Assembly: GCA_900316795.1 (NCBI GenBank)
Contig: ONEF01000001.1
Coordinates: 62,001-126,000, forward strand
DNA from: an uncultured Bacteroidales bacterium
GTDB taxonomy: Bacteria; Bacteroidota; Bacteroidia; Bacteroidales; UBA932
Length of the DNA: 64,000 nucleotides
Direction: 5' to 3'
Below the pieces are notes generated by a model. That model saw nothing but the letters and a program-made list of their open reading frames with translations. It was not told where the DNA came from and did not search any database. Below, piece by piece: positions 1 to 64,000 of the stretch (position 1 is the first letter of the stretch; each line of letters starts with the position of its first letter). Made by a program: the position numbers and the translations under genes.

Positions 1-193
1 GAGCCGGACACTGGATATAGACATACTGAAAGTCTTTAAAACAGCCGGGGCGGACAAGAAGGCGGACGCGGTGGCGGACAAACAGGCTTTTTGGACTGAG
101 TTAGAGATAGATAACGAGAGGCTGACCATTCCTCATCCCCAGGTGGAAAGCAGGCCTTTCGTAAAGGAACTGCTGGATATGCTGCCTCGCTGA
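1..193 (+). CDS. folK: 2-amino-4-hydroxy-6-hydroxymethyldihydropteridine pyrophosphokinase, 3' end only
   Basis: The window opens inside this gene. The open frame from base 2 to the TGA at 191-193 encodes the C-terminal 63 residues of HPPK, which transfers pyrophosphate from ATP to 6-hydroxymethyl-dihydropterin in folate synthesis. The family signature SRTLDIDIL is followed, after a charged linker, by LTIPHPQ and a closing RPFVKELLDM segment, the order expected for the end of FolK. The linker is made of three 12-bp near-repeats starting at 50, 62 and 74, giving ADKK-ADAV-ADKQ. The stop is 48 bp before the probable glyS start, so co-transcription is likely. The N-terminus and most catalytic residues are outside the window. 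Confidence 0.85.
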   Translation, partial: SRTLDIDILKVFKTAGADKKADAVADKQAFWTELEIDNERLTIPHPQVESRPFVKELLDMLPR

Positions 194-241
194 GGAGGAT
201 TGAAGGCAAAAGATCAGGATAGTAAAATATATATAATAGAT

Positions 242-1780
242 ATGACACAGGAAGAAATTTTCAAGAATCTGATTTCCCATACCAAGGAGTATGGATTCAT
301 TTTCCCGTCCAGCGAAATATATGACGGGCTCAGCGCAGTTTATGATTACGGCCAGATGGGAAGCGAGCTGAAAAGCAATATAAAGAAGTACTGGTGGGAT
401 TCTATGGTAAAGCTCAACGAGAATATCGTGGGTATAGACTCCTGCATCTTCATGCACCCGAAAATCTGGAAGGCATCCGGCCACGTGGATGCATTCAACG
501 ATCCGCTTATAGACAACAAGGACTCGAAAAAGAGATACCGTGCAGACGTTCTTCTGGAAGACTATATCGCGAAGATAGAAGCCAAGATAGACAAGGAGGT
601 GGCAAAGGGAAAGAAGAGGTTCGGCGATGCCTTTGACGAGGCCCAGTTCCGTGCCACAAATCCAAATGTGCTCCGCGAGCAGAAAAAGGCTGACGATGTC
701 CGCCAGAAGATGGTCAAGGCTCTCAATGACAATGACCTTGCGGCTCTGCGCCAGCTTATCATAGATTGCGAGATTGTGGATCCTATTTCCGGAACCCGCA
801 ACTGGACAGACGTAAGGCAGTTCAACCTGATGTTCTCCACCCAGCTTGGAAACATTTCCGGTGAAGACGGTACACTTTATCTGCGCCCAGAAACCGCACA
901 GGGAATTTTCGTTAACTTTCTCAATGTGCAGAAGAGCGGCAGGATGAAGATTCCTTTTGGAATAGCGCAGATAGGAAAGGCTTTCAGAAACGAGATTGTC
1001 GCCCGCCAGTTCATATTCAGGATGAGGGAGTTCGAGCAGATGGAAATGCAGTTCTTCGTTCGTCCGGGCCAGGAACTTGAATGGTTCCGCCACTGGAAGC
1101 AGAAGAGACTTGCCTGGCACCTTGCAATGGGAATGGGAGATGAGAATTACCGATTCCACGACCACGAGAAACTGGCTCACTATGCAAACGCTGCCACCGA
1201 TATCGAATTCAACTTCCCGTTTGGCTTCAAGGAGCTTGAGGGTGTCCACTCAAGAACGGACTTTGACCTTCGCCGCCATCAGGAATTCAGCGGAAGGAAG
1301 ATACAGTACTTTGACCCTGAACTTAACGAGAGCTACATACCTTATGTAATAGAGACTTCTATCGGAGTTGACCGCACCGTGCTTGCCGTCCTTAGTTCTG
1401 CTTATCGTCAGGAAAAGCTCGAGAACGGAGAAGAGAGGGTTGTGATGAAGTTCCATCCGGCCTTGGCACCTGTAAAGGTTGCAGTCCTTCCTCTTGTCAA
1501 GAAAGAAGAACTTACTAACGTGGCCCAGAAGATTATGGACGAGCTGAAATTCGACTTCAACTGCCAGTACGAGGAAAAAGACACCATCGGACGCCGCTAC
1601 CGCCGCCAGGACGCTATAGGAACCCCATATTGCGTAACCGTTGATTTTGACACAATTACAGACGGAAAGGTAACTCTCAGAGACAGAGATACCATGGAGC
1701 AGGAGAGGGTTCCGGTTGCTGATCTCCACTCAATTGTGGAAAAGAAGGTTTCCATGAAGAGGCTTCTGGAGAAGATCTGA
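242..1780 (+). CDS. glyS: Glycyl-tRNA synthetase (single-chain, class II)
   Basis: Charges tRNA-Gly with glycine in the cytoplasm. The 512-residue product is the dimeric, single-chain GlyRS type and not the alpha2-beta2 type. It begins TQEEIFKNLISH and quickly reaches the family block FPSSEIYDGL and YDYGQMG, then SGHVDAFNDP. Class II motif 2 is visible as FRNEIVARQFIFRMREFEQME, followed by the anticodon-binding domain ending in the last 110 residues (VKVAVLPLVKK and RRYRRQDAIGTP). The frame stays open upstream to a TTG at 200, but that codon sits one base after a GGAGG run and would add 14 residues not usual in relatives, so the ATG at 242 is preferred. Probably read with folK. Confidence 0.95.
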   Translation: MTQEEIFKNLISHTKEYGFIFPSSEIYDGLSAVYDYGQMGSELKSNIKKYWWDSMVKLNENIVGIDSCIFMHPKIWKASGHVDAFNDPLIDNKDSKKRYRADVLLEDYIAKIEAKIDKEVAKGKKRFGDAFDEAQFRATNPNVLREQKKADDVRQKMVKALNDNDLAALRQLIIDCEIVDPISGTRNWTDVRQFNLMFSTQLGNISGEDGTLYLRPETAQGIFVNFLNVQKSGRMKIPFGIAQIGKAFRNEIVARQFIFRMREFEQMEMQFFVRPGQELEWFRHWKQKRLAWHLAMGMGDENYRFHDHEKLAHYANAATDIEFNFPFGFKELEGVHSRTDFDLRRHQEFSGRKIQYFDPELNESYIPYVIETSIGVDRTVLAVLSSAYRQEKLENGEERVVMKFHPALAPVKVAVLPLVKKEELTNVAQKIMDELKFDFNCQYEEKDTIGRRYRRQDAIGTPYCVTVDFDTITDGKVTLRDRDTMEQERVPVADLHSIVEKKVSMKRLLEKI

Positions 1781-1811
1781 CATCGGTGACAAGGATATTT
1801 TTTGAAAAAAA

Positions 1812-1842
1812 TTTGTTAATTCAAAAAAACCTTATACTTTTG
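1812..1842 (+). promoter_or_regulatory. Promoter of tRNA-Pro, Bacteroidota type
   Basis: A perfect match to the Bacteroides primary sigma consensus: TTTG at 1812-1815, a 19-bp spacer, then TACTTTTG at 1835-1842. The tRNA begins 19 bp after the -7 box. This is the clearest two-box promoter in the window. Confidence 0.85.
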
Positions 1843-1860
1843 CAGTCCCAATTAGGGAAT

Positions 1861-1938
1861 CGGGGTGTGGCGCAGTTGGCTTAGCGCACCTGCTTTGGGA
1901 GCAGGGGGTCCTCCGTTCGAGTCGGAGTACCCCGACCA
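1861..1938 (+). tRNA. tRNA-Pro (anticodon TGG)
   Basis: A full cloverleaf can be drawn. Acceptor arm CGGGGTG pairs with TACCCCG (one G-T), the D arm is GCGC...GCGC, the anticodon stem CCTGC/GCAGG encloses loop TTTGGGA with TGG at positions 34-36, and the T arm is CTCCG-TTCGAGT-CGGAG. Discriminator A is at 1935 and CCA is encoded at 1936-1938. Confidence 0.96.
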
Positions 1939-1967
1939 ACAAGATCGTTTTCATACTATGTTTTTTT

Positions 1968-2005
1968 GACCAATTGCGGGTTCTCCGCAGTTGGTCTTTT
2001 TTTTT
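1968..2005 (+). terminator. Rho-independent terminator after tRNA-Pro
   Basis: A 12-bp stem (GACCAATTGCGG against CCGCAGTTGGTC, one mismatch) with a 5-base loop is followed by nine T. On the other strand a run of A precedes the hairpin (seven T at 1961-1967 on the plus strand), so it could also end the minus-strand regulator gene that stops at 2020. Confidence 0.9.
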
Positions 2006-2019
2006 ATGAAAAACGGGAT

Positions 2020-3795
2020 TTACAGTTTGGAGATAATATCCATAAGAGCATCCAGATCTTCGCATCCTATGTCTGTGCGGAGTCTTCTCTTACACCTTGC
2101 AACACTGTCTTTGCTTATGCTTAAAATGCGTCCGATCTGAGAGTTGTCCATTTTTATATAAAGCAACGCTGCAACTTTTTCGTAGGCAGGACTTGCCTTC
2201 TTGCCCAAGGCTTTGTCCAGGTTGGCAAAGAACTGGGGATATACTCCGGAGAACTTTTGGCGGAACTCTACCCAAGCGTCTTCTGATGACAAGTCTTTTA
2301 GGTCTCCGCCAATATCTATCAGTCCTTTATCCTTGAGGTCGGACGCCAGATGGCCAAGTTCTCCCTCTGCGATTCTTTTCTGCTTTTCTTCATGCTGAAG
2401 GGCGAGACGGCGGTGTATTTTCATCCGGAACCTTTTTCTTCCGGCAACAAGCAATGCTATTATGCCCAGCAATATAAGAATCAAGACAATCAGCCAAGAC
2501 CAGCTGCGCTTGGAAACTTTTTCCTTATGGACTGTGTCAAGATCATTCTGTATCTGGAGCAGTTCGTGTTCCGTTTTGGTTTTCAGAAGTTCCAGATTCT
2601 GCCTTGAGGCCTGGACCTTGTCGTCCAATATCTGGATTTTGCTTTTGCATACAGAGGCGCTGTCGTCCATATTTGCCTCTTCAAAAGCCCTCTCAAGTTC
2701 ATCATAGACCTTTCTCTGAAGTGACGGGTGCCTTTTGGTGGTTGCAAACCGCCTTGCCTGCTTGAGTTCAGCCAGAGCCTTCTTGGCCTCTCCGCTTCCG
2801 GAATGCACCATTCCGAGTCCGATGTATGAGTATATGATGTTTGTGGTGTCTTTCTGCTGCAAGGATACTTTAAGGAAATCATCCAGGATCTCCTTTGCCT
2901 GGGACAGCTGCTGCCACTTGGCCAGTACTATGCCGGTTTTGCCGGTGGCGGTTTCCTTGAGCTTCCTTATGGCTTCAGAGGCTTTGGGGTTGTCTTCCCA
3001 CAGGCTGTCTGCCTGAATCTCCATCATGTTTGTGAACATGGTGTGACAACTGTCCCACTGGTTGGTTTCCATATATGAGGTTCCGATGCAGTTCATTATG
3101 GCAAGCCTTGTCTGAAGGTCATAGAGAGAGGTGTCTTTAGCCTGCTTTTCCAGATACAGGTTTCCATATTTTATAGCATCGCGATAATCTTCCGCATCGA
3201 AGAATATTCTTGAAATCTCCGAGTATCTTTCTTTAGGGTAAAAGTCGTTTTCCTTGCCTTTTTTCATCAGCAGGTCAATGGCCTTTGAGTCATATATGGC
3301 AGAGCGAAGAGGTTCTTCTGAAGTCAGGTTGGCCATCATGCCATAGAGTTCGGCCAGCAGTGTCTGGTCATTGAGGGCGGCGGCTTTTTTCATTGCGTTA
3401 AGCCCTTCTTCTTCAAGATATTCCTTTTTGTCAGACCCGTAGAGTTTCTTGCCATATATTTCATACATGGTGTTGCGGATTTCCACCCTGGTGGAAGGAT
3501 TGTTCTTGGCGTAATCTCTTACGGCATTCAAGGTGCCGAGGAATTCAAGATAGGATTCCTGAAAATCTTTGGATGTATCTGCTTGTTTTTTGTCCACAAG
3601 CTCTTGATAGAAGGCCTTGCAGACCGTTGTCTGGTTTTGGTCGGCCGTCTTCCAAGCCTCTATAATGCTTGTGATATCTTTGTCCGCCTTGTCTGATGAG
3701 CACGCGGACAAAAGGATAAAAAAGGCGGACAAAACCCCGCACACGAAAGCTGACGAGGTTTTGCCCGAAACTATTTTTAAAAAACGTGTTTTCAT
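2020..3795 (-). CDS. Membrane-anchored TPR regulator with C-terminal HTH
   Basis: A 591-residue putative one-component regulator. The ATG at 3795 gives a signal sequence with a lipobox-like LLSAC followed by SSDKADK; a TTG four codons upstream is less likely. The middle 350 residues are helical and TPR-like (for example RLAIMNCIGTSYMETNQWDS). Next come a coiled-coil stretch, a transmembrane helix near residues 430-450 (LIVLILILLGIIALLVAG) and a basic cytoplasmic coil. The last 55 residues resemble a LuxR/sigma-4-type helix-turn-helix (LYIKMDNSQIGRILSISKDSVARCKRRLR). I infer a periplasmic TPR sensor driving a cytoplasmic DNA-binding end. Target genes are unknown. No clear TAnnTTTG box lies just upstream. 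Confidence 0.75.
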   Translation of the reverse strand: MKTRFLKIVSGKTSSAFVCGVLSAFFILLSACSSDKADKDITSIIEAWKTADQNQTTVCKAFYQELVDKKQADTSKDFQESYLEFLGTLNAVRDYAKNNPSTRVEIRNTMYEIYGKKLYGSDKKEYLEEEGLNAMKKAAALNDQTLLAELYGMMANLTSEEPLRSAIYDSKAIDLLMKKGKENDFYPKERYSEISRIFFDAEDYRDAIKYGNLYLEKQAKDTSLYDLQTRLAIMNCIGTSYMETNQWDSCHTMFTNMMEIQADSLWEDNPKASEAIRKLKETATGKTGIVLAKWQQLSQAKEILDDFLKVSLQQKDTTNIIYSYIGLGMVHSGSGEAKKALAELKQARRFATTKRHPSLQRKVYDELERAFEEANMDDSASVCKSKIQILDDKVQASRQNLELLKTKTEHELLQIQNDLDTVHKEKVSKRSWSWLIVLILILLGIIALLVAGRKRFRMKIHRRLALQHEEKQKRIAEGELGHLASDLKDKGLIDIGGDLKDLSSEDAWVEFRQKFSGVYPQFFANLDKALGKKASPAYEKVAALLYIKMDNSQIGRILSISKDSVARCKRRLRTDIGCEDLDALMDIISKL

Positions 3796-3871
3796 ATAAC
3801 TCGGCAAATGAGGAATTTAAAGACAAAAAGTTTTTGTCCGCCCTCAAAGGCGAGTTAAAGATAAGCAAATA

Positions 3872-4525
3872 TTATTCCGCGAAGTATTTTATGGTTCTCT
3901 TTTCAACAGTACCGTTGCTTGTCTTCCTTTCTGTCCAGTTGCCCATCTCGTCAACGGCGGTATATTCATAGGAAATGGAGTAGTTCTGGGTAACTGTCTT
4001 GCCCTCGTTCTCATAGTCCGGGTGAACCTCCTTTACATCCACCTTTATAGGATTCCTGTCTTTTCCATAGGTAAATGTATAATGGTATTCGGACTCTATG
4101 CCCATCATTCCATAGGCAGAAAAACTTACGACCCTGTCCTGATCGTCATATTTAATGTCGCTGAAGCTGGACTCCCAGAATCCCGCAGAAACAAGTCTTC
4201 CCTTAGTGTCATACTTGCATTCAACATATTCTTCTCCACCTCCGTCTTCGTCATCCGTATCCAGCTTGAGAACCCTAAGATCTCCCTCCTTCTCCTCTTT
4301 GTACTTGATACCGTTGACAAAAAACTGTCCCTCTTTGTTAAACTCAGGCTTCTGTCCGAGGAAAATAAATTCCTGATAGACATCTTCCAGATCTACGCAC
4401 TCCACATTTCCGGCAACTTCATAGAATGCGCGGTCTCCTATCGGATAGGTCTGTTCCGCTTTTTTGTTTTCCGTGCATGCTGCCGCCAGAACAATGGCCA
4501 GAGCAGCAACAATTATTCTTTTCAT
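3872..4525 (-). CDS. Small lipoprotein with YD-like repeats, unknown function
   Basis: A 217-residue predicted lipoprotein: signal peptide MKRIIVAALAIVLAAAC with Cys17 as the lipidated residue, then a Thr-Glu-Asn start. The body has beta-rich segments resembling RHS/YD repeats (YDTKGRLVSAGFW, YDDQDRVVSFSAYG, YEYTAVDEMGNWTERK) and an acidic DTDDEDGGGEE stretch. Proteins like this are common in Bacteroidales genomes without a known role. Its -7 box (4554-4561) lies inside the tRNA-Ser terminator hairpin region. It ends 77 bp before the start of the TPR/HTH regulator and is on the same strand, so the two could be co-transcribed. Confidence 0.75.
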   Translation of the reverse strand: MKRIIVAALAIVLAAACTENKKAEQTYPIGDRAFYEVAGNVECVDLEDVYQEFIFLGQKPEFNKEGQFFVNGIKYKEEKEGDLRVLKLDTDDEDGGGEEYVECKYDTKGRLVSAGFWESSFSDIKYDDQDRVVSFSAYGMMGIESEYHYTFTYGKDRNPIKVDVKEVHPDYENEGKTVTQNYSISYEYTAVDEMGNWTERKTSNGTVEKRTIKYFAE

Positions 4526-4553
4526 AATTCAAGGTATTTATTAGTGACAAAAA

Positions 4554-4561
4554 CAAAGATA
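4554..4561 (-). promoter_or_regulatory. -7 box for the small lipoprotein gene
   Basis: Reads TATCTTTG on the minus strand, 28 bp upstream of the ATG at 4525. About 19 bp further upstream is TTGG, a weak -33 box that falls within the tRNA-Ser terminator stem. Confidence 0.55.
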
Positions 4562-4597
4562 CAAAAAAGAAAAACGCACACCAAGCGGTATGCGTTT
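4561..4597 (-). terminator. Terminator of tRNA-Ser
   Basis: On the minus strand an 11-position stem (4587-4597 against 4572-4582, one mismatch) with loop GCTT is followed by a U-rich tract (complement of 4561-4574). It lies just beyond the tRNA-Ser 3' end. Confidence 0.8.
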
Positions 4598-4603
4598 AAA
4601 ATG

Positions 4604-4691
4604 CGGTGAGGGCGAGATTCGAACTCGCGGAACCGTAAACCGGTTCGGCAGTTTAGCAAACTGCTGGATTCAGCCACTCTCCCACCTCACC
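4604..4691 (-). tRNA. tRNA-Ser (anticodon GCT)
   Basis: Class II tRNA of 88 bases including discriminator G. The acceptor GGTGAGG pairs with the 3' CCTCACC, the anticodon stem-loop has CAGTT-TGCTAAA-CTG geometry with GCT as anticodon, and the long variable arm ACCGGTTTACGGT typical of serine tRNAs is followed by a T arm with TTCGAAT. CCA is not encoded. It lies 43 bp beyond the PD40/SPOR gene and has its own -7 box (4719-4726). Confidence 0.95.
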
Positions 4692-4718
4692 GGAGATTTC
4701 TCTGAATCAAATGGACTG

Positions 4719-4726
4719 CAAATATA
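4719..4726 (-). promoter_or_regulatory. -7 box of tRNA-Ser
   Basis: Reads TATATTTG on the minus strand, 27 bp upstream of the tRNA 5' end. Only a weak TTGA is found near the expected -33 position. Confidence 0.6.
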
Positions 4727-4734
4727 ACATTTTT

Positions 4735-6762
4735 TCAATAAACCGCTTCAACGGAAACTATTTTGTCTGAAATATCTTTCAGCTTTTGAGCCAGAGCCTC
4801 CGCGTCTTTCTGTGAAGAGAAAGGCCCGGCGATGAATTTGAATCCGTCTTCGGAGGAAATCTTGGCTATGTCTTTTCCTCCGGAAGAGAGAACTTCCATC
4901 ACGGAAGATTCCAAGCTGGATGATGGGGAAAGAATGGTAACATTATATGCAGAAACCTTGCCCCTGCTTTGGGTAGGCCTGTTCTTTTGGGCGGCTTCTT
5001 TCTTTCTCGCGATAGCCAGCGGAACGGCCTTTCCGTTTTCAAAGGCTGTTATGGCGGCATTGGCAAATCCGGATTTTTTCACACGGGCAAGATGTTTGTT
5101 GGCATCAGCATAAGACAGGAAGGCGCCTGCTCCATAGACAAACCTGCCGTTTTCCATACGCTCAAAGACAGGGGATATTCCCTTGAAGGCAGTTTCTGTC
5201 AGGCGGTTTGACGAGGTCTTCAGTTTAATCTGGTATCTCAGGCCGTCCGGAAAATCTTCCCAGTCTGCGAGAAGGGTTTTCTTCAGATATTTGAAATCGG
5301 TGTCTATGTTGGCTTTTGCACGCTCTATCTTGAAATCAGAATCGTTTGAAACCTTAGCCCTGGTATCCAGCATGGTGTTGAAGTCTATCTCCTGGTCCTC
5401 ATCGTCATCATCGGCGGCTTCTGCGGCAAGTTCTGAAGAAGTCTTGAACAATGTGTTTTCAGGAACGGAGACTCCTGATGCGAGGAAAACCTCTTCCATT
5501 TTCCTGATCTGGGCTTCGGCTTCTCTGAGCTGCTGCGCCAGGGAAAGGGTTGAGGCTTCGCTTGAGGAAATGGATTCGGCAAGGGATGCTATGGAATCTT
5601 TCAGGTAGGCTTGGTCCAGGGTGTCTGATGTCCGGGAAAGCTCTTCTTCAAGATTTGCATACAAAACACGGTTCTGCTCCTGCCTTTTTTCTATAACCCC
5701 CAGATTCTTTTTCAGATGGCGGTACTTGAGAACAGCCTTTGTGTAATTTTCTGTTATCTGCCTTGTCTGAGGGTCCATTTCTGAAATCCCGGTCTTCCGG
5801 TCCACATCCTGCAGTGCCTTGTCAACTCCTGCGTTGCTTATGGAATCTCTCTGTCTTTGTGTAAGGTTCTGGCCGTTTCTGAGCATAGAAAGTTCATAGG
5901 CCTCTTTTGCTGTGGCCGGATGTTTTACGGGATCGTTTTCAAATTCGACGACATAGCAAACAACCCTGGATTTCGAGTACAGACGGGAGGATGGATTGTC
6001 AAACATTCTCGTAGATGAAAAGGCGGCATATTTTCCGTCCGGTGTGATGTAGAAGAACAAATCGTCTCCTGTGGAAGAGTAAGGGAAACCCATGTTCTGG
6101 GCAAGCCCCCAGTCTTGCTTGTCTTCTTCCCAAAGACTCACGTACAGGTCATATCCGCCAGCTCCATAATGTCCGTTGGATGAAAAATAAAGGCGTTTGC
6201 CGTCCGGAGAAACAAACGGAAAGATATCATTCCCCGAGCTTGTCACGTTGTTGCCAAGTATTTCAGCAGGGCTCCAGGAGCCGTCTGCCTGTTTCTTTGA
6301 AACATAGATGTTCCAAACGCCTTTGCTGTCTCTGGCGCTGTAGTAGAGGACGTTCTTGTTGGCTGGTATGAACAGGGTGTCGCTGAAGTCACTTTGGTTT
6401 TCTGTTTTCACTGCAAAATGCCCGATGCTGCTTATTTCCGGATAATAGAGGAAGAAGTCTTTTTTGTCCAGAGTTTTTCGGGTCACCGTCTTGGGATTTG
6501 AAACATAGTGAAGCATCGCTTCTCCGTTCTGGCAGGAAATGGTCTTGATTTCCAGCCGCATTTTGTCGGCGGGAGAGGCGGTTTCCGCCATCTGCGAATA
6601 AATCTTTGCCGCGCGGGAAAACTCGTATGCCCTGTAAAGAGAATCCGCCCTTAACTCGTTTTGCCGGGCGCTTTCACTCATACCTTGGGCAAATCCTCTT
6701 GCGGCGGCAAGAAGGCTGGTGCATATTATTATCAGCGATATAATCTTCTTCATCTTTTGCAT
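4735..6762 (-). CDS. PD40 (TolB-like) envelope protein with SPOR-like C-terminus
   Basis: A 675-residue exported protein. It has a signal peptide (KKIISLIIICTSLLAAARGFAQ), a TPR-like helical pair just after it (ADSLYRAYEFSRAAKIYSQMAE), and PD40 beta-propeller blades at about residues 115-270 (FPFVSPDGKRLYFSSNG, FFYITPDGKYAAFSSTR). A long coiled coil spans about 340-430, an acidic linker contains DDDDEDQE, and two SPOR-like modules cover about 500-590 and 605-675 (FKFIAGPFSSQKDAEALAQKL). SPOR domains bind glycan strands at division sites and PD40 propellers resemble the TolB fold, so a peptidoglycan-associated envelope role is likely. Start is at the first or second Met (6762 or 6753). Confidence 0.75.
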   Translation of the reverse strand: MQKMKKIISLIIICTSLLAAARGFAQGMSESARQNELRADSLYRAYEFSRAAKIYSQMAETASPADKMRLEIKTISCQNGEAMLHYVSNPKTVTRKTLDKKDFFLYYPEISSIGHFAVKTENQSDFSDTLFIPANKNVLYYSARDSKGVWNIYVSKKQADGSWSPAEILGNNVTSSGNDIFPFVSPDGKRLYFSSNGHYGAGGYDLYVSLWEEDKQDWGLAQNMGFPYSSTGDDLFFYITPDGKYAAFSSTRMFDNPSSRLYSKSRVVCYVVEFENDPVKHPATAKEAYELSMLRNGQNLTQRQRDSISNAGVDKALQDVDRKTGISEMDPQTRQITENYTKAVLKYRHLKKNLGVIEKRQEQNRVLYANLEEELSRTSDTLDQAYLKDSIASLAESISSSEASTLSLAQQLREAEAQIRKMEEVFLASGVSVPENTLFKTSSELAAEAADDDDEDQEIDFNTMLDTRAKVSNDSDFKIERAKANIDTDFKYLKKTLLADWEDFPDGLRYQIKLKTSSNRLTETAFKGISPVFERMENGRFVYGAGAFLSYADANKHLARVKKSGFANAAITAFENGKAVPLAIARKKEAAQKNRPTQSRGKVSAYNVTILSPSSSLESSVMEVLSSGGKDIAKISSEDGFKFIAGPFSSQKDAEALAQKLKDISDKIVSVEAVY

Positions 6763-6831
6763 CTAAAGTTTATGAGATGGCCAAATGGCTGTAACAAAGG
6801 TATGAAATACTTTTTTTTTACGAAAAAATTG

Positions 6832-6839
6832 TACATTTG
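6832..6839 (+). promoter_or_regulatory. -7 box of secDF
   Basis: Reads TACATTTG, 27 bp before the ATG at 6867. The TTG within this box opens the longest frame but cannot be the real start. The upstream sequence is a T-rich run without a clear TTTG -33 box. Confidence 0.65.
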
Positions 6840-6866
6840 CATCCTATTATCAAAAATGAACTAAAA

Positions 6867-9800
6867 ATGCAAAACAAAGGGCTCTTTAGAGTATTGGCAA
6901 TCCTGATAGCACTTGCCTGCCTTTATCAGCTTTCATTCACATGGGCAACAAGGCATCAGGAAAAGAAGGCAGCCGAATATGCAACCAAGGCTGTTGAGGC
7001 AGAGCAGTTAAAGCCGGAGTTTGCCAAGGTTTCAGACCTTGACCAGGCATACTATTTGGACTCTGTCAATAAAGTAAAAAACAGATATTACCTGGATTCT
7101 GTAGCTGACCAGAAAGTATTTTTGGGCAACACCTACAAGCAGGTGAAAGAAAAGGAAATAAAGCTCGGCCTTGACCTTAAGGGCGGTATGAACGTGATGA
7201 TGCAGGTGCAGGTAAAGGACCTTATCAAAGCCCTTTCCAACAACAACCAGTCTGAAGAGTTCGTCAAAGCTTTGAACCTTGCTACAGAGAGAGAAGTCAC
7301 CAGCCGTCAGGATTTCATCACCCTCTTCGAGCAGGCTTGGGACGAGGTGGCTCCAGGAAAACCTCTTGCATCCGTGTTCTCAACCTACGAGATGAAGGAC
7401 AAGATCAAGAGCGGAAGCAGCAACTCAGAGGTTATCTCTGTTATCAGGCAGGAAGCCGAGAGTGCTATCTCCAACTCGTTCAACGTGCTCCGCAGCCGTA
7501 TCGACCGTTTCGGAGTTACAGCTCCAAACATCCAGAGGCTTGGTTCTTCAGGCAGAATCCTGGTTGAGCTGCCTGGTGTAAAGGAGCCGGAGCGTGTCAG
7601 GAAACTCCTTCAGGGTACAGCATCTCTGGAGTTCTGGCCGACATACGAGTTTACAGAAATCCGCGACGCCGTTTCCAAGGTTGACGCTTTGCTCAAGACT
7701 CTGAACGCATCTGATATCCAGACAGCAGACAGCACTGTAGCTCCGGCCGCCGATTCTACAACTTTGGCAGAAGCGGTAAAGGAGCAGATAGGTGCAACAG
7801 ACTCCCTGTCAACAGACCAGATAGCCCTTCTCAAAGAGCATCCTCTTTTGGCCATACTGAACCCTAACGGCTATGGTAAAGGCGCTCTCATCGGATATGC
7901 CCACTACAAGGATACAGCAACTATCAACAAGTATCTGAGCATGCCTCAGGTAAAGGCAATCCTGCCTTCTGACCTGGTTCCTATGTGGGGTGTAAAACCT
8001 ACAGACAACGCAGGAACTGTGTTTGAGCTCGTGGCTATAAAATCTACAAGAGACGGCAAGGCCCCTCTGGACGGAAGCTGCATCAACGATGCCAGCATTT
8101 CCTACAGGGAGCAGGGCGGCATGCCAACCGTAAGCATGGCCATGAATCCTGACGGAGCAAAGACCTGGGCAAGGCTGACAACCGATAACGTAGGCCGCAG
8201 CGTGGCTGTTGTGCTTGACGGTATGGTTTATTCCTATCCTAATGTCAACGAGCCTATTACCGGTGGTAGAAGTGAAATCTCAGGACATTTTACGATTGAA
8301 GAGGCCACCGACCTTGCAAACGTGCTGAAATCCGGTAAACTTCCGGCTCCGGCAACCATTCTCCAGGAGCAGGTTGTAGGTCCTTCCCTCGGACAGGAAT
8401 CCATCAACGCCGGTATGATCTCATTCCTGATAGCGTTCGTCCTGGTCCTCCTGTACATGCTGTTCTTCTACAGGGGTGCAGGCGTGGCAGCCAACATCGC
8501 CCTTATCTGCAACGTGGTATTCCTCTTCGGAGCCCTGATTTCCATAGGAGCGGTTCTTACCCTTCCTGGTATTGCAGGTATCGTCCTCACACTCGGTATG
8601 GCTGTTGACTCCAACGTTATCATCTATGAAAGAATAAAGGAGGAACTCCGCAGCGGAAAGCAGCTCAGGCTCGCCATCAAAGACGGTTACAGCAACGCTT
8701 ACTCTGCTATCCTCGACGGTAATATCACAACAATCATCGTGGGTGTTGTTCTGGTGATCTTCGGAACAGGTCCTATCCAGGGATTTGCCACTACACTGAT
8801 CCTCGGTATCATCACCTCCCTGATTACCTCAATCTTCATCACCAGACTGTACTTCGAAGGCCGTCTTGCCCGTGGCAAGAACATTACCTTTGAAGGCAAG
8901 GCTACACGTAATTTCCTCACCAACACAAAGATAGACTTTATCGGAATGAGGAAGACCACATACGCCATAGCTGCTGTTGTAGTTCTTACCTGCCTGGCGT
9001 TCATATTCTTCAAGGGATTCTCCAAAGGTATCGACTTCAGCGGAGGCCGCACCTATGTTCTCAGGTTTGACAAGATTGTCAGCCCTGAGGATGTCAGAAA
9101 GGCAGCTGTCGCAGAGTTCGGCGGAGAAAGCGTGGAGGTCAAGCAGTTCGGTTCCGGCAGCCAGATGAAGGTTACCACCAAGTACAAGATCAATGACAAC
9201 TCACAGGAGGTTGACCAGGAGGTTGAGGGCAAGCTTTACAACGCTCTCAAGGGATTCTTCCAGACACCTCTTACCCAGGATCAGTTCACCACCACCGTGG
9301 ATAACCCTAACGGTATTGTAAGTTCTGACAAGGTAGGTCCAACCATCGCAAATGACATGAAGAGAAAGGGTGTATATGCAGTTGTAATAGCGCTCTTTGC
9401 TATCTTCCTCTACATTGCGGCAAGATTCTCCAACTGGTCTTGGGGCGCCGGCGGTGTCGCCGCACTGGCTCACGACTCCATCATCGTGATCGGATTCTAC
9501 TCTATCTTTACAGGAGTGCTTCCGTTCACCCTTGACATAGACCAGACATTCATCGCTGCGGTCCTGACTATCATCGGTTACTCAATCAACGATACCGTGG
9601 TAATCTTTGACCGTATCCGTGAGTACAAGAGGATCTATCCGAAGAGAACCCTGAAGGACAACATCAACGGTGCCGTCAACAGCACTCTTGCCAGAACATT
9701 CAACACTTCCGCAACGACATTGGTTGTATTGCTTGCAATTGCAATCTTCGGTGGAGACACTATCAGGGGATTTGCCGTATCTCTGGCAATCGGTGTGGTA

Positions 9801-9887
9801 GTAGGTACATTCTCTTCTGTATTTATCGCTACTCCTATAATGTATGACATCAACAAGAAAAAAGTTGAAGCTCCGGTAAAGAAGTAG
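6867..9887 (+). CDS. secDF: Protein translocase SecDF fusion
   Basis: Inner-membrane accessory of the Sec translocon that uses the proton motive force to pull exported proteins into the periplasm. The 1006-residue chain fuses SecD and SecF, as is normal in Bacteroidota. SecD has a first membrane helix ([18 protein letters not shown]), the motif [15 protein letters not shown], a large periplasmic domain, and TM2-6 with [27 protein letters not shown]. SecF begins near residue 700 ([20 protein letters not shown]), with [14 protein letters not shown] and the later [11 protein letters not shown] motif. Start chosen at ATG 6867 because the upstream TTG lies in the promoter. A terminator follows within 25 bp, so it is probably monocistronic. 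Confidence 0.97.
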   Translation: [1006 protein letters not shown]

Positions 9888-9911
9888 AGACAAAACGCAG
9901 TCAGACAAAAG

Positions 9912-9943
9912 CGGGGGAGGCATTTTGCCGCCCCCGTTTTTTT
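9912..9943 (+). terminator. Rho-independent terminator of secDF
   Basis: A 10-position GC-rich stem (CGGGGGAGGC against GCCGCCCCCG, one A-G mismatch) with loop ATTTT is followed by seven T. Confidence 0.92.
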
Positions 9944-9957
9944 GTAGTGCAAACTGA

Positions 9958-9988
9958 TTGTTTTATGCCGGATGATTTGTTAAATTTG
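9958..9988 (+). promoter_or_regulatory. Promoter of rnr-gpmI
   Basis: -7 box TAAATTTG at 9981-9988, with TTGT about 20 bp upstream at 9958-9961 as the -33 element. It lies 30 bp before the rnr ATG. Confidence 0.65.
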
Positions 9989-10018
9989 TAGTTCAACACA
10001 AAAGATTCAGGACAAAAG

Positions 10019-12223
10019 ATGGTAAGAAGAAACAAAGGAGGAAACAAGTCCTCATCGAGAAGAAAATCAGAAGTATATGGCTTGAAGAAGAGCCGCAGAC
10101 GCTCTGGAATGACAATGGGAAGAGATGCCGAGAGAAGGGCTTCCGGGCGGTATGTAGAAAAAAGATCATCAGAGGTTGTTGAGGGGCTGCTTGAGGTGGC
10201 TTCCGGTGGTTACGGATTTGTCCGTCTGGCCCCAAAGGAGGGAGAAAAGCCTGGCGTAAAGAAAGACCAGAGGGAAGATGTGTTCATCCCGATAGGCAAG
10301 ATGAGAGGGGCGCTCAACAATGATACGGTCCTTGTCGCGATAACAAAAAAGAATGTTGAAAAAGGCAATGAGGGAGAGATCATAAAAGTGGTAAGCCGCT
10401 CCACCAGGCCTTATGTCGGGCTTATGCAGATAACAGGAAAACACGCGTGGGTGATAATAGAGAACAGAAGTATGCCATACGATGTGGAAGTCCCTATAGA
10501 TTCCGTCAAGAAAGAGTGGCAGGGCATGAAGGTGGCGGTTCTGGTAAAGGATTTTCCGAGAGGGTTCCAGACACCCGTAGGTGAGATTGTGGATGTTCTT
10601 GGAAAGCCTGGAGAGAACGACACCGAGATGCACGCCATACTTTCAGAATACGGATTGCCTTACAAGTTCCCGGCAGAGGTTGAGGCGGAGGCCAACAAGC
10701 TACCTAAGAAGATAACTTCCAAGGACCTTGAAGGCAGGAAGGATTTGCGCAAGGAATGTATTTTCACCATAGATCCTGCAGACGCCAAGGATTTTGACGA
10801 CGCCGTCTCCTACAAGGTTCTGGACAACGGGCATCTGGAAATAGGAGTCCACATTGCTGATGTTTCATACTATGTAAGACCCAACTCCCTGCTGGACAAG
10901 GAGGCTTATGCCAGGGCAACTTCCGTCTATCTTGTGGACCGCACCATCCCTATGCTGCCGGAAGCGCTTTCCAACAACCTTTGCTCTCTCAGGCCGGGGG
11001 AGGACAAGCTTTGTTACTCAGCGATATTCGAGATGGATTCATCTGGCAAGATTTACAGCCAGTGGTTCGGGCGGACAGTCATCTGCTCAGCCTTCCGCTT
11101 TGCATACGAGGAAGCTCAGCAGATAATAGACAACAACGGAGACATGACTTCATATAAACCGGTTATGCCGGAAGGAAAAATACCTTCACAGGAAGTCATA
11201 ACATCCGTGCTTGAACTTCACAAACTTGCAACCCTTCTCCGCAAGAAGAGATTCCAGAACGGTTCCATCAGCTTCGAACGGCCGGAGATGAAGGTTATGG
11301 TGGACGAAAAGGGAAAACCGGTGGATGTCGTTCAGAAGATAACCAAGAGCGCCAACTGGCTCATCGAGGAATATATGCTTCTGGCCAACCAGGCTGTTGC
11401 CACATACGTTTCCACTTCTATCCGCAAGCAGGCTCCTACATTCGTCTTCCGTGTCCACGACGAACCTAACATGGAGAAAGTGGCTGAGTTGAAGACATTT
11501 GTAAAATACTTCGGTTACAAGATGGAGGCTGACACTCCTAAGCAGCTGGCCAAGAGCCTCAACAAACTCGTTGAACAGATTCACGGAAAACCTGAGTGCG
11601 ACACCATAGAACTCCTGGCTCTCAGATGCATGGCCCGCGCCCAGTACTCAACGGACAACATCGGCCACTATGGTCTGGGATTCCGCTACTACACCCACTT
11701 CACATCTCCTATCAGGCGGTATCCTGACATGATGGTACACCGCCTGCTGACACGCTACCTGAACGGTGACAAGAGCGCGGACAAGCAGACATTTGAAGAA
11801 TACTGCATGCATTCGTCGCAGAGAGAACAGATTGCTACGGAAGCCGAAAGAGCCAGCATCAAGTACAAGATGGCTGAATATATGAAGGAAAGGATAGGGC
11901 AGGTCTATGACGGAACCGTCACCGGCGTAACCGAGTGGGGAATCTATGTCCAGGTGGAACCTACACGCATAGAGGGAATGGTGGCTCTCAGGGAACTTAC
12001 TGACGATTTCTACCAGTATGACGAGAAGACCTTCAGCGTGTTCGGGAAATCTTCCGGCAGGACCTTCACCCTTGGAGACAAGGTCAAGGTCAAGGTTGAG
12101 CGAGCATCTCTGGAGCAGAAGACGATAGACTTCTCCCTGGTGCTGCCGGAAGACAAACCTGCAAAGAAATCAGAGGCAAAGAAAAAGCCGCTTCAGAAGA
12201 AAAATTGCCGATCAAAGAAATAG
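10019..12223 (+). CDS. rnr: Ribonuclease R
   Basis: Processive 3'-5' exoribonuclease that degrades structured RNA. The 734-residue protein has a very basic N-terminus (VRRNKGG...RRKSEVYGLKKSRRRS), cold-shock-like RNA-binding segments to about residue 230, and the RNB catalytic domain with the metal-binding run TIDPADAKDFDDAVS near residues 250-265. Further RNB motifs are HIADVSYYV and YTHFTSPIRRYPD. An S1 domain covers about residues 630-715 (GTVTGVTEWGIYVQVE) and the tail is lysine-rich. gpmI begins 43 bp downstream on the same strand with no terminator between, so the two probably share a transcript. Confidence 0.96.
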   Translation: MVRRNKGGNKSSSRRKSEVYGLKKSRRRSGMTMGRDAERRASGRYVEKRSSEVVEGLLEVASGGYGFVRLAPKEGEKPGVKKDQREDVFIPIGKMRGALNNDTVLVAITKKNVEKGNEGEIIKVVSRSTRPYVGLMQITGKHAWVIIENRSMPYDVEVPIDSVKKEWQGMKVAVLVKDFPRGFQTPVGEIVDVLGKPGENDTEMHAILSEYGLPYKFPAEVEAEANKLPKKITSKDLEGRKDLRKECIFTIDPADAKDFDDAVSYKVLDNGHLEIGVHIADVSYYVRPNSLLDKEAYARATSVYLVDRTIPMLPEALSNNLCSLRPGEDKLCYSAIFEMDSSGKIYSQWFGRTVICSAFRFAYEEAQQIIDNNGDMTSYKPVMPEGKIPSQEVITSVLELHKLATLLRKKRFQNGSISFERPEMKVMVDEKGKPVDVVQKITKSANWLIEEYMLLANQAVATYVSTSIRKQAPTFVFRVHDEPNMEKVAELKTFVKYFGYKMEADTPKQLAKSLNKLVEQIHGKPECDTIELLALRCMARAQYSTDNIGHYGLGFRYYTHFTSPIRRYPDMMVHRLLTRYLNGDKSADKQTFEEYCMHSSQREQIATEAERASIKYKMAEYMKERIGQVYDGTVTGVTEWGIYVQVEPTRIEGMVALRELTDDFYQYDEKTFSVFGKSSGRTFTLGDKVKVKVERASLEQKTIDFSLVLPEDKPAKKSEAKKKPLQKKNCRSKK

Positions 12224-12266
12224 TTTTGCAGCACAATAAACTGCACGGAAACAAAAACAGACAGAA

Positions 12267-13913
12267 ATGGGAAAGAAAGTATTACTTATGATCCTCGACG
12301 GATGGGGATTGGGAAACCACACGAAATCAGACGCAATATATACTCAGGGCCAGCCGAACATAGACGCTCTCAGGGCAAAATATCCGCACTCGCAGCTAAT
12401 GGCTTGCGGAGAGGATGTCGGCCTTCCTGCCGGGCAGATGGGAAACTCCGAAGTAGGACACCTCAACATCGGGGCTGGCAGGGTCGTGTATCAGGACCTT
12501 GTGAAGATAAACAAGGTTTGCGCAGAGCACAAGATGTTGGAGAACAAAGAAATAGCCTCAGCGATGGCTTATGCCAAAACCGGTAGTCCTGACGGAGGTT
12601 TCAATGCTGAGGGCCAGGCTCATGACTTGCACCTTCTTGGTTTGGTATCAAGAGGCGGGGTGCACAGCTCCCTGGAACATCTCTTCGCATTCTTGGACAC
12701 AGCCAAGGAGTGCGGCCTGGAAAGGGTGTTCGTCCACTGTTTCATGGACGGAAGAGACACCGACCCACACAGCGGAAAGGGATTTGTCGCTGAGCTGGAA
12801 GAGCACATGGCAAAAAGCACAGGAAAGGTGGCTTCCGTTTGCGGACGCTTCTATGCCATGGACCGAGACAAGCGCTGGAACAGGATAAAAGAAGCATACG
12901 ACCTGCTTACTGAAGGCAAAGGTGCGCAGTTCATCAGTGCCCAGGACGGCATCCAGGCCTCTTACGATGCGGATGTGACAGACGAATTCATCAAACCGAT
13001 CTGCATTGTAGAAAACAATTTTGCCAATGCAGCAGATTTGGGAGTAAGCGGAGTGTCTGATTGTTGTGCAGCGCATGAGCGCAGCGTAGCGCAAACAACA
13101 GATCAGACACGCAGCGTACCTGTTGGGTTGATAAAAAAAGATGATGCTGTGATTTTCTTCAACTTCCGCAACGACAGGGCCAGAGAAATGACCTCCGTCC
13201 TGACCCAGAAAGACATGCCGGAAGAAGGTATGCACACCATTCCTCTGTACTACTGCTGCCTCACACCATACGATGACGAGTTCAAGGGCCTTCATATCCT
13301 GTTCGGAAAGGAACACGTGCAGAAGACGCTGGGAGAGGTGGTGTCAGCAGCCGGCAAGAGGCAGTTGAGAATCGCCGAGACGGAAAAATACGCCCACGTC
13401 ACCTTCTTCTTCAACGGCGGAAGGGAAGAGCCTTTTGAGAACGAAGACAGGATACTGGTTGCTTCGCCGAAGGTTGCCACATACGATTTGCAGCCGGAAA
13501 TGAGCGCTCCTGAAGTTGCCGAAAAACTCATTGAGGCAATCCGCACGGGAAGGGAAGACATGATAATCCTTAACTTCGCCAATGGAGATATGGTAGGCCA
13601 TACAGGAGTCTATCCGGCTATCTGCAAGGCAGTTGAGTGCATTGACCACCTTACCGGAAAGGTTGTGGAAGAGGCCCGCAAAATGGGTTATTCGGTACTC
13701 ATTACAGCAGACCACGGCAATGCAGACTACGCCATAAACGAAGACGGTACTCCAAACACTCAGCACTCACTGAATCCGGTTCAGTTTGTGGTTGTTGATG
13801 ATGACGTGAAGACCGTTGAAAACGGAAGGCTCTGTGACATCGCCCCGACCATCCTCCACCTGATGGACATCCCTCAGCCGCAGGAAATGACAGGAAAAGT
13901 GCTGATCGGCTGA
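12267..13913 (+). CDS. gpmI: 2,3-bisphosphoglycerate-independent phosphoglycerate mutase with internal insertion
   Basis: Interconverts 3- and 2-phosphoglycerate in glycolysis, using two Mn ions and a phosphoserine intermediate. Visible are the alkaline-phosphatase-superfamily start MILDGWGLG, the nucleophile Ser61 in [58 protein letters not shown] and the late TADHGNAD plus TQHSLNPV metal ligands. At 548 residues it is about 35 longer than usual. The excess is a segment at about residues 252-287 between the usual KPICIVE and [11 protein letters not shown], encoded over an inverted repeat (13053-13110). All catalytic motifs are intact, so the enzyme is probably active. Confidence 0.95.
13053..13110. 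repeat. Palindromic element inserted in frame in gpmI
   Basis: A 58-bp inverted repeat. GTGTCTGAT at 13053-13061 pairs with ATCAGACAC at 13102-13110, and TGTTGT at 13062-13067 pairs with ACAACA at 13095-13100, with one bulged G. The interior is rich in GCGC and carries GCAGCGTA, which recurs just outside at 13111-13118. The element keeps the gpmI frame open and accounts for most of its extra residues. I saw no second copy in this window. The mode of insertion is unknown. Confidence 0.8.
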
Positions 13914-13963
13914 AAGAGAACATACAATGTAGGGTGCATCAGTAATTAACTTTTTTAAGAGGA

Positions 13964-14611
13964 ATGAAAAGAATAATAATTGTTCTGCTTTTGGCTATAT
14001 GTTTCCCCGAAGCATATTCTCAATCATTTGAGGATTTGTCCTTAGAGCGACAAAACAGTTTCTTTGAGGGTTACTGGAAATATTCATCCAACAACAACGA
14101 TACTATTTTCATATTGAAAATAAAACATTTCTCCAGTCAAGACGGAAATGTATATATAGGATCCTATCTTTTTAAAGATTCTGACACTATCAGTGGAAAC
14201 ATCACAGATATTTCAGATTTTTTAGCGTTTACATCTTTTGAAGATTTTAAAAGAATAGATTCCATAAAATTTTCTCAAAACAAATTGAAGTCATGGTACT
14301 CGATGTTTTTTACCGAGGATAACAGGGGCAGTATTAGTGGTTCTTTTTACGATTATTTAAAGTGTCATCGCAATGGAGATGTTAAGTTGGAGGTTTTATC
14401 TGCACAAGAAGGTCAAGAGACTATTAGTTGGTTTCTGGAAGTTGGTCCTGGCACTTACTACTATCCAGCGGGCAGAGAAAATGATTTTTTTACGTTTTCA
14501 GTTCCAACAGAAGTCATTTTTACCAAAATGTATGACTTAACGGAATTTGAAGACTATGGGATAACACTTCCTCCTTTCCCGAGGCAATTTGAGATACACA
14601 ATCCAGACTAG
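13964..14611 (+). CDS. Small secreted protein, unknown function
   Basis: A 215-residue product with signal peptide KRIIIVLLLAICFPEAYSQ. The mature part begins with a domain containing FFEGYWKYSSNNNDTIFILKIKHF, and many Asp, Phe and Ser residues suggest a small beta-barrel-like fold. The opening resembles the DUF6705-type Bacteroidota proteins (a Trp-containing strand followed by NDTF-like text), but this is only a weak impression. The coding sequence is visibly richer in A and T than gpmI and dnaE on either side, which suggests a later arrival. No conserved catalytic residues are recognised. Confidence 0.65.
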   Translation: MKRIIIVLLLAICFPEAYSQSFEDLSLERQNSFFEGYWKYSSNNNDTIFILKIKHFSSQDGNVYIGSYLFKDSDTISGNITDISDFLAFTSFEDFKRIDSIKFSQNKLKSWYSMFFTEDNRGSISGSFYDYLKCHRNGDVKLEVLSAQEGQETISWFLEVGPGTYYYPAGRENDFFTFSVPTEVIFTKMYDLTEFEDYGITLPPFPRQFEIHNPD

Positions 14612-14652
14612 ACCAAGAAAGATACGAGACTAAAAAGAATAATGTTTGAACA

Positions 14653-17600
14653 ATGAGCACCCCTTTTGTACACCTTCACCTCCACAGCCACTATTCCATT
14701 CTGGACGGAATGGGAAAGATAGACGATTACATAGCCAGGGCGATGGAACTGGATATGCCGGCAATGGCGCTTACGGACCATGGAGCCATGTTCGGCATCA
14801 AGGACTTTCTGGATTCCATAAAGAAGGCTGAAAAGAAAACAGGAAAGAAACTGAAGCCTATAGTGGGCTGCGAGGTTTATGTGGCCCCGGAGAGCCGTCT
14901 GATAAAGAAAGCATACCCGGACAAAAGGAGCGCATACCACCTGATACTTCTGGCCAAGAACCTTGTCGGTTACCATAATCTCATGAAGATAGCCTCCATT
15001 GGTTACACGGAGGGATTCTACAACCGTCCGAGGGTAGATCACGAGATTATCCAGAAGTATCACGAGGGGCTTATCTGCTGCAGCGCCTGCCTTGCGGGAG
15101 AGGTGCCGCAGGCAATCCTCAAGGGTAACATCGAGGAAGCGCGCCAGACCGCAATGTGGTACAAGAGCATCTTCGGCGATGACTATTACTTTGAAATCCA
15201 GAATCATAACTGCCAGGTTCCCGGCCAGAGCAACATTGTGTTTGAGGAGCAGCAGAGGGTCAATCCGGTGCTGTACTCTTTCTCCCGGGAGCTTGGGATA
15301 AAGTGCGTTGCGACCAACGACTGCCACTTCGTCAAGAAGGAGGACGGTCCGGCCCACGATCTTTTCATCTGTATCAACACCGCCAGCAAGCTCACAGACC
15401 AGGGAAGGCTCCATTATACCCAGCAGGAGTATATGAAGAGCGGGGAGGAGATGGCGGAACTCAACTACGGGCATCCGGAGGTCATAACCAACACGCTGGA
15501 AGTTGCGGACAAGGTGGAAAGATACGAGGTGGATATTCCGCACATCCTGCCGCATTTCGACATTCCTTCCGAGTTTGCGGATTCCAACGAGTACCTTAAG
15601 CATCTGGTGTATGAGGGAGCAAAGAAGCGCTATGGAGACAACATACTTCCGTCCGTGCAGGAGAGGATAGACTTTGAGCTGGATACCATCCGCAAGATGG
15701 GGTTCCCGGACTACTTCCTTATTGTCCACGACTTCATAACCCACGCCCGTTCCCTGGGAATCTGGGTGGGCCCTGGAAGAGGTTCGGCCGCCGGCAGCGT
15801 TGTGGCCTACTGCCTGACCATCACCAATATGGATCCTATCAAGTACGATCTTCTGTTCGAGAGGTTCCTGAATCCGGACAGAATATCCATGCCTGATATA
15901 GACATAGACTTTGAGGAGGAAAGGAGGGGAGAGGTCTATGAGTATGTGGAGCAGAAATACGGCAAGGATCATGTGTCTCATGTAGTGACGTTCGGTACAA
16001 TGGCAACCAAGCAGGCCATCAAGGATGTTGCCAGGATAGAGGACCTTCCGCTCCCGGTTTCCAACCGTCTGGCCGGAATGGTTCCTACCAGGCCTTTCCA
16101 GGTGGATGAAAAAACCAAGGACAAGAATGGTAAGGAAGTGGTTGAAACCAAAGACTACAAGCCGAATTTTACCAACTGCCTGAGGTTTGTGGAGGATTTC
16201 AGGAAAGAATACGAATCTTCCGAAGACCCGAAGATAAGGGAAACCTTGCATTTCGCCCAGGAGCTTGAGGGTACGATCCGCCAGACCGGAGTCCACGCCT
16301 GTGCCGTGATCATAGGTCCGCATAACCTGATGGAGCATATCCCGGTTTCCATTGCAAAAGGGGTAGAGGGATGGATTTCCCAGTATGAAGGAACAAGGAT
16401 AGAAGATGTAGGAATGCTCAAGATGGACTTCCTCGGGCTGAGGACGCTTTCCATACTGAAGGAGACTCTGGCAAACATAAAGAAACACAGAGGTATAGAC
16501 ATAGACATAGATTCAGTTCCGCTGGATGACAAGGCTACTTTCAAGCTCTTCGGCAAGGGAGATACGGTGGCCACATTCCAGTTTGAAAGCCCCGGAATGC
16601 AGAAATATCTTAGAGAACTTCATCCTTCAAGGTTTGAAGACCTGATAGCGATGAACGCTCTCTACCGTCCGGGTCCTATGCAGTACATACCGAGTTTCAT
16701 CAAAAGAAAGACAGGCAAGGAACCTATCACTTACGAGCTTCCCGAGATGGAGGAAATCCTCTCGGACACATACGGTGTAACCGTCTATCAGGAGCAGGTG
16801 ATGCTTCTATCCCAGAAGCTTGCAAAATTTACCAAAGGCCAGGCGGACACTCTCCGCAAGGCTATGGGAAAGAAGAACATAGAGAAGATGATGGAACTTG
16901 AGGACAAGTTCCTCAAGAATGGTGTGGAGCAAGGCTTTTCCAGGAATATTCTCGAGAAGATCTGGAATGACTGGAAGGAATTTGCAAAATACGCGTTCAA
17001 CAAGTCCCACTCAACCTGCTATGCCTGGGTGGGTTACCTGACAGGATACTTCAAGGCTCATTATCCGGCGGAGTTCATGGCCGCCAACCTTACCAAGAAC
17101 TCTACGGACACCAAGGAGATAACGGTCCTCATGGACGAGTGCAAGAGGATGGGGCTGAGTGTGTTAGGCCCGGATGTGAACGAAGGCGGAGTGAATGCCA
17201 CCGTAACGGCGGACGGGTCTATAAGATTTGGATTGGCAGCTATCAAAGGTCTTGGCACCCAGGTGGCGGAGGACATCGTTTCACACGCTCCTTACAAGGA
17301 TGTGTTTGACTTTGTGGAGAGGGCCAGCCGCCAGAACATGAGCCGCAAGACCCTTGAAAGCCTGATCTATGCAGGGGCCTTTGACTCTTCCTTCAGCGAT
17401 ATACGCAGGGATCAGTATTTCCTGCCGGGAGCCAAGGGGGAGATATTCATCGATTCCCTGATCCGCTACTCCCAGGACTTCGGCTCAATAGACAACAGCG
17501 TGGCATCCTTGTTCGGAGACCAGGACGAGGGATTCCAGCTGAAGAAGCCTGATGTTCCGGCAAGGAACGGGGAAATCAACCTCATAGAGTTTCTGAAGAA

Positions 17601-18279
17601 AGAAAGAGAACTTGTGGGTATGTACATTTCCTCCCATCCTCTTGATGTCTATAGGTTTGAGCTGGAAAATTTCTGCACCGCCACTCCGGGTGAGATAGCT
17701 GCCATGCTGCAGGGCGGAGCGGAAGCCAACATAGACGAAAACCAGGAGTTGTTCACGGGTGGTCTTGTCACCTCAGTGGAAGAGAGGCTGTCAAAGACCG
17801 GGAGACCTTATGCAAGGTTCTCTCTAGAGGGCTTCTCCTCCAGCCTGCCGGTCACGCTTTTCGGCCGCACCTATGAACAGAGCATGGGATACATAAAAGA
17901 CGGGAACGCCATATTCCTCAAACTGAAGATATTGCGCCGCAAGCAGGACAACTCCCTGGATCTCAAGATAGAGAAGATACTTTTCTTGGCCAACGTCAAG
18001 GAGACCGGGCTTGCGTCCCTTCAGCTGATAGTCCCCGCACGTTTGGTCACAAAAGAATTCCGCGTGGACCTTATGAAGCTGATAAAAGAATATCACTCTT
18101 CAAAGAGAAGTGACGGCGTGGGCAAGACCCCTCTGAAGATGAAAATCGTTGAAGAAGAAAAGGGCTTCTCTCTTGATTATGACACGAAATTCCTGGTAAG
18201 CGTGGAGAACTCCTTCCTGACCCAGCTCAAGAAAATGGGGGTGGATTACAAGGGAGAAGTCAATGCTTCCATGTTCTAG
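14653..18279 (+). CDS. dnaE: DNA polymerase III subunit alpha
   Basis: Catalytic subunit of the replicative polymerase. The 1208-residue protein starts with a PHP domain (HLHLHSHYSILDG, MALTDHGAMFG), then the palm and fingers with DIDIDFEEERR containing catalytic Asp415 and Asp417. Further polymerase motifs are VTFGTMATKQAIKDVAR, MNALYRPGPMQYIPSFI and YQEQVMLLSQKLA. Helix-hairpin-helix and OB-fold segments follow in the last 350 residues (VTSVEERLSKTGRPYARFSLEG). Length is normal for DnaE1. Its TAG abuts the stop of thiL on the other strand without any gap. A 626-codon antisense frame opposite its first half is a shadow. Confidence 0.97.
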   Translation: MSTPFVHLHLHSHYSILDGMGKIDDYIARAMELDMPAMALTDHGAMFGIKDFLDSIKKAEKKTGKKLKPIVGCEVYVAPESRLIKKAYPDKRSAYHLILLAKNLVGYHNLMKIASIGYTEGFYNRPRVDHEIIQKYHEGLICCSACLAGEVPQAILKGNIEEARQTAMWYKSIFGDDYYFEIQNHNCQVPGQSNIVFEEQQRVNPVLYSFSRELGIKCVATNDCHFVKKEDGPAHDLFICINTASKLTDQGRLHYTQQEYMKSGEEMAELNYGHPEVITNTLEVADKVERYEVDIPHILPHFDIPSEFADSNEYLKHLVYEGAKKRYGDNILPSVQERIDFELDTIRKMGFPDYFLIVHDFITHARSLGIWVGPGRGSAAGSVVAYCLTITNMDPIKYDLLFERFLNPDRISMPDIDIDFEEERRGEVYEYVEQKYGKDHVSHVVTFGTMATKQAIKDVARIEDLPLPVSNRLAGMVPTRPFQVDEKTKDKNGKEVVETKDYKPNFTNCLRFVEDFRKEYESSEDPKIRETLHFAQELEGTIRQTGVHACAVIIGPHNLMEHIPVSIAKGVEGWISQYEGTRIEDVGMLKMDFLGLRTLSILKETLANIKKHRGIDIDIDSVPLDDKATFKLFGKGDTVATFQFESPGMQKYLRELHPSRFEDLIAMNALYRPGPMQYIPSFIKRKTGKEPITYELPEMEEILSDTYGVTVYQEQVMLLSQKLAKFTKGQADTLRKAMGKKNIEKMMELEDKFLKNGVEQGFSRNILEKIWNDWKEFAKYAFNKSHSTCYAWVGYLTGYFKAHYPAEFMAANLTKNSTDTKEITVLMDECKRMGLSVLGPDVNEGGVNATVTADGSIRFGLAAIKGLGTQVAEDIVSHAPYKDVFDFVERASRQNMSRKTLESLIYAGAFDSSFSDIRRDQYFLPGAKGEIFIDSLIRYSQDFGSIDNSVASLFGDQDEGFQLKKPDVPARNGEINLIEFLKKERELVGMYISSHPLDVYRFELENFCTATPGEIAAMLQGGAEANIDENQELFTGGLVTSVEERLSKTGRPYARFSLEGFSSSLPVTLFGRTYEQSMGYIKDGNAIFLKLKILRRKQDNSLDLKIEKILFLANVKETGLASLQLIVPARLVTKEFRVDLMKLIKEYHSSKRSDGVGKTPLKMKIVEEEKGFSLDYDTKFLVSVENSFLTQLKKMGVDYKGEVNASMF

Positions 18280-19284
18280 CTATTTCCAGCCTTGGGCTTG
18301 AATCTGAAGAGGGTTGCCGTCCGGAGAAACCAGATAGCAGCCTTCTTTCGTGGTGTGTCCTATGATTTCGAGGAAAGGATATTCCTTGCGGACCTTGTCG
18401 TGGAAATCCAGAGGGAAGACATACATCAGGCGGTAGTCGTCTCCGCCGTTGACAATGGCCGTGGTGATGTCTATGCCGATTTCCTCGGATATCATCCTGG
18501 CCTCCGGAGCTACCGGAATCTTGTCCAGGAAGATGTTGGCGCCGCAGCCGTTGTCCTTAGCCATCTGGAGGACGGAATCGCCGAGTCCCCTTGTTATGAA
18601 ACAGCCGGTTGAAGGGTAGATGCCGGTTTCTTCAAAAGAATCCAGGATGGATGGATCAATCTCCGGCGTAAGGTACTGGGAAAGAGGGTATTTGTATTTA
18701 TCCAGCTGAGGCTGGCTGCCGGTGAATGCGGCTTTTTCTCTCTCCAGCACGTAAAATCCCATGCAGGCGCTTCCCAAGTTTCCGTTAATACATATAAGGG
18801 AGTTTGGAGAAAGAGGCGGTATTTTTTCAGAGACGGAAACATCCATTCTTCCGGTAGCCGTGCAGCTGATCATCAGTCCGCTCATGGAAGGGACCAGATC
18901 CATAGTGAGGTTCTCCACTGAATGTGTCTTTGCGGCAGCCCTTATACCGGTCCAGAGCCAGTCTATGTGTTCAAAACTGAATTTTGAAGACACGCCTATC
19001 GTAAAATCCAGGGAATAAGGTTTGGCACACTTGGCGTAGATATATCCCATGGCGTTGAGAGCCGCCTTGTAGCCCAGGTACTTTATCGGAGTGTAGGTAA
19101 GGTCAAAATCCACTCCCTCCAGCATCATCTTGTTGGTGGTTATGTAGTTGCATCCGTCTTTGCTGTCAGGAAGCAGGGTGGTCTTGGCGTTTTTGAACCC
19201 GCTGCCCTCGAACAGGCGGTCAAGAGCCTTCACTCTTCCAAGCTCTTTTATTTCGGTTCTCGGTGTCTCTTTCCTTTTTGGCAT
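18280..19284 (-). CDS. thiL: Thiamine-monophosphate kinase-like protein (divergent)
   Basis: A member of the AIR-synthase/ThiL superfamily, which phosphorylates thiamine phosphate to thiamine diphosphate. Family landmarks are TEIKELG at the N-terminus, [32 protein letters not shown], and a late [13 protein letters not shown] corresponding to the ThiL GEDYEL segment. The first Mg-binding block, usually GDDAA, is replaced by PDSKDG, so metal or ATP handling may differ. Length (334) is normal. Start ATG at 19284 is backed by a TAAATTTG -7 box at 19316-19323. It is transcribed divergently from sufB, with promoters only 6 bp apart. Another AIR-synthase-like activity cannot be excluded. Confidence 0.75.
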
Positions 19285-19294
19285 ATATCAGAAT

Positions 19295-19308
19295 TTTATC
19301 GCGATAAA
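19295..19308. promoter_or_regulatory. Perfect 14-bp palindrome between thiL and sufB
   Basis: TTTATCGCGATAAA lies in the thiL leader and at the expected -33 region of sufB. A dimeric regulator bound here would affect both genes. The core ATCGCGAT recurs upstream of the S37 peptidase gene. Confidence 0.4.
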
Positions 19309-19315
19309 GATAGTG

Positions 19316-19323
19316 CAAATTTA
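19316..19323 (-). promoter_or_regulatory. -7 box of thiL
   Basis: Reads TAAATTTG on the minus strand, 31 bp upstream of the thiL ATG. Confidence 0.55.
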
Positions 19324-19328
19324 TTTAT

Positions 19329-19336
19329 TATATTTG
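19329..19336 (+). promoter_or_regulatory. -7 box of the suf operon
   Basis: Reads TATATTTG, ending only 6 bp before the sufB ATG, so the predicted mRNA has a leader of about 0-3 bases. Confidence 0.6.
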
Positions 19337-19342
19337 CCCGAT

Positions 19343-20776
19343 ATGAGCAATCAGAGGGAAATTCTGGAAGCAGTTGCTTCCTCCGAATATAAAGAGGGTT
19401 TTGTCACCGATGTGGAGCAGGAGTTTGCCCCCAAGGGGCTTACTGAAGACATCATCCGCCATATCTCCCTTAAGAAGGGTGAGCCGGAGTGGATGCTGGA
19501 GTTCCGTCTCAAGGCCTTCCGCAAGTGGCAGACCATGGAAACTCCTTCCTGGGGGCACATCAACCTTCCAAAGATCAATTACCAGGATATAATCTACTTT
19601 GCAGCTCCAAAGAAAAAGAAGGCAGATTCCCTGGATCCGGAACTTGAGGAGACTTTCGAGAAGCTGGGCATTCCGCTCAAAGAGAGGAACATGCTGGGCG
19701 GAGTTGCGGTGGACGCCGTGTTTGATTCCGTATCCGTAAAGACCACATTCAGGGAGAAGCTGGCGGAAAAAGGCATCATCTTCTGCTCTTTCTCCGAGGC
19801 GGTCAGGGATTATCCGGATCTGGTCAAGAAATATCTGGCAAGCGTGGTTCCTGTGGGGGACAATTATTTCTCCGCCCTCAACTCCGCGGTATTCTCAGAC
19901 GGCTCCTTCTGCTACATACCCAAGAACACCAGGTGCCCGATGGAACTTTCCAGCTACTTCCGCATAAACGCCTCCGGTACAGGCCAGTTTGAGAGGACTC
20001 TCATTGTAGCTGACGAAGGCTCTTATGTAAGCTATCTGGAAGGATGCACGGCTCCCCAGAGAGACGAGAGCCAGCTTCATGCGGCCGTGGTGGAGATAGT
20101 TGTAAAGCAGGACGCGGAAGTCAAGTATTCCACTGTCCAGAACTGGTATCCCGGAAACAAGCAGGGAGAAGGCGGCATCTACAACCTCGTAACCAAAAGA
20201 GGTATTTGCGAAGGCTCCAACTCCAAGCTGTTCTGGGCGCAGGTGGAAACCGGTTCAGCCATAACCTGGAAATACCCGAGCACCATACTCAAAGGAGACA
20301 ATTCGGTCAGCGAGTTTTACAGCGTTGCCGTGACAAACAATTACCAGCAGGCAGATACCGGAACCAAGATGATCCATATCGGGAAGAACACCAGAAGCCG
20401 CATCGTGAGCAAGGGCATTTCAGCCGGATGCAGCGAGAACAGCTACAGAGGTATGGTAAAAGTCCTTCCCGGAGCTGTAGGTGCGAGGAACCATTCCCAG
20501 TGCGACAGCCTCCTGCTCGGTTCACGCTGCGGAGCCCACACCTTCCCTCATATAGAGAGCGCCAATCCTTCAGCTATAATAGAACACGAGGCCACAACTT
20601 CCAAAATCGGCGAAGACCAGCTGTTCTATTGCCAGCAACGGGGTATTACCCAGGAAGATGCGGTTGGCCTTATAGTAAACGGCTATGCCCGTGACGTGTT
20701 GAACAAACTTCCTATGGAATTTGCCGTAGAGGCCCAGAAACTGCTTCAGGTTTCTTTGGAGGGAAGCATAGGATAA
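19343..20776 (+). CDS. sufB: Fe-S cluster assembly scaffold SufB
   Basis: Forms the SufBC2D scaffold that builds iron-sulfur clusters. The 477-residue protein starts [10 protein letters not shown] and carries family blocks [51 protein letters not shown], and the C-terminal [20 protein letters not shown] followed by [16 protein letters not shown]. The ATG at 19343 is chosen because the longer frame from 19148 runs back through thiL and the promoter. It heads a tight unit sufB-pnuC-sufC-sufD-ugd. No sufS or sufE cysteine desulfurase gene lies in the window. Confidence 0.95.
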
Positions 20777-20789
20777 AAATTGACAAGTT

Positions 20790-21521
20790 ATGATTGAAGA
20801 ATACATCCAGACATTTGCTAACTGGTTCAGCATGGACAATGTGCTGTTCGAGTTCTTGGGGCAGAAGGTCAGCCTCTTGGAGTGTCTTTCAACTTTTACC
20901 GGACTTTTATGTGTTTTCCTGGCTGTCAGGGCAAAGGTTGCCAACTTTTGGATAGGCTACATCTATAATGTTTTCTTGTTTGTGATGTTTTATCAGCTGA
21001 GGCTCTACTCAAGCATGATACTTCAGCCTATATCACTTGGAATCAACTTTTTCGGCCATTACCGCTGGACCCACCCAAAAGAAAATGAGAAAGACGGCAA
21101 ATCCCGTCTGAAGGTAACGGTATTCAACAACGGAGAGAGGGCTGTCGTCCTGGCCGTTATCCTGATATTCACTTTCGTGTGGGGCTACATGCTTTCAAGG
21201 ATAGACTTCTGGTTCCCTTCCGTGTTCACGCAGAAAGCCTCCCAGCCGTACTTTGACGCCTTTATCCTGGGAGTCATACTTATGGCCCAATACCTTTCTG
21301 CACAGAAAAAACTGGACTGCTGGGCATGTTGGCTGGTTGCCAACTTCAGCAATATAATTCTCCTGAACCGAAACGGATTGGGCATAATGCCATTAGTATA
21401 TGCCGCCTATATCCTGCTTGCCATAGGAGGATTTCTTGCTTGGCTTAAAATGTACAAGAAACAGCATTATCTCGATTTGAGAAAGAAAATCGAGGAAAAA
21501 TGGGCTGCTGAAAAACGATGA
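20790..21521 (+). CDS. pnuC: PnuC-family vitamin transporter (nicotinamide riboside or thiamine)
   Basis: A 243-residue inner-membrane protein with about seven membrane helices (for example LECLSTFTGLLCVFLAV, AVVLAVILIFTFVWGY, VYAAYILLAIGGFLAWL). Family-typical polar positions include NFWIGYIYN, RLYSSMILQPISLGINFFGHYRW and the late CWACWLVANFSNIILL. PnuC proteins move nicotinamide riboside by facilitated diffusion; the PnuT subgroup moves thiamine. The thiL gene next to this operon makes thiamine possible, but substrate cannot be decided by eye. It begins 13 bp after sufB and stops 1 bp before sufC, splitting the suf genes, which is unusual. Confidence 0.85.
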   Translation: MIEEYIQTFANWFSMDNVLFEFLGQKVSLLECLSTFTGLLCVFLAVRAKVANFWIGYIYNVFLFVMFYQLRLYSSMILQPISLGINFFGHYRWTHPKENEKDGKSRLKVTVFNNGERAVVLAVILIFTFVWGYMLSRIDFWFPSVFTQKASQPYFDAFILGVILMAQYLSAQKKLDCWACWLVANFSNIILLNRNGLGIMPLVYAAYILLAIGGFLAWLKMYKKQHYLDLRKKIEEKWAAEKR

Positions 21522-21522
21522 T

Positions 21523-22272
21523 ATGATGGACAATTTGCTTGAAATAAAAAATCTCCACGCCCGTATCGGTGACAAGGAAATACTGAAAGGCATAGACCTG
21601 GTCATCAAGCCGGGCGAGGTGCACGCCATAATGGGCCGTAACGGAAGCGGCAAAAGCACCCTTTCCGCCGTTTTGGCCGGAAATTCAAACTATGAGGTGA
21701 CAGAAGGCAGCGTAAGATATATGGGAGAAGATCTTCTCAAGATGAGTCCAGAGGAGAGAAGTTGGGCTGGCGTTTTTCTGGGATTCCAGTATCCGGTTGA
21801 GATTCCGGGAGTTACAAATGTCAACTTCATGCGTACGGCAATCAACGAGCACCGCAAGCACAAGAACCTTCCTCCTCTTTCCGCTGCGGAATACCTGAAA
21901 CTGATGAGGGAGAAGATGGCCTATGTTGAGATGGACCCGTCTTTCTCTTCAAGAGGTGTGAACGTGGGATTCTCAGGGGGAGAAAAAAAGCGCAACGAGA
22001 TATTCCAGATGGCTATGCTTTCCCCTTCTCTTGCAATTCTCGACGAGACGGACAGCGGACTTGACGTTGACGCTTTGAGGATAGTGGCCAACGGTGTGAA
22101 CCGGCTTAAGACAAAGGACAATGCATTTGTGGTGATTACACATTACCAGAGACTTCTGGACTATATAGTTCCGGATGTGGTGCACGTCCTCTACAAAGGC
22201 CGTATAGTGAAGACCGCAGGAAAGGAACTGGCTGCAGAGGTTGAGGCTCACGGCTACGAAGAATTTGAATAG
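21523..22272 (+). CDS. sufC: Fe-S assembly ATPase SufC
   Basis: ABC-type ATPase of the SufBCD scaffold, cytoplasmic. 249 residues with Walker A GRNGSGKST (about residues 39-47), Q-loop LGFQYPVEIPGV, signature FSGGEKKRNEIFQ, Walker B LAILDETDSGLD and the H-loop VITHYQRLL. The start is ATG 21523, with a second ATG directly after it. It begins 1 bp after the pnuC stop and ends 5 bp before sufD, so translation is probably coupled. Confidence 0.96.
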   Translation: MMDNLLEIKNLHARIGDKEILKGIDLVIKPGEVHAIMGRNGSGKSTLSAVLAGNSNYEVTEGSVRYMGEDLLKMSPEERSWAGVFLGFQYPVEIPGVTNVNFMRTAINEHRKHKNLPPLSAAEYLKLMREKMAYVEMDPSFSSRGVNVGFSGGEKKRNEIFQMAMLSPSLAILDETDSGLDVDALRIVANGVNRLKTKDNAFVVITHYQRLLDYIVPDVVHVLYKGRIVKTAGKELAAEVEAHGYEEFE

Positions 22273-22277
22273 CGGCG

Positions 22278-23357
22278 ATGGAAGGAATCAAGTACATACC
22301 TAAAAGCCAGCTTTTTGACTGCAGCGTGGAGCTTTCGTCCTCCCGCAAGTTTTTTGTCTGGGACGGTGTACCTGAGCACCCTCTCTTATCAGAGGAGACG
22401 GGGGTGCTGGACGTGGCCGCCAGCTTTGACGTTTCTTCAAGGATGGAAAGGCTTTCCTATTCTCCGTCTTTGGAAAACATCCCGCCAAAAGCCGTGGTCA
22501 TTCGTCCGGAGGAAAAGGAGCTTACCCAGGTTATCTTTGTCAGAAGCACTTCCGCCCCGCTGAAAAGCAGGGTAAGGATAGAGTGCTCCAAAGCAGGCAA
22601 TTATGAAGTTCTGCTTTGTTCCCATACAGCCGGTGGAGACAGATTCTACACAGAAGAGGTTGTGGAGGTGAACTTGTGCAAAGGAGCTAGACTGGATCTG
22701 GTTATAATGCAGAACGAGAACTCGCTTTCCCGCCACAGCTCAGACTTCAGGCTGAAGATAGAGGAAGGAGCCCTGCTGAAGATGAACACGATAACCCTGC
22801 ACGCCGGCAACATATCCAACAACCTCCACGCGCTCTTGTGCGGGAAAAAGTCTGAGTGTCGGCTGAACGGTTTGTATCTTGCCGATGGCGAGCAGGTCAT
22901 AGATACTGATGTAACTCTTGTCCATCAGGCTGAAGAGTGTGTAAGCCGGCAGCTTTTCAAGGGAATCCTGTCCGGCAATTCAAGGTCCAGGTTCACAGGA
23001 GAGGTGGTTGTGTGCCCATCGGCCCAGAAGACAGAAGCCTATCAGGCAAACAACAACCTGTTGACCTCAGAGTCCGCCAGGGCGTCTTCTGACCCCCATC
23101 TGGTAATTTATGCAGACGATGTGAAATGTTCCCACGGATCCACAGCCGGAACCATCGGTGACGAAGAGCTTTTCTATATGAGATCCAGGGGAATAAGTGA
23201 GTCTGAGGCGAGGATTCTGCAGCAGCAGGCTTTTGCCGGCGCCGTCCTTGAGACCATTTCAAGAACTGAACTCAGAGACAGGCTTTCCCGTCTTGTGGAA
23301 CGCAGGCTGAGGGGTGAAGATACCGTATGCGCCGGATGCGACAAGAGGTGCTGTTAG
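22278..23357 (+). CDS. sufD: Fe-S assembly protein SufD with Cys-rich tail
   Basis: Partner of SufB in the scaffold. The 359-residue protein has a poorly conserved N-terminus and the typical SufD C-terminal block: GILSGNSRSRFTGEVVV, QTEAYQANNNLL-like text (KTEAYQANNNLLTSES), YADDVKCSHGSTAG and DEELFYMRSRGIS. It ends in an unusual tail, CAGCDKRCC, with four Cys in nine residues that could bind metal or form disulfides. ugd follows 27 bp downstream. Confidence 0.93.
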   Translation: MEGIKYIPKSQLFDCSVELSSSRKFFVWDGVPEHPLLSEETGVLDVAASFDVSSRMERLSYSPSLENIPPKAVVIRPEEKELTQVIFVRSTSAPLKSRVRIECSKAGNYEVLLCSHTAGGDRFYTEEVVEVNLCKGARLDLVIMQNENSLSRHSSDFRLKIEEGALLKMNTITLHAGNISNNLHALLCGKKSECRLNGLYLADGEQVIDTDVTLVHQAEECVSRQLFKGILSGNSRSRFTGEVVVCPSAQKTEAYQANNNLLTSESARASSDPHLVIYADDVKCSHGSTAGTIGDEELFYMRSRGISESEARILQQQAFAGAVLETISRTELRDRLSRLVERRLRGEDTVCAGCDKRCC

Positions 23358-23384
23358 GAATAAATCAGAAATCAAATCATAATC

Positions 23385-24698
23385 ATGAATGTAGGTATAG
23401 TAGGAACAGGATATGTAGGGCTGGTTACCGGAGCCTGTTTTGCGGAAATGGGTATGAATGTAACCTGCATAGACATAGACGCAAAAAAAATAGACAGGCT
23501 CAAAAACGGGGAGATTCCTATCTATGAACCTGGCTTGAAGGAACTTGTAGGGAAAAACTCCAAGAAAGGACGTCTTCATTTTGCAACCGACCTGGCATCT
23601 GTTCTGGACAGCCTGAATGTAGTCTTTGTTGCTGTGGGAACCCCTCCGGGAGAAGACGGCAGCGCCGATCTGAGCCATGTGCTGGATGTGGCATCCCAAT
23701 TTGGACGCAACATCAAGAAGTACACGCTTCTGGTTATAAAGAGCACTGTACCCGTGGGAACCAGCAAGAAAGTGCGGCAGAGGGTAGAGCAGGAGCTTGA
23801 AGCAAGAGGCTCAAAAGTTGAATTCGACGTGGCTTCCAATCCTGAGTTCTTGAAAGAAGGAGCCGCCATAAAGGACTTCATGTCACCGGACAGGGTAGTG
23901 GTCGGCGTTTCCTCGGACAAGGCCCGTCACATCATGGAAAAGATCTACAAACCGTTCCAGATGTCAAATTACAGGATAATCTTCATGGACATAATGAGCG
24001 CCGAAATGACAAAGTACGCGTCCAACTCCATGCTTGCTACAAGAATCAGCTTCATGAACGAGATAGCCCGCCTGTGCGAAATCACCGGAGCGGACGTCCA
24101 GCAGGTAAGAGCCGGAATGGCGGCAGACACCAGAATAGGGAACAAGTTCCTTTATCCCGGCTGCGGTTACGGCGGAAGCTGCTTTCCAAAGGATGTGAAG
24201 GCTCTTATAAGGACAGGAGCTGAAAACGGATACAAGATGAAGATCATAAGCGCCGTAGAGGAAGTCAACGAAGACCAGAAGAAAGTTGTATTCCGGAAGC
24301 TCAAGACAGCTCTCGGCGATTTGAAAGGCAAGACGATAGCTCTTTGGGGCCTTTCTTTCAAACCGGAAACGGATGACATGAGAGAAGCTCCTTCCGTAGT
24401 CATAGCCACCCTTCTTCTCGAAGCGGGGGCCGCTGTCAAGGTCTATGACCCGGTGGCAATGGATGAATGCCGCAACCGTTATCTCGGAGACAAGGTTGTC
24501 TATGCCAAAGACATCTACGACTGTGTCCTGGATGCAGACGCCGTTGCTCTTGTCACCGAGTGGAAAGAGTTCAGGGTCCCGTCCTGGGATGCCGTCCACA
24601 AGGCTATGAAAGGTAATGTGGTTGTAGATGGAAGGGACATCTATACACCATCTGAAGTCCAGTCATTCGGGTTTGATTATTACAGCATCGGAAGATAG
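23385..24698 (+). CDS. ugd: UDP-glucose 6-dehydrogenase
   Basis: Oxidises UDP-glucose to UDP-glucuronate with two NAD, supplying precursors for surface glycans. 437 residues: Rossmann start GIVGTGYVGLVTGACFAEMG, ATP-independent NDP-sugar DH motifs YEPGL and VGTP, NPEFLKEGAAIKDFMSPDRVV, catalytic Cys266 in GYGGSCFPKDVKAL, and C-terminal WGLSFKPETDDMREAPS. It sits at the end of the suf unit and directly before the polysaccharide locus, with a strong terminator 24 bp after its stop. UDP-GlcNAc dehydrogenase activity is a less likely alternative. Confidence 0.92.
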   Translation: MNVGIVGTGYVGLVTGACFAEMGMNVTCIDIDAKKIDRLKNGEIPIYEPGLKELVGKNSKKGRLHFATDLASVLDSLNVVFVAVGTPPGEDGSADLSHVLDVASQFGRNIKKYTLLVIKSTVPVGTSKKVRQRVEQELEARGSKVEFDVASNPEFLKEGAAIKDFMSPDRVVVGVSSDKARHIMEKIYKPFQMSNYRIIFMDIMSAEMTKYASNSMLATRISFMNEIARLCEITGADVQQVRAGMAADTRIGNKFLYPGCGYGGSCFPKDVKALIRTGAENGYKMKIISAVEEVNEDQKKVVFRKLKTALGDLKGKTIALWGLSFKPETDDMREAPSVVIATLLLEAGAAVKVYDPVAMDECRNRYLGDKVVYAKDIYDCVLDADAVALVTEWKEFRVPSWDAVHKAMKGNVVVDGRDIYTPSEVQSFGFDYYSIGR

Positions 24699-24721
24699 CC
24701 GTTTCAGAAGCTTTGCAACAT

Positions 24722-24752
24722 AAAAAGCCGCCCCTTTTGAGAGCGGCTTTTT
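24722..24752 (+). terminator. Bidirectional terminator after ugd
   Basis: A perfect 10-bp stem (AAAAAGCCGC against GCGGCTTTTT) with an 11-base loop and T/A runs on both sides. It separates the suf-ugd unit from the polysaccharide locus. Confidence 0.92.
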
Positions 24753-24804
24753 AAATACTAAAACCTAAACCTACACTATTAAGATGCTTATGGTCCAAAA
24801 TTCG

Positions 24805-24835
24805 TTGCACCGAGGGTAAAAAATTGTTAAATTTG
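24805..24835 (+). promoter_or_regulatory. Promoter of the first polysaccharide operon
   Basis: -7 box TAAATTTG at 24828-24835 with TTGC at 24805-24808, 19 bp upstream. It precedes the wzx ATG by 25 bp. No inverted repeats that would mark an invertible promoter flank it. Confidence 0.65.
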
Positions 24836-24860
24836 ATTGCCAAGACACATATCGCTCATA

Positions 24861-26411
24861 ATGTTGAACATATCCAATAACCGAACCATTGCCAAAAACT
24901 CCATAATGCTTTATGTGAGAACTTTTTTCATTATGGCTATTGGATTCTACACCTCCCGGGTGGTACTGGGCAAGTTGGGACAGGAAGATTATGCAATTTA
25001 CAATCTTGTCGGTGGAATTGTTGCCATAATAGCGTTTCTTAATTCGGCGATGTATGGTGCCACCTCCCGTTTCCTTACAGTTGCCCTGGGAAAGGGAGAC
25101 CCAGATTATCTGAAGAAGACCTTTGACTCTGCCATTGTGGTCCACTTTTGGATGGCGGTGGCTGTTTTTGTGATAGGTGAAACGGCTGGACTCTGGTTTG
25201 TCAACAGCAAGCTTATAATACCGGAGAACAGGATGTTGGCCGCCAACGTGGTTTATCAGACAGTTCTATTGACGCTACTCCTGAACATAATGCAGGTTCC
25301 TTTCGTCTCCTCCATCATATCTCACGAGAAGATGAGTATCTATGCCTATGTGGATATAATCAACTTTACCTTGAAGCTGGTTATAGTTTTCATAATGGCC
25401 GCTATGCCTTACGACCACTTGATATCTTTCAGTCTCCTTATGCTCGGCGTGGCGTTGGTGGTATTTCTGATATATTATGTTTATACATTCAGAAAGTTTG
25501 GAGAATGCCGTTTCAGAGGAAGACACGAGAAAGTTATCTGCCGTCAACTCACTTCTTTCTTTGGCTTCAACATGATTGGCAACTTCGGGGCGATTTTCAA
25601 TATGCAGGCCATAAACATCTTGATAAACAGGTTCTTTGACATACTATACAATGCGGCTACCGGAATTGCGACCACAGTGTCCAATATGGTCAACGCCTTG
25701 ACCGGGAACATGTTGGTAGCCTTCACACCTCCGATAACAAAGTCAGTCGCATCAGACGACAAAGAAAGAATGGCGTCTCTGACAAAACTCGGAATGGTGA
25801 TGAGTCTTTTTTTCTTTGCCCTGTTCGGAATACCGGTGGTGGTGGAGACTGAAACGGTAATGGCTGTCTGGCTTGGGAAAGGGATGGTTCCTCCGATGAG
25901 CGAAGTGTTCTGCCGCCTGATAATAGCCGGTATGTTGTTTGAGACAATAAGGAGAATCGCGATAATAAGCATCCACGCCTGCGGAAGACTGAAAGCTGTG
26001 AGCCTCTGCATTGGAACGGTACTTACCGTCAATCCTTTCATCGTATGGCTTGTTTTTCGTCACTATCCCTACGCCCCGATGGCCTACGTCTGTACAATTG
26101 CCGCAAATGCACTTCTTGCGGCGGTGTCTATATTCATGATAAAGCGGTATTTCAAATGGTTTAATCCTTGGTTTCTGCTATGGATTGTGGCAAAGATGTT
26201 GGTTGTGATTGCAGTTACCTTGGTTACAACATTTTGGATCAGCACTCTTTTACCGCCGTCTTTGTGGAGGATTTTGCTGTCGGCGGTTTGTTCCACCGTG
26301 ACGCTCTCAGTTTTGACATACATTTTCTGCCTGACAAAAGCTAACAGGCGTATGGTAGTGGACTATATTGCAGGAAAGATTAAATTTGTGCCAAAGAAAG
26401 GGATAAGATGA
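24861..26411 (+). CDS. wzx: Wzx-like lipid-linked oligosaccharide flippase
   Basis: A 516-residue membrane protein of the MATE/oligosaccharide-flippase superfamily that would move undecaprenyl-linked repeat units across the inner membrane. About twelve to fourteen helices are visible (MLYVRTFFIMAIGFYTS, DYAIYNLVGGIVAIIAFL, LGMVMSLFFFALFGIPVVV). The early VVLGKLGQEDYAIYNLVGG and the SRFLTVALGKG loop are typical of Bacteroides flippases. ATG 24861 is chosen because the longer frame starts in the -7 box. The next gene starts 3 bp before its stop, so translation is coupled. Confidence 0.9.
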   Translation: MLNISNNRTIAKNSIMLYVRTFFIMAIGFYTSRVVLGKLGQEDYAIYNLVGGIVAIIAFLNSAMYGATSRFLTVALGKGDPDYLKKTFDSAIVVHFWMAVAVFVIGETAGLWFVNSKLIIPENRMLAANVVYQTVLLTLLLNIMQVPFVSSIISHEKMSIYAYVDIINFTLKLVIVFIMAAMPYDHLISFSLLMLGVALVVFLIYYVYTFRKFGECRFRGRHEKVICRQLTSFFGFNMIGNFGAIFNMQAINILINRFFDILYNAATGIATTVSNMVNALTGNMLVAFTPPITKSVASDDKERMASLTKLGMVMSLFFFALFGIPVVVETETVMAVWLGKGMVPPMSEVFCRLIIAGMLFETIRRIAIISIHACGRLKAVSLCIGTVLTVNPFIVWLVFRHYPYAPMAYVCTIAANALLAAVSIFMIKRYFKWFNPWFLLWIVAKMLVVIAVTLVTTFWISTLLPPSLWRILLSAVCSTVTLSVLTYIFCLTKANRRMVVDYIAGKIKFVPKKGIR

Positions 26412-27619
26412 AGAAGAGGATTTTCATAGCCATTCATTACCTTGAAATAGGCGGTGCGGAGACCAGCCTTATAGGCCTTCTTCAAAGCATAGACTATTCC
26501 AGATATGAAGTAGATCTTTTCCTGTACAGCCATAGGGGAGAGCTTATGGAGTTCGTGCCTTCTCAAGTGAATCTTCTGCCGGAAGACGGGACATACGCAC
26601 ACTATGAGGAACCTCTTGTCAAGACAATGGTTCACGGATATTTTTCTCTGGCGGCAAGACGCCTGTGGGCCAAGGTAAAATTCCGCTCCTATGTCCGCTC
26701 CCATCCAGGCTGTGGATCATATCCCCTTCACCACATTTTGGCGGAATGTGTTTTGCCGACAATGCCGTCGCTGAGAAAATACGGGAAATATGATCTTGCA
26801 ATAAGTTTCCTCCAGCCCCATAATTTTGTGCTGGAAAAAGTTGATGCCGCCAAAAAGATATGCTGGATCCATACAGATTATTCCAGCATCAGCGCAGTCC
26901 ACCAGGATGAAGGGAGGATATGGGGAGGGTATGACCACATAGTTTCCATATCTGATGCCGTTTCTGAGAGTTTTGTCAAGGTGTTCCCGGCTTTGAAAAA
27001 AAAGCTGATACTTGTTCACAATATGTTGTCAGCTGAATTTGTAAAGAGCCGGAGTGAAGCCCTCTCACAGGAAGAGGTGGAGAAGGAGATGCCGAAAGAG
27101 GAGGGGGTTGTTAACCTTTTGAGCGTAGGCCGTTTCTGTGAGGCCAAGAACTATGACAATGTGCCGGACATCTGCCGCAGGATTGTGGAAGGAGGTACCC
27201 GCGTACGGTGGTATCTGATAGGCTATGGCTCTGACGAGAGTCTTATCCGTCAGAAAATCAGAGAGTCCGGAATGGAAGAAAACGTTATCATCCTCGGCAA
27301 GAAGTCCAATCCTTATCCGTATATGAAAGCGTGTGACGTTTATGTCCAGCCATCCAGGTATGAGGGTAATTCAGTTACCGTCCGCGAGGCCCAGATACTA
27401 GGACGCAGCGTTGTTATAACGGATTATTCCACTGCGCGTTCACAGGTGGAGGACGGTGTTGACGGAATTATCGTACCTTTGGAAAACAAAGCCTGCGCGG
27501 AAGGCCTGAGAGCTTTTCTTTCCAACATAGAAAAAATAAAAGAAACAGAAAGGAACCTTTCCAGGCGAGATTACACAAACTGCCGGGAGGCTGGGTTTCT
27601 GGATAACATTTTGAGATAG
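26408..27619 (+). CDS. Glycosyltransferase family 4
   Basis: A 403-residue GT-B glycosyltransferase. The N-terminal Rossmann half opens IAIHYLEIGGAETSLIGLLQSI. The donor half contains LLSVGRFCEAKNYDNVPDICRR, a VIILGKKSNPYPYMKACDVYVQPSRYEGNS block and the terminal EAQILGRSVVITDY, where Glu of the EX7E-like motif is replaced in part. Sugar specificity cannot be read. It overlaps wzx by 4 bp and is followed 6 bp later by the polymerase gene. Confidence 0.88.
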   Translation: MKKRIFIAIHYLEIGGAETSLIGLLQSIDYSRYEVDLFLYSHRGELMEFVPSQVNLLPEDGTYAHYEEPLVKTMVHGYFSLAARRLWAKVKFRSYVRSHPGCGSYPLHHILAECVLPTMPSLRKYGKYDLAISFLQPHNFVLEKVDAAKKICWIHTDYSSISAVHQDEGRIWGGYDHIVSISDAVSESFVKVFPALKKKLILVHNMLSAEFVKSRSEALSQEEVEKEMPKEEGVVNLLSVGRFCEAKNYDNVPDICRRIVEGGTRVRWYLIGYGSDESLIRQKIRESGMEENVIILGKKSNPYPYMKACDVYVQPSRYEGNSVTVREAQILGRSVVITDYSTARSQVEDGVDGIIVPLENKACAEGLRAFLSNIEKIKETERNLSRRDYTNCREAGFLDNILR

Positions 27620-27625
27620 ATAAAC

Positions 27626-28750
27626 ATGTTCGGCGGTATTGATGCTGCGTTATATAATCCTTTGTATCTGCTTCTTATGGCAGCAGTTTCCGTGTTTCTC
27701 TTTGTAAGGCTCTCGCCTTTGGGAACGGACCGGGTCTTGGATGAAGACAAGGGTGAGTGGCAAGGCTTAATACTTACAATTATCCTTGTGCTTTTCCTTG
27801 GTCTGAGGCCACTTTCCGGAAGATATTTCGGAGATATGGGTTCTTACAACCACATGTACAAGATGATAGCCTCCGGAATGGAAACTGAGATGAAGGGTGG
27901 AGATATTCTGTTTACCGGCATAGTGTATTTTCTTGCCAGACTCTCTCTGCCTTCCTGGTTCTTTTTTCTTTTTATGGAAATAATCTATATAGTTCCTATA
28001 TTTTTGGCTTGCCGCAGGTTATCCAAGGAAAACCAGCTGATCCTGATTGTCTTTGCATTTTCTGCAATGTCCTTTTTCACCTATGGAACCAACGGTATCA
28101 GAAACGGTGCGGCCTCCAGCCTTCTTCTGCTGGCTATAACTTATCTGCCAAGGAAAAGACCTTTGGACAAAGTGATATTTGCCTTCTTGGCTGCGTGCTC
28201 GTTCTTTATGCACGCGTCAATGATACTGCCTATAATGGCCTCTTTAGCTGCATATTTTGTCAGAAATCCAAAGGCTATGTTCTGGTTCTGGGGCGGTTCC
28301 TTTGTGGTTAGCTTGTTTGCGGGGGGGGTGGTTTCTGACATCTTCTCTACTTTGGGATTTGAAGAGAGGCTAAGCTCGTATGTCAATGCCGGCGGAAATG
28401 TGGAAGAGCATATCTTGAAGACCGGGTTCAGGTGGGACTTCCTCCTTTACTCTTCCATGCCCGTGCTTCTGGGCTGGTTTGTCATTTTCAAGAAAAGGAT
28501 ATACACAAGGACCTACGCTCTTCTTCTCGGAACCTATATGTATGCCAACGCTTTCTGGATAATGATTATAAGGGCTCCATACAGCAACCGTTTTGCTTAT
28601 TTGAGCTGGTTTCTCTACCCTATTGCCCTGGCCTATCCTATGCTGGTGATGCCGGTCTGGAAAAAGGCGCCGGGCCTGATAATTGGAACAATAATGCTTG
28701 GGCACATGGCTTTTTCCATCCTTATGTGGTATATGACAGGAAGATATTAG
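27626..28750 (+). CDS. EpsG/Wzy-like polysaccharide polymerase
   Basis: A 374-residue inner-membrane protein with about ten helices, matching the EpsG-type Wzy pattern: an early LFLGLRPLSGRYFGDMGSY loop, a short cytoplasmic LSKENQLIL turn, FTYGTNGIRNGAASSLLLLAI and an external YVNAGGNVEEHILKTG loop. It would polymerise the repeat units exported by Wzx. An eight-G run at 28321-28328 (codons 232-235) could slip and truncate the protein at about 62 percent of its length. It lies between two glycosyltransferase genes in the same unit. Confidence 0.82.
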   Translation: MFGGIDAALYNPLYLLLMAAVSVFLFVRLSPLGTDRVLDEDKGEWQGLILTIILVLFLGLRPLSGRYFGDMGSYNHMYKMIASGMETEMKGGDILFTGIVYFLARLSLPSWFFFLFMEIIYIVPIFLACRRLSKENQLILIVFAFSAMSFFTYGTNGIRNGAASSLLLLAITYLPRKRPLDKVIFAFLAACSFFMHASMILPIMASLAAYFVRNPKAMFWFWGGSFVVSLFAGGVVSDIFSTLGFEERLSSYVNAGGNVEEHILKTGFRWDFLLYSSMPVLLGWFVIFKKRIYTRTYALLLGTYMYANAFWIMIIRAPYSNRFAYLSWFLYPIALAYPMLVMPVWKKAPGLIIGTIMLGHMAFSILMWYMTGRY

Positions 28751-28751
28751 A

Positions 28752-29849
28752 ATGAAGATACTCTATGTGATAACATCTCTCCGTACTGGAGGTGCAGAAA
28801 AACTTGTGGTGGATCTGACCAAGAAGCTAAGAAGTCTTGGTCATCAGGTGGATGTTGCTCTTCTTGACGGTTATCAGACTGAGTTCAAGAAGGATCTGGC
28901 CCAAACTGGCTGCAAGATATATTCCCTGGCCACAGGCAAGGGCTATTATTCCGGCTACGGGTGGGCGATGTATTCCCCGCGGAGAATCTTCCAGCTAGCC
29001 CGGATAATGAAAGGCTATGACATAGTTCATACCCACAACTCTTCTCCTCAGTTCTTTGCCGCCATGGCGCATTTGTTTTCCAGCAAGCCAAAGCTGGTTA
29101 CTACAGAGCATAATACAACCAACAGCCGCAGAAACAAGAAGTGGTTCCTTCCTTTGGACCGTTGGATGTACAACCGTTACAAGACAGTAATCTGCATCTC
29201 CCGTCAAGCATACAGCAACCTTGTGTCATATCTGGGGCGCTCCAAAGCTCAAATCAAGACCATTCTCAACGGTGTGGATATAGATCGGTTGAGAAACGCC
29301 TCAGCGATAGATGGATTCAAATCATCTTCTTCTGTTTTCGCTGTAACGATGGTGTCTGCCTTCCGTCCCCAGAAAGACCAGGCTACCCTTCTGAAAGCGA
29401 TGGCTCTTCTGCCGGAAGAATTTGAACTTTTCCTTGTTGGTGACGGTGAAACCAGGCAGCAGATGGAGAAACTTGCATCAGACCTTGGTCTTGGAAGCCG
29501 TGTGCATTTCACCGGCAACAGAAATGATGTTCCACAGGTCTTGAAAAGCAGTGATGTGATTGTCATGTCTTCTCACTACGAGGGGCTTTCTCTTTCGAGC
29601 ATAGAAGGCATGGCAGTTGGAAAACCGTTTGTAGCCAGCGATGTTGACGGTCTGCACGAAATAGTTGAGGGAGCCGGGATACTTGTTCCTCACCAGGATG
29701 AAAAGTCACTGGCTGAGGTGCTCCTTAGACTCAGGGAAGACACCTCTTACGCAGGACAGGTAGCCGCTTCCTGTATGGACAGGGCCCGGCAGTATGATTT
29801 CTCCAAGATGGCGGAAGCTTATCTTGAAGTTTATGAATCTTTGTTTTAG
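28752..29849 (+). CDS. Glycosyltransferase family 4
   Basis: A 365-residue GT-B enzyme. The N-terminus YVITSLRTGGAEKLVVDLTKKL binds the acceptor, and the mid HTHNSSPQFFAAMA and VTTEHNTTNSRR segments are GT4-like. The C-terminal half carries MVSAFRPQKDQATLLKAMALLP, FLVGDGETRQQMEKLA and the EX7E-like motif MSSHYEGLSLSSIEGMAVGKP. Starts 1 bp after the polymerase stop and ends 4 bp before the next glycosyltransferase. Donor and acceptor sugars are unknown. Confidence 0.9.
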   Translation: MKILYVITSLRTGGAEKLVVDLTKKLRSLGHQVDVALLDGYQTEFKKDLAQTGCKIYSLATGKGYYSGYGWAMYSPRRIFQLARIMKGYDIVHTHNSSPQFFAAMAHLFSSKPKLVTTEHNTTNSRRNKKWFLPLDRWMYNRYKTVICISRQAYSNLVSYLGRSKAQIKTILNGVDIDRLRNASAIDGFKSSSSVFAVTMVSAFRPQKDQATLLKAMALLPEEFELFLVGDGETRQQMEKLASDLGLGSRVHFTGNRNDVPQVLKSSDVIVMSSHYEGLSLSSIEGMAVGKPFVASDVDGLHEIVEGAGILVPHQDEKSLAEVLLRLREDTSYAGQVAASCMDRARQYDFSKMAEAYLEVYESLF

Positions 29850-29853
29850 AGCT

Positions 29854-31002
29854 ATGGAAAACAAAAAACCGAAGATTATAAGGATGTCTAACATTCCTCT
29901 GTCCTTGAACATTTTCTGCAAAGACCTGCTTAAGGAACTTTCCAAGGATTATGAGGTCGTGGTCTTGTCTTCTCCAGGAGAAGAGATGGAGCAGATCAGG
30001 CAAAGGGAGAAGGTGAGATGCATAGAAGTGCCCATAGAGAGGAGAATGTCAATATTCAAAGACCTTAAGACCTTGCGTTTGCTGATAAAAGTTTTCAGGG
30101 AAGAAAAGCCGGATATGGTGCACACTATGAATCCGAAAGCCGGGCTGCTTGGTATGATAGCCGCAAAAAGGGCAGGGGTTCCGGTCAGGGTTCATTCCTT
30201 CACGGGGCTTGTCTTTCCCACGGCAAAAGGCCTCAAGCGTTTTGTTCTCAAGACAACAGACAGGATAACATGCCGGTGCGCCACCCATATCCTCCCTGAG
30301 GGTAATGGGGTGAGAAGGGATCTGGTCCAGAACAGCATCACCTCCAAAACATTGCGCGTCTTGGGTTATGGAAATATAAGGGGGGTGGATATGTCTTGGT
30401 ATAACCCGGAGTCTCCCGATCTGAAGCAGAAGGCGAAGGCCTTTGAAGACAAGTCCAGGTTCACGTTCGTTTTTGTGGGACGCCTTGCCAAAGACAAAGG
30501 TATAGAGGAACTGATAGATTCGTTTGTGGCTCTCCAGAAAACAAACAGCAACATAAGGTTGATTCTTGTTTCCTGGCTGGAGGAAGACGATGCCCCATCG
30601 GCGAGAATTCTCAAGGAAATAGAGACAAACAACAGCATAATGCAAACTGGTTTTGTCAACGATGTAAGGCCGTATCTGTTGGCTTCAGACTGCCTTGTGC
30701 TCCCGAGTTACAGGGAGGGTTTTCCTAACTCCCCGATAGAGGCCGGTGCAATGGGAAAACCTTGCATAGTAACTGATATAAACGGGGCCAACGAGATAAT
30801 TTCCAACGGCGTTAACGGGCTCATCGTTCCTCCTGCTGACAGAGAGTCATTGTTTGAAGCTATGAGCAAGATTGCTTCTGACAAAGCCCTGTGTTCCCGT
30901 CTGGCGGCTTCCGCAAGACAGATGGCGGCAGACCGCTATGCCCGCAGCATAGTATGGGATAGCCTCAAGGAATTTTACAAAGAAACACTGCAAGAGAGGT
31001 AA
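29854..31002 (+). CDS. Glycosyltransferase family 4
   Basis: A 382-residue GT4 enzyme of the type often found beside small sugar transferases. Features are MSNIPLSLNIFCKDLLKELS, HTMNPKAGLLGMIAAKRAGV, HSFTGLVFPT, FVFVGRLAKDKGIEELIDSF and the donor-binding PSYREGFPNSPIEAGAMGKP. ATG 29854 follows the previous stop by 4 bp; the longer frame that starts at 29794 overlaps the upstream gene and is unlikely. The next gene, a PglC-like transferase, begins 3 bp after its stop. Confidence 0.9.
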   Translation: MENKKPKIIRMSNIPLSLNIFCKDLLKELSKDYEVVVLSSPGEEMEQIRQREKVRCIEVPIERRMSIFKDLKTLRLLIKVFREEKPDMVHTMNPKAGLLGMIAAKRAGVPVRVHSFTGLVFPTAKGLKRFVLKTTDRITCRCATHILPEGNGVRRDLVQNSITSKTLRVLGYGNIRGVDMSWYNPESPDLKQKAKAFEDKSRFTFVFVGRLAKDKGIEELIDSFVALQKTNSNIRLILVSWLEEDDAPSARILKEIETNNSIMQTGFVNDVRPYLLASDCLVLPSYREGFPNSPIEAGAMGKPCIVTDINGANEIISNGVNGLIVPPADRESLFEAMSKIASDKALCSRLAASARQMAADRYARSIVWDSLKEFYKETLQER

Positions 31003-31005
31003 ATC

Positions 31006-31614
31006 ATGTACAGGAAGTTTTTCAAGAGGTTTCTTGACATATCGGTCTCTTTGACCGCCCTTCTTCTTCTGGGGTGGCTTATTGTCCTGTTCATACTCCT
31101 TCTCCATTTCGCCAACAAGGGAGCGGGTGTGTTCTTTCTTCAGCCAAGACCTGGCAAGGATGCTAAGATATTCAAGGTCATAAAGTTCAAGACAATGACA
31201 GACGAGAGGGATGGAAACGGGAACCTGCTTCCTGACGCTGACCGTCTTACAAAAATCGGCAGGTTTGTGCGCAGCACATCCGTTGATGAGCTTCCGCAGC
31301 TGGTAAATGTACTGAAGGGAGATATGTCTTTGATAGGTCCAAGGCCACTTCTTGTCCAGTATCTTCCCCTCTACAGCAAAGAGCAGGCACGCCGCCACGA
31401 AGTCCGGCCCGGCATAACAGGATGGGCTCAATGCCACGGACGTAACGCCATAAGCTGGCAGGAGAAGTTCAAACTGGATGTATGGTATGTGGACCATCTC
31501 TCCTTTTTGGTAGATATCAAGATAATTTTAGTAACTTTGAAAAACGTTTTGTTACGGAAGGATATCAATTCCGTAACTTCGGCAACAATGGAACCATTTA
31601 AGGGAAATAACTGA
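31006..31614 (+). CDS. PglC-like phosphoglycosyl transferase
   Basis: The 202-residue monotopic enzyme would attach the first sugar-1-phosphate to undecaprenyl phosphate and so start the repeat unit. It shows the KRFLDISVSLTALLLLGWLIV re-entrant membrane helix, the KFKTM motif, catalytic Asp94-Glu95 in TSVDELPQL, the SLIGPRPLL block and RPGITGWAQCHGRN. Length fits the small PglC/WcaJ-C-domain class. It is directly followed by a PglD-like acetyltransferase (2-bp gap), a pairing known from amino-sugar initiating pathways. Confidence 0.93.
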   Translation: MYRKFFKRFLDISVSLTALLLLGWLIVLFILLLHFANKGAGVFFLQPRPGKDAKIFKVIKFKTMTDERDGNGNLLPDADRLTKIGRFVRSTSVDELPQLVNVLKGDMSLIGPRPLLVQYLPLYSKEQARRHEVRPGITGWAQCHGRNAISWQEKFKLDVWYVDHLSFLVDIKIILVTLKNVLLRKDINSVTSATMEPFKGNN

Positions 31615-31616
31615 CT

Positions 31617-32231
31617 ATGTATTTATATGGAGCAAGCGGCCATGGCAAAGTAGTGGCGGATATTTTGAGAAGCAAGGGTATTGTCGTTGATGGCTTTATA
31701 GATGACAATGCGGACCTTGTTTCCGTATATGGCATTCCGGTTTTCCACACTGCTGAAATGGCGGACGAACTGATTGTCAGCATCGGAGGCAATCAGCTAA
31801 GACGACAAATCGTCCAGAGGCTTGTCACGGACTTTCCGCACGTGGCTTTTGCTTCTGCCGTTCATTCAAGTTCCATTGTGTCTCCTTCCGCCATAATAGG
31901 AAAGGGGACGGTAGTTATGGGAGGTACCGTGATAAATGCAGAAGCTTGCATAGGAAACCATTGCATTGTCAATACCGGAGCATCCATAGACCACGAATGT
32001 ATTCTGGGCGACTATGTCGATATAGCCCCACATTCCACCCTCTGCGGTAACGTAAGGGTTGGAGAGGGTTCCTGGATTGGAGCCGGTTCAACCATAATAC
32101 AGGGAGTTACCATAGGAAAATGGTGCATCATCGGCGCCGGCAGTGTGGTGACAAAGGACATACCCGACGGATATCTGGCGGTGGGCAACAGGTGTAAGCT
32201 CTACAAGAAGATAAACCAGAATCTCTTATAG
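31617..32231 (+). CDS. PglD-like sugar O/N-acetyltransferase
   Basis: A 204-residue trimeric left-handed beta-helix acetyltransferase. The N-terminus has the Rossmann-like PglB/PglD fold (LYGASGHGKVVADILRSKG, GFIDDNADL), then hexapeptide repeats from about residue 80 (SAIIGKGTVVMGGTVINAEACIG). His126 in SIDHECILGD matches the general base of PglD-type enzymes. The end, IGAGSVVTKDIPDGYLAVG, is standard. It would N-acetylate a UDP-4-amino-sugar or similar. No 4,6-dehydratase (PglF) is present in the window, and the only aminotransferase of the locus is at its far end. Confidence 0.88.
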   Translation: MYLYGASGHGKVVADILRSKGIVVDGFIDDNADLVSVYGIPVFHTAEMADELIVSIGGNQLRRQIVQRLVTDFPHVAFASAVHSSSIVSPSAIIGKGTVVMGGTVINAEACIGNHCIVNTGASIDHECILGDYVDIAPHSTLCGNVRVGEGSWIGAGSTIIQGVTIGKWCIIGAGSVVTKDIPDGYLAVGNRCKLYKKINQNLL

Positions 32232-32236
32232 GATAA

Positions 32237-32806
32237 TCAGATTTTTGTTCCCGGGGCCGGGAAAACAATGTATTTTGCCGTAGGGGAGGATTCCTTCCGG
32301 ATCAGTTTGGCCGGATTGCCTATTGCTATGCTGTTGTCCGGCATGTCGAAGTTCACGAAAGCCCCCGGAGCGATAAGGCAATTGTCACCGATTGCCACTC
32401 CGCCTATGATGATGGAGTTGGCTCCCATGAAGACATTGTTGCCGATTGTCGGGACTCCGGCCTTCTTGCCTTGCGCATTCCCAACCAGACAGCCTTGAGC
32501 TATGTTGAAATTGTAGCCGATTCTGGCCCCCGGGTTCACCACGATGGTTCCGAAGTGGGCTATCTTCATACCTTTGCCGATATTTGTTCCTATCGGGATC
32601 TGGATTCCGGTCCGGAACTTTGCAAGATGGAAAAGCGGATAGTATATGAGTTTTCCGAAGATAGTTCTGCTGGCAGAGGCTTTGCGGAAATAATAGGTGA
32701 AACGGTATCCCGGCGTGAACAACCTGTAGCGCAGCCTTACACCTAATTTTCGTGATCGTTCTCCTTCATATCTGTAGAGGTCGTCTCTCGGTCTTAGCTT
32801 TTCCAT
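32237..32806 (-). CDS. Serine acetyltransferase-like hexapeptide protein
   Basis: A 189-residue protein on the opposite strand to the locus, with a 5-bp gap to the PglD-like gene it converges on. The N-terminus KLRPRDDLYRYEG is followed by a basic stretch (YRLFTPGYRFTYYFRKA). The left-handed helix then has GIQIPIGTNIGKGMKIAHFGTIVVNP, carrying the CysE-like catalytic His, and GAFVNFDMPDNSIAIGNPAKLI. Members in capsule loci are thought to acetylate sugars. ATG 32806 is preferred because the longer frame crosses the -7 box at 32832-32839. Confidence 0.82.
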   Translation of the reverse strand: MEKLRPRDDLYRYEGERSRKLGVRLRYRLFTPGYRFTYYFRKASASRTIFGKLIYYPLFHLAKFRTGIQIPIGTNIGKGMKIAHFGTIVVNPGARIGYNFNIAQGCLVGNAQGKKAGVPTIGNNVFMGANSIIIGGVAIGDNCLIAPGAFVNFDMPDNSIAIGNPAKLIRKESSPTAKYIVFPAPGTKI

Positions 32807-32831
32807 TGTCAATCGTGATGATAATACTTTG

Positions 32832-32839
32832 CAAAGGTA
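32832..32839 (-). promoter_or_regulatory. -7 box of the minus-strand hexapeptide gene
   Basis: Reads TACCTTTG on the minus strand, 25 bp upstream of the ATG at 32806. TTG-containing sequence lies about 17 bp further upstream. Confidence 0.5.
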
Positions 32840-32885
32840 AATATAAAAGGCAAAAGCAAGTTTCCCTTTTTTAGGATAGTTTTTA

Positions 32886-32893
32886 TATCTTTG
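32886..32893 (+). promoter_or_regulatory. -7 box of the wza operon
   Basis: Reads TATCTTTG, 16 bp before the wza ATG at 32910. No convincing -33 TTTG is present at 19 bp. Confidence 0.6.
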
Positions 32894-32909
32894 TGAAGTT
32901 AGACTTAAT

Positions 32910-33689
32910 ATGATTATGAACAACAAATATTCTTTTTTGACATTTGTTTTGTTGTCTGCCGTCTTGGCTCTTTCCGCCTGCCGTTCCGCCAAAGAGGTTG
33001 TGTATCTTCAGGACATACAGACAGAGGACATGCAGAAGATTCTCAATTATCAGGATATAAAAATAAAGCCGGGAGATCTGCTCAGCATTTTTGTCAGCCA
33101 CAAGGAGCCGCAGCTTTCCGCTTTGTTCAACCCGCAAGGTGCAACCATGACCGAATTTGGCCAGACTGTTGCCGGTTATACGGTTGACCTTGAAGGAAAT
33201 ATAGATTTCCCGATAATAGGCCGTATCAAGGTTGCCGGTCTTACCAGGAGTCAGTTGTCTTCCATGATAAAGAACAGACTGGACGAAGACGGTCTGCTGA
33301 AAGATGCTGTGGTGACCGTAACATACAGGAACTTTAACGTTTCCGTTTTGGGAGAAGTAAACACGCCGGGGAAATTTACTGTACAGAGCGACAGGGTTTC
33401 TCTCCTGGACGCCTTGGCTTTGGCTGGAGATCTTACTATTTACGGAAGAAGAGACAGCATAATGGTCCTCAGGGAGAATGAAGGAGTAAGGACGGTGATG
33501 TTCGCAAATCTGCTGTCAAAAGACCTTCTCAACTCGCAGGCCTTCTATCTCCAACAGAATGATGTCGTGTATGTGAAGCCGAACAGGATAAAGGCCCAGC
33601 AGAGCGGCATCAACCAGAACAACAACGTGAATGTCTGGTTGAGTGCCATCTCTTTGCTGACCACCGTATTCATGCTCATCTTCAAATAA
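32910..33689 (+). CDS. wza: Polysaccharide export outer-membrane lipoprotein Wza
   Basis: Forms the outer-membrane export channel for the polysaccharide. A signal peptide ends in a lipobox, LALSAC, with Cys near residue 24. The Poly_export domain follows (IKIKPGDLLSIFVSHKEP), then SLBB-type repeats (YTVDLEGNIDFPIIGRIKVAGLTR and VSVLGEVNTPGKF), and a C-terminal helix (WLSAISLLTTVFMLIFK) that would cross the outer membrane. At 259 residues it is shorter than E. coli Wza, as is normal in Bacteroidota. A second in-frame ATG is at 32916. wzc starts 12 bp downstream. Confidence 0.93.
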   Translation: MIMNNKYSFLTFVLLSAVLALSACRSAKEVVYLQDIQTEDMQKILNYQDIKIKPGDLLSIFVSHKEPQLSALFNPQGATMTEFGQTVAGYTVDLEGNIDFPIIGRIKVAGLTRSQLSSMIKNRLDEDGLLKDAVVTVTYRNFNVSVLGEVNTPGKFTVQSDRVSLLDALALAGDLTIYGRRDSIMVLRENEGVRTVMFANLLSKDLLNSQAFYLQQNDVVYVKPNRIKAQQSGINQNNNVNVWLSAISLLTTVFMLIFK

Positions 33690-33701
33690 TTGGAAAACTT
33701 T

Positions 33702-36197
33702 ATGGCAAGAGAAGAAATATTAGAGGTTGACAAGAAGAAGGACAATGGCTCTCAGATAGTTCTCAGAGACATAGTAAACATGATGTGGGCCAACAGATGG
33801 TGGTTTGTAATATCTGTTTTCGTGTGTCTGGTTTTAGCCTTCCTTTACCTGAAGAAGACCCCAAAGGTATATTCAAGAACGGCTTCGGTTCTTGTCAAGA
33901 GCCAGAAAGGCGGGAACGGCTTCAGCCAGAGCGCCATGCTTCAGGATATGGGAGGAATCGGACTGATGACATCAGACGTGAACAACGAGTTCTATGTTTT
34001 CAGTTCCTATCAGCTGATGCAGTCTGTGGTCCAGAAACTTAACCTCACGGTCAATTATACCGTAAAGCGTGGCTTGCAGACGGTAAGTCTGTACAAATCC
34101 TCTCCAATATTCGTGGATTTCATAGATGCAAATCCAAATTATCCGTTTGCTCTCAAAGCCACCATACTGGACGATGGACACGTACGGCTGTCTGACTACA
34201 GGGAGAGAGACAAAAAATTCAACGCAAATGGTGCCGCCCCGGTAACGGTAAATGTCAGAGATACCGTGGATACTCCAGTGGGAAGGGTCTTCATAGAACC
34301 TTCCGGATACATAAACGACTATAAGGGAGAGACCATCAGCATAACAAAGCGTGGCTTGAAAAGCACCATCTTGGATTATCAGGGAAAGATGGTGGTGTCC
34401 ATTGCAGACCGCCAGGCCTCTGTCCTCAACCTTTCCATGAAAGATGTGTCTGAAGGCAGGGCTGAAGATGTGCTCAACGCTTTGATAGATGCTTATAATG
34501 AAGAATCTCTGAACGAGAAGAATGTGGTTTCCCGCAGTACAGAAAGGTTTATCAACGACAGGCTTGAGGTTATAAACGAGGAGCTTGGAGCCGTTGACGC
34601 TGATATAGCAAGCTACAAGTCTTCTACCGGACTCACTGATGTTGTCACAGCCACATCCGGTTATGCGGCAGAAGGCAGTGAATACCGCCGTACCGGTCTT
34701 GGGATAGAAAACCAGCTTGCTCTTGCAAAACAGGTGCAAGGCTACCTTGGCAATCCTTCCAACAACAACCAGCCACTTCCTTCCAACCTTGGTCTTGATG
34801 CAGGAATAGAATCCCAGATCAACCAGTATAACAATCTGCTTCTCCAACGCAACAAGCTGTATGCAAATTCCAGTGAGAATAACCCTCTGGTCAGGGATCT
34901 TGACGCGCAGCTGATTCCGCTCAGGCAGACCATCTCTTCTTCTGTAGGTAATATGGTAAACTCTCTTACCATCCAGGCCGGTAACGTAAGAAGCCGTGAA
35001 GCCATGGCCCGCGGAAGGGTAGCCGCCATCCCTCAGCAGCAGAACAAGATCATGTCCAAGGAAAGGCAGCAGAAAATCAAGGAGGAACTTTACCTGTATC
35101 TGCTTAACAAGCGTGAGGAAAACGCTCTTTCCCTGGCGATGACAGAAAGTGCCATTCGCGTAATAGATAAAGCCAGAGGACCGCTGGCTCCTGTAGCTCC
35201 AAACAGTAAACTTGTGATGATGGCGGCCCTTCTTATCGGCTTGGCCATACCGGCGTTCTTGTTCTGGCTGCTTGGAATCCTTGATGTTTCAGTACGCGGA
35301 AGGAGAGATATTGAGAACGCCCTGTCAGCTCCTTTCCTGGGTGAAATCCCTAAGAAGGAAGATATTGAAGGCCGGCAGATTGTGGTAAGGGAAGACGGGC
35401 GAGACTCCATTTCGGAAGCCTTCCGTATCATCCGTACCAATATGGATTTCATGAATGTCAACAACGGCCAGAAGCAAGTCGTGATGTTCACCTCACAGAC
35501 TCCTGGCAACGGAAAGACATTTGTCTCCACCAACCTTGCGGTAAGCTTTGCCCAGGCTAACAAGAAGATAATCCTTGTGGATACCGATATCCGCAAGGCT
35601 ACTATAGAGACTTTGGTCAAGAAAGAAGGGGATAGCAAGATAGCTACCGGACTGACGACATACCTCAGCGGAAAGATAGATGATGTTTCCCAGATAATAC
35701 ATCGCGGAGCATTCTCCAGCAAACTGGATGTTATATTTGCCGGCCCTATCCCTCCTAATCCGACTGAGCTTCTGATGACAGACAGGTTGGGTAACCTTAT
35801 AAAAGAACTCAAGAAGAGCTACGATTATATTTTCCTGGACAATGTCCCTATGGGAATTGTTGCGGACGCGTCTATCGTGAACAAACTTTGCGACCTTACA
35901 ATCTTTGTGGTGCGCGCAGGAGTGATGGACCGCCGTCTTCTTCCTGATGTTGAAAAGATGTACAAAGAAAAGACACTCAACAACCTGTGTGTTGTCCTCA
36001 ATTCCACTGGCACCAAGAAATCCGGCTACGGTTATGGTTACGGTTATGGCTACGGTTATGGTTACGGTTATGGCTATGGCTACGGATATGGGCAGGATGA
36101 ATATGAGGGCCGGAAGAAATCAAGATTACGCAAATTTTTAGAAAAGCTCCCGGTGATAGGTAACCGGATCAAATATCACCAGCATAGACACAAGTAA
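33702..36197 (+). CDS. wzc: Wzc-type chain-length regulator and tyrosine autokinase
   Basis: An 831-residue inner-membrane co-polymerase fused to a BY-kinase. A Wzz domain with a first TM (WWFVISVFVCLVLAFLYL) and a long periplasmic helical hairpin is followed by a second TM near residues 505-525 (LVMMAALLIGLAIPAFLFWLLG). The cytoplasmic kinase has Walker A TPGNGKT (Lys605), Walker A' VDTDIRK and Walker B-like YIFLDNVP. The tail is a tyrosine cluster of eleven Gly-Tyr units, encoded by a 24-bp repeat duplicated at 36027-36074, ending DEYEGRKK. The tail should be the autophosphorylation site that cycles export. ATG 33702 is preferred over a TTG at 33690. Confidence 0.94.
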   Translation: MAREEILEVDKKKDNGSQIVLRDIVNMMWANRWWFVISVFVCLVLAFLYLKKTPKVYSRTASVLVKSQKGGNGFSQSAMLQDMGGIGLMTSDVNNEFYVFSSYQLMQSVVQKLNLTVNYTVKRGLQTVSLYKSSPIFVDFIDANPNYPFALKATILDDGHVRLSDYRERDKKFNANGAAPVTVNVRDTVDTPVGRVFIEPSGYINDYKGETISITKRGLKSTILDYQGKMVVSIADRQASVLNLSMKDVSEGRAEDVLNALIDAYNEESLNEKNVVSRSTERFINDRLEVINEELGAVDADIASYKSSTGLTDVVTATSGYAAEGSEYRRTGLGIENQLALAKQVQGYLGNPSNNNQPLPSNLGLDAGIESQINQYNNLLLQRNKLYANSSENNPLVRDLDAQLIPLRQTISSSVGNMVNSLTIQAGNVRSREAMARGRVAAIPQQQNKIMSKERQQKIKEELYLYLLNKREENALSLAMTESAIRVIDKARGPLAPVAPNSKLVMMAALLIGLAIPAFLFWLLGILDVSVRGRRDIENALSAPFLGEIPKKEDIEGRQIVVREDGRDSISEAFRIIRTNMDFMNVNNGQKQVVMFTSQTPGNGKTFVSTNLAVSFAQANKKIILVDTDIRKATIETLVKKEGDSKIATGLTTYLSGKIDDVSQIIHRGAFSSKLDVIFAGPIPPNPTELLMTDRLGNLIKELKKSYDYIFLDNVPMGIVADASIVNKLCDLTIFVVRAGVMDRRLLPDVEKMYKEKTLNNLCVVLNSTGTKKSGYGYGYGYGYGYGYGYGYGYGYGQDEYEGRKKSRLRKFLEKLPVIGNRIKYHQHRHK
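36027..36074 (+). repeat. 24-bp tandem repeat encoding the Wzc Gly-Tyr tail
   Basis: Two perfect consecutive copies of a 24-bp unit (TAC-GGT-TAT-GGT-TAC-GGT-TAT-GGC) lie inside a 66-bp stretch (36024-36089) coding eleven Gly-Tyr pairs. The exact duplication suggests recent slippage. Length changes in units of 6 or 24 bp would keep the frame and change the number of phosphorylatable tyrosines. Confidence 0.9.
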
Positions 36198-36204
36198 ACT
36201 GAAT

Positions 36205-37110
36205 ATGTTCTGGTTTAAGAAAAAGAGTAAAAAAGGTCTTAAATTCCTGGAAGGAGCAACCGACATACATTGTCATCTTCTTGCCGGTGTAGATGATGGA
36301 TTTGAAACGCTTTCAGATAGTTATGAACTCCTCGCCCAGCAGCAGAACGCTGGGTTGAAAAGAGTGTATCTGACACCTCACAGCATGGGTCTGGAAGGGG
36401 CTGTGGTGGACAGGGAAACGAGGCCTCATCATCACCATCATCACTCAGCTAAACCTCAAACGGAGGCTGATGGTGATATAGAGGATAACGAATTGGTTTC
36501 CAGTGCTGTCCTTATGGCAAAAAACGAAGCGAGCTACGAAGAATCGGCAAAAGCCAGCCAGTATGCATCAGAGCCTTTGGGTGGTTATTCCAACGCCCAT
36601 CTCAAAGAGAGGTTTGAAGAATACAGGAAATATTATACAGGGGGCGTGGAACTGAGGCTTGCTGCAGAATACATGATGAACAAGGAATTTCTTGCCAAAG
36701 TCCAGCAGAAAGATCTTCTGACTTACGCAGATGGAACCCATGTGCTTGTGGAGACATCTTACTTTGCTCCACCTGTGGATATGACAGATATTCTTTACAG
36801 TCTTGCCGTAAGCGGATACAAGCCCATAATAGCTCATCCGGAAAGGTATCACTATATGACAAAGGCTGATTACAGGAGGCTGAAATCCACAGGATATGAA
36901 TTCCAGCTCAATTATTTGAGCCTGACCGGATATTATGGAGAAGACGCTTATGAGAGGGCTATAGATCTTCTGGACAACGGGCTTTACAGCTTTACCGGAA
37001 GCGACTATCACCGCATATCCACGTTTTATCACCTGATGCCTCATTTCAAACTTAGCGCAAAGAGGGCTGATAAACTGCTGAAGCTTTTTGAAAACAACGG
37101 CACCATTTGA
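36205..37110 (+). CDS. CpsB/YwqE-type PHP tyrosine phosphatase with His-rich insertion
   Basis: Would dephosphorylate the Wzc tail encoded 7 bp upstream. The PHP metal-binding motifs are TDIHCHLLAGVDDG (residues about 18-31), YLTPHSMG, GVELRLAAEYMM, IIAHPERYHYM and TGSDYHR. Between YLTPHSMG and the next family block there is a roughly 65-residue insertion with six consecutive His (36427-36444) and a low-complexity acidic/Ser-Ala stretch. The rest fits the family, so the fold is probably intact, with the insertion as a surface loop near the metal site. 301 residues, about 50 longer than relatives. Confidence 0.88.
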   Translation: MFWFKKKSKKGLKFLEGATDIHCHLLAGVDDGFETLSDSYELLAQQQNAGLKRVYLTPHSMGLEGAVVDRETRPHHHHHHSAKPQTEADGDIEDNELVSSAVLMAKNEASYEESAKASQYASEPLGGYSNAHLKERFEEYRKYYTGGVELRLAAEYMMNKEFLAKVQQKDLLTYADGTHVLVETSYFAPPVDMTDILYSLAVSGYKPIIAHPERYHYMTKADYRRLKSTGYEFQLNYLSLTGYYGEDAYERAIDLLDNGLYSFTGSDYHRISTFYHLMPHFKLSAKRADKLLKLFENNGTI

Positions 37111-37115
37111 TAACC

Positions 37116-37859
37116 ATGATACCAAAGACCATACACTACTGCTGGTTCGGCAGGGGGCAGATGCCTCCTCTGGCGGTCAAGTGTATAGAAAGTTGGAAAA
37201 AGTTTCTTCCGGACTACTCTCTGAAAGAATGGAATGAAGATAACTTTGACGTTTCAGCCAACAAATATGTAAGGCAGGCATACGAAAACCGAAAGTTTGC
37301 TTTTGTGACTGACTATGTGCGCCTGTATGCCCTTTATACGGAGGGTGGGGTCTATATGGATACGGATGTGGAGGTTTTGGGCAGTTATGACAAGTTCCTG
37401 CACCATACTGCCTTTTCCGGGTTTGAGACGGACGGGAACGTGCCTACAGGAATGATGGCTGCTGAAAAAGGTTCACTTTGGGCAAAGGAGCTTCTGGACG
37501 GATATAAAGACAGGGTTTTCATAAAGGAAGACGGTTCGTTCGACACAACTACAAACACGTTTGTCATCACGCGGTATATGGTTGACAAAGGTTTGGTCCT
37601 GAACAACCGTTACCAGGATTTTCCCGGACTCTGCACTATGTATCCGGCAGATTTTTTCTGCCCCAAAGACCACCGTACAGGGAAGATAAGATGTACAAAA
37701 AACACAGTCTGCATCCACCATTTTGCCGGAAGCTGGATAGACCACACCTGGTGGAGTGCTCTAAGACACAAATCCAAGCTTTTCCTGGTGAAAATTTTTG
37801 GAGACAAGTTCATTTCGGGTTTGTCTGATATTGTTACTCTGCGATTTTTGAAGAAATGA
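37116..37859 (+). CDS. GT32-family glycosyltransferase
   Basis: A 247-residue GT-A glycosyltransferase of the capsular/OCH1-like type. It starts MIPKTIHYCWFGRGQMP, has RKFAFVTDYVRLYALYTEGGVYMDTDVEVL with the DXD metal motif, and the late CIHHFAGSWIDHTWWS. The ATG at 37116 is used; the frame extends 9 bp upstream to a TTG that overlaps the phosphatase stop. Its stop overlaps the wecB start (ATGA), indicating coupling. Specificity unknown. Confidence 0.9.
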   Translation: MIPKTIHYCWFGRGQMPPLAVKCIESWKKFLPDYSLKEWNEDNFDVSANKYVRQAYENRKFAFVTDYVRLYALYTEGGVYMDTDVEVLGSYDKFLHHTAFSGFETDGNVPTGMMAAEKGSLWAKELLDGYKDRVFIKEDGSFDTTTNTFVITRYMVDKGLVLNNRYQDFPGLCTMYPADFFCPKDHRTGKIRCTKNTVCIHHFAGSWIDHTWWSALRHKSKLFLVKIFGDKFISGLSDIVTLRFLKK

Positions 37860-39016
37860 TAAAGATACTGTCTGTTTTCGGCACTCGTCCTGAAGCCATA
37901 AAAATGGCCCCTCTGGTAAAGGAACTTGAAGCCAGGAGCGGGGATTTCCAGAGCGTTGTATGCGTTACCGCCCAGCACCGCCAGATGCTGGACCAGGTTC
38001 TGGACATTTTTTCCATAAAGCCTGACTATGACCTTGATATAATGCGCCAGGGACAAGATCTTTACGATGTTACCTCAAGGGTTCTTCTCGGCATGAGGGA
38101 TGTGTTGAGGAAAGAAGTTCCTGATATTGTCCTTGTCCACGGAGACACAACCACCAGTATGGCTGTGGCCCTGGCTTCATTCTACGAAAAAATACCGGTG
38201 GGGCATATTGAAGCCGGATTGCGGACCCATAACATATACAGCCCTTGGCCTGAGGAGATGAACCGCCAGATAACAGGCCGTATAGCATCCCTGCATTTTT
38301 CACCAACTCCTCTTTCAAGGCAGAATCTTCTGAATGAGAATGTTCCGTCGGAGAATATAACCGTGACCGGCAATACTGTCATAGACGCCCTTCAAATGGT
38401 TGTCTCCAAAATATCTGGAGACGAATCGCTGAAGACAGACCTTGCCATGAGGCTCCGCGATTCAGGATACGATGTTTCCCGTCTCTCAGAGCGCCGCAGA
38501 CTGGTTCTGATAACCGGCCATCGCAGAGAAAATTTCGGAGAAGGCTTCCTTAATATCTGCCGGGCGATCAGGGATCTTGTTTCAAAATATCCTGATGTGG
38601 ATTTCGTCTATCCGATGCATCTTAACCCCAATGTCAGAAAGCCTATTGCTGAAGTGTTTGGAGAAAAAACAGCCTCTAATGTGTTTTTCATAGAACCGCT
38701 GGAGTACCTGAGTTTTGTGTTCCTTATGGAGAAGAGCAGCATAGTGTTGACTGACAGCGGAGGCATCCAGGAGGAAGCTCCGGGACTGGGGAAACCGGTT
38801 CTTGTGATGAGAGACACGACAGAAAGGCCTGAAGCGGTGGATGCCGGGACGGTGAAGCTCGTTGGAACAGATTACCGTAAAATAGTTGACGGCGTTTCCC
38901 TCCTGCTGGATAGCAAGGCTGAATATGACAAGATGAGCCATTCCGTAAACCCGTACGGAGACGGCAAGGCTTGCGGAAGAATAGCCGGCTTCCTTCTTTC
39001 AAAACTTGGAAAATGA
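37856..39016 (+). CDS. wecB: UDP-N-acetylglucosamine 2-epimerase
   Basis: Non-hydrolysing epimerase that makes UDP-ManNAc from UDP-GlcNAc for surface glycans. 386 residues with the hallmark FGTRPEAIKMAPLV at the N-terminus, VHGDTTTSMAVALASFY, HIEAGLRTHNIYSPWPEEMNRQ, ITGHRRENFGEGF, VYPMHLNPNVR and LTDSGGIQEEAPGLGKPVLVMRDTTERPEAV. All catalytic-type residues look present. It overlaps the GT32 stop by 4 bp and the next gene by 4 bp. No ManNAc dehydrogenase (wecC) is recognised beside it, although ugd upstream is a relative. Confidence 0.95.
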   Translation: MIKILSVFGTRPEAIKMAPLVKELEARSGDFQSVVCVTAQHRQMLDQVLDIFSIKPDYDLDIMRQGQDLYDVTSRVLLGMRDVLRKEVPDIVLVHGDTTTSMAVALASFYEKIPVGHIEAGLRTHNIYSPWPEEMNRQITGRIASLHFSPTPLSRQNLLNENVPSENITVTGNTVIDALQMVVSKISGDESLKTDLAMRLRDSGYDVSRLSERRRLVLITGHRRENFGEGFLNICRAIRDLVSKYPDVDFVYPMHLNPNVRKPIAEVFGEKTASNVFFIEPLEYLSFVFLMEKSSIVLTDSGGIQEEAPGLGKPVLVMRDTTERPEAVDAGTVKLVGTDYRKIVDGVSLLLDSKAEYDKMSHSVNPYGDGKACGRIAGFLLSKLGK

Positions 39017-40173
39017 AAGTCTGCACCATAACCTGCCACGATGTTTACAACCAGGGGGCTTCTCTCCAGGCCCTGGCCTTGGCCACGTATCTGGACAAGA
39101 TAGGGTGTGAGACAAAAATCATTGATTACAAGCCGGAATATTCCAACACTTACTATAATCTCGGGAAGGTTGCCAACCCAAGATTTGAGCGTCCTTTTGT
39201 AAAGCAGGCTTATCTTCTGGCAAAGATGCCACGGAGGCTTGTCTCCATTTTTTTCAGGGCAAAGCCATTTGACCGGTTCAAGAACCGGTATCTTCCGCTT
39301 ACAAAGCATTACACGACCTTGGAACAGCTTAAGGCGGATCCTCCGCAGGCTGATGTTTACATAGCTGGCAGCGACCAGATATGGAACACGTTTCTTCCCA
39401 ACGGAAAAGACGGGGCTTTCTTTCTGGAATTCGCTCCAGAGGAATCCAGGAAGATTTCTTATGCAGCCAGCTTTGCCACGGAAACCGTTGATGCCCCATA
39501 TCTGGATTTTGTGAAAGATTCCCTCAAGCGTTTTGATGCCGTTTCGCTGAGGGAGGCGTCATCCCTTCCTCTTTTGGAATCATTGGGCAGGAAAGACGGA
39601 GTGGCCGTATGTGATCCGGTGTTTCTTCTTCCAAAGAAGGAGTGGCTGGAGTTTATCGCAGAGGAAAATCATCCGGTTTCGGGATATCGCAATTTGAAAA
39701 AGTTTCTTGAAGAGAAGTATCTTCTTGTATATGAGGCGGAAAAATCCGCCAACCTTGACAACATTGCCAAGTCCGTAGCCCGGGAAAGGGGGCTAAGGAT
39801 TTTCTCGGTAAGCAATATCGCTACACCTTATGCGGACAAGTCTTTCTGGCACGCCTCTCCGTTAGATTTTGTAAGGCTTATAGCTAAAGCGGATTATGTT
39901 GTTTCCAATTCTTTCCACGCCACGGCTTTTTCTCTGATTTTCCACAGGGATTTTTGCGTTGTAGGAAGACAGGATAAGAGCAACTCCAGGATGCTTTCTC
40001 TTCTTGAGGATATGAATGTCAGCGACAAGTATGCCTCTTTCTTTTCTGCGGATCTTTGCCGGAGGACAGATTTCTCAATGACGGATACTAAACTTCAGAA
40101 AAAGAGAGAGGAGTCTTCATCATACCTGATATCAAATATTTACGCAGACAGAAAGATTTTGGAGAATGGGTGA
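39013..40173 (+). CDS. Polysaccharide pyruvyl transferase family protein
   Basis: A 386-residue protein of the CsaB/WcaK family, which adds ketal pyruvate to glycans from phosphoenolpyruvate. Features are TCHDVYNQGASLQALALATYL, the DVYIAGSDQIWNTFLPN block, FLEFAPEESRKISYAASFAT, VSLREASSLPLLESLG and the C-terminal ADYVVSNSFHATAFSLIFHRDF, which holds the conserved Ser-Phe-His. The real start is ATG 39013, overlapping the wecB stop. Proteins of this subtype often occur with F420-hydrogenase beta-like proteins, and one is present on the opposite strand about 1.6 kb downstream. Confidence 0.88.
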   Translation: MKVCTITCHDVYNQGASLQALALATYLDKIGCETKIIDYKPEYSNTYYNLGKVANPRFERPFVKQAYLLAKMPRRLVSIFFRAKPFDRFKNRYLPLTKHYTTLEQLKADPPQADVYIAGSDQIWNTFLPNGKDGAFFLEFAPEESRKISYAASFATETVDAPYLDFVKDSLKRFDAVSLREASSLPLLESLGRKDGVAVCDPVFLLPKKEWLEFIAEENHPVSGYRNLKKFLEEKYLLVYEAEKSANLDNIAKSVARERGLRIFSVSNIATPYADKSFWHASPLDFVRLIAKADYVVSNSFHATAFSLIFHRDFCVVGRQDKSNSRMLSLLEDMNVSDKYASFFSADLCRRTDFSMTDTKLQKKREESSSYLISNIYADRKILENG

Positions 40174-41188
40174 AATGGCAGTACGTAAATCATATCTTGA
40201 CATAATAAGACTTGCAGCCTGCCTGCTTGTGATTATTATGCATTCACCAATGGAAGGTGCCAGCGGAATGCTTCAGAACGCAATCTACACTTTCACGGCT
40301 CCTTGCATAGGTCTCTTCTTCATGGTTAGCGGAGCGTTGCTGTTACCGGCAGAAGGTGGAATCTCCTTTCTTAGGAAGAGATTATCAAAAGTGCTGGTTC
40401 CAACCATATTATGGTCTCTATTCTATATTGGTGCGAATGTTGTTTTCAAGCGTCAGGATATCAGCGCTATTCCTAAACAGATTCTTTCTGTTCCGTTTTC
40501 TCCTCAGGGCCATAATGTACTTTGGTTTATGTACACACTCTGCGGCCTGTATATTCTTGCTCCGGTAATTTCACCGTGGCTCAAGTCGGCTTCGCGCAAA
40601 GAGATAGAGATCATCCTTTTTGTATGGGGAATAACTTTGCTTTACCCGGTCATTGAGGGATTTCTGGATATTTCAGAATCAACGTCCGCCCCATTGTACT
40701 ATTTCACGGGTTATGCCGGCTATTTCCTTCTGGGGTATTACTTTACAAGGTTTGAGGTTTCGTGGGGACCGGCCAGGATTTTTCTTGTTGCCGTTGTTGC
40801 GCTGGCCAGCCTTGCTGCAATAAGGTTCCTGCCGCTGGGAATCCGTTTTGAAAAAGCCATAGGTTATCTCAGCATTTTTGCCGTAATGCTTACTATGGCG
40901 TATTTCAGCGCTCTGGAAAAGATAGGGAGAATGATAACCCCAGAGAGTTCTTCCGGAAAAATCCTGGCTGTTTTGAGCGGCCTGAGTTTTGGCGTTTATC
41001 TTGTCCACATCTTCTTCATCCGGTATTTGCTTTACGGCTTTATTCCAGGGGGGGTGAAACAAGTTGTATGCACGGTTGCAATAACCGTCACGATAAGTTT
41101 TTTGTGTGTCTGGTTGATAAGTTTTCTGCCCATATCACAATACATTATTGGATATAAGTGGCCCAAACGCAGTTCCACAAATAAATAG
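40166..41188 (+). CDS. Acyltransferase-3 family membrane protein
   Basis: A 340-residue integral membrane acyltransferase (AT3/OafA-type) that would O-acetylate or succinylate the glycan. The opening SYLDIIRLAACLLVIIMHSP carries the conserved Arg and His, and about ten helices follow, including PCIGLFFMVSGALLL, FGVYLVHIFFIRYLLYGFIP and VAITVTISFLCVWLIS. A seven-G run at 41048-41054 lies near codons 295-297. It overlaps the preceding gene by 8 bp. ATG 40166 and ATG 40175 are both possible starts. Confidence 0.88.
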   Translation: MGEMAVRKSYLDIIRLAACLLVIIMHSPMEGASGMLQNAIYTFTAPCIGLFFMVSGALLLPAEGGISFLRKRLSKVLVPTILWSLFYIGANVVFKRQDISAIPKQILSVPFSPQGHNVLWFMYTLCGLYILAPVISPWLKSASRKEIEIILFVWGITLLYPVIEGFLDISESTSAPLYYFTGYAGYFLLGYYFTRFEVSWGPARIFLVAVVALASLAAIRFLPLGIRFEKAIGYLSIFAVMLTMAYFSALEKIGRMITPESSSGKILAVLSGLSFGVYLVHIFFIRYLLYGFIPGGVKQVVCTVAITVTISFLCVWLISFLPISQYIIGYKWPKRSSTNK

Positions 41189-41215
41189 ATTTTTTCAAGC
41201 TATAAAGAGTTGATT

Positions 41216-41794
41216 ATGTTTTCCGCACTCAAAAAAAAATACCGTCTTTTCCGGTATGCCCGATGGAGAAAGAAATACTACCGCAGATATGCCTCTTTGG
41301 CTTCTTTGGGCTCAAATACTTACATCTGTGATGATGCCAGCCTGTATAATCTAGGGAACATAAGCCTCGGCAATCACGTGTGGATTGGGCACCAGTGTTA
41401 TCTTGAAGGGTTGGGGGGAATAACCTTGGGATCTGGAACCATTGTCGGGAACAAGGTGGAAATCATCAGTGCAAACCATAATTTCAAAGGAGAGGACATT
41501 ACTGAAGTGCCTTATGACAAAAGGTTCATAAAAAGGCCCGTGACTATAGGCGAGAATGTCTGGATAGGTATGCGGGCTCTGATTTTACCAGGCGTAACGG
41601 TTGGAGAAGGGGCTGTAATAGGTGCGGGCAGTGTGGTAACTGGAGAAGTGCCCCCGCTGGCGATTGTTGGAGGAAATCCTGCCAAAGTCCTCAAGTATCG
41701 CGATGCCGGGCAGTACTATCGTCTCAAGGGGGAGGGAAAGATTTATCTCAAGGAAAACTACAACTATGAGGTTTCAGACGAACGCCTGAAATAG
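41216..41794 (+). CDS. Hexapeptide-repeat sugar O-acetyltransferase
   Basis: A 192-residue left-handed beta-helix acetyltransferase (WcaF/NodL-like). After a basic N-terminus (KKKYRLFRYARWRKKYYRRY) come repeats NISLGNHVWIGHQCYLEGLGGITLGSG. The catalytic-type His is in SANHNFKG, followed by RPVTIGENVWIGMRALILPGVTVGEGAVIGAGSVVTGEVPP and GNPAKVLKYRD. Last gene of the plus-strand block. Its 3' end overlaps the convergent Fe-S protein gene by 31 bp. Confidence 0.88.
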   Translation: MFSALKKKYRLFRYARWRKKYYRRYASLASLGSNTYICDDASLYNLGNISLGNHVWIGHQCYLEGLGGITLGSGTIVGNKVEIISANHNFKGEDITEVPYDKRFIKRPVTIGENVWIGMRALILPGVTVGEGAVIGAGSVVTGEVPPLAIVGGNPAKVLKYRDAGQYYRLKGEGKIYLKENYNYEVSDERLK

Positions 41795-43026
41795 TGTTTC
41801 AGATAATATCTTGTATATCGGGCTATTCTCGCCGGCGTTTCGAGCAGGCGTGCCGTCCTGTGGATTGACTCTATACTTCTGTCTGTTGCCAATAACTTTC
41901 TGACAATCTTGCAAGAAGGAGCTCTCCTTGCATTTTCCTTTTTCTGGAAATCTGAGGCGTCTTCCCAGTTTTCCGGGCAGATGTGGCAAACTCCGCTGTC
42001 TTCCAGTTCTTTCATCATTTGCTCACCCTTTTGGCTGAAGCAGACAACACTGCTTACGCCTTTGTCATCCTTGCGGTATTTCTTTCCCCAGAAGTCTCCG
42101 ACCCTTATGTCTGCGGCCGATGCCGCCCACTTGTATTTGCAACTGTCATAACAAGCCTTGTTGAGACACCGGTCGCCGAGGAAAAAAGCGAAAAACATAT
42201 CTCCTTTAGTGAGCGGAGATACAAGGTGCCCCTTTTCTCCGTTTATTTCCACGGTAGTGCTCTCGTGCCAGCCTCCCACCTTGCTGCGGAAGAGGACTTT
42301 ACTCTCTTTTCCGGTGGTTTTTCTGGCCCAAGCAAGATATTTTCTCCACATCAGAAGAGAAGGCACTCCGTGGCAGAAGAAATCAATGAAGACAAAATTA
42401 TCCTCGATGCGCCTTTTGCGGGTTAGTCTCCTCAAAGAGTCTATTTGACAAGGAGTTCCAACAACCATATACTTTCTGTCCGCCTGGAGAGCGGAAAAAG
42501 CATCTGCGGTATAACTCTGGATATATTTGGAACTTAGACTAGGCAAAAGTTCTTCTTCTGTAGTGGCAAAATAATGTACGGCCCTTTCTTCAGAGATGCA
42601 GTATTTTACCCCGCAGTAAGTCACTCCCTTTGCCACGGCCTGTTTGGCCAGCGCATAAGCGACCCCACCACTGGTTGCCGCATACCTCATTTTCTCGTCT
42701 TTGAGATAAGCCGCATAACATGTCAGGGGTCTTTTGCTTTTCTCTGCCGGAAGGTTTTCAACATCAGGTTCTTCGCCCTCATCAGCTTTTCTGACATCAA
42801 TTGCAGGTCTGGCTTCAATTCCGTTGTCCGCCGGCAGGCAGATATTCTTATAGTTGAAAGCGCACACGCTCAGGCAAATGCCGCACTCCACGCAGTTATC
42901 CTGATCAACCTGAGGAAAGTAGAATCCGCTACTTTCCTTCATCGTGATTACTTTCTTTGGACAGGAGGCAGAACACACTCCACATCCGTAGCAGTCTTTA
43001 AGTTTTCCTATGTTGTCTTTTTTCAT
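41764..43026 (-). CDS. F420-hydrogenase beta-like Fe-S protein of a polysaccharide locus
   Basis: A 420-residue cytoplasmic redox protein. The N-terminus has two [4Fe-4S] ferredoxin motifs, CYGCGVCSASCPK and CVECGICLSVCAF. The FrhB N- and C-domains follow with YAATSGGVAYALAKQ, VGTPCQIDSLRRL, FIDFFCHGVPSLLMWRKYL and VGDFWGKKY. Relatives called coenzyme F420 hydrogenase/dehydrogenase beta subunit are frequent in bacterial exopolysaccharide clusters near pyruvyl transferases, in organisms not known to make F420, so flavin or another cofactor is more likely here. Start is ATG 43026, 10 bp after the aminotransferase stop in the same minus-strand unit. Confidence 0.85.
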   Translation of the reverse strand: MKKDNIGKLKDCYGCGVCSASCPKKVITMKESSGFYFPQVDQDNCVECGICLSVCAFNYKNICLPADNGIEARPAIDVRKADEGEEPDVENLPAEKSKRPLTCYAAYLKDEKMRYAATSGGVAYALAKQAVAKGVTYCGVKYCISEERAVHYFATTEEELLPSLSSKYIQSYTADAFSALQADRKYMVVGTPCQIDSLRRLTRKRRIEDNFVFIDFFCHGVPSLLMWRKYLAWARKTTGKESKVLFRSKVGGWHESTTVEINGEKGHLVSPLTKGDMFFAFFLGDRCLNKACYDSCKYKWAASAADIRVGDFWGKKYRKDDKGVSSVVCFSQKGEQMMKELEDSGVCHICPENWEDASDFQKKENARRAPSCKIVRKLLATDRSIESIHRTARLLETPARIARYTRYYLKHYFRRSSETS

Positions 43027-43036
43027 AAAACAGATA

Positions 43037-44251
43037 TCAATGGGAGGAAAAGAACTCATTGACAGCATTGCAGATGAACTCTATCTGTTCTTCCGCAAGG
43101 TTCGGATGCATCGGAAGGCTCAGCACATGGTCCGCAAGGTATTCCGAGTTTCTGAGGGAGTCTTCCGCATCAGGATTGAGATCTTCTCTTTTCATCGCGA
43201 TGGAGGAAAAGGCTGGCTGCTCGTTCAGCGGAAGCGGATAGTATATCATAGAAGGAACGCCCTTTTCTGCCAGGAAAGCCTTGAGGGAATCTCTGGTAGA
43301 GAGTTCTTTTCCACTTTCTTGGCTAATCTGACCGACCCCGTTTGTGAGACTGTCTTTTACAATAATTGTGTATTGATGGTATGTGTGGGTTGTGAAGTCA
43401 GATTCCAGCGGAGTATAGAAGTGTTTTTCCAGGGGATCTATGGCTTTCAGCTGCCTTGTGTAGGAAGCTGCGTTTTTCTTCCTGGCGGCGATGTATTCAT
43501 CCAGATTCCTGAGCTTTACGCCCAGGACGGCTGCCTGGAGGGTGTCAAGCCTGGAGTTGCAGCCTATGACATCGTGATGATATTTTACCTTCTGCCCGTG
43601 GTTGGCTATCATGCGGATTCTCTGTGCCAGAGTGTCGTCGTTTGTGAACAGGGCCCCTCCGTCTCCCATTCCTCCGAGGTTTTTGGTCGGGAAGAAAGAA
43701 GTGCAGCCTATATCGCCGAGACATCCTGCCTTGATTCCCTTGAAATCAGAGCCAAGGGCCTGGGCGCAGTCTTCCACTATCTTGAGATTGTATTTTTTTG
43801 CGATGTAAAGTACGGTGTCCATATCAGAGCACTGGCCGAATAGATGCACCGGCACGATTGCCCTGGTCTTTTCCGTAATCAGGTCTTCAATATGTTCGAA
43901 GGACGTGCTGTCTGTGTTGAACGTCCTGGGGTTCACGTCATACATTACCGGGACAAGATGCAGCAGGGCTATGACTTCCGCGGTTGCCACGTATGTGAAT
44001 GCCGGTACAAGCACTTGGTCTCCAGGCTCCAGCCCCAGGGCCATCAAGGCTATCTGGAGGGCGTCCGTGCCGTTGCCGCAACTGACTACATGCCTGACCT
44101 TTAGATATCTGGCAAGATTCTCTTCAAACTCTTTGACCTGCGGCCCGTTGATAAAAGAAGAAGAGTCTATCACCTTGTATATCGCCGCGTCCAGTTCCTG
44201 CTTCACCGCACTGTGAGATGAGAGCAAATCGACCATCTGTATCTTTTCCAT
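43037..44251 (-). CDS. DegT/DnrJ/EryC1-type sugar aminotransferase
   Basis: A 404-residue PLP enzyme that would transaminate a nucleotide keto-sugar. The PLP Lys is Lys190 in SFFPTKNLGGMGDGGAL. Other motifs are FINGPQVKEFEENLARYL, SCGNGTDALQIALMAL, VPAFTYVATAEVI, VHLFGQCSDM and EDCAQALGSDFKG. The KNLG/GDGGA context is closer to 3-aminotransferases (WbpE/QdtB-like) than to PglE-type 4-aminotransferases. Internal text around residues 300-330 (DSLTNGVGQISQESGKEL) is longer than usual. Its -7 box ends about 5 bp before the ATG, so the mRNA is predicted to be nearly leaderless. Confidence 0.92.
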   Translation of the reverse strand: MEKIQMVDLLSSHSAVKQELDAAIYKVIDSSSFINGPQVKEFEENLARYLKVRHVVSCGNGTDALQIALMALGLEPGDQVLVPAFTYVATAEVIALLHLVPVMYDVNPRTFNTDSTSFEHIEDLITEKTRAIVPVHLFGQCSDMDTVLYIAKKYNLKIVEDCAQALGSDFKGIKAGCLGDIGCTSFFPTKNLGGMGDGGALFTNDDTLAQRIRMIANHGQKVKYHHDVIGCNSRLDTLQAAVLGVKLRNLDEYIAARKKNAASYTRQLKAIDPLEKHFYTPLESDFTTHTYHQYTIIVKDSLTNGVGQISQESGKELSTRDSLKAFLAEKGVPSMIYYPLPLNEQPAFSSIAMKREDLNPDAEDSLRNSEYLADHVLSLPMHPNLAEEQIEFICNAVNEFFSSH

Positions 44252-44256
44252 GTATG

Positions 44257-44264
44257 CAAAGATA
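44257..44264 (-). promoter_or_regulatory. -7 box of the aminotransferase-Fe-S protein unit
   Basis: Reads TATCTTTG on the minus strand, with only 5 bp between it and the ATG at 44251. Confidence 0.6.
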
Positions 44265-44444
44265 GTTCAAATGGCCAGTAAACGTAAATAATTGTACTTT
44301 CAAAAAAATGGAAATAATTTGTAATTAAATAGGATGCGCTGTAATTATCAAATATTCAGCGATTTATAATAAGCTATATTACGATTGTCTTATATCGTTG
44401 AGAAAAAGTTTTTTCAAAATGAAAATAATCACGATAAAAATAGT

Positions 44445-44452
44445 TATATTTG
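44445..44452 (+). promoter_or_regulatory. -7 box of the TonB receptor-C25 operon
   Basis: Reads TATATTTG, 123 bp before the receptor ATG. The spacer and upstream sequence contain ATCACGAT (44428-44435), a palindrome-like 8-mer that recurs in several other promoter regions. No clear -33 TTTG. Confidence 0.55.
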
Positions 44453-44575
44453 AAAAGTTATTTGTTACCCGAAAAGTTTGAACAATGCCTAATTTTGGGT
44501 ATTGCTCCAAAGCAAAAGACTGATTTTCTTTGTGGACTTTTAAAACGGACAATGTCAAACCAAATATTAATATCT

Positions 44576-47455
44576 ATGAAGGAAACAAGATTAAAAGCAA
44601 GCAGCCTGCTGATGGCTTTGGCTCTGCTTCTGTTTTGCGGAAGCACTTGGGCCCAGCGCCAGGGGTTGGTTACCATCAAGGGTACCATCACCGAGCAGGT
44701 GAGCGACGGATCATCAGCGCCCGTTCCTTATGCAACGGTTCAGATTCCGAGTGCAGGTATGAGCGCAGTTGCCAACGAGAAAGGAGAGTATGTCATCAAA
44801 GGCATAGCTCCGGCAACCTATGAATTCATAGTTGCCTCTCTCGGTTATGAGACTTTGAACTTGAAGGTGAACGTAACCGCCGCCAAGGAGGTTTACGACT
44901 TCAAACTGAGGATCGCCGACTTCCGTCTGGATGACGTTACCGTAACTGCCGAGGCTTCAAAGACCGGAGCGGCTACAGCATCCAAGATCAACAGGACAGC
45001 TATCGAGCACATCCAGGCAAGTTCTCTTGCAGATGTTATGGTTCTGCTTCCTGGTGCCGACATTACATCCAACACTTTCAAACCAGACCTTCAGGGTGTT
45101 AAAACACTCTCCGTACGTGGAGGCAACGCAATGGGAACAGCCATCATCATGGACGGCGCTCCTGTTTCCAACGCCGCCAACATGCAGACAATGTCTGCCG
45201 CTATCGGAGGTGCCGCTCCTGGTTCAGGCGGACAGAGCCCTACAACCGGTATCGACCTCAGAACCATCACCACAGACAACGTAGAGTCTGTTGAGGTTAT
45301 CCAGGGTATCGCTTCTGTTGAGTATGGTAATGCTTCAGCCGGTACGGTTATCGTTAACGCAAAGAGCGGTGTGGAACCTCTTTCAATAAAGTTCAACACC
45401 AACCCTAACGTTTATGCTATCGGCGCAACCCACGGCTTCAGCCTTGGAGAAGGCAACGGTTTCATCAACTACGGTGTTGACTATGCACGTTCAGTCGCAG
45501 ATCCTAGAGAGGGTTACGACAAGTATCACAGGTCAACCGGAAGAATCGCCTATTCAAACACTTTCTTCGGCGGCAAGTTCTACACAAATACATCCCTGAA
45601 CTACCTTTGGACAAAGGAAAAGGCAGAGCCTAACCCTGAGGACGAGACAGATTTCGAATACCGCAACAGGCGAGACCGTGGAGTCCGCATCACCCACAAC
45701 GGAGAAATCAGACTCAATGCAGGATGGTTCAAGAACATAAAATATACGGCATCCTTCAACTACACCAACCGCTGGAGCTACTACAAGGATCAGGGAACCA
45801 ACGCTGACGTTGCTTACTCTTACAGCAAGATAGACGGCTCCGTCCTTTCAAGCCGCCCGGGCGTTGTCATCTATGACGACGGCGGAAAGCCTCTGACCTG
45901 GTTTGGTCCAAACGATGAACTCGTCAACGACAAGAGCTGGATAACCCCGGCTTCCTATACTTACGAGTACAACGTTTACGGAAAGGAACTCAACACCTTC
46001 GCAAAGATGTTGCTCAACTTCTCCGGAAACATCGGAAAGTCCAGCCACCACATTATCCTCGGTGCCGACTTCTACAACGACGGTAACAAGGGTAAAGGTA
46101 AGGTGTTCGACTATGACAATCCTCCTTATCGTTCAGTGTCATACCGCTTCGCTACTCAGAGAGAGAGGCCTTATAAGGATATTCCTTTCATGAACAAGCT
46201 GGGTGTTTACGCTCAGGAAGACTTCCGCGTTCCTGTATGGGCCGGCGGAGAGTTCAAGGTAGTAGCCGGTGTACGCTGGGACAAGGTTTGGAGCGTATCT
46301 GACGCGTTCTCTCCTAGAATCAACGCATCCCTGGATATCATTCCTGGTGTGTTCAGCATCAGAGGAGGCTACGGAGTCAGCGTAACAGCCCCTTCAATGG
46401 CTTACGTTTATCCGGACAACGCATACTTCGACATGGTCAACTTCAACAACTCGCTTCAGACTACAGTTCCTGACGCCCAGAAGTTCCAGTTGATCACAAC
46501 TCACGTATATGACATCAAAAACCACGACCTCGAGCTTGCAAAGCAGAAGAAGGCCGAGGTTGGATTTGACCTCAAGATCAAGAAGGTTAAACTCTCCGTT
46601 ACCGCTTACAAGGACAAGAGCAACAACGGATACACCTTCTCAAGAGGTCTTAACGACTATAAGTGGGTAAATTGGCTGCAATACAAGGCCGCTGCATATC
46701 CTGCTGACGGATCAAGCCTTCCTGCACTTACTCTCGACAAAGACGGCAAGGTATTCCTTGAATATACCCGTCCTGGCAACAACCGCGCATACGAGCAGAA
46801 GGGTATTGAGTTTGTGCTTGATTTCGGAAGAATCAACGCCATCCGTACTTCCTTCCTGGTCAACGGAGAGTTCTATGACTACAAGAGCTGGTCAAAGGGC
46901 TATGTGTGGTACAACAAGAGAGGAAGCGAGGAGGAAAACATAGGTATCTATGAGTCCAAGATATCTTCCGGAACCAACAGGGACCAGAACCTGATTACCA
47001 ACTTCATCATAACCCACAACATTCCTAAGATCGGTTTTGTGGTATCTCTTACCGCAAACGTAAACTGGAGGGAGAAGAGCTGGGTTACCTACGGAGCCTG
47101 TGACACCATCCCTACCAAGTATCTGAGCATAGAAGATGGACAAGTTCACGACTTTGACGCTAAGTGGGCAGATCCTTCAAATGCAGACTATGCAAAATGG
47201 CTTCCTATTCTCAGAAACGAGACCAACGGTGCTGTTGCAAAGAACAGAAGGCAGGTTGAACCTTCATACAATCCGGTTCTCTGTATCAACGTGAACGTTA
47301 CCAAGCAGTTCAAGAACTTCGACGTATCGTTCTTCGCAAACAACATGTTTAGAAGTACTCCTCTGCAGTCTCTGGTCAAGAGTCCTGGAGACAAGGTTCG
47401 AAGGAACTCTAATGTGTTCTTCTTCGGACTGCAGTTGACTGCACGTATTAAATAA
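44576..47455 (+). CDS. TonB-dependent outer-membrane receptor
   Basis: A 959-residue outer-membrane transporter. The signal peptide is KASSLLMALALLLFCGSTWAQ. A carboxypeptidase-regulatory-like beta-sandwich covers about residues 25-115 (VPYATVQIPSAGMSAVANEKGEYVIKGIAPATYEF), then a TonB-box-like LDDVTVTAEA. The plug runs about 130-290 (LPGADITSNTF, LSVRGGNAMGTAIIMDGAPVS, VESVEVIQGIASVEYGNASAG) and contains an unusual Met/Gly-rich loop. A long 22-strand-type barrel ends FFFGLQLTARIK. No SusD partner follows; instead a DUF4876-like lipoprotein starts 19 bp downstream. Substrate unknown. ATG 44576 is the only start giving a signal peptide at the N-terminus. Confidence 0.93.
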   Translation: MKETRLKASSLLMALALLLFCGSTWAQRQGLVTIKGTITEQVSDGSSAPVPYATVQIPSAGMSAVANEKGEYVIKGIAPATYEFIVASLGYETLNLKVNVTAAKEVYDFKLRIADFRLDDVTVTAEASKTGAATASKINRTAIEHIQASSLADVMVLLPGADITSNTFKPDLQGVKTLSVRGGNAMGTAIIMDGAPVSNAANMQTMSAAIGGAAPGSGGQSPTTGIDLRTITTDNVESVEVIQGIASVEYGNASAGTVIVNAKSGVEPLSIKFNTNPNVYAIGATHGFSLGEGNGFINYGVDYARSVADPREGYDKYHRSTGRIAYSNTFFGGKFYTNTSLNYLWTKEKAEPNPEDETDFEYRNRRDRGVRITHNGEIRLNAGWFKNIKYTASFNYTNRWSYYKDQGTNADVAYSYSKIDGSVLSSRPGVVIYDDGGKPLTWFGPNDELVNDKSWITPASYTYEYNVYGKELNTFAKMLLNFSGNIGKSSHHIILGADFYNDGNKGKGKVFDYDNPPYRSVSYRFATQRERPYKDIPFMNKLGVYAQEDFRVPVWAGGEFKVVAGVRWDKVWSVSDAFSPRINASLDIIPGVFSIRGGYGVSVTAPSMAYVYPDNAYFDMVNFNNSLQTTVPDAQKFQLITTHVYDIKNHDLELAKQKKAEVGFDLKIKKVKLSVTAYKDKSNNGYTFSRGLNDYKWVNWLQYKAAAYPADGSSLPALTLDKDGKVFLEYTRPGNNRAYEQKGIEFVLDFGRINAIRTSFLVNGEFYDYKSWSKGYVWYNKRGSEEENIGIYESKISSGTNRDQNLITNFIITHNIPKIGFVVSLTANVNWREKSWVTYGACDTIPTKYLSIEDGQVHDFDAKWADPSNADYAKWLPILRNETNGAVAKNRRQVEPSYNPVLCINVNVTKQFKNFDVSFFANNMFRSTPLQSLVKSPGDKVRRNSNVFFFGLQLTARIK

Positions 47456-47474
47456 CTTTTAGAAGATCGTGATT

Positions 47475-48749
47475 ATGAAAAAGATATATACGATATTATT
47501 AGCAGCCACCTTCGCTTTCCTTTTCTCCTCATGTATCGACATGATGGATGACGTCAAGGACACGAAGAAGATAGAGCCCATCAGCGTCTCCTACAAGGTT
47601 TGTGCAGCCACGGGCTTCATTCCTAAGGGTGGAACCATCACTCCAGACCCTAACTTCTCCACCGCCGGTGTTGACGTAGTTTTCACCAACGTGAAGACAG
47701 GACAGGTTTTCAGAGGAGTAACCGGTTCCAACAGTATTGCAACCGTGGACATTGAGCCAGGTGTTTACTCCATAAGCGTAACCGGACGTGCAACCCACGA
47801 TGGTTACCAGTACTTCATAAACGGAAACGTTCCGAGCATCTCCATATTTGAGGATGTTACTCCAGAGCAGGCCAACACAGACGAGAAATACCGCCTGGTG
47901 GTTCGCCCTGCAAAGGTCGGATCTTTCTGTATCAGCGAAATTTACTATTGCGGTATCGCAAGCTACTACTTCAGGGACCAGACCTACCAGTTCACCAACA
48001 ACTCAGACGAGGTCTTCTATTTGGACGGAACCTGCTTTGCTCAGCTGCATCCTAACATCGCTACCGCCAATCTTCCTACCTGGCCAGATGAGGACGGAGA
48101 CGGAAACTTCGTATACAGCGTTATGGTTTGGCAGTTCCCTGGAACCGGCCACGATTATCCTGTACTGCCTGGCGAGAGCGTGGTTGTAGCCCAGGAGCCA
48201 AGAGACCATACGACCAACAATCCAAACTCCTACGACAACTCAATGGCAGATTTCCAGACCTGGACAGGAAACGCATCCCGCTACAATCCGGATGTTCCTA
48301 ACCTGACCAGCATCTTTTATACATCTTGGAACAGCATGCAATGGCTTACCTCTGTATTCGGAGCAGCATTCTGTGTATTCAAGGCTCCTGAAGGAACTAC
48401 CGTGGACGAGGATTATTACAAGGATGCCACTCATTATCAGAGCGAGGTTGGAAAGACTTCAAAGTACGCTAAGATTCCGGCAGACTGGATTCTTGACGGC
48501 GTAGAGCTTCTGACCAACATGAACGCCATGAATATGAAGAGAATTCCAGGTTTCGTGGATGCAGGCGGTACATCAGTGGAGGCTACATATTGCGGAAAGA
48601 CAGTTTCCAGGAAGGTTGTCGAGAAGAGAGCTGACGGAACTCCTAAGTATCAGGATACAAACAACTCTACCGAAGACTTCCAGGTTAATGACAAGCCTGT
48701 CATCCGCCGTAATGGTGAAAAGGTTCCATCATGGACTTGGTACAAATAG
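47475..48749 (+). CDS. DUF4876-like surface lipoprotein
   Basis: A 424-residue lipoprotein: signal peptide KKIYTILLAATFAFLFSSC, Cys near residue 20, followed by IDMMDDVKD. A first beta-sandwich contains GVDVVFTNVKTGQVFRGVTGSNSIATVDIEPGVYSISVTG, and the second part is typical of DUF4876 (FCISEIYYCGIASYYFRDQTYQFTNNSDEVFYLDG, LPGESVVVAQEPRDHT). It ends NGEKVPSWTWYK. It probably sits on or under the receptor as a capture protein, in the place SusD holds in glycan systems. A GTG 6 bp upstream is an alternative start. ATCGTGAT lies directly before the ATG. Confidence 0.82.
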   Translation: MKKIYTILLAATFAFLFSSCIDMMDDVKDTKKIEPISVSYKVCAATGFIPKGGTITPDPNFSTAGVDVVFTNVKTGQVFRGVTGSNSIATVDIEPGVYSISVTGRATHDGYQYFINGNVPSISIFEDVTPEQANTDEKYRLVVRPAKVGSFCISEIYYCGIASYYFRDQTYQFTNNSDEVFYLDGTCFAQLHPNIATANLPTWPDEDGDGNFVYSVMVWQFPGTGHDYPVLPGESVVVAQEPRDHTTNNPNSYDNSMADFQTWTGNASRYNPDVPNLTSIFYTSWNSMQWLTSVFGAAFCVFKAPEGTTVDEDYYKDATHYQSEVGKTSKYAKIPADWILDGVELLTNMNAMNMKRIPGFVDAGGTSVEATYCGKTVSRKVVEKRADGTPKYQDTNNSTEDFQVNDKPVIRRNGEKVPSWTWYK

Positions 48750-48762
48750 TAACGCGTAAAAG

Positions 48763-50424
48763 ATGATTGTTATGAAGAACAAGATATTCAAGATAGCGGC
48801 CATACTGGTTCCGGCTTTGTTTGCCGGTTATGTGGCCATGGCTCAGACAGGTACCAAGGCAGCCATTGAAAGGGCGGCTCTGGAAAACATCTGGACTAGC
48901 AATACCGAAAATGCTGCCGGAGGTATGGTAGACGCTCCTACCCTTATGGCCAACGCATTTGCCGGATACGACTACAAGAAGGGAGACTTCAAGCCTAAAC
49001 AGGTCGGCGAAAAGATCAATTCCCTGGTATTCCATACCGACGGTGGCGGTATCTACAAGAACGTGGGCAATATGTACCTCTGGGGCGATTTCACTTATAC
49101 CAAAGACAATATTGCAGGTGCTAAGTGGAACGCCACCCTTGCAGATCCTACCCGCGACATGCCTTTCTTCGTCGCCGATGAAAATGTCAGCAAATGGAAG
49201 AACCAGACTTATGAGATGGGCTTCAAGGCAGGTTTTCCTCGCCTTGTAAACGGACATCTGATTCTCGGTGTGGCCGGATCTTACAAGGCGGCCATCGCAG
49301 CCAAGCAGTTGGATCCTCGTCCGCTGACCAGGGTTTCGGACCTGAACGTAATGCCGTCCGTCGTGTGGGAATTCAATCCTTCCAACAGTGTAGGTGCCGT
49401 GTTCCATTACACCAGCTACCGTGAGGACGGTTCTCCTGAGAACGTGAACCACCTGCACGACCAGAAAGGTTGGGAAATGGTTGCTCCTGGTTTCTTCAAC
49501 GAAGGAGTGCTCGCATCTTTCGCTGGTATCAACAGGCTCAGAAACTACAATGCAAACGCACTGGGTGGAAGTCTTCAGTACAGCTTCAAGAACGAGAAGT
49601 TCAAGGCCCTGATTTCAGGAGACTATCTTTACAGGGTAGAAGATGTGCTTTGCAACTATACAAAGCCTCAGATGTCCGGTACCGTGAAGAAGACCGTTTG
49701 GGGAATCAACTTCGCCGCACAGCTGAACGCCACGGAGAAGGACCGCGTGTTCTTCCGCTACAGGTTTGACAACAACGACTTGAGAGGTATCGAGTACTTC
49801 CAGACCTACGACAACACTTATGAGGTCCAGAGCTACATTACCGATGCAACTTTTGAGCGTTCAAAGTTCGAGAAGAAGAACCACTATTTCAATCTGGACT
49901 ACCTGATTGCAGAAGGTGACGCATATACCTGGAAGTTCGGTCTGAACGCAAGACATTCAAAGGACAAGTTCATTTACTATGTTCCTGAGACCCACAAGCA
50001 GATCAACAATTTATTCTTTGGAGCGGACGTTACCGGAAACTGGGTATTTGCCGGAAAGCATAACTTGATGCTTAACCTGAACCTTGGAATCAACAACAAC
50101 TCCAAGGGCTCGTTTGACTATGGCGGAGTAAAGGAAAACAACAAGGCCTTCACAGACTTTGCCCTGATGGACTTCATCTATCAGAGTTCAGACTACATCA
50201 AGGGAGGCTGCAACCTGACTTACGCTTTCTGTGGAATCAAGAGCATTTCCTCTTTGTTCGTTACCTTGAGCCTTGACAGCGTAAAGCCTAACGGAGACAA
50301 CACAACTTGGGGAGATGCAATTAAAAAGTTCCCGTTCCTGAGCCCTTATCATGGAGCAGACCAGGACAAGAGCATTTTCGGCAAGCGAAATTACTTCTCA
50401 GTAAAGGTGGGTATAACCTTCTAA
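48763..50424 (+). CDS. DUF6850-like outer-membrane beta-barrel protein
   Basis: A 553-residue exported protein with signal peptide KNKIFKIAAILVPALFAGYVAMAQ and a body made of alternating amphipathic strands with frequent Tyr/Phe/Trp girdles (NMYLWGDFTYTKDN, QTYEMGFKAGFPRL, KRNYFSVKVGITF as the last strand). The Phe-ended final strand suits BAM recognition. The pattern agrees with the DUF6850 family found after DUF4876 genes. It may be a second barrel working with the receptor, possibly for export or retention of products. ATG 48763 or 48772 can be the start. It lies 13 bp after the lipoprotein gene. Confidence 0.78.
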   Translation: MIVMKNKIFKIAAILVPALFAGYVAMAQTGTKAAIERAALENIWTSNTENAAGGMVDAPTLMANAFAGYDYKKGDFKPKQVGEKINSLVFHTDGGGIYKNVGNMYLWGDFTYTKDNIAGAKWNATLADPTRDMPFFVADENVSKWKNQTYEMGFKAGFPRLVNGHLILGVAGSYKAAIAAKQLDPRPLTRVSDLNVMPSVVWEFNPSNSVGAVFHYTSYREDGSPENVNHLHDQKGWEMVAPGFFNEGVLASFAGINRLRNYNANALGGSLQYSFKNEKFKALISGDYLYRVEDVLCNYTKPQMSGTVKKTVWGINFAAQLNATEKDRVFFRYRFDNNDLRGIEYFQTYDNTYEVQSYITDATFERSKFEKKNHYFNLDYLIAEGDAYTWKFGLNARHSKDKFIYYVPETHKQINNLFFGADVTGNWVFAGKHNLMLNLNLGINNNSKGSFDYGGVKENNKAFTDFALMDFIYQSSDYIKGGCNLTYAFCGIKSISSLFVTLSLDSVKPNGDNTTWGDAIKKFPFLSPYHGADQDKSIFGKRNYFSVKVGITF

Positions 50425-50439
50425 GTAAAAACGATTCAG

Positions 50440-50474
50440 ACAAGGGGGCTGACCGTAAGGCCGGCCTCTCTTGT
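50440..50474 (+). other. GNRA-capped hairpin between the barrel and protease genes
   Basis: ACAAGGGGGCTGACC can fold against GGCCGGCCTCTCTTGT around a GTAA loop, with one bulge, one mismatch and a few G-U pairs. No T run follows, so it is not a classical terminator; it could stabilise or partly stop the transcript. A 14-bp palindrome CAATTTTAAAATTG follows at 50481-50494. Confidence 0.6.
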
Positions 50475-50500
50475 TCATAACAATTTTAAAATTGAAAATA

Positions 50501-52654
50501 ATGACGAAAAGACTGATGCTGTTGGCATTGGCGCTGGTTTTGGTTACAGCGGGAGTATCTGCCCAGACAATAGAGAAGCCATCCGTAACCGGCAAGACGT
50601 CCTTTGCTGTAATCATCGACAATCACACATTGGAAAAATGCGCACCCCAAGTGGCTGAATACAAGAAGACCATCGAGGGTGAGGGGCTTCCTACTTTCGT
50701 GGTTTCCTCAAAGTGGGAATCTCCTGAACAGGTAAAGCAAGTCCTTGAGAAACTCTACAAGGAGAACAATCTTGAAGGAGTCGTTTTCATCGGCGAAATT
50801 CCTGTGGCAATGGTGATGAAGGCCCAGTTCATGACAAGTGCCTACAAGATGGATGAGAGAAAATTCCCTCTTGAGGAAGTTGCCGTTCCTACAGACCGTT
50901 TCTACGATGATTTTGACCTTAAGTTCAACAAGATTGCCGACTCCACCAAAGGCCTGCACCATTTCTATGAACTGGCTCCGGATTCCACTCCTTACATCGA
51001 GTGCGACATCTACTCTGCAAGGATTGTGGGCCAGAAGAGCAACGGCTGCAGCTGCAAGCAGATAGCCGCCTATCTGGAGAAAGCCGTAAGGGAGCACAAG
51101 TCTGGCAACAAGTTCGACCAGTTCACATCCTATACCGGCGAAGGTTCATATTCTAATTCCATCACCGCTTGGAAGGCCGAGCAGGAAATCGTGAACGAGC
51201 AGTTCCCTGGCGTATTCAAGAAAGAAGGCGAGGCACGTTACCTTCGCTACAGCATGGCTGACTACATGAAGCCTTACGTAATCAAGGAACTCCGCCGTCC
51301 GGAACTTGACTTTATGGTTTTCCACGAGCATGGAGACTGGTTCAGGATGTATCTTTCCGGAAATCCGGGAGAACAGGAGCCTGTCGGTTATCTTAAGAAC
51401 TACCTGAGGGTGATGGCCCGCAGGAACCCTGCCAGGGCAAAAGCCAGAGCGGAGGAGTTGGGTCTTGACAGCACCTGGTACGCAGACTACAACACTCCTG
51501 AGAGCATAAAGGCAGACTCTCTTCTTGATATCAACACAGGCATCGTCCTGGAAGATGTGAACAACATCGCACCTAACGCCAGGATGGTAGTCTTTGACGC
51601 TTGCTATAACGGAGACTTCCGCAATCCTGAGTTCATTGCCGGCAAGTTCATCATGTCAAAGGGCAGCTGCGTGGTAGGTTTTGCAAACAGCGTAAACGTG
51701 CTTCAGGACAAGAGCGCGTTTGACCTTATGGGACTTCTCGGAAACGGAGTGAGGGTAGGTCTTTGGGCCCAGCACATCAACATTCTGGAGAGCCACCTGT
51801 TCGGTGACCCTACATTCCATTTTGCAGCAAATCCTGGCGATGAAGACCTCAACAGCGTTCTCACAATCAAGGATAACGCTTACTGGGCCTCCCGTCTGGA
51901 CGACAAGAATCCTGAAGTCCAGAACATGGCTGAAATCAAGCTCTTTGAAGGAAACTACCCTGGCATTTCAGACATCCTCCTGAAGAAATTCAAGGAGTCT
52001 CCTTATGCAATCGTAAGGTACAATTCAATGCACCTTCTCGAGAAGATCGGTGACAAGAATTATTGGGAAGTGCTCAAACTTGCCACCACGGATCACTTTG
52101 AATTCATCCGCAGGATAGCCGTTACCCGCATGGGCCAGGTAGGAGCAGAAGAGTTCCTCCCATATATTGTAGCAGCTTACGAGAATGACCGTCATGCTAC
52201 AAGAATTGTTTTTGACGCTTCCGGAGCGCTGGTTTGCTTTGACAAGGATGCCGCTTCAGATGCAATAAACAACTACTTCCAGGACAGGCATTTCTACAAT
52301 GCAGACAAAGACAGGGCAGAACTTCTGAAACTTGTAGAAGACAACCCTTCAGCAGAATCAATCAAGAGTATTCTTGACAAGGACAAGAAAGGCTGGAGAA
52401 TCTCATACATCCAGTTCATGAGAAACCGTCCTTACCATCAGAACCTGACAGAATGCCTGAAGGTTCTGGAAGATCCTGATGACGATGTGTTCGTCAGGAC
52501 AGTTATGGCTGAGGCTCTTGCCTGGTGGGAACTTTCCTACCGCAAGCAGGAAATCATAGATTCCTGCAAGAAACTCCTTGCAGACCCATCTACCCCGGAT
52601 CAGATGAAACCGGCTCTTATAAGTGCAGTAACACGTTTAAGTTCAAAGAAATAA
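50501..52654 (+). CDS. Secreted C25 (gingipain-like) cysteine peptidase with HEAT-like repeats, copy A
   Basis: A 717-residue exported protein. Signal peptide KRLMLLALALVLVTAGVSAQ. The N-terminal alpha/beta part (FAVIIDNHTLEKCAPQVAEYKK, EGVVFIGEIPVAMVMKAQ, DRFYDDFDLKF) matches family C25. The catalytic dyad is His277 in FHEHGDW and Cys368 in FDACYNG, 91 residues apart, with a charged helical insertion between them. Then come SVNVLQDKSAF and LFGDPTFHFA. From about residue 460 helical HEAT-like repeats follow (YAIVRYNSMHLLEKIGD, EFIRRIAVTRMGQVG). No type-IX secretion C-terminal domain is seen, so a periplasmic location is likely. ATG 50501 is used. Copy B starts 10 bp after its stop. Confidence 0.85.
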   Translation: MTKRLMLLALALVLVTAGVSAQTIEKPSVTGKTSFAVIIDNHTLEKCAPQVAEYKKTIEGEGLPTFVVSSKWESPEQVKQVLEKLYKENNLEGVVFIGEIPVAMVMKAQFMTSAYKMDERKFPLEEVAVPTDRFYDDFDLKFNKIADSTKGLHHFYELAPDSTPYIECDIYSARIVGQKSNGCSCKQIAAYLEKAVREHKSGNKFDQFTSYTGEGSYSNSITAWKAEQEIVNEQFPGVFKKEGEARYLRYSMADYMKPYVIKELRRPELDFMVFHEHGDWFRMYLSGNPGEQEPVGYLKNYLRVMARRNPARAKARAEELGLDSTWYADYNTPESIKADSLLDINTGIVLEDVNNIAPNARMVVFDACYNGDFRNPEFIAGKFIMSKGSCVVGFANSVNVLQDKSAFDLMGLLGNGVRVGLWAQHINILESHLFGDPTFHFAANPGDEDLNSVLTIKDNAYWASRLDDKNPEVQNMAEIKLFEGNYPGISDILLKKFKESPYAIVRYNSMHLLEKIGDKNYWEVLKLATTDHFEFIRRIAVTRMGQVGAEEFLPYIVAAYENDRHATRIVFDASGALVCFDKDAASDAINNYFQDRHFYNADKDRAELLKLVEDNPSAESIKSILDKDKKGWRISYIQFMRNRPYHQNLTECLKVLEDPDDDVFVRTVMAEALAWWELSYRKQEIIDSCKKLLADPSTPDQMKPALISAVTRLSSKK

Positions 52655-52664
52655 GGAGGCAGTT

Positions 52665-54938
52665 ATGAAAAGAATATTTTTAGCAGTTGTTTCAATTTGC
52701 CTCACGGTTTCTTTGATGGGGCAGAACATCAAACTTGAAAAGCCGACCGCAAAGAAGACCAGTTCATTTGCAATCGTAATAGACAACGGAACCTTCAACG
52801 CAGTGTCCGCTCAGGTTTATGCTTATCGCGATGCCGTTCAGAATGACGGCCTTGCAACCTATATCCTCCGCGGCGACTGGGAGAACCCGATGCAGCTCCG
52901 CAACGAGCTCAAGAAACTCTACAAGAAGGCCAAGAACCTTGAAGGTATAGTTCTGGTCGGCGACATTCCAGTTGCGATGGTTCGCAACGCCCAGCACATG
53001 ACCACCGCCTTCAAGATGGATGAGGACAACTTTGACCGCAACGAGTCAAGCGTAGGATCCGACCGTTTCTATGACGACCTCAACCTTGATTTTGAATATC
53101 TTGGAAGAGACAGCGTGGATACGGATTTCTTCTACTATGCGCTCAAGACAGACTGCGCCCAGAAGCTGAACCCTACATACTATTCAGCCCGCATCAAGTA
53201 TCCTTCAGAACTTGGAGGAGACAAGTACCAGGCTATAGGTGCCTTCCTGGAGAAGTGCGCCAAGGCCCACCAGATTGAGGAACCTCTGGACAACATGGTA
53301 ACCTTTGCCGGCCACGGCTACAATTCAGACTGTCTGATCACCTGGCTGGACGAGACCGTAACCATTGAAGAGAACTTCCAGTTCCTGGGTAAATCTTCAA
53401 GAGACTTCAAGCAGCTCAACTTCCGCCACGAGGACTACATGAAGTACCGTCTGTTTGACGAGCTCCAGAGGCCTGAGGTAGATGCCATCTTCTTCAACGA
53501 GCACGGAAGCATCGACAAGCAGCACATCTCCGAGATTCCGAACAAGGAAACCCCTACAGACTATGCGGAGAAGTACCGCCACGGCTGGGGCTGGGATTCT
53601 GGCCCATACGACATTATGAGCAAGGAAACCGCCAAGAGGAAGAAAGCCGGAATGAGCGACGAGGAGGTTGCCGAGTACGCCAAGAGACTTCAGGACACTC
53701 TCTGCAAAGACTTCCACGTAACTCCTAAGTTCTTCGACGAGTGGTGGAGAATCCGGAACTTTACTCCGGAAGAGAGAAAGGCTGCCGCCGAGAAGTCCAA
53801 GGAAGACAGAAGGCTCATCATCATCGACCTGAAGGACCTCAAGGGCTTCAACCCTCAGCCTTACTTCGTGATGTTCAACGCCTGCTACAACGGATCGTTT
53901 CACCGCAAGGGCAACATCAGCGGCTACTACATCTTCGGAAACGGAAGAACCATAGTATGCCAGGGCAACACCGTGAACGTTCTCCAGGACAAGTGGACCT
54001 ACGAGTGCGTGGGAATCATTTCCCTGGGAGCCAGAATCGGCGAGTACAACCGCCTTGTCCCTACCCTGGAAGGTCATCTTATCGGCGACCCTACCTTCCA
54101 CTTTGCCAGCGGTGCTGACACTGAATTCAGAGGAGTTATCGCCGCTAACCGCAACAATGGCGCCTTCTGGAGAAGCCAGCTCGACAGCCCTTATCCTGCA
54201 GTCCAGAACGTGGCTCTGCGTATGCTCAGAGACCTGAACCAGATTTCTTCAACAGAGATTCTGGAGAAGATGAAAGAGTCCAGGTTCGGAACCGTCAGGA
54301 TGGAATGCCTGACCCTTCTCTCCCGTATGGACACCGACACCTTCGCAGAAGCCCTCAAGCTCGGCCTGAAAGACCGCTATGAGGTTGTAAGAAGACGTGC
54401 CGGAGACCTTTGCGGAAGGAGCGGAGACCCTAGGGTCATGGAAACCATGATGGATGTTTTCGTAAACTATCCTGAGGCAAAGAGAGTCAGCTATAACATC
54501 TCCACAAACTTCCTCAACATCAACCACGATGCCCTCAAGGCAGCGTTCGAGAAGGTTAAGCCAACCATGACCTACTTGGACAACGACGAGGTAGTCAAGG
54601 AAGTTGAAACCGCCATCGCCCGCAACGAGAAGCGTTACAACAGCACTATCAAGGAAATCTTTGACAAGTCCGCCAAGGAAAGCGACAGGATTTCCGACAT
54701 CCGCATGACACGTAACAACAATCTCCACGAGGCGATACCTCAGTTCCTGGAGATGCTCACCGACAAGGACAACTCCCTCAAAATCCGCCTGAACGTGGCT
54801 GAGGCTCTTGGATGGTACATCTACTCTTACAAGAGGCAGGATATCATCGATGGCTGCCAGAAGATCCTCGCCACAAACTCAGACCTCGAGCCTGAACTCC
54901 GTGCGGAGATTGAACAGACCATCAACCGCCTGAAGTAG
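52665..54938 (+). CDS. Secreted C25 (gingipain-like) cysteine peptidase with HEAT-like repeats, copy B
   Basis: A 757-residue paralogue of copy A. Signal peptide KRIFLAVVSICLTVSLMGQ. Family text: FAIVIDNGTFNAVSAQVYAYRD, EGIVLVGDIPVAMVRNAQHM, SDRFYDDLNLDFEYL. Catalytic His280 in FNEHGS and Cys407 in FNACYNGSF are 127 residues apart. The insertion between them is rich in Lys/Glu and Trp (YRHGWGWDSG, FDEWWRIRNFTPEERKAA). NTVNVLQDKWTYE and LIGDPTFHFASG follow, then HEAT-like repeats to the C-terminus (YEVVRRRAGDLCGRSGDPRV, RLNVAEALGWYIYSYKRQD). No T9SS sorting domain. Probably the last gene of the receptor operon. Confidence 0.85.
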   Translation: MKRIFLAVVSICLTVSLMGQNIKLEKPTAKKTSSFAIVIDNGTFNAVSAQVYAYRDAVQNDGLATYILRGDWENPMQLRNELKKLYKKAKNLEGIVLVGDIPVAMVRNAQHMTTAFKMDEDNFDRNESSVGSDRFYDDLNLDFEYLGRDSVDTDFFYYALKTDCAQKLNPTYYSARIKYPSELGGDKYQAIGAFLEKCAKAHQIEEPLDNMVTFAGHGYNSDCLITWLDETVTIEENFQFLGKSSRDFKQLNFRHEDYMKYRLFDELQRPEVDAIFFNEHGSIDKQHISEIPNKETPTDYAEKYRHGWGWDSGPYDIMSKETAKRKKAGMSDEEVAEYAKRLQDTLCKDFHVTPKFFDEWWRIRNFTPEERKAAAEKSKEDRRLIIIDLKDLKGFNPQPYFVMFNACYNGSFHRKGNISGYYIFGNGRTIVCQGNTVNVLQDKWTYECVGIISLGARIGEYNRLVPTLEGHLIGDPTFHFASGADTEFRGVIAANRNNGAFWRSQLDSPYPAVQNVALRMLRDLNQISSTEILEKMKESRFGTVRMECLTLLSRMDTDTFAEALKLGLKDRYEVVRRRAGDLCGRSGDPRVMETMMDVFVNYPEAKRVSYNISTNFLNINHDALKAAFEKVKPTMTYLDNDEVVKEVETAIARNEKRYNSTIKEIFDKSAKESDRISDIRMTRNNNLHEAIPQFLEMLTDKDNSLKIRLNVAEALGWYIYSYKRQDIIDGCQKILATNSDLEPELRAEIEQTINRLK

Positions 54939-54947
54939 CAGCGCGGC

Positions 54948-54956
54948 GGGGGGGGG
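54948..54956. repeat. Nine-G homopolymer between protease copies B and C
   Basis: A run of nine G in the gap after copy B, 40 bp before the terminator. Such runs are prone to slippage but this one lies in non-coding sequence. Confidence 0.8.
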
Positions 54957-54995
54957 TATGGTGCTCCGCAATGCGCTGAACTTCAGCAAGATGCT

Positions 54996-55029
54996 AAAAG
55001 CACTCCCTGAAAAGCGGGGAGTGCTTTTT
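54996..55029 (+). terminator. Rho-independent terminator after protease copy B
   Basis: A perfect 12-bp stem (AAAAGCACTCCC against GGGAGTGCTTTT) with a 9-base loop, ending in five T. It closes the receptor-to-copy-B operon. Confidence 0.9.
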
Positions 55030-55084
55030 GTATGTCGTTGAAAATAAAAAAGTTGTAAGAGCCCATAGCCTGATAAAAAAAACC

Positions 55085-55092
55085 TATATTTG
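55085..55092 (+). promoter_or_regulatory. -7 box of protease copy C
   Basis: Reads TATATTTG, 14 bp before the ATG at 55107. It gives copy C a transcription unit separate from the upstream operon. No good -33 box at 19 bp. Confidence 0.6.
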
Positions 55093-55106
55093 TAAAAACG
55101 TTGAAT

Positions 55107-57215
55107 ATGAAACACCCTTCTTTTTTCATGCTGACGGTTGTCCTGCTGCTGGCGGCAACACATCTTCCTGCACAGAATGTATCGATTGAAGAACCTGTCT
55201 CTGACAACGGGGTCAAGTTTGCCATAGTAATAGACAGCAAGACTTTTTCCAAGGTCAAGAACAATGTATTTGAGTATCGCGATGCCCTTTCAAAAGACGG
55301 GCTTGACGCATACATCATAAGTGGAGAATGGGAGAACCCCGACCAGGTGAGAGAGGAAATCAGAAAGGTCTATCTGGCAAACCAGAAGAACTTTGAGGGA
55401 ATCGTGCTTGTGGGCGACATTCCGGTTGTCATGATAAGGAACGCCCAGAACATGACCAGAAGGTTCAAGATGAATGAGAACCTGTTTGAAAAAGGCCGTT
55501 CTTCAGTGCCTTCAGACAGGTTTTACGACGACCTGGGCCTTGAGTTCGAGTTTATCTCAAAGTCAAAGCGCGTAAACGGAGCTGACGGCAGGGAGCTCTT
55601 CTTCTACGACCTGAAACCTGAAAGCAGGCAATATCTGGCCCCCGATTTCTACAGCGGAAGGATAATGTATCCCGCAGGAATCGGAGGAGACAAGTACAAG
55701 GCCATCGGCGATTTTCTTGCCAGGGCCGCTGCCGCTCATCTGAACCCACCTAAGATGAAGGATATGCTTCTTAGCAGAGGAGCCCTTAGCGAGGGGGAAG
55801 ATCCCCAGGCACGCTCCGGTGTGATTGAAATGCTTAAAGACCAGATACCATTCCTGGAACAACCCACAAGGCTTCTTTTGGTCGATTTTTCCGAGGATTA
55901 TAATCCGGTAACAGATAATCTGCTTCGAGCGTTGAAAAATAACCGCTTCAGCATTTTCTATTACAGAGGGCACGGGAGCTATGGAGAAATGCAACCCGGT
56001 TGTTTTGGAAAAGGAGATTGGAAGATTACCGAAGACAGAATCCGCGCTCTTCCAGTTCAGATGAATTATATAATTCTGAATTCGTGTTTTAACGGAGTCC
56101 TTCACAGGGGAAAAGATGTTGCGGGAGCGTTTCTTTTCTCCAAGGGAAATGTCCTTGCTGTTCAGGCAGTGAGCATAAACAGTTGGCAGGATGAGTGGAT
56201 GAGCCGTTATATGGGAATCATTTACGGAGGAGCCCGGGTGGGGGAATATCACAGGTTGGCACCACTGCTTGAGAGAAACATCATCGGCGACCCTTCATTC
56301 CATTTTGCCACCTGCTATGATTATGACCTCAAAGACCAGACTGTTCTCAAGGGCGGGGATGAGCAGTACTGGCAGGACTGTCTTGTAAGGGGAGTTCCGT
56401 CACAGACAGAAGGGAGCCGAAACAACTCTCTTTCCTGCGTTGCCATAAACCGTCTGCAGGCCATGGGCAAGCTCTCCTCTTCCGAAATTGTCCAAAGGAG
56501 CCTGAAGACAATTTCTCCGAGCGTCAGTCTTGAGTATATAATGCAGGTTTATGAAATGTTCGGCAAGGGATACAGTCCTGAAGTTTCAGAAGATCTGGTC
56601 AAGATGTTCAGATACGGACTGGGGAGCAATGCGGAGTTTGTTGTCCGCCAGACTGCTGTCATAGAACTGTTTTATTCCGATCCTGTACTTTGCCAGGCGT
56701 TGATAGAGTCAATGAATTCCAGCATCAGACTAAGACGGAATAGATGCAAGGGGTTCACGGAAGAAGCATTAGGCATGATGCCGCCTGAGGTTGTAGACAG
56801 TATTCTGGCAACTTCCCCGACAAGACAAAATGCAAAACTCTGCTCCGAAGTCAAGAAGGCTGTGGAAGCCGGCCAGAAACACAAACGGACAGAGCTGATG
56901 ATCCTGACAGACACCCACACGGAAACCGCCAGAAGAGTCCTTCACACCATAGCCGTAAAGAACTGGCCTTATCCGGATCAGATACCGCTTTATCTTCAAA
57001 TGATAGCCAATAAGTCCCTGAACACGGAACTCCGGCTGCATCTGGCCGACGGGCTAGGGTATTTCGATTACTCCTACAAGAAAGGGGAAGTAATTGAAGG
57101 AGTGAGGAAACTGCTTGAAGACGAGACTATTGAAGCTACCATGAGGAACTCGATGAATACGAAAAGTTCTCTCCGCGACATGCTCAAAAAGACCCTCATC
57201 CGTCTTGAGAACTAA
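55107..57215 (+). CDS. Secreted C25 (gingipain-like) cysteine peptidase with HEAT-like repeats, copy C
   Basis: A 702-residue paralogue with signal peptide KHPSFFMLTVVLLLAATHLPAQ. Family text: FAIVIDSKTFSKVKNNVFEYRD, EGIVLVGDIPVVMIRNAQNM, SDRFYDDLGLEFEF, FYSGRIMYP. Catalytic His289 in YYRGHGSYG and Cys327 in LNSCFNGVLHRG are only 38 residues apart, close to the spacing of classical gingipains, so this copy lacks the insertions of A and B. SINSWQDEW and IIGDPSFHFAT follow, then HEAT-like repeats with LHLADGLGYFDYSYKKG. A TTG 6 bp upstream is an alternative start. It has its own promoter and converges on the next gene. Confidence 0.85.
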   Translation: MKHPSFFMLTVVLLLAATHLPAQNVSIEEPVSDNGVKFAIVIDSKTFSKVKNNVFEYRDALSKDGLDAYIISGEWENPDQVREEIRKVYLANQKNFEGIVLVGDIPVVMIRNAQNMTRRFKMNENLFEKGRSSVPSDRFYDDLGLEFEFISKSKRVNGADGRELFFYDLKPESRQYLAPDFYSGRIMYPAGIGGDKYKAIGDFLARAAAAHLNPPKMKDMLLSRGALSEGEDPQARSGVIEMLKDQIPFLEQPTRLLLVDFSEDYNPVTDNLLRALKNNRFSIFYYRGHGSYGEMQPGCFGKGDWKITEDRIRALPVQMNYIILNSCFNGVLHRGKDVAGAFLFSKGNVLAVQAVSINSWQDEWMSRYMGIIYGGARVGEYHRLAPLLERNIIGDPSFHFATCYDYDLKDQTVLKGGDEQYWQDCLVRGVPSQTEGSRNNSLSCVAINRLQAMGKLSSSEIVQRSLKTISPSVSLEYIMQVYEMFGKGYSPEVSEDLVKMFRYGLGSNAEFVVRQTAVIELFYSDPVLCQALIESMNSSIRLRRNRCKGFTEEALGMMPPEVVDSILATSPTRQNAKLCSEVKKAVEAGQKHKRTELMILTDTHTETARRVLHTIAVKNWPYPDQIPLYLQMIANKSLNTELRLHLADGLGYFDYSYKKGEVIEGVRKLLEDETIEATMRNSMNTKSSLRDMLKKTLIRLEN

Positions 57216-57253
57216 AACCGGCTGTCGCTTCCATCCTCACTGAGGAAGCACTG

Positions 57254-58228
57254 TCATTTCTTTGGTGTGAAGTACCACGGCTTCTGCCAGTCGTAGGAGG
57301 CGCGCTTGAAAGGAACGGATTCATCGCTGACAATGCGGAACATGAAAGGGTCTTCAAGTACTTTCCTCAGGTCGTATTCCTTGCCGTCTATCTTGATGGT
57401 GCGGTAGATCAGTCTGATTCCGTGGCTGTAGTCCGAGTAGAAGTTTCCGTGGCGGATGAAAAGCGGCTGCTGAGGATGTCCGTCCGGATGATGCCATCCG
57501 TAAATGGCCACGTGGCGGTCAAAACCGGCCTCATTTTCAAGTCTTGTGGTCAGGACGACGTCTTTCTTCAGTCCGGAGACAAACTGGCCGAATTTAAGCC
57601 CTTTTGACCTCATCAGGGCGTTGATGGCGTTGTTGCTGTCTTCAAAGCAGAGCGGTTTCATGTTCCTGTCTCCCACCGGGCGGAAAGGGAATATCTCAAT
57701 CCTGCCTTCAGCCGCCTCGGCGATCCTGTCCACCAGGAAGGTGGTAGGGAGCGAGCAGTACAGGGAGTCAGCCACTCTCTGGGCCCCGAGAGGTCCCATC
57801 GGCATACGTACGAAATCCTGGTCGTTGCCCACCGCCAGATAGTCAGGGAGCACCCACATCTCAACTTTATACTTATGCGTTTCGTTTTTCACGGGGCCAT
57901 CCGGGAAACCTTCAAGAGTAAAACTTTGAGATTGATGGCGGATAGTTACTGTGTATGTAATTTTGCGGAACTTCTTCAGCGCAGAAGGCACGTTGCCTGA
58001 GAGTATCTGGGAAACCGTCATATCCTCCATAGCCCAGAACCCGGTGTCCTGCACCATCTGGATGTACGCGTGTCCGTCAGGGGCGTTTTCTCCGCGATCG
58101 TGATTCTGGAACCAAGGGACATCCATATATCCCGCACTCTTGTCAATCTTCGCCTTCTTCTGAGCGTAAACATTTTGCGGCATAAGAGCCAAAACGGCGG
58201 CAGCAAACAATATCAGAAACTTTTTCAT
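57254..58228 (-). CDS. Conserved secreted protein of unknown function
   Basis: A 324-residue exported protein with signal peptide KKFLILFAAAVLALMPQNVYAQ. It has two strongly motif-like regions: LPDYLAVGNDQDFVRMPMGP followed by AQRVADSLYCSLPTTFLVDRI, and HVAIYGWHHPDGHPQQPLFIRHG followed by YSDYSHGIRLIYRTIKIDGK. Many His, Tyr, Asp and one Cys suggest an enzyme. I recall similar uncharacterised proteins in diverse bacteria but know no function. The 38-bp gap to protease copy C (convergent) and the shared exported state suggest, but do not show, a link with the peptidases. ATG 58228 fits the signal peptide. Confidence 0.72.
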   Translation of the reverse strand: MKKFLILFAAAVLALMPQNVYAQKKAKIDKSAGYMDVPWFQNHDRGENAPDGHAYIQMVQDTGFWAMEDMTVSQILSGNVPSALKKFRKITYTVTIRHQSQSFTLEGFPDGPVKNETHKYKVEMWVLPDYLAVGNDQDFVRMPMGPLGAQRVADSLYCSLPTTFLVDRIAEAAEGRIEIFPFRPVGDRNMKPLCFEDSNNAINALMRSKGLKFGQFVSGLKKDVVLTTRLENEAGFDRHVAIYGWHHPDGHPQQPLFIRHGNFYSDYSHGIRLIYRTIKIDGKEYDLRKVLEDPFMFRIVSDESVPFKRASYDWQKPWYFTPKK

Positions 58229-58249
58229 ATAAGATCTTTTTAAGCTAAA

Positions 58250-58257
58250 CAAAGATA
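58250..58257 (-). promoter_or_regulatory. -7 box of the unknown secreted protein gene
   Basis: Reads TATCTTTG on the minus strand, 21 bp before the ATG at 58228. TTTG lies 16 bp further upstream at 58274-58277, closer than usual. Confidence 0.6.
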
Positions 58258-58350
58258 ATAATTATAGTTCTTGCAAACCGCAGTTTAGTTATTACTATTT
58301 TATGATTATCAAAAAGTGATAATTATTTTTTAATAACAAGAAATTTTTTA

Positions 58351-58358
58351 TACTTTTG
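58351..58358 (+). promoter_or_regulatory. -7 box of the AAA ATPase gene
   Basis: Reads TACTTTTG, 15 bp before the ATG at 58374, after a T-rich stretch. Confidence 0.6.
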
Positions 58359-58373
58359 CAAAAACGGAAAAAT

Positions 58374-59501
58374 ATGAGAAATCCTTTTGTGACAAATGGT
58401 TATGCCGGAAAACAATACTTTTGCGACCGCAAGGAAGAAACCGAGATAATGCAGAACTTGTTGCTCAACGAGAATAACATTGCTCTTATTTCTCCCCGCA
58501 GGCTCGGCAAAACAGACCTGATTTACCATGTTTTTGACAACAAGGAAATAAAGAAAAACTATCACTGTTTTGTCGTTGACATTTATGCAACCAAGAATCT
58601 CAGCGACTTTGTGAATCTGCTGGGGAAGGCTGTAGTGGATGAACTTAGGCCAAAGGGAAAGCCTGTCTGGAAAAAGTTTTTGGACATTCTTTCATCGCTG
58701 AGATCCGAGATAACATTTGACAACAACGGAAATCCGGTTTGGGGTGTAGGTTTTGGAACCCTGGAGAATCCGTCAATAACTCTTGACGAGATTTTTGAAT
58801 ACTTCAACAAGGCAGACAAGCCTTGCCTTGTGGCTATAGATGAATTCCAGCAAATCACAAAATACTCAGACCAGACTATAGAAGCAACCCTAAGGACATA
58901 CGTCCAGCAGTGCACAAACGCTCATTTCATCTTTTCCGGCTCACAGAGGCATCTTATGAACGGAATCTTCACATCTCCGTCCAGACCGTTCTACCAGTCG
59001 GTGACAATTATCAATCTTCATCCCCTTGACCTGAAAGTCTATACAGATTTTGCGGCAAAGAAATTTGAAGAGAACGGAAAACACCTGGAAAGGAACGTTG
59101 TTTCAGATATTTATGAGAGGTTTTCAGGTGTCACCAGCTATATGCACCGGATCTTGAACATACTGTTTTCCAGAACTGAAAACGGTGGAACCTGTACCGT
59201 TTCAATGGTTGACGAAGCCATTGAGTTCATTATGAAATTGTCTTCTGATACTTACGAGGCCTTGCTGTATCAAATGCCCGATAAACAAGAAGATGTGTTC
59301 TTGGCTATTGCCAGGGAGGGAGAGGCAAGGGAAGTTACGGGGAACAAATTCTTGAAAAGGCATAAGCTCCCTTCGGCAAGCAGTGTTTCCTCAGCCATAA
59401 AAGGTCTTCTTGACAGAGACTTCATAACATACGATAAAGGCGTGTATTCTCCTTACGATAAATTCTTTGCCCTTTGGCTGAAGTACAAAGGCATCATTTA
59501 A
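58374..59501 (+). CDS. AAA-family ATPase of the archaeal ATPase_2 type
   Basis: A 375-residue cytoplasmic ATPase. It opens RNPFVTNGYAGKQYFCDRKEE, as usual for this family, then Walker A ISPRRLGKTD (Lys46), Walker B CLVAIDEFQQI (Asp156) and FIFSGSQRHLMNGIF as sensor-1 region. The last 100 residues look like a winged helix (FLKRHKLPSASSVSSAIKGLLDRDFITYDKGVYS). Bacteroidota carry many such orphan ATPases and their role is unknown. Here no nuclease or partner gene is adjacent. The gene has its own promoter, and its 3' end overlaps the convergent DUF2156 gene by 8 bp. Confidence 0.85.
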   Translation: MRNPFVTNGYAGKQYFCDRKEETEIMQNLLLNENNIALISPRRLGKTDLIYHVFDNKEIKKNYHCFVVDIYATKNLSDFVNLLGKAVVDELRPKGKPVWKKFLDILSSLRSEITFDNNGNPVWGVGFGTLENPSITLDEIFEYFNKADKPCLVAIDEFQQITKYSDQTIEATLRTYVQQCTNAHFIFSGSQRHLMNGIFTSPSRPFYQSVTIINLHPLDLKVYTDFAAKKFEENGKHLERNVVSDIYERFSGVTSYMHRILNILFSRTENGGTCTVSMVDEAIEFIMKLSSDTYEALLYQMPDKQEDVFLAIAREGEAREVTGNKFLKRHKLPSASSVSSAIKGLLDRDFITYDKGVYSPYDKFFALWLKYKGII

Positions 59502-60441
59502 GGAAGACCAGGTATTTTTCTTTTATCTCGATAGGGTGATATTCCATCTTTGCCTTGCGGAGGTTCTCGTCTCCGGAGTCGTCTTCGCGGTTGACAAGGG
59601 TGAAGGCCGGTGTTCCTTCAGGGATGTTCTCCCTTTGTCTGAGCACACCGTCCATGTAGCCCAGGAACTCCTGGCTCATTGCCTGGTATGCTCCGCGATA
59701 CTCGGTAAGCGCTTTCTCAATGTGCACCAGCAGGGTGTCGGAACTGGTCCTTTCTCCAATGGTGAAGGCCACAACATTTCCGTCAACCCTCAGGAGGCCG
59801 CCGTCGAGGTCCAGGGCTTTGTAGTTGTTGAGCGCCACTCTCACGGCGCAGAATTCGTTGTTCTTCCAGAAGTCCTGTCCGCATCCGTTGCGGCGGCACC
59901 ATTCATCGTTCATCTGGAGGCATTCCTCCATGTTGGATTCACAGATGGGCTCGAACCGCCACCTGTAAAGCCTGCGGAACCCGTTGGCAAAGTTGCGTTT
60001 GCTCTGGTACTTCTTGCCGCTGAGAGTCTTCAGGGCCTGGGCGTCGTAGATGTAGTCGGCCCCCATGCGCGTCATCTCCGAGGTAAAGCGTTCGCCAAAA
60101 TACCGTTCAAAGAAATCCATCTGGGAGGGCAGCACTCCGTAGAACACAAGCCTGCCGTCATCGCCGAGGAGTGAACTCTCGTTGAGCATTGAGTTTATGA
60201 TGTCTGCAACCTGATGCTCATCAGCCTTTCCAACCGGCGTCAGATAACTTTTCCTACCGTCCATGTTGTACTGTATCAGCACCAGGTCTCCTATGCGGGC
60301 AACCTTGCTCCTGAAAGTGTTCTTCCACAGGAACTGGAAGGTGAAGTTATAGTCTTCCGAGTTGTAGTCGGGGACGGAAAAGAGCTCTCTGATCCACTGT
60401 GCGTCAGAGAGTTCTATATCTTTAAATATCAGGTCGGTCAT
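59494..60441 (-). CDS. DUF2156 (phosphatidylglycerol lysyltransferase C-terminal-like) protein
   Basis: A 315-residue soluble protein of the LPG_synthase C-terminal / DUF2156 type, a double GNAT fold. Landmarks: FKDIELSDAQWIRELF, YNFTFQFLWKN, GDLVLIQYN, LSGKKYQSKRNFANGFRRLY, GGLLRVDGNVVAFTIGERTSSDTLLVHIEKALTEYRGAYQAMSQEF and a closing KMEYHPIEIKEKYLV. No membrane part is present, unlike true MprF. Relatives may use aminoacyl-tRNA or acyl donors; the substrate is not known. ATG 60441 is chosen because it gives the usual family start (a longer frame adds four residues). Confidence 0.82.
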   Translation of the reverse strand: MTDLIFKDIELSDAQWIRELFSVPDYNSEDYNFTFQFLWKNTFRSKVARIGDLVLIQYNMDGRKSYLTPVGKADEHQVADIINSMLNESSLLGDDGRLVFYGVLPSQMDFFERYFGERFTSEMTRMGADYIYDAQALKTLSGKKYQSKRNFANGFRRLYRWRFEPICESNMEECLQMNDEWCRRNGCGQDFWKNNEFCAVRVALNNYKALDLDGGLLRVDGNVVAFTIGERTSSDTLLVHIEKALTEYRGAYQAMSQEFLGYMDGVLRQRENIPEGTPAFTLVNREDDSGDENLRKAKMEYHPIEIKEKYLVFLK

Positions 60442-60495
60442 TGGAAAAATCAAGCAACTGAATAAAGTCCTTAATCCTTGAACACATCAAAGCTT

Positions 60496-61932
60496 TTACT
60501 TCAGCCACTCTTTGAGGGTGCGGATGGCTTCGTCTCTCATTTCCGGAGGAAGGTTGGAGATCCTTGCCCTGTGACTTCCGCCTGGAGCTATATAGAACTT
60601 GATGTTGTCGTGCCCTGGGTTGTTCGGCCTTACGGAAGACCACGGGTCCCATTCTCCGTAGATGAACATCATCTTGCTGTCTGTGTTGGCTATGAAGCTG
60701 GTCAGGCTTTTGTAGAGGGTGTTGTCAAACTTGAACTTTCTTCCGCCAGGCAGGAAAATCTTTCTCAGATAGCCCTTTGAAGACTTGATCTTGAGATATT
60801 TCTTGAAAGGCTTTGTATCGTATCCGTAGTAGCCGAGTTCCTTTGCAGCCTGGACAAAGAACGGGGCGTTGTCGTCCCAGCTCTGGAAGTAGTCCGGCCC
60901 AACGGCATCTACAAAGTATTTGAACAGAACCTCGTCGCTCTCGGTTACTGCAGGAATCGTAGATGTCTTCCTGCCCCACTGCCAGAAGGCGAACGGGAAC
61001 TCCAGTACGCAGTAGTCCAGCACTTCAGGTATGGAGATGTTGTAGGTGAGGTTGCTTTTTTCGGAAAACTCGGCCAGCTTCTTTTCCATCACATCCCTTC
61101 TCTTGAGGATTTCCATCTGGAAGTTGAAGATGATGGCCCTGTCTTCGGCGGTTCCAGTGGAATCTCTCAGGAAAGGCTCGTGCCTTCCGTCTTCCTGGGC
61201 TCTGGCAACAGGTCCCACATACGGTACGGAAACGTTCACGTCTTTAGGATAGAACATTGTGTAAGCCATACAGTTCTGGCCGCCCTTGCTGATTCCGGTT
61301 GCAATCCATTTGCCGTAGAAGATGTGGCTGAAGGCCTTCCTTACCTCGTGAAGGTCTGCGGCTTCCTGCTCGGCTGTCATATAGTCCCAGTTGAGTTTGT
61401 CCCAGGTAATGGTGGAGTCGTCCTGCATGAACGGAACGCTCTCGTTGAAATACCTGTGCTCCACCAGCACGAAGTTGCACTGCAGAAGGTACGCTACCTC
61501 CTCGTCATATCTCGGGTTAGCCCCGTACTTGGCGGTATATCCTTCGGTGATGATCACGGTAGGGGCCTTGAAGTTTGCAAAGCCCACTATCACCCTCTGC
61601 TTGAATAGTCCCTTCTCGGGATGCTTGTGGTCTATCGGCTGGGTGAGGAACATCTTGTATTTAGCCTTCAGATGGCCCTGCAGCTGCTTTGCCACAGGAA
61701 TTCTCTCTATGTCCGTAAACCTTGCCCACTGCTGGTCGGGCATCACATACCTGTTGCACCAGGCAAAGTCGTCCAGCACCAGGGAGTCCACATTGGAAGA
61801 GGCGAATCTCGGCCCTGCCAGATATCTGAGGCTATCCTCATTCTGGGCGAATGCGCTCCCGCAGCAAACAAGCAACATCATCGCTGAGGCAAATGCCACA
61901 GCAAAAGTTTTTCTCAAAGTCCTTATCTTCAT
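60496..61932 (-). CDS. Secreted S37-family (PS-10-like) aminopeptidase
   Basis: A 478-residue exported serine peptidase, probably releasing tripeptides or short peptides. Signal peptide KTFAVAFASAMMLLVCCGSAFAQ. The alpha/beta-hydrolase motifs are VLVEHRYFNESVP, nucleophile Ser215 in ATGISKGGQN, Asp429 in YGEWDPWSS and His454 in PGGSHRAR. The IDHKHPEKGLFKQRVIV opening is typical of S37. Its -7 box overlaps the stop codon of the upstream AraC-type regulator on the same strand. Together with three nearby C25 enzymes it suggests the region handles proteins or peptides. Confidence 0.88.
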   Translation of the reverse strand: MKIRTLRKTFAVAFASAMMLLVCCGSAFAQNEDSLRYLAGPRFASSNVDSLVLDDFAWCNRYVMPDQQWARFTDIERIPVAKQLQGHLKAKYKMFLTQPIDHKHPEKGLFKQRVIVGFANFKAPTVIITEGYTAKYGANPRYDEEVAYLLQCNFVLVEHRYFNESVPFMQDDSTITWDKLNWDYMTAEQEAADLHEVRKAFSHIFYGKWIATGISKGGQNCMAYTMFYPKDVNVSVPYVGPVARAQEDGRHEPFLRDSTGTAEDRAIIFNFQMEILKRRDVMEKKLAEFSEKSNLTYNISIPEVLDYCVLEFPFAFWQWGRKTSTIPAVTESDEVLFKYFVDAVGPDYFQSWDDNAPFFVQAAKELGYYGYDTKPFKKYLKIKSSKGYLRKIFLPGGRKFKFDNTLYKSLTSFIANTDSKMMFIYGEWDPWSSVRPNNPGHDNIKFYIAPGGSHRARISNLPPEMRDEAIRTLKEWLK

Positions 61933-61972
61933 GTCGAATGGTTTTAATCGCGATAATACTGTCAAAACAGAA

Positions 61973-61980
61973 CAAATTTA
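61973..61980 (-). promoter_or_regulatory. -7 box of the S37 peptidase gene
   Basis: Reads TAAATTTG on the minus strand and includes the TAA stop of the regulator gene. The leader of about 37 bases contains the palindrome ATCGCGAT at 61947-61954. Confidence 0.55.
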
Positions 61981-63681
61981 GTCATTTTTCTGCTTTGAGC
62001 GATAATCACTAGGAGTCTGGCCCGTAGTGGCGAGGAAAGTGCGCTGGAATGTTCTTGTGCTGTAGAAGCCTGACTGGTCCGCTATCTCCGAAATAGGCAG
62101 CGCCGGTTCTTTTTCCATCAGCGATTTGGCATAGTCGATTCTCAGGCTGCTGATAAAGCGAGGGAAGGTCATCCCGGGCTCGATTGCTTCAATCATACGC
62201 CTGAGTTCGCGCTGTGAACAGCCTAAGAGTCCGGCTGCCATGGAAATTGACATCATCTTGTTGAGAAAGAACTGTTTTTCCTTGAAAATGCTGACAAGAG
62301 AAGACACCTGCCTGTCCTTGTCCTCGGTTTTCGGATTCTGGACGGCTATCATGGAACGAAGGGTCTCTATTTCCTTCTTGATCTTGATATTCTCTGACAG
62401 TATGGTATTTATTGTCTTGCGTCTTCTGTATTTGTTGATGTACTGTGCTGTTCCTGCTATCAGCAGAACAAGAATCAGGGCAGAGAGGGCTATCAGGATG
62501 ATGTTGTTGGTTTTCAGGGTGGCAGAGAGGTCATTGATCTTGAACTTGTAGTTCCTGGACTTGTAACCTTCGACATCTGCAGCAACGGTCCTGCTTTCGA
62601 TTTCCTCAATCTGCCTGTTCAGGCCGGCGATTCTTTCAGCCAGAAGGTTCGCGTTCGTGGAGTCCTTGGCTATTCTGTATGCTTCTTCCAGTCTCGACAG
62701 CCTGGAAACATATCTTCTGTCTACGGTATCCTTACCTGAGTAAGGGGACAGTTCCAGACATTCGGTAACCTTGTCCGGTCTCCCGGTCTTTGCGTAATAG
62801 CCGCTTTGGCGTAACACTCCGTCAGAGGTTGAAGCGTAATCTTGCTTCAGGGCCTGTGAAAACAGGTTCTCTGCCTGTTTTGCCTGCCCAAGTTCCCAAA
62901 GCGAGATAGCCTTGTTGATTCTTGAGTAGAACAGCACACGGTCTCCCCAGTTCGTTGAAAAGTCGTCTTGAGGAAACTTCAGAGCCATTTCCTGAAGAAC
63001 TTTCTGCTGCTGGTCGCATTTCTGGACGGCTTTCTGCCAGTTTTCCGCTCCTACATAAGTGTTGGTCAGATTTCCTATGCACGTAATCCAGTGGCCGTAT
63101 TCACTCTGGGTTTTAACCATCTTCAGGGCCTTTTCCACGGATTCTTCCATAACCCTCAGCCCTTCTTCCTGCTGTCCTGTGTAGTACATACACCTTCCTA
63201 CGGCATAATCAAAAGCCAGTCCGTCCAGTTCAAGACCAAGGCTTCTGGCCAGATCCTGACCTTGCCTGCAGGCAGAGAGCATTGCCGGATAGTCTTTCTT
63301 GGTCTGGGCTATGGTCTGGATATTCCGGAGCACTTCCAGCCTTTTGAGACTGTCTTCCTGGGCTTCTTTGGTCATAAGGGCTTCCTGGCACCATTGCAGG
63401 GCCTGGTCATAGTCCTCGGAATATTGGTAAAAGAGCTTTGCCCTAAGCAGATTTGCCTCCAGAGGCGTGAAAATTCCCTTTGAAGCTCCTTCTGTTACTT
63501 TGTACATTGCCCCGTCCAGATCTGTCTTGCCCAGGTTTCTTATGTATTCTTCGGAAATAGCCTGAGGGTCGCTATTCCCGGAGACTTTATTCGAATCCGC
63601 CTTGTCAGGGCTGCAGCAAAGGCAAGCCAGAGCGGTGCCAGAGAAGATAAAAATATGTCTAATTGCTTTTAGAAGATTCAT
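61978..63681 (-). CDS. Lipobox-TPR-transmembrane-AraC regulator
   Basis: A 567-residue one-component regulator. N-terminal signal with lipobox-like ALACLCC, then a TPR-like helical sensor (residues about 45-340; GRCMYYTGQQEEGLRVMEESVEKAL), a transmembrane helix near 390-413 (IILIALSALILVLLIAG), a cytoplasmic coiled coil and an AraC-type double HTH in the last 105 residues (MAAGLLGCSQRELRRMIEA and LPISEIADQSGFYSTRTFQRTFLATTGQTPSDYR). It probably senses a periplasmic ligand and controls the divergent gene at 63845, across GACCAAAA boxes, and perhaps the S37 gene behind it. Its -7 box leaves almost no leader. Confidence 0.85.
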   Translation of the reverse strand: MNLLKAIRHIFIFSGTALACLCCSPDKADSNKVSGNSDPQAISEEYIRNLGKTDLDGAMYKVTEGASKGIFTPLEANLLRAKLFYQYSEDYDQALQWCQEALMTKEAQEDSLKRLEVLRNIQTIAQTKKDYPAMLSACRQGQDLARSLGLELDGLAFDYAVGRCMYYTGQQEEGLRVMEESVEKALKMVKTQSEYGHWITCIGNLTNTYVGAENWQKAVQKCDQQQKVLQEMALKFPQDDFSTNWGDRVLFYSRINKAISLWELGQAKQAENLFSQALKQDYASTSDGVLRQSGYYAKTGRPDKVTECLELSPYSGKDTVDRRYVSRLSRLEEAYRIAKDSTNANLLAERIAGLNRQIEEIESRTVAADVEGYKSRNYKFKINDLSATLKTNNIILIALSALILVLLIAGTAQYINKYRRRKTINTILSENIKIKKEIETLRSMIAVQNPKTEDKDRQVSSLVSIFKEKQFFLNKMMSISMAAGLLGCSQRELRRMIEAIEPGMTFPRFISSLRIDYAKSLMEKEPALPISEIADQSGFYSTRTFQRTFLATTGQTPSDYRSKQKND

Positions 63682-63685
63682 ATTG

Positions 63686-63693
63686 CAAATTTA
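63686..63693 (-). promoter_or_regulatory. -7 box of the AraC-type regulator
   Basis: Reads TAAATTTG on the minus strand with 4 bp between it and the ATG at 63681, predicting a nearly leaderless mRNA. Confidence 0.55.
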
Positions 63694-63702
63694 CTCAACC
63701 CC

Positions 63703-63788
63703 GACCAAAACGGCGTCATTTTTTGACAAATAGACCAAAATGACACGTTTTGTCGCATAACCGCAAGAAACCGTCGCGTCTTTTGGTC
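63703..63788. promoter_or_regulatory. Candidate operator: three GACCAAAA boxes
   Basis: GACCAAAA occurs at 63703-63710 and 63733-63740 in direct orientation, exactly 30 bp apart, and inverted as TTTTGGTC at 63781-63788. The boxes lie between the divergent AraC-type regulator and the downstream gene. Direct repeats on one face of the helix are typical of AraC-family sites. Confidence 0.5.
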
Positions 63789-63809
63789 AAGCACAAAAGT
63801 CAGAATCGA

Positions 63810-63817
63810 TACTTTTG
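63810..63817 (+). promoter_or_regulatory. -7 box of the last gene
   Basis: Reads TACTTTTG, 27 bp before the ATG at 63845 and 21 bp after the third GACCAAAA box. Confidence 0.55.
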
Positions 63818-63844
63818 TCATTTATTAATAACAAATCCTGTAAA

Positions 63845-64000
63845 ATGAGAAAATTCGTACTTTCATTAATGGCAGTGCTTGGTTTCGCCGGAACCAGTGC
63901 TTTTGCCCAGACTTCCCTGTCAGAAGCCGTTGCCGCCGGCAACAAAGTGTTTGTGCAGATTGTCAACGACAATGAGTATCCTATTCCTGCAGACGAAGTG
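63845..64000 (+). CDS. Secreted protein, 5' end only
   Basis: The window ends 52 codons into this gene. The start gives a clear signal peptide (RKFVLSLMAVLGFAGTSAFAQ) followed by TSLSEAVAAGNKVFVQIVND. Nothing after that is enough to name a family. Because it faces the AraC-type regulator across the candidate operator, it is the best guess for that regulator's target. Confidence 0.6.
   Translation, partial: MRKFVLSLMAVLGFAGTSAFAQTSLSEAVAAGNKVFVQIVNDNEYPIPADEV

Follow-up and report, generated by a model that had tools for sequence, protein, structure and literature searches.

Why should genes for a TonB-dependent receptor, a lipoprotein and a second, likely outer-membrane protein be followed by three genes for C25-like peptidases? 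This arrangement lies in the window, by which we mean the whole 64,000-nucleotide stretch analysed here, from an uncultured Bacteroidales bacterium. An earlier note on this DNA had read it as a capture-and-cleave system, in which surface proteins bind a protein or peptide and periplasmic peptidases cut it. The features, with the six genes abbreviated T, L, B, C1, C2 and C3, are as follows.

44445–44452, + strand: Bacteroidota-type promoter motif TATATTTG upstream of the receptor gene, read in the sequence
44576–47455, + strand: T, TonB-dependent receptor, 959 aa, with a CarboxypepD_reg-like domain and a plug (Pfam Plug, 1.6e-12)
47475–48749, + strand: L, DUF4876 lipoprotein, 424 aa, a relative of B. 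thetaiotaomicron BT_1938 (PDB 4Q1Z)
48763–50424, + strand: B, DUF6850 protein, 553 aa, likely an outer-membrane barrel
50501–52654, + strand: C1, C25-like/HEAT peptidase, 717 aa, with a signal peptide, H277-G278 and C368
52665–54938, + strand: C2, C25-like/HEAT peptidase, 757 aa
55000–55030, + strand: intrinsic terminator between C2 and C3, with an 8-bp GC-rich stem (hairpin 55000–55024) and a T run
55085–55092, + strand: second TATATTTG promoter motif, before C3, read in the sequence
55107–57215, + strand: C3, divergent C25-like peptidase, 702 aa

T-L-B-C1-C2 run head to tail, followed by the terminator, which is absent from the list of the automatic terminator scan, and then by C3, which probably forms its own transcript. 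The coordinates, hairpin and gaps confirm the gene order given in the earlier note (receptor, lipoprotein, second outer-membrane protein, two peptidases, terminator, third peptidase); its gaps of 13–19 bp hold for T-L and L-B (19 and 13 bp), but not for the remaining three, which measure 76, 10 and 168 bp in order. We take TATATTTG to be the −7 element of Bacteroidota promoters. When 12 upstream regions from the window and near relatives were aligned, nine had TA(T/G)ATTTG at the matching position, and TATnTTTG was the sole clear motif across 42 non-redundant upstream regions. An Rfam scan of 43900–57400 gave no match above the gathering scores, and no inner-membrane transporter, TonB or reductase was seen within the window's operon.

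Do the peptidases belong with the receptor? We compared 80 named Bacteroidales loci, the top-ranked among 497 matches found with a C1-led alignment; the genes in these loci were assigned by home-made profiles (>60 bits). In these best 80 of 497, the T, L, B and C families were all found in 72 loci, in the order [C]-T-L-B-C-C-[C], with receptor and peptidase genes (putative proteases by their motifs) sharing one cluster; the other eight loci were cut by a contig edge. Neighbouring operon-gene pairs were on the same strand in 358 of 358 cases. All 80 loci held at least two peptidases, a count that is biased because the loci came from the C1-led alignment; a single peptidase was seen in 4 of 16 peptidase-bearing loci fetched separately (L042, L046, L048 and L051), within a hand-picked set of 20 regions, 16 chosen for holding a peptidase and four for being without one. 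A long gene also recurs in the flanks of 16 of the 80 loci (best 80 of 497 matches), mostly on the opposite strand, and the one member scanned is of the S9 prolyl-oligopeptidase type.

Furthermore, 37 of 100 relatives' genomes had a peptidase match, and all 37 had a DUF6850 match (Fisher p 4e-16, for related genomes, a single genus accounting for 30 of the 37). In 34 of these genomes a peptidase shares a contig with DUF4876 or DUF6850 and lies close to it; in the other three (G024, G030 and G050) it is on a different contig. This conserved synteny strongly supports a link between the peptidases and the products of T, L and B. The neighbourhood comparison that the earlier note proposed (72 of the best 80 of 497 loci; 37 of 37 genomes) thus turned up conserved C25-like/HEAT partners beside DUF4876/DUF6850, and not the absence from relatives that the note had said would count against the idea.

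Could the peptidases have a PorU-like role, maturing or regulating their operon partners (receptor, lipoprotein or DUF6850 protein), as the note had offered as an alternative? The co-occurrence with DUF6850 in all 37 genomes would suit this. On the other hand, 15 of 100 genomes have DUF4876 but no peptidase match, which makes maturation less likely, and all four such loci that were fetched hold both the receptor and DUF6850. This evidence is not decisive, because three of the four peptidase-free DUF4876 proteins fall in a separate clade (tree of 17 DUF4876 proteins). On balance, a maturation role appears quite improbable.

What kind of enzymes are these? The active-site His, Gly and Cys are kept in 212 of 213 aligned peptidases, including C1, C2 and C3, where His-Gly and Cys had already been seen, and the peptidases are predicted to be active. 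HEAT_2 exceeds its Pfam threshold of 27.7 bits in C1 (28.0 bits) and C2 (34.6 bits) and was not detected by Pfam in C3. Among the window's three, Peptidase_C25 (PF01364) matches only C3, below the cut-off (20.5 vs 23 bits), and for this reason we write C25-like; the original C25/HEAT label therefore stands for HEAT in C1 and C2, but not for HEAT in C3 nor, at the cut-off, for C25. In group A1, Peptidase_C25 was found at E ≤ 0.1 in 4 of 25 members, C3 included, and one member, in locus L047, exceeds the cut-off (27.2 bits). The peptidases gave no M16 match in Pfam or NCBIfam, but HEAT and weak C25 matches instead. The fold of C1 is predicted with confidence (pLDDT 93.6, pTM 0.92). A Foldseek search of this model against the PDB gave mostly HEAT proteins among the 50 matches listed, together with SAVED-CHAT and Raptor, and no gingipain among those; we therefore do not base the C25-like label on Foldseek.

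In the tree, the peptidases split into old clades that match operon place and are kept as separate orthologous groups. C3 sits at the end of a long branch that springs from the C2 clade and seems to have arisen locally from C2. The trees were built from 213 and 70 sequences that satisfied length limits, which excluded shorter ones, and six peptidases of three contig-cut loci carried no place label in the peptidase tree.

Where would the peptidases act? Their N-termini are Sec-like signals by reading and by heuristic, in agreement with the signal peptides noted earlier on all three, and a lipobox pattern occurs in 7 of 205 peptidases of known operon place (start codons and lipoboxes were called by a heuristic and a strict pattern rather than by a signal-peptide predictor). 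No T9SS tail model was among the NCBIfam matches of C1, C2 and C3 up to E = 1, which bears out the earlier statement that they lack a T9SS sorting domain, and a search of the window's own genome gave no SprA. The peptidases are, for these reasons, probably periplasmic. In the SprA comparison as a whole, two operon-bearing genomes, G000 and G047, had no match, whereas all four other genomes searched alongside gave it; the operon-bearing genome G083 has SprA, which counts against a periplasmic location.

L passes the Pfam cut-off for DUF4876 (PF16215; 156.6 vs 27.9 bits, 1e-45), and B passes that for DUF6850 (PF21012; 274 vs 27 bits, 3.8e-81). Cys20 at the lipobox of L is invariant in the family alignment, and 68 of 74 DUF4876 proteins have the lipobox by strict pattern, with acidic residues after the Cys; the lipoprotein would thus be exposed on the cell surface. 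The predicted DUF4876 model had a sole strong structure match, 4Q1Z (35% identity), a match that says nothing about the ligand. 4Q1Z is B. thetaiotaomicron BT_1938 and matches DUF4876 at E = 2.8e-69 (Pfam). A B. xylanisolvens DUF4876 protein is identical to it over 399 residues, and its gene adjoins DUF6850 and three peptidases. BT1933-39 belongs to the window's operon family, with BT_1938 as its DUF4876 protein; judging from B. xylanisolvens, its other genes would be the DUF6850 protein and the peptidases.

What, then, is imported? According to the available part of PMC10434189, BT1933-39, described as an iron-induced TonB locus whose other genes are named HEAT repeat or hypothetical proteins, is up 3.5–7.4-fold in iron deficiency, a range for the locus as a whole. 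This induction in a gut relative suggests that the operon digests an imported iron-bearing protein. It is modest next to that of other iron loci in the same part of the source: P. gingivalis PG1019-22 is up 20.8–214.5-fold and BT3625-33, which also holds PepSY and ABC genes, 38.1–128.1-fold, both with DUF4876 and a TonB receptor. The iron link may be a property of DUF4876 receptors as a class, peptidase-free ones included. By reading only, loci L054 and L055 resemble BT3625-33. The available part of PMC12583661, on HmuS, makes no mention of BT_1938/9.

No Fur-like or iron box was found in the 42 non-redundant upstream regions or in the alignment of the window with near relatives. Palindromic upstream models scored above block shuffles (e.g., 57 vs 22–25), but the sites proved to be A/T runs scattered over varying positions, so no iron box is claimed. 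Of 63 loci inspected, nine encode small Cys/His-rich proteins ~100 bp upstream of the peptidase Cup; these were dropped as a metal clue, since the match of the L114 protein (NCBIfam HYC_CC_PP, 3.1e-5) is below the cut-off and the window has none.

The same capture, import and cleavage might instead supply carbon and nitrogen from proteins or peptides, with iron incidental. Several peptidases per locus fit peptide breakdown, as does the recurrent flanking gene with its S9-type member; BT1933-39 and two further DUF4876 receptor loci are induced when iron is deficient (PMC10434189, available part), which speaks against it, and we hold this reading to be rather unlikely. We also doubt, somewhat more strongly, that the ligand is a peptide-based metallophore or siderophore, with iron freed by cutting its scaffold. 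The PepSY and ABC genes of BT3625-33 would accord with such a ligand, and the receptor's best NCBIfam matches are FepA/siderophore receptors, but these are generic plug matches far under the cut-offs, and ~700-aa peptidases with HEAT scaffolds seem too big for a small peptide. Destruction of imported protein antibiotics (bacteriocins) is a very improbable function: a periplasmic location would suit it, but there is no obvious reason for a defence gene to sit in the operon of its own importer, and the relative's operon is iron-induced (PMC10434189, available part).

What the sequence shows is the gene set, its order and conservation, the signal-peptide-like N-termini, the catalytic residues, the confidently predicted fold of C1 and the kinship with BT_1938. 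Capture and cleavage is still the best reading: the linkage of surface proteins with peptidases stood up through synteny, while the substrate, import and proteolysis stay conditional. Our preferred interpretation, to which we would give slightly less than an even chance, is a Bacteroidales protease-associated import system whose cargo, an iron-bearing protein or large peptide, is taken in and cut. At the cell surface, the DUF4876 lipoprotein would bind the ligand and, with help from the DUF6850 protein at the outer membrane, pass it to the TonB receptor, which would carry it into the periplasm. There, C1 and C2, joined by Cup or C3 depending on lineage, would cut it as place-specific peptidases, each pairing a putative clan-CD-like catalytic domain with a HEAT scaffold, and, if the ligand is an iron protein, cleavage would free the iron. 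More tentatively, this may be an independently evolved second class of import-and-digest machine, in which an intact iron protein is imported and gingipain-like/HEAT peptidases with differing cutting preferences cooperate in the periplasm. If true, iron piracy from proteins would be widespread and mobile among gut commensals.

If the import reading is right, protease-coupled nutrient import would reach from Proteobacteria to common gut bacteria, including the tractable model B. thetaiotaomicron, and would bear on gut competition for iron. It offers a testable function for DUF4876, for which a crystal structure exists, for DUF6850 and for the clan-CD-like/HEAT peptidases. In the mainly open-access literature searched, there was no description of the peptidase-receptor operon or the clan-CD-like/HEAT family.

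How does this system compare with known ones? SusC/SusD systems likewise join a receptor and a lipoprotein in Bacteroidota, but no SusC-type or SusD model was among the Pfam and NCBIfam matches of the window proteins up to E = 1, consistent with the absence of SusD first noted. With C25 (gingipains, PorU), the peptidases share His-Gly, Cys and G-D-P motifs in matching order by eye, and sub-threshold Pfam matches. Their A-C-x-N-G presumably resembles that of gingipains, whereas PorU-type proteins have A-T-C-E-F at this place. They differ from C25 in their HEAT tail and, for C1, C2 and C3, in having no T9SS tail, and the profile match to PorU-type domains was not significant (hhalign probability 1.7 and 0.6). 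PG1019-22 and BT3625-33 share DUF4876, the TonB receptor and iron induction with the window's family, but no HEAT or peptidase gene is named there in the available part of PMC10434189, and BT3625-33 has PepSY and ABC. Fus (Pectobacterium) and Ydd/PqqL (E. coli), reported from Proteobacteria, have a TonB receptor gene beside a periplasmic protease gene and iron-dependent expression (PMC6793856, available part). They use one M16 metalloprotease, whereas the operon here is from Bacteroidales, encodes usually two or three paralogous, putatively clan-CD-like cysteine peptidases, and adds a lipoprotein together with a second, likely outer-membrane, protein. Iron-dependent expression is published for the BT_1938 operon (PMC10434189, available part), and no iron box was found here. 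In both types a TonB receptor is encoded in one cluster with a protease, which in the window's family is putative and predicted to be periplasmic.

The genes discussed here are arranged in the window as follows.

44576-47455, plus strand: TonB receptor, its receptor plug confident in Pfam
47475-48749, plus strand: DUF4876 lipoprotein (Pfam DUF4876, 1e-45)
48763-50424, plus strand: DUF6850 protein (Pfam DUF6850, 3.8e-81)
50501-52654, plus strand: first peptidase, C1 (HEAT_2 above the Pfam cut-off)
52665-54938, plus strand: second peptidase, C2 (HEAT_2 above the Pfam cut-off)
55000-55030: hairpin and T run, between C2 and C3
55107-57215, plus strand: third peptidase, C3 (Peptidase_C25 match below the Pfam cut-off)

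With TATATTTG motifs located ahead of the receptor and ahead of C3, the core operon probably runs from the receptor through C2, and C3 is probably transcribed alone. The earlier note had given all three peptidases HEAT-like repeats, which Pfam supports above its cut-off for C1 and C2 only; C3 is the only one of the three with a Peptidase_C25 match. Just downstream (57254-58252, minus strand) is a secreted-looking protein without a Pfam match; by reading, 9 of 80 loci from named genomes, all near relatives, have look-alikes. The region to the left (~19000-44251) looks like a surface-polysaccharide cluster, three scanned members being a polysaccharide pyruvyl transferase, a DegT aminotransferase and an FrhB-like protein.

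We observed that, among 100 relatives, C1, DUF4876 and DUF6850 had matches above the cut-off in 37, 50 and 51 genomes. DUF6850 occurred in 37/37 peptidase-matching genomes (Fisher p 4e-16) and DUF4876 in 35/37 (p 2e-12), the genomes not being independent, as 30 of the 37 belong to one genus; in both genomes without DUF4876 (G013 and G033), the contig ends inside DUF6850. A wider scan of named genomes, from which the best 80 of 497 matches were kept, covered Rikenellaceae, Bacteroidaceae, Prevotellaceae, Muribaculaceae, Odoribacteraceae, Paludibacteraceae and Dysgonomonadaceae, with 44 loci lacking a named family. All four families were present at 72 of the 80 loci, and in the other 8 the gene set starts at most 260 bases from the start of the contig piece. 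All 358 neighbouring operon gene pairs were on the same strand, with median gaps of 14 (receptor-lipoprotein), 20 (lipoprotein-DUF6850), 37 (DUF6850-peptidase) and 7 bp (peptidase-peptidase); there were three peptidases in 50 loci, two in 28 and four in 2. Thus, the operon is real and conserved, as the linkage proposed from the window had it. Across 149 genomes of the class, only two, the window's own and another from its order, had a peptidase match at E ≤ 1e-20, and DUF4876 was matched in 4, one outside the order; no peptidase from outside Bacteroidales was seen among the best 80 of 497 matches. The literature searched yielded no description of the peptidase-receptor operon as a system.

A recurrent long gene flanks the operon in 16 of the 80 loci, one scanned member being of the S9 prolyl-oligopeptidase type, and long upstream frames in L042, L048 and L051 may, by reading, resemble it. 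In addition, a conserved Cys/His-rich protein of ~147 aa ends ~100 bp before the operon, upstream of Cup, the peptidase that precedes the receptor in other loci (L109, L114, L116, L122, L123, L125, L132, L134 and L135); that of L114 has a weak HYC_CC_PP match.

In B. xylanisolvens, B. bouchesdurhonensis and Phocaeicola faecicola (L100-L102), the operon DNA is 99.9% identical over 12 kb (~4697-16852 in L102), and in L101 it adjoins Toprim/DUF3991, transposase-domain and restriction-modification genes, which points to recent horizontal transfer among gut Bacteroidaceae. A block with an Eco57I-type methylase gene in L101 is inverted relative to L102 18338-19668, as would occur in phase-variable specificity switching. 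One open frame at L101 1351-3315 encodes the N-terminal part of a TonB receptor (CarboxypepD_reg, plug) fused to DUF3991/Toprim_2, and is likely the scar of a recombination that joined receptor and mobilisation genes. The receptor frame of strain XB1A (L102) is in two pieces (3784-7096); the remaining five frames of the operon are uninterrupted.

The peptidases had been assigned to family C25. By eye, six motifs are ordered as in PorU-type C25 (peptidase / PorU-type: GD.P / GDGS, D-R-F-Y-D-D / D-D-Y-F, Y-S-A-R / G-I-G-R, H-G, A-C / T-C and G-D-P), which agrees with the assignment; on the other side, none of the window's peptidases reached the Pfam C25 cut-off, and profile comparison with PorU-type domains gave no support for similarity. 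Among 25 family members, 4 had Peptidase_C25 matches at E up to 0.1, one above the cut-off. The peptidases are therefore best described as C25-like, probably of clan CD. The C1 model was confident (pLDDT 93.6, pTM 0.92; at least 90 at 612 of 717 residues), with a predicted mixed alpha/beta fold up to about residue 440 and only helices beyond.

Catalytic His, Gly and Cys were retained in 212 of 213 aligned peptidases, the exception being a first-place sequence with Gly replacing Cys. Two residues before Cys, Asp stood in all C1 and Cup sequences (100%) and in 89% of C3, and Asn in 56% of C2; the residue after the motif was Asp in 100% of C1 and Ser in 100% of C2. In clostripain and metacaspases, a basic S1 pocket is shaped by Asp at the former site; accordingly, cleavage by C1 and Cup may fall after Lys/Arg, and that by C2 elsewhere. 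On the 213-sequence tree, place labels (upstream of the receptor, first, second, third and minor ones; nine in all) changed 14 times versus 108 in shuffles. A richer model on 70 sequences placed C1 and Cup each in one clade with full support, and four labels required 4 changes, the theoretical least being 3. These few changes indicate that C1 and C2 are old paralogues maintained side by side. In both trees, the window's C3 arises from C2 on a long branch and does not group with most of the other third-place genes; apparent C3 relatives away from the operon were seen in G019, G029 and G037 in the C1-query scan of relatives.

Where do these proteins reside? A strict lipobox was found in 68 of 74 DUF4876 proteins, the six residues after its Cys being 31% D/E and 7% K/R; acidic residues there mark surface lipoproteins of Bacteroidota. 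C1, C2 and C3 have Sec-like signals with a rare lipobox (4/77, 0/77 and 0/30); Cup has 3/21, with basic flanks. T9SS tail models matched none of the window's three peptidases, consistent with the initial reading that they lack a sorting domain. SprA was not found in two operon-bearing genomes, the window's own (92.75% complete) and G047 (one contig, 99% complete), and was present in four others of that search, of which G083 also carries the operon. Together, these features make a periplasmic location of the peptidases likely.

What might such an operon import? Among solved structures, the DUF4876 profile had one strong match, 4Q1Z (B. thetaiotaomicron BT_1938), and the B. xylanisolvens XB1A protein, whose gene adjoins DUF6850 and three peptidases, has zero mismatches to it over 399 residues. 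In the available excerpts of PMC10434189, BT1933-39 (listed as transposase, hypotheticals, HEAT repeat protein, DUF4876 and receptor) rises 3.5-7.4-fold in iron deficiency, PG1019-22 20.8-214.5-fold and BT3625-33 38.1-128.1-fold, and the Fig. 1C legend places BT_1938-9 alongside PG1019-21 and P. intermedia genes. From XB1A, we infer that the hypothetical genes of BT1933-39 encode the DUF6850 protein and peptidases. In table excerpts of PMC10101095, PMC10470040 and PMC12119571, P. gingivalis DUF4876 genes shift the same way as HmuY. A motif search of 42 non-redundant upstream regions found no iron box.

Names such as HGW-Bacteroidetes and Proteiniphilum among the operon-bearing genomes presumably point to groundwater and digesters; a ligand restricted to hosts, such as transferrin, is therefore improbable as a general rule, and small iron proteins of microbes or plants would fit better. 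DUF4876 loci without peptidases also exist, and three of four such DUF4876 proteins form a separate clade (n = 17 in the tree). L054 and L055, among these loci, by reading appear to have PepSY and ABC genes, as does BT3625-33 in the part of its description available. The DUF4876 module may serve several iron sources, and the peptidases may mark the one that needs cutting.

The nearest precedent is the protease-associated import of Fus/PqqL in Proteobacteria, in which FusA imports ferredoxin and FusC (M16) cleaves it in the periplasm (PMC6793856, in excerpt). By analogy, the ligand would enter through the receptor and then be cut by the probably periplasmic C25-like peptidases, a mechanism that we consider a serious possibility, just short of probable; the present operon would follow the same logic as Fus/PqqL with other parts.
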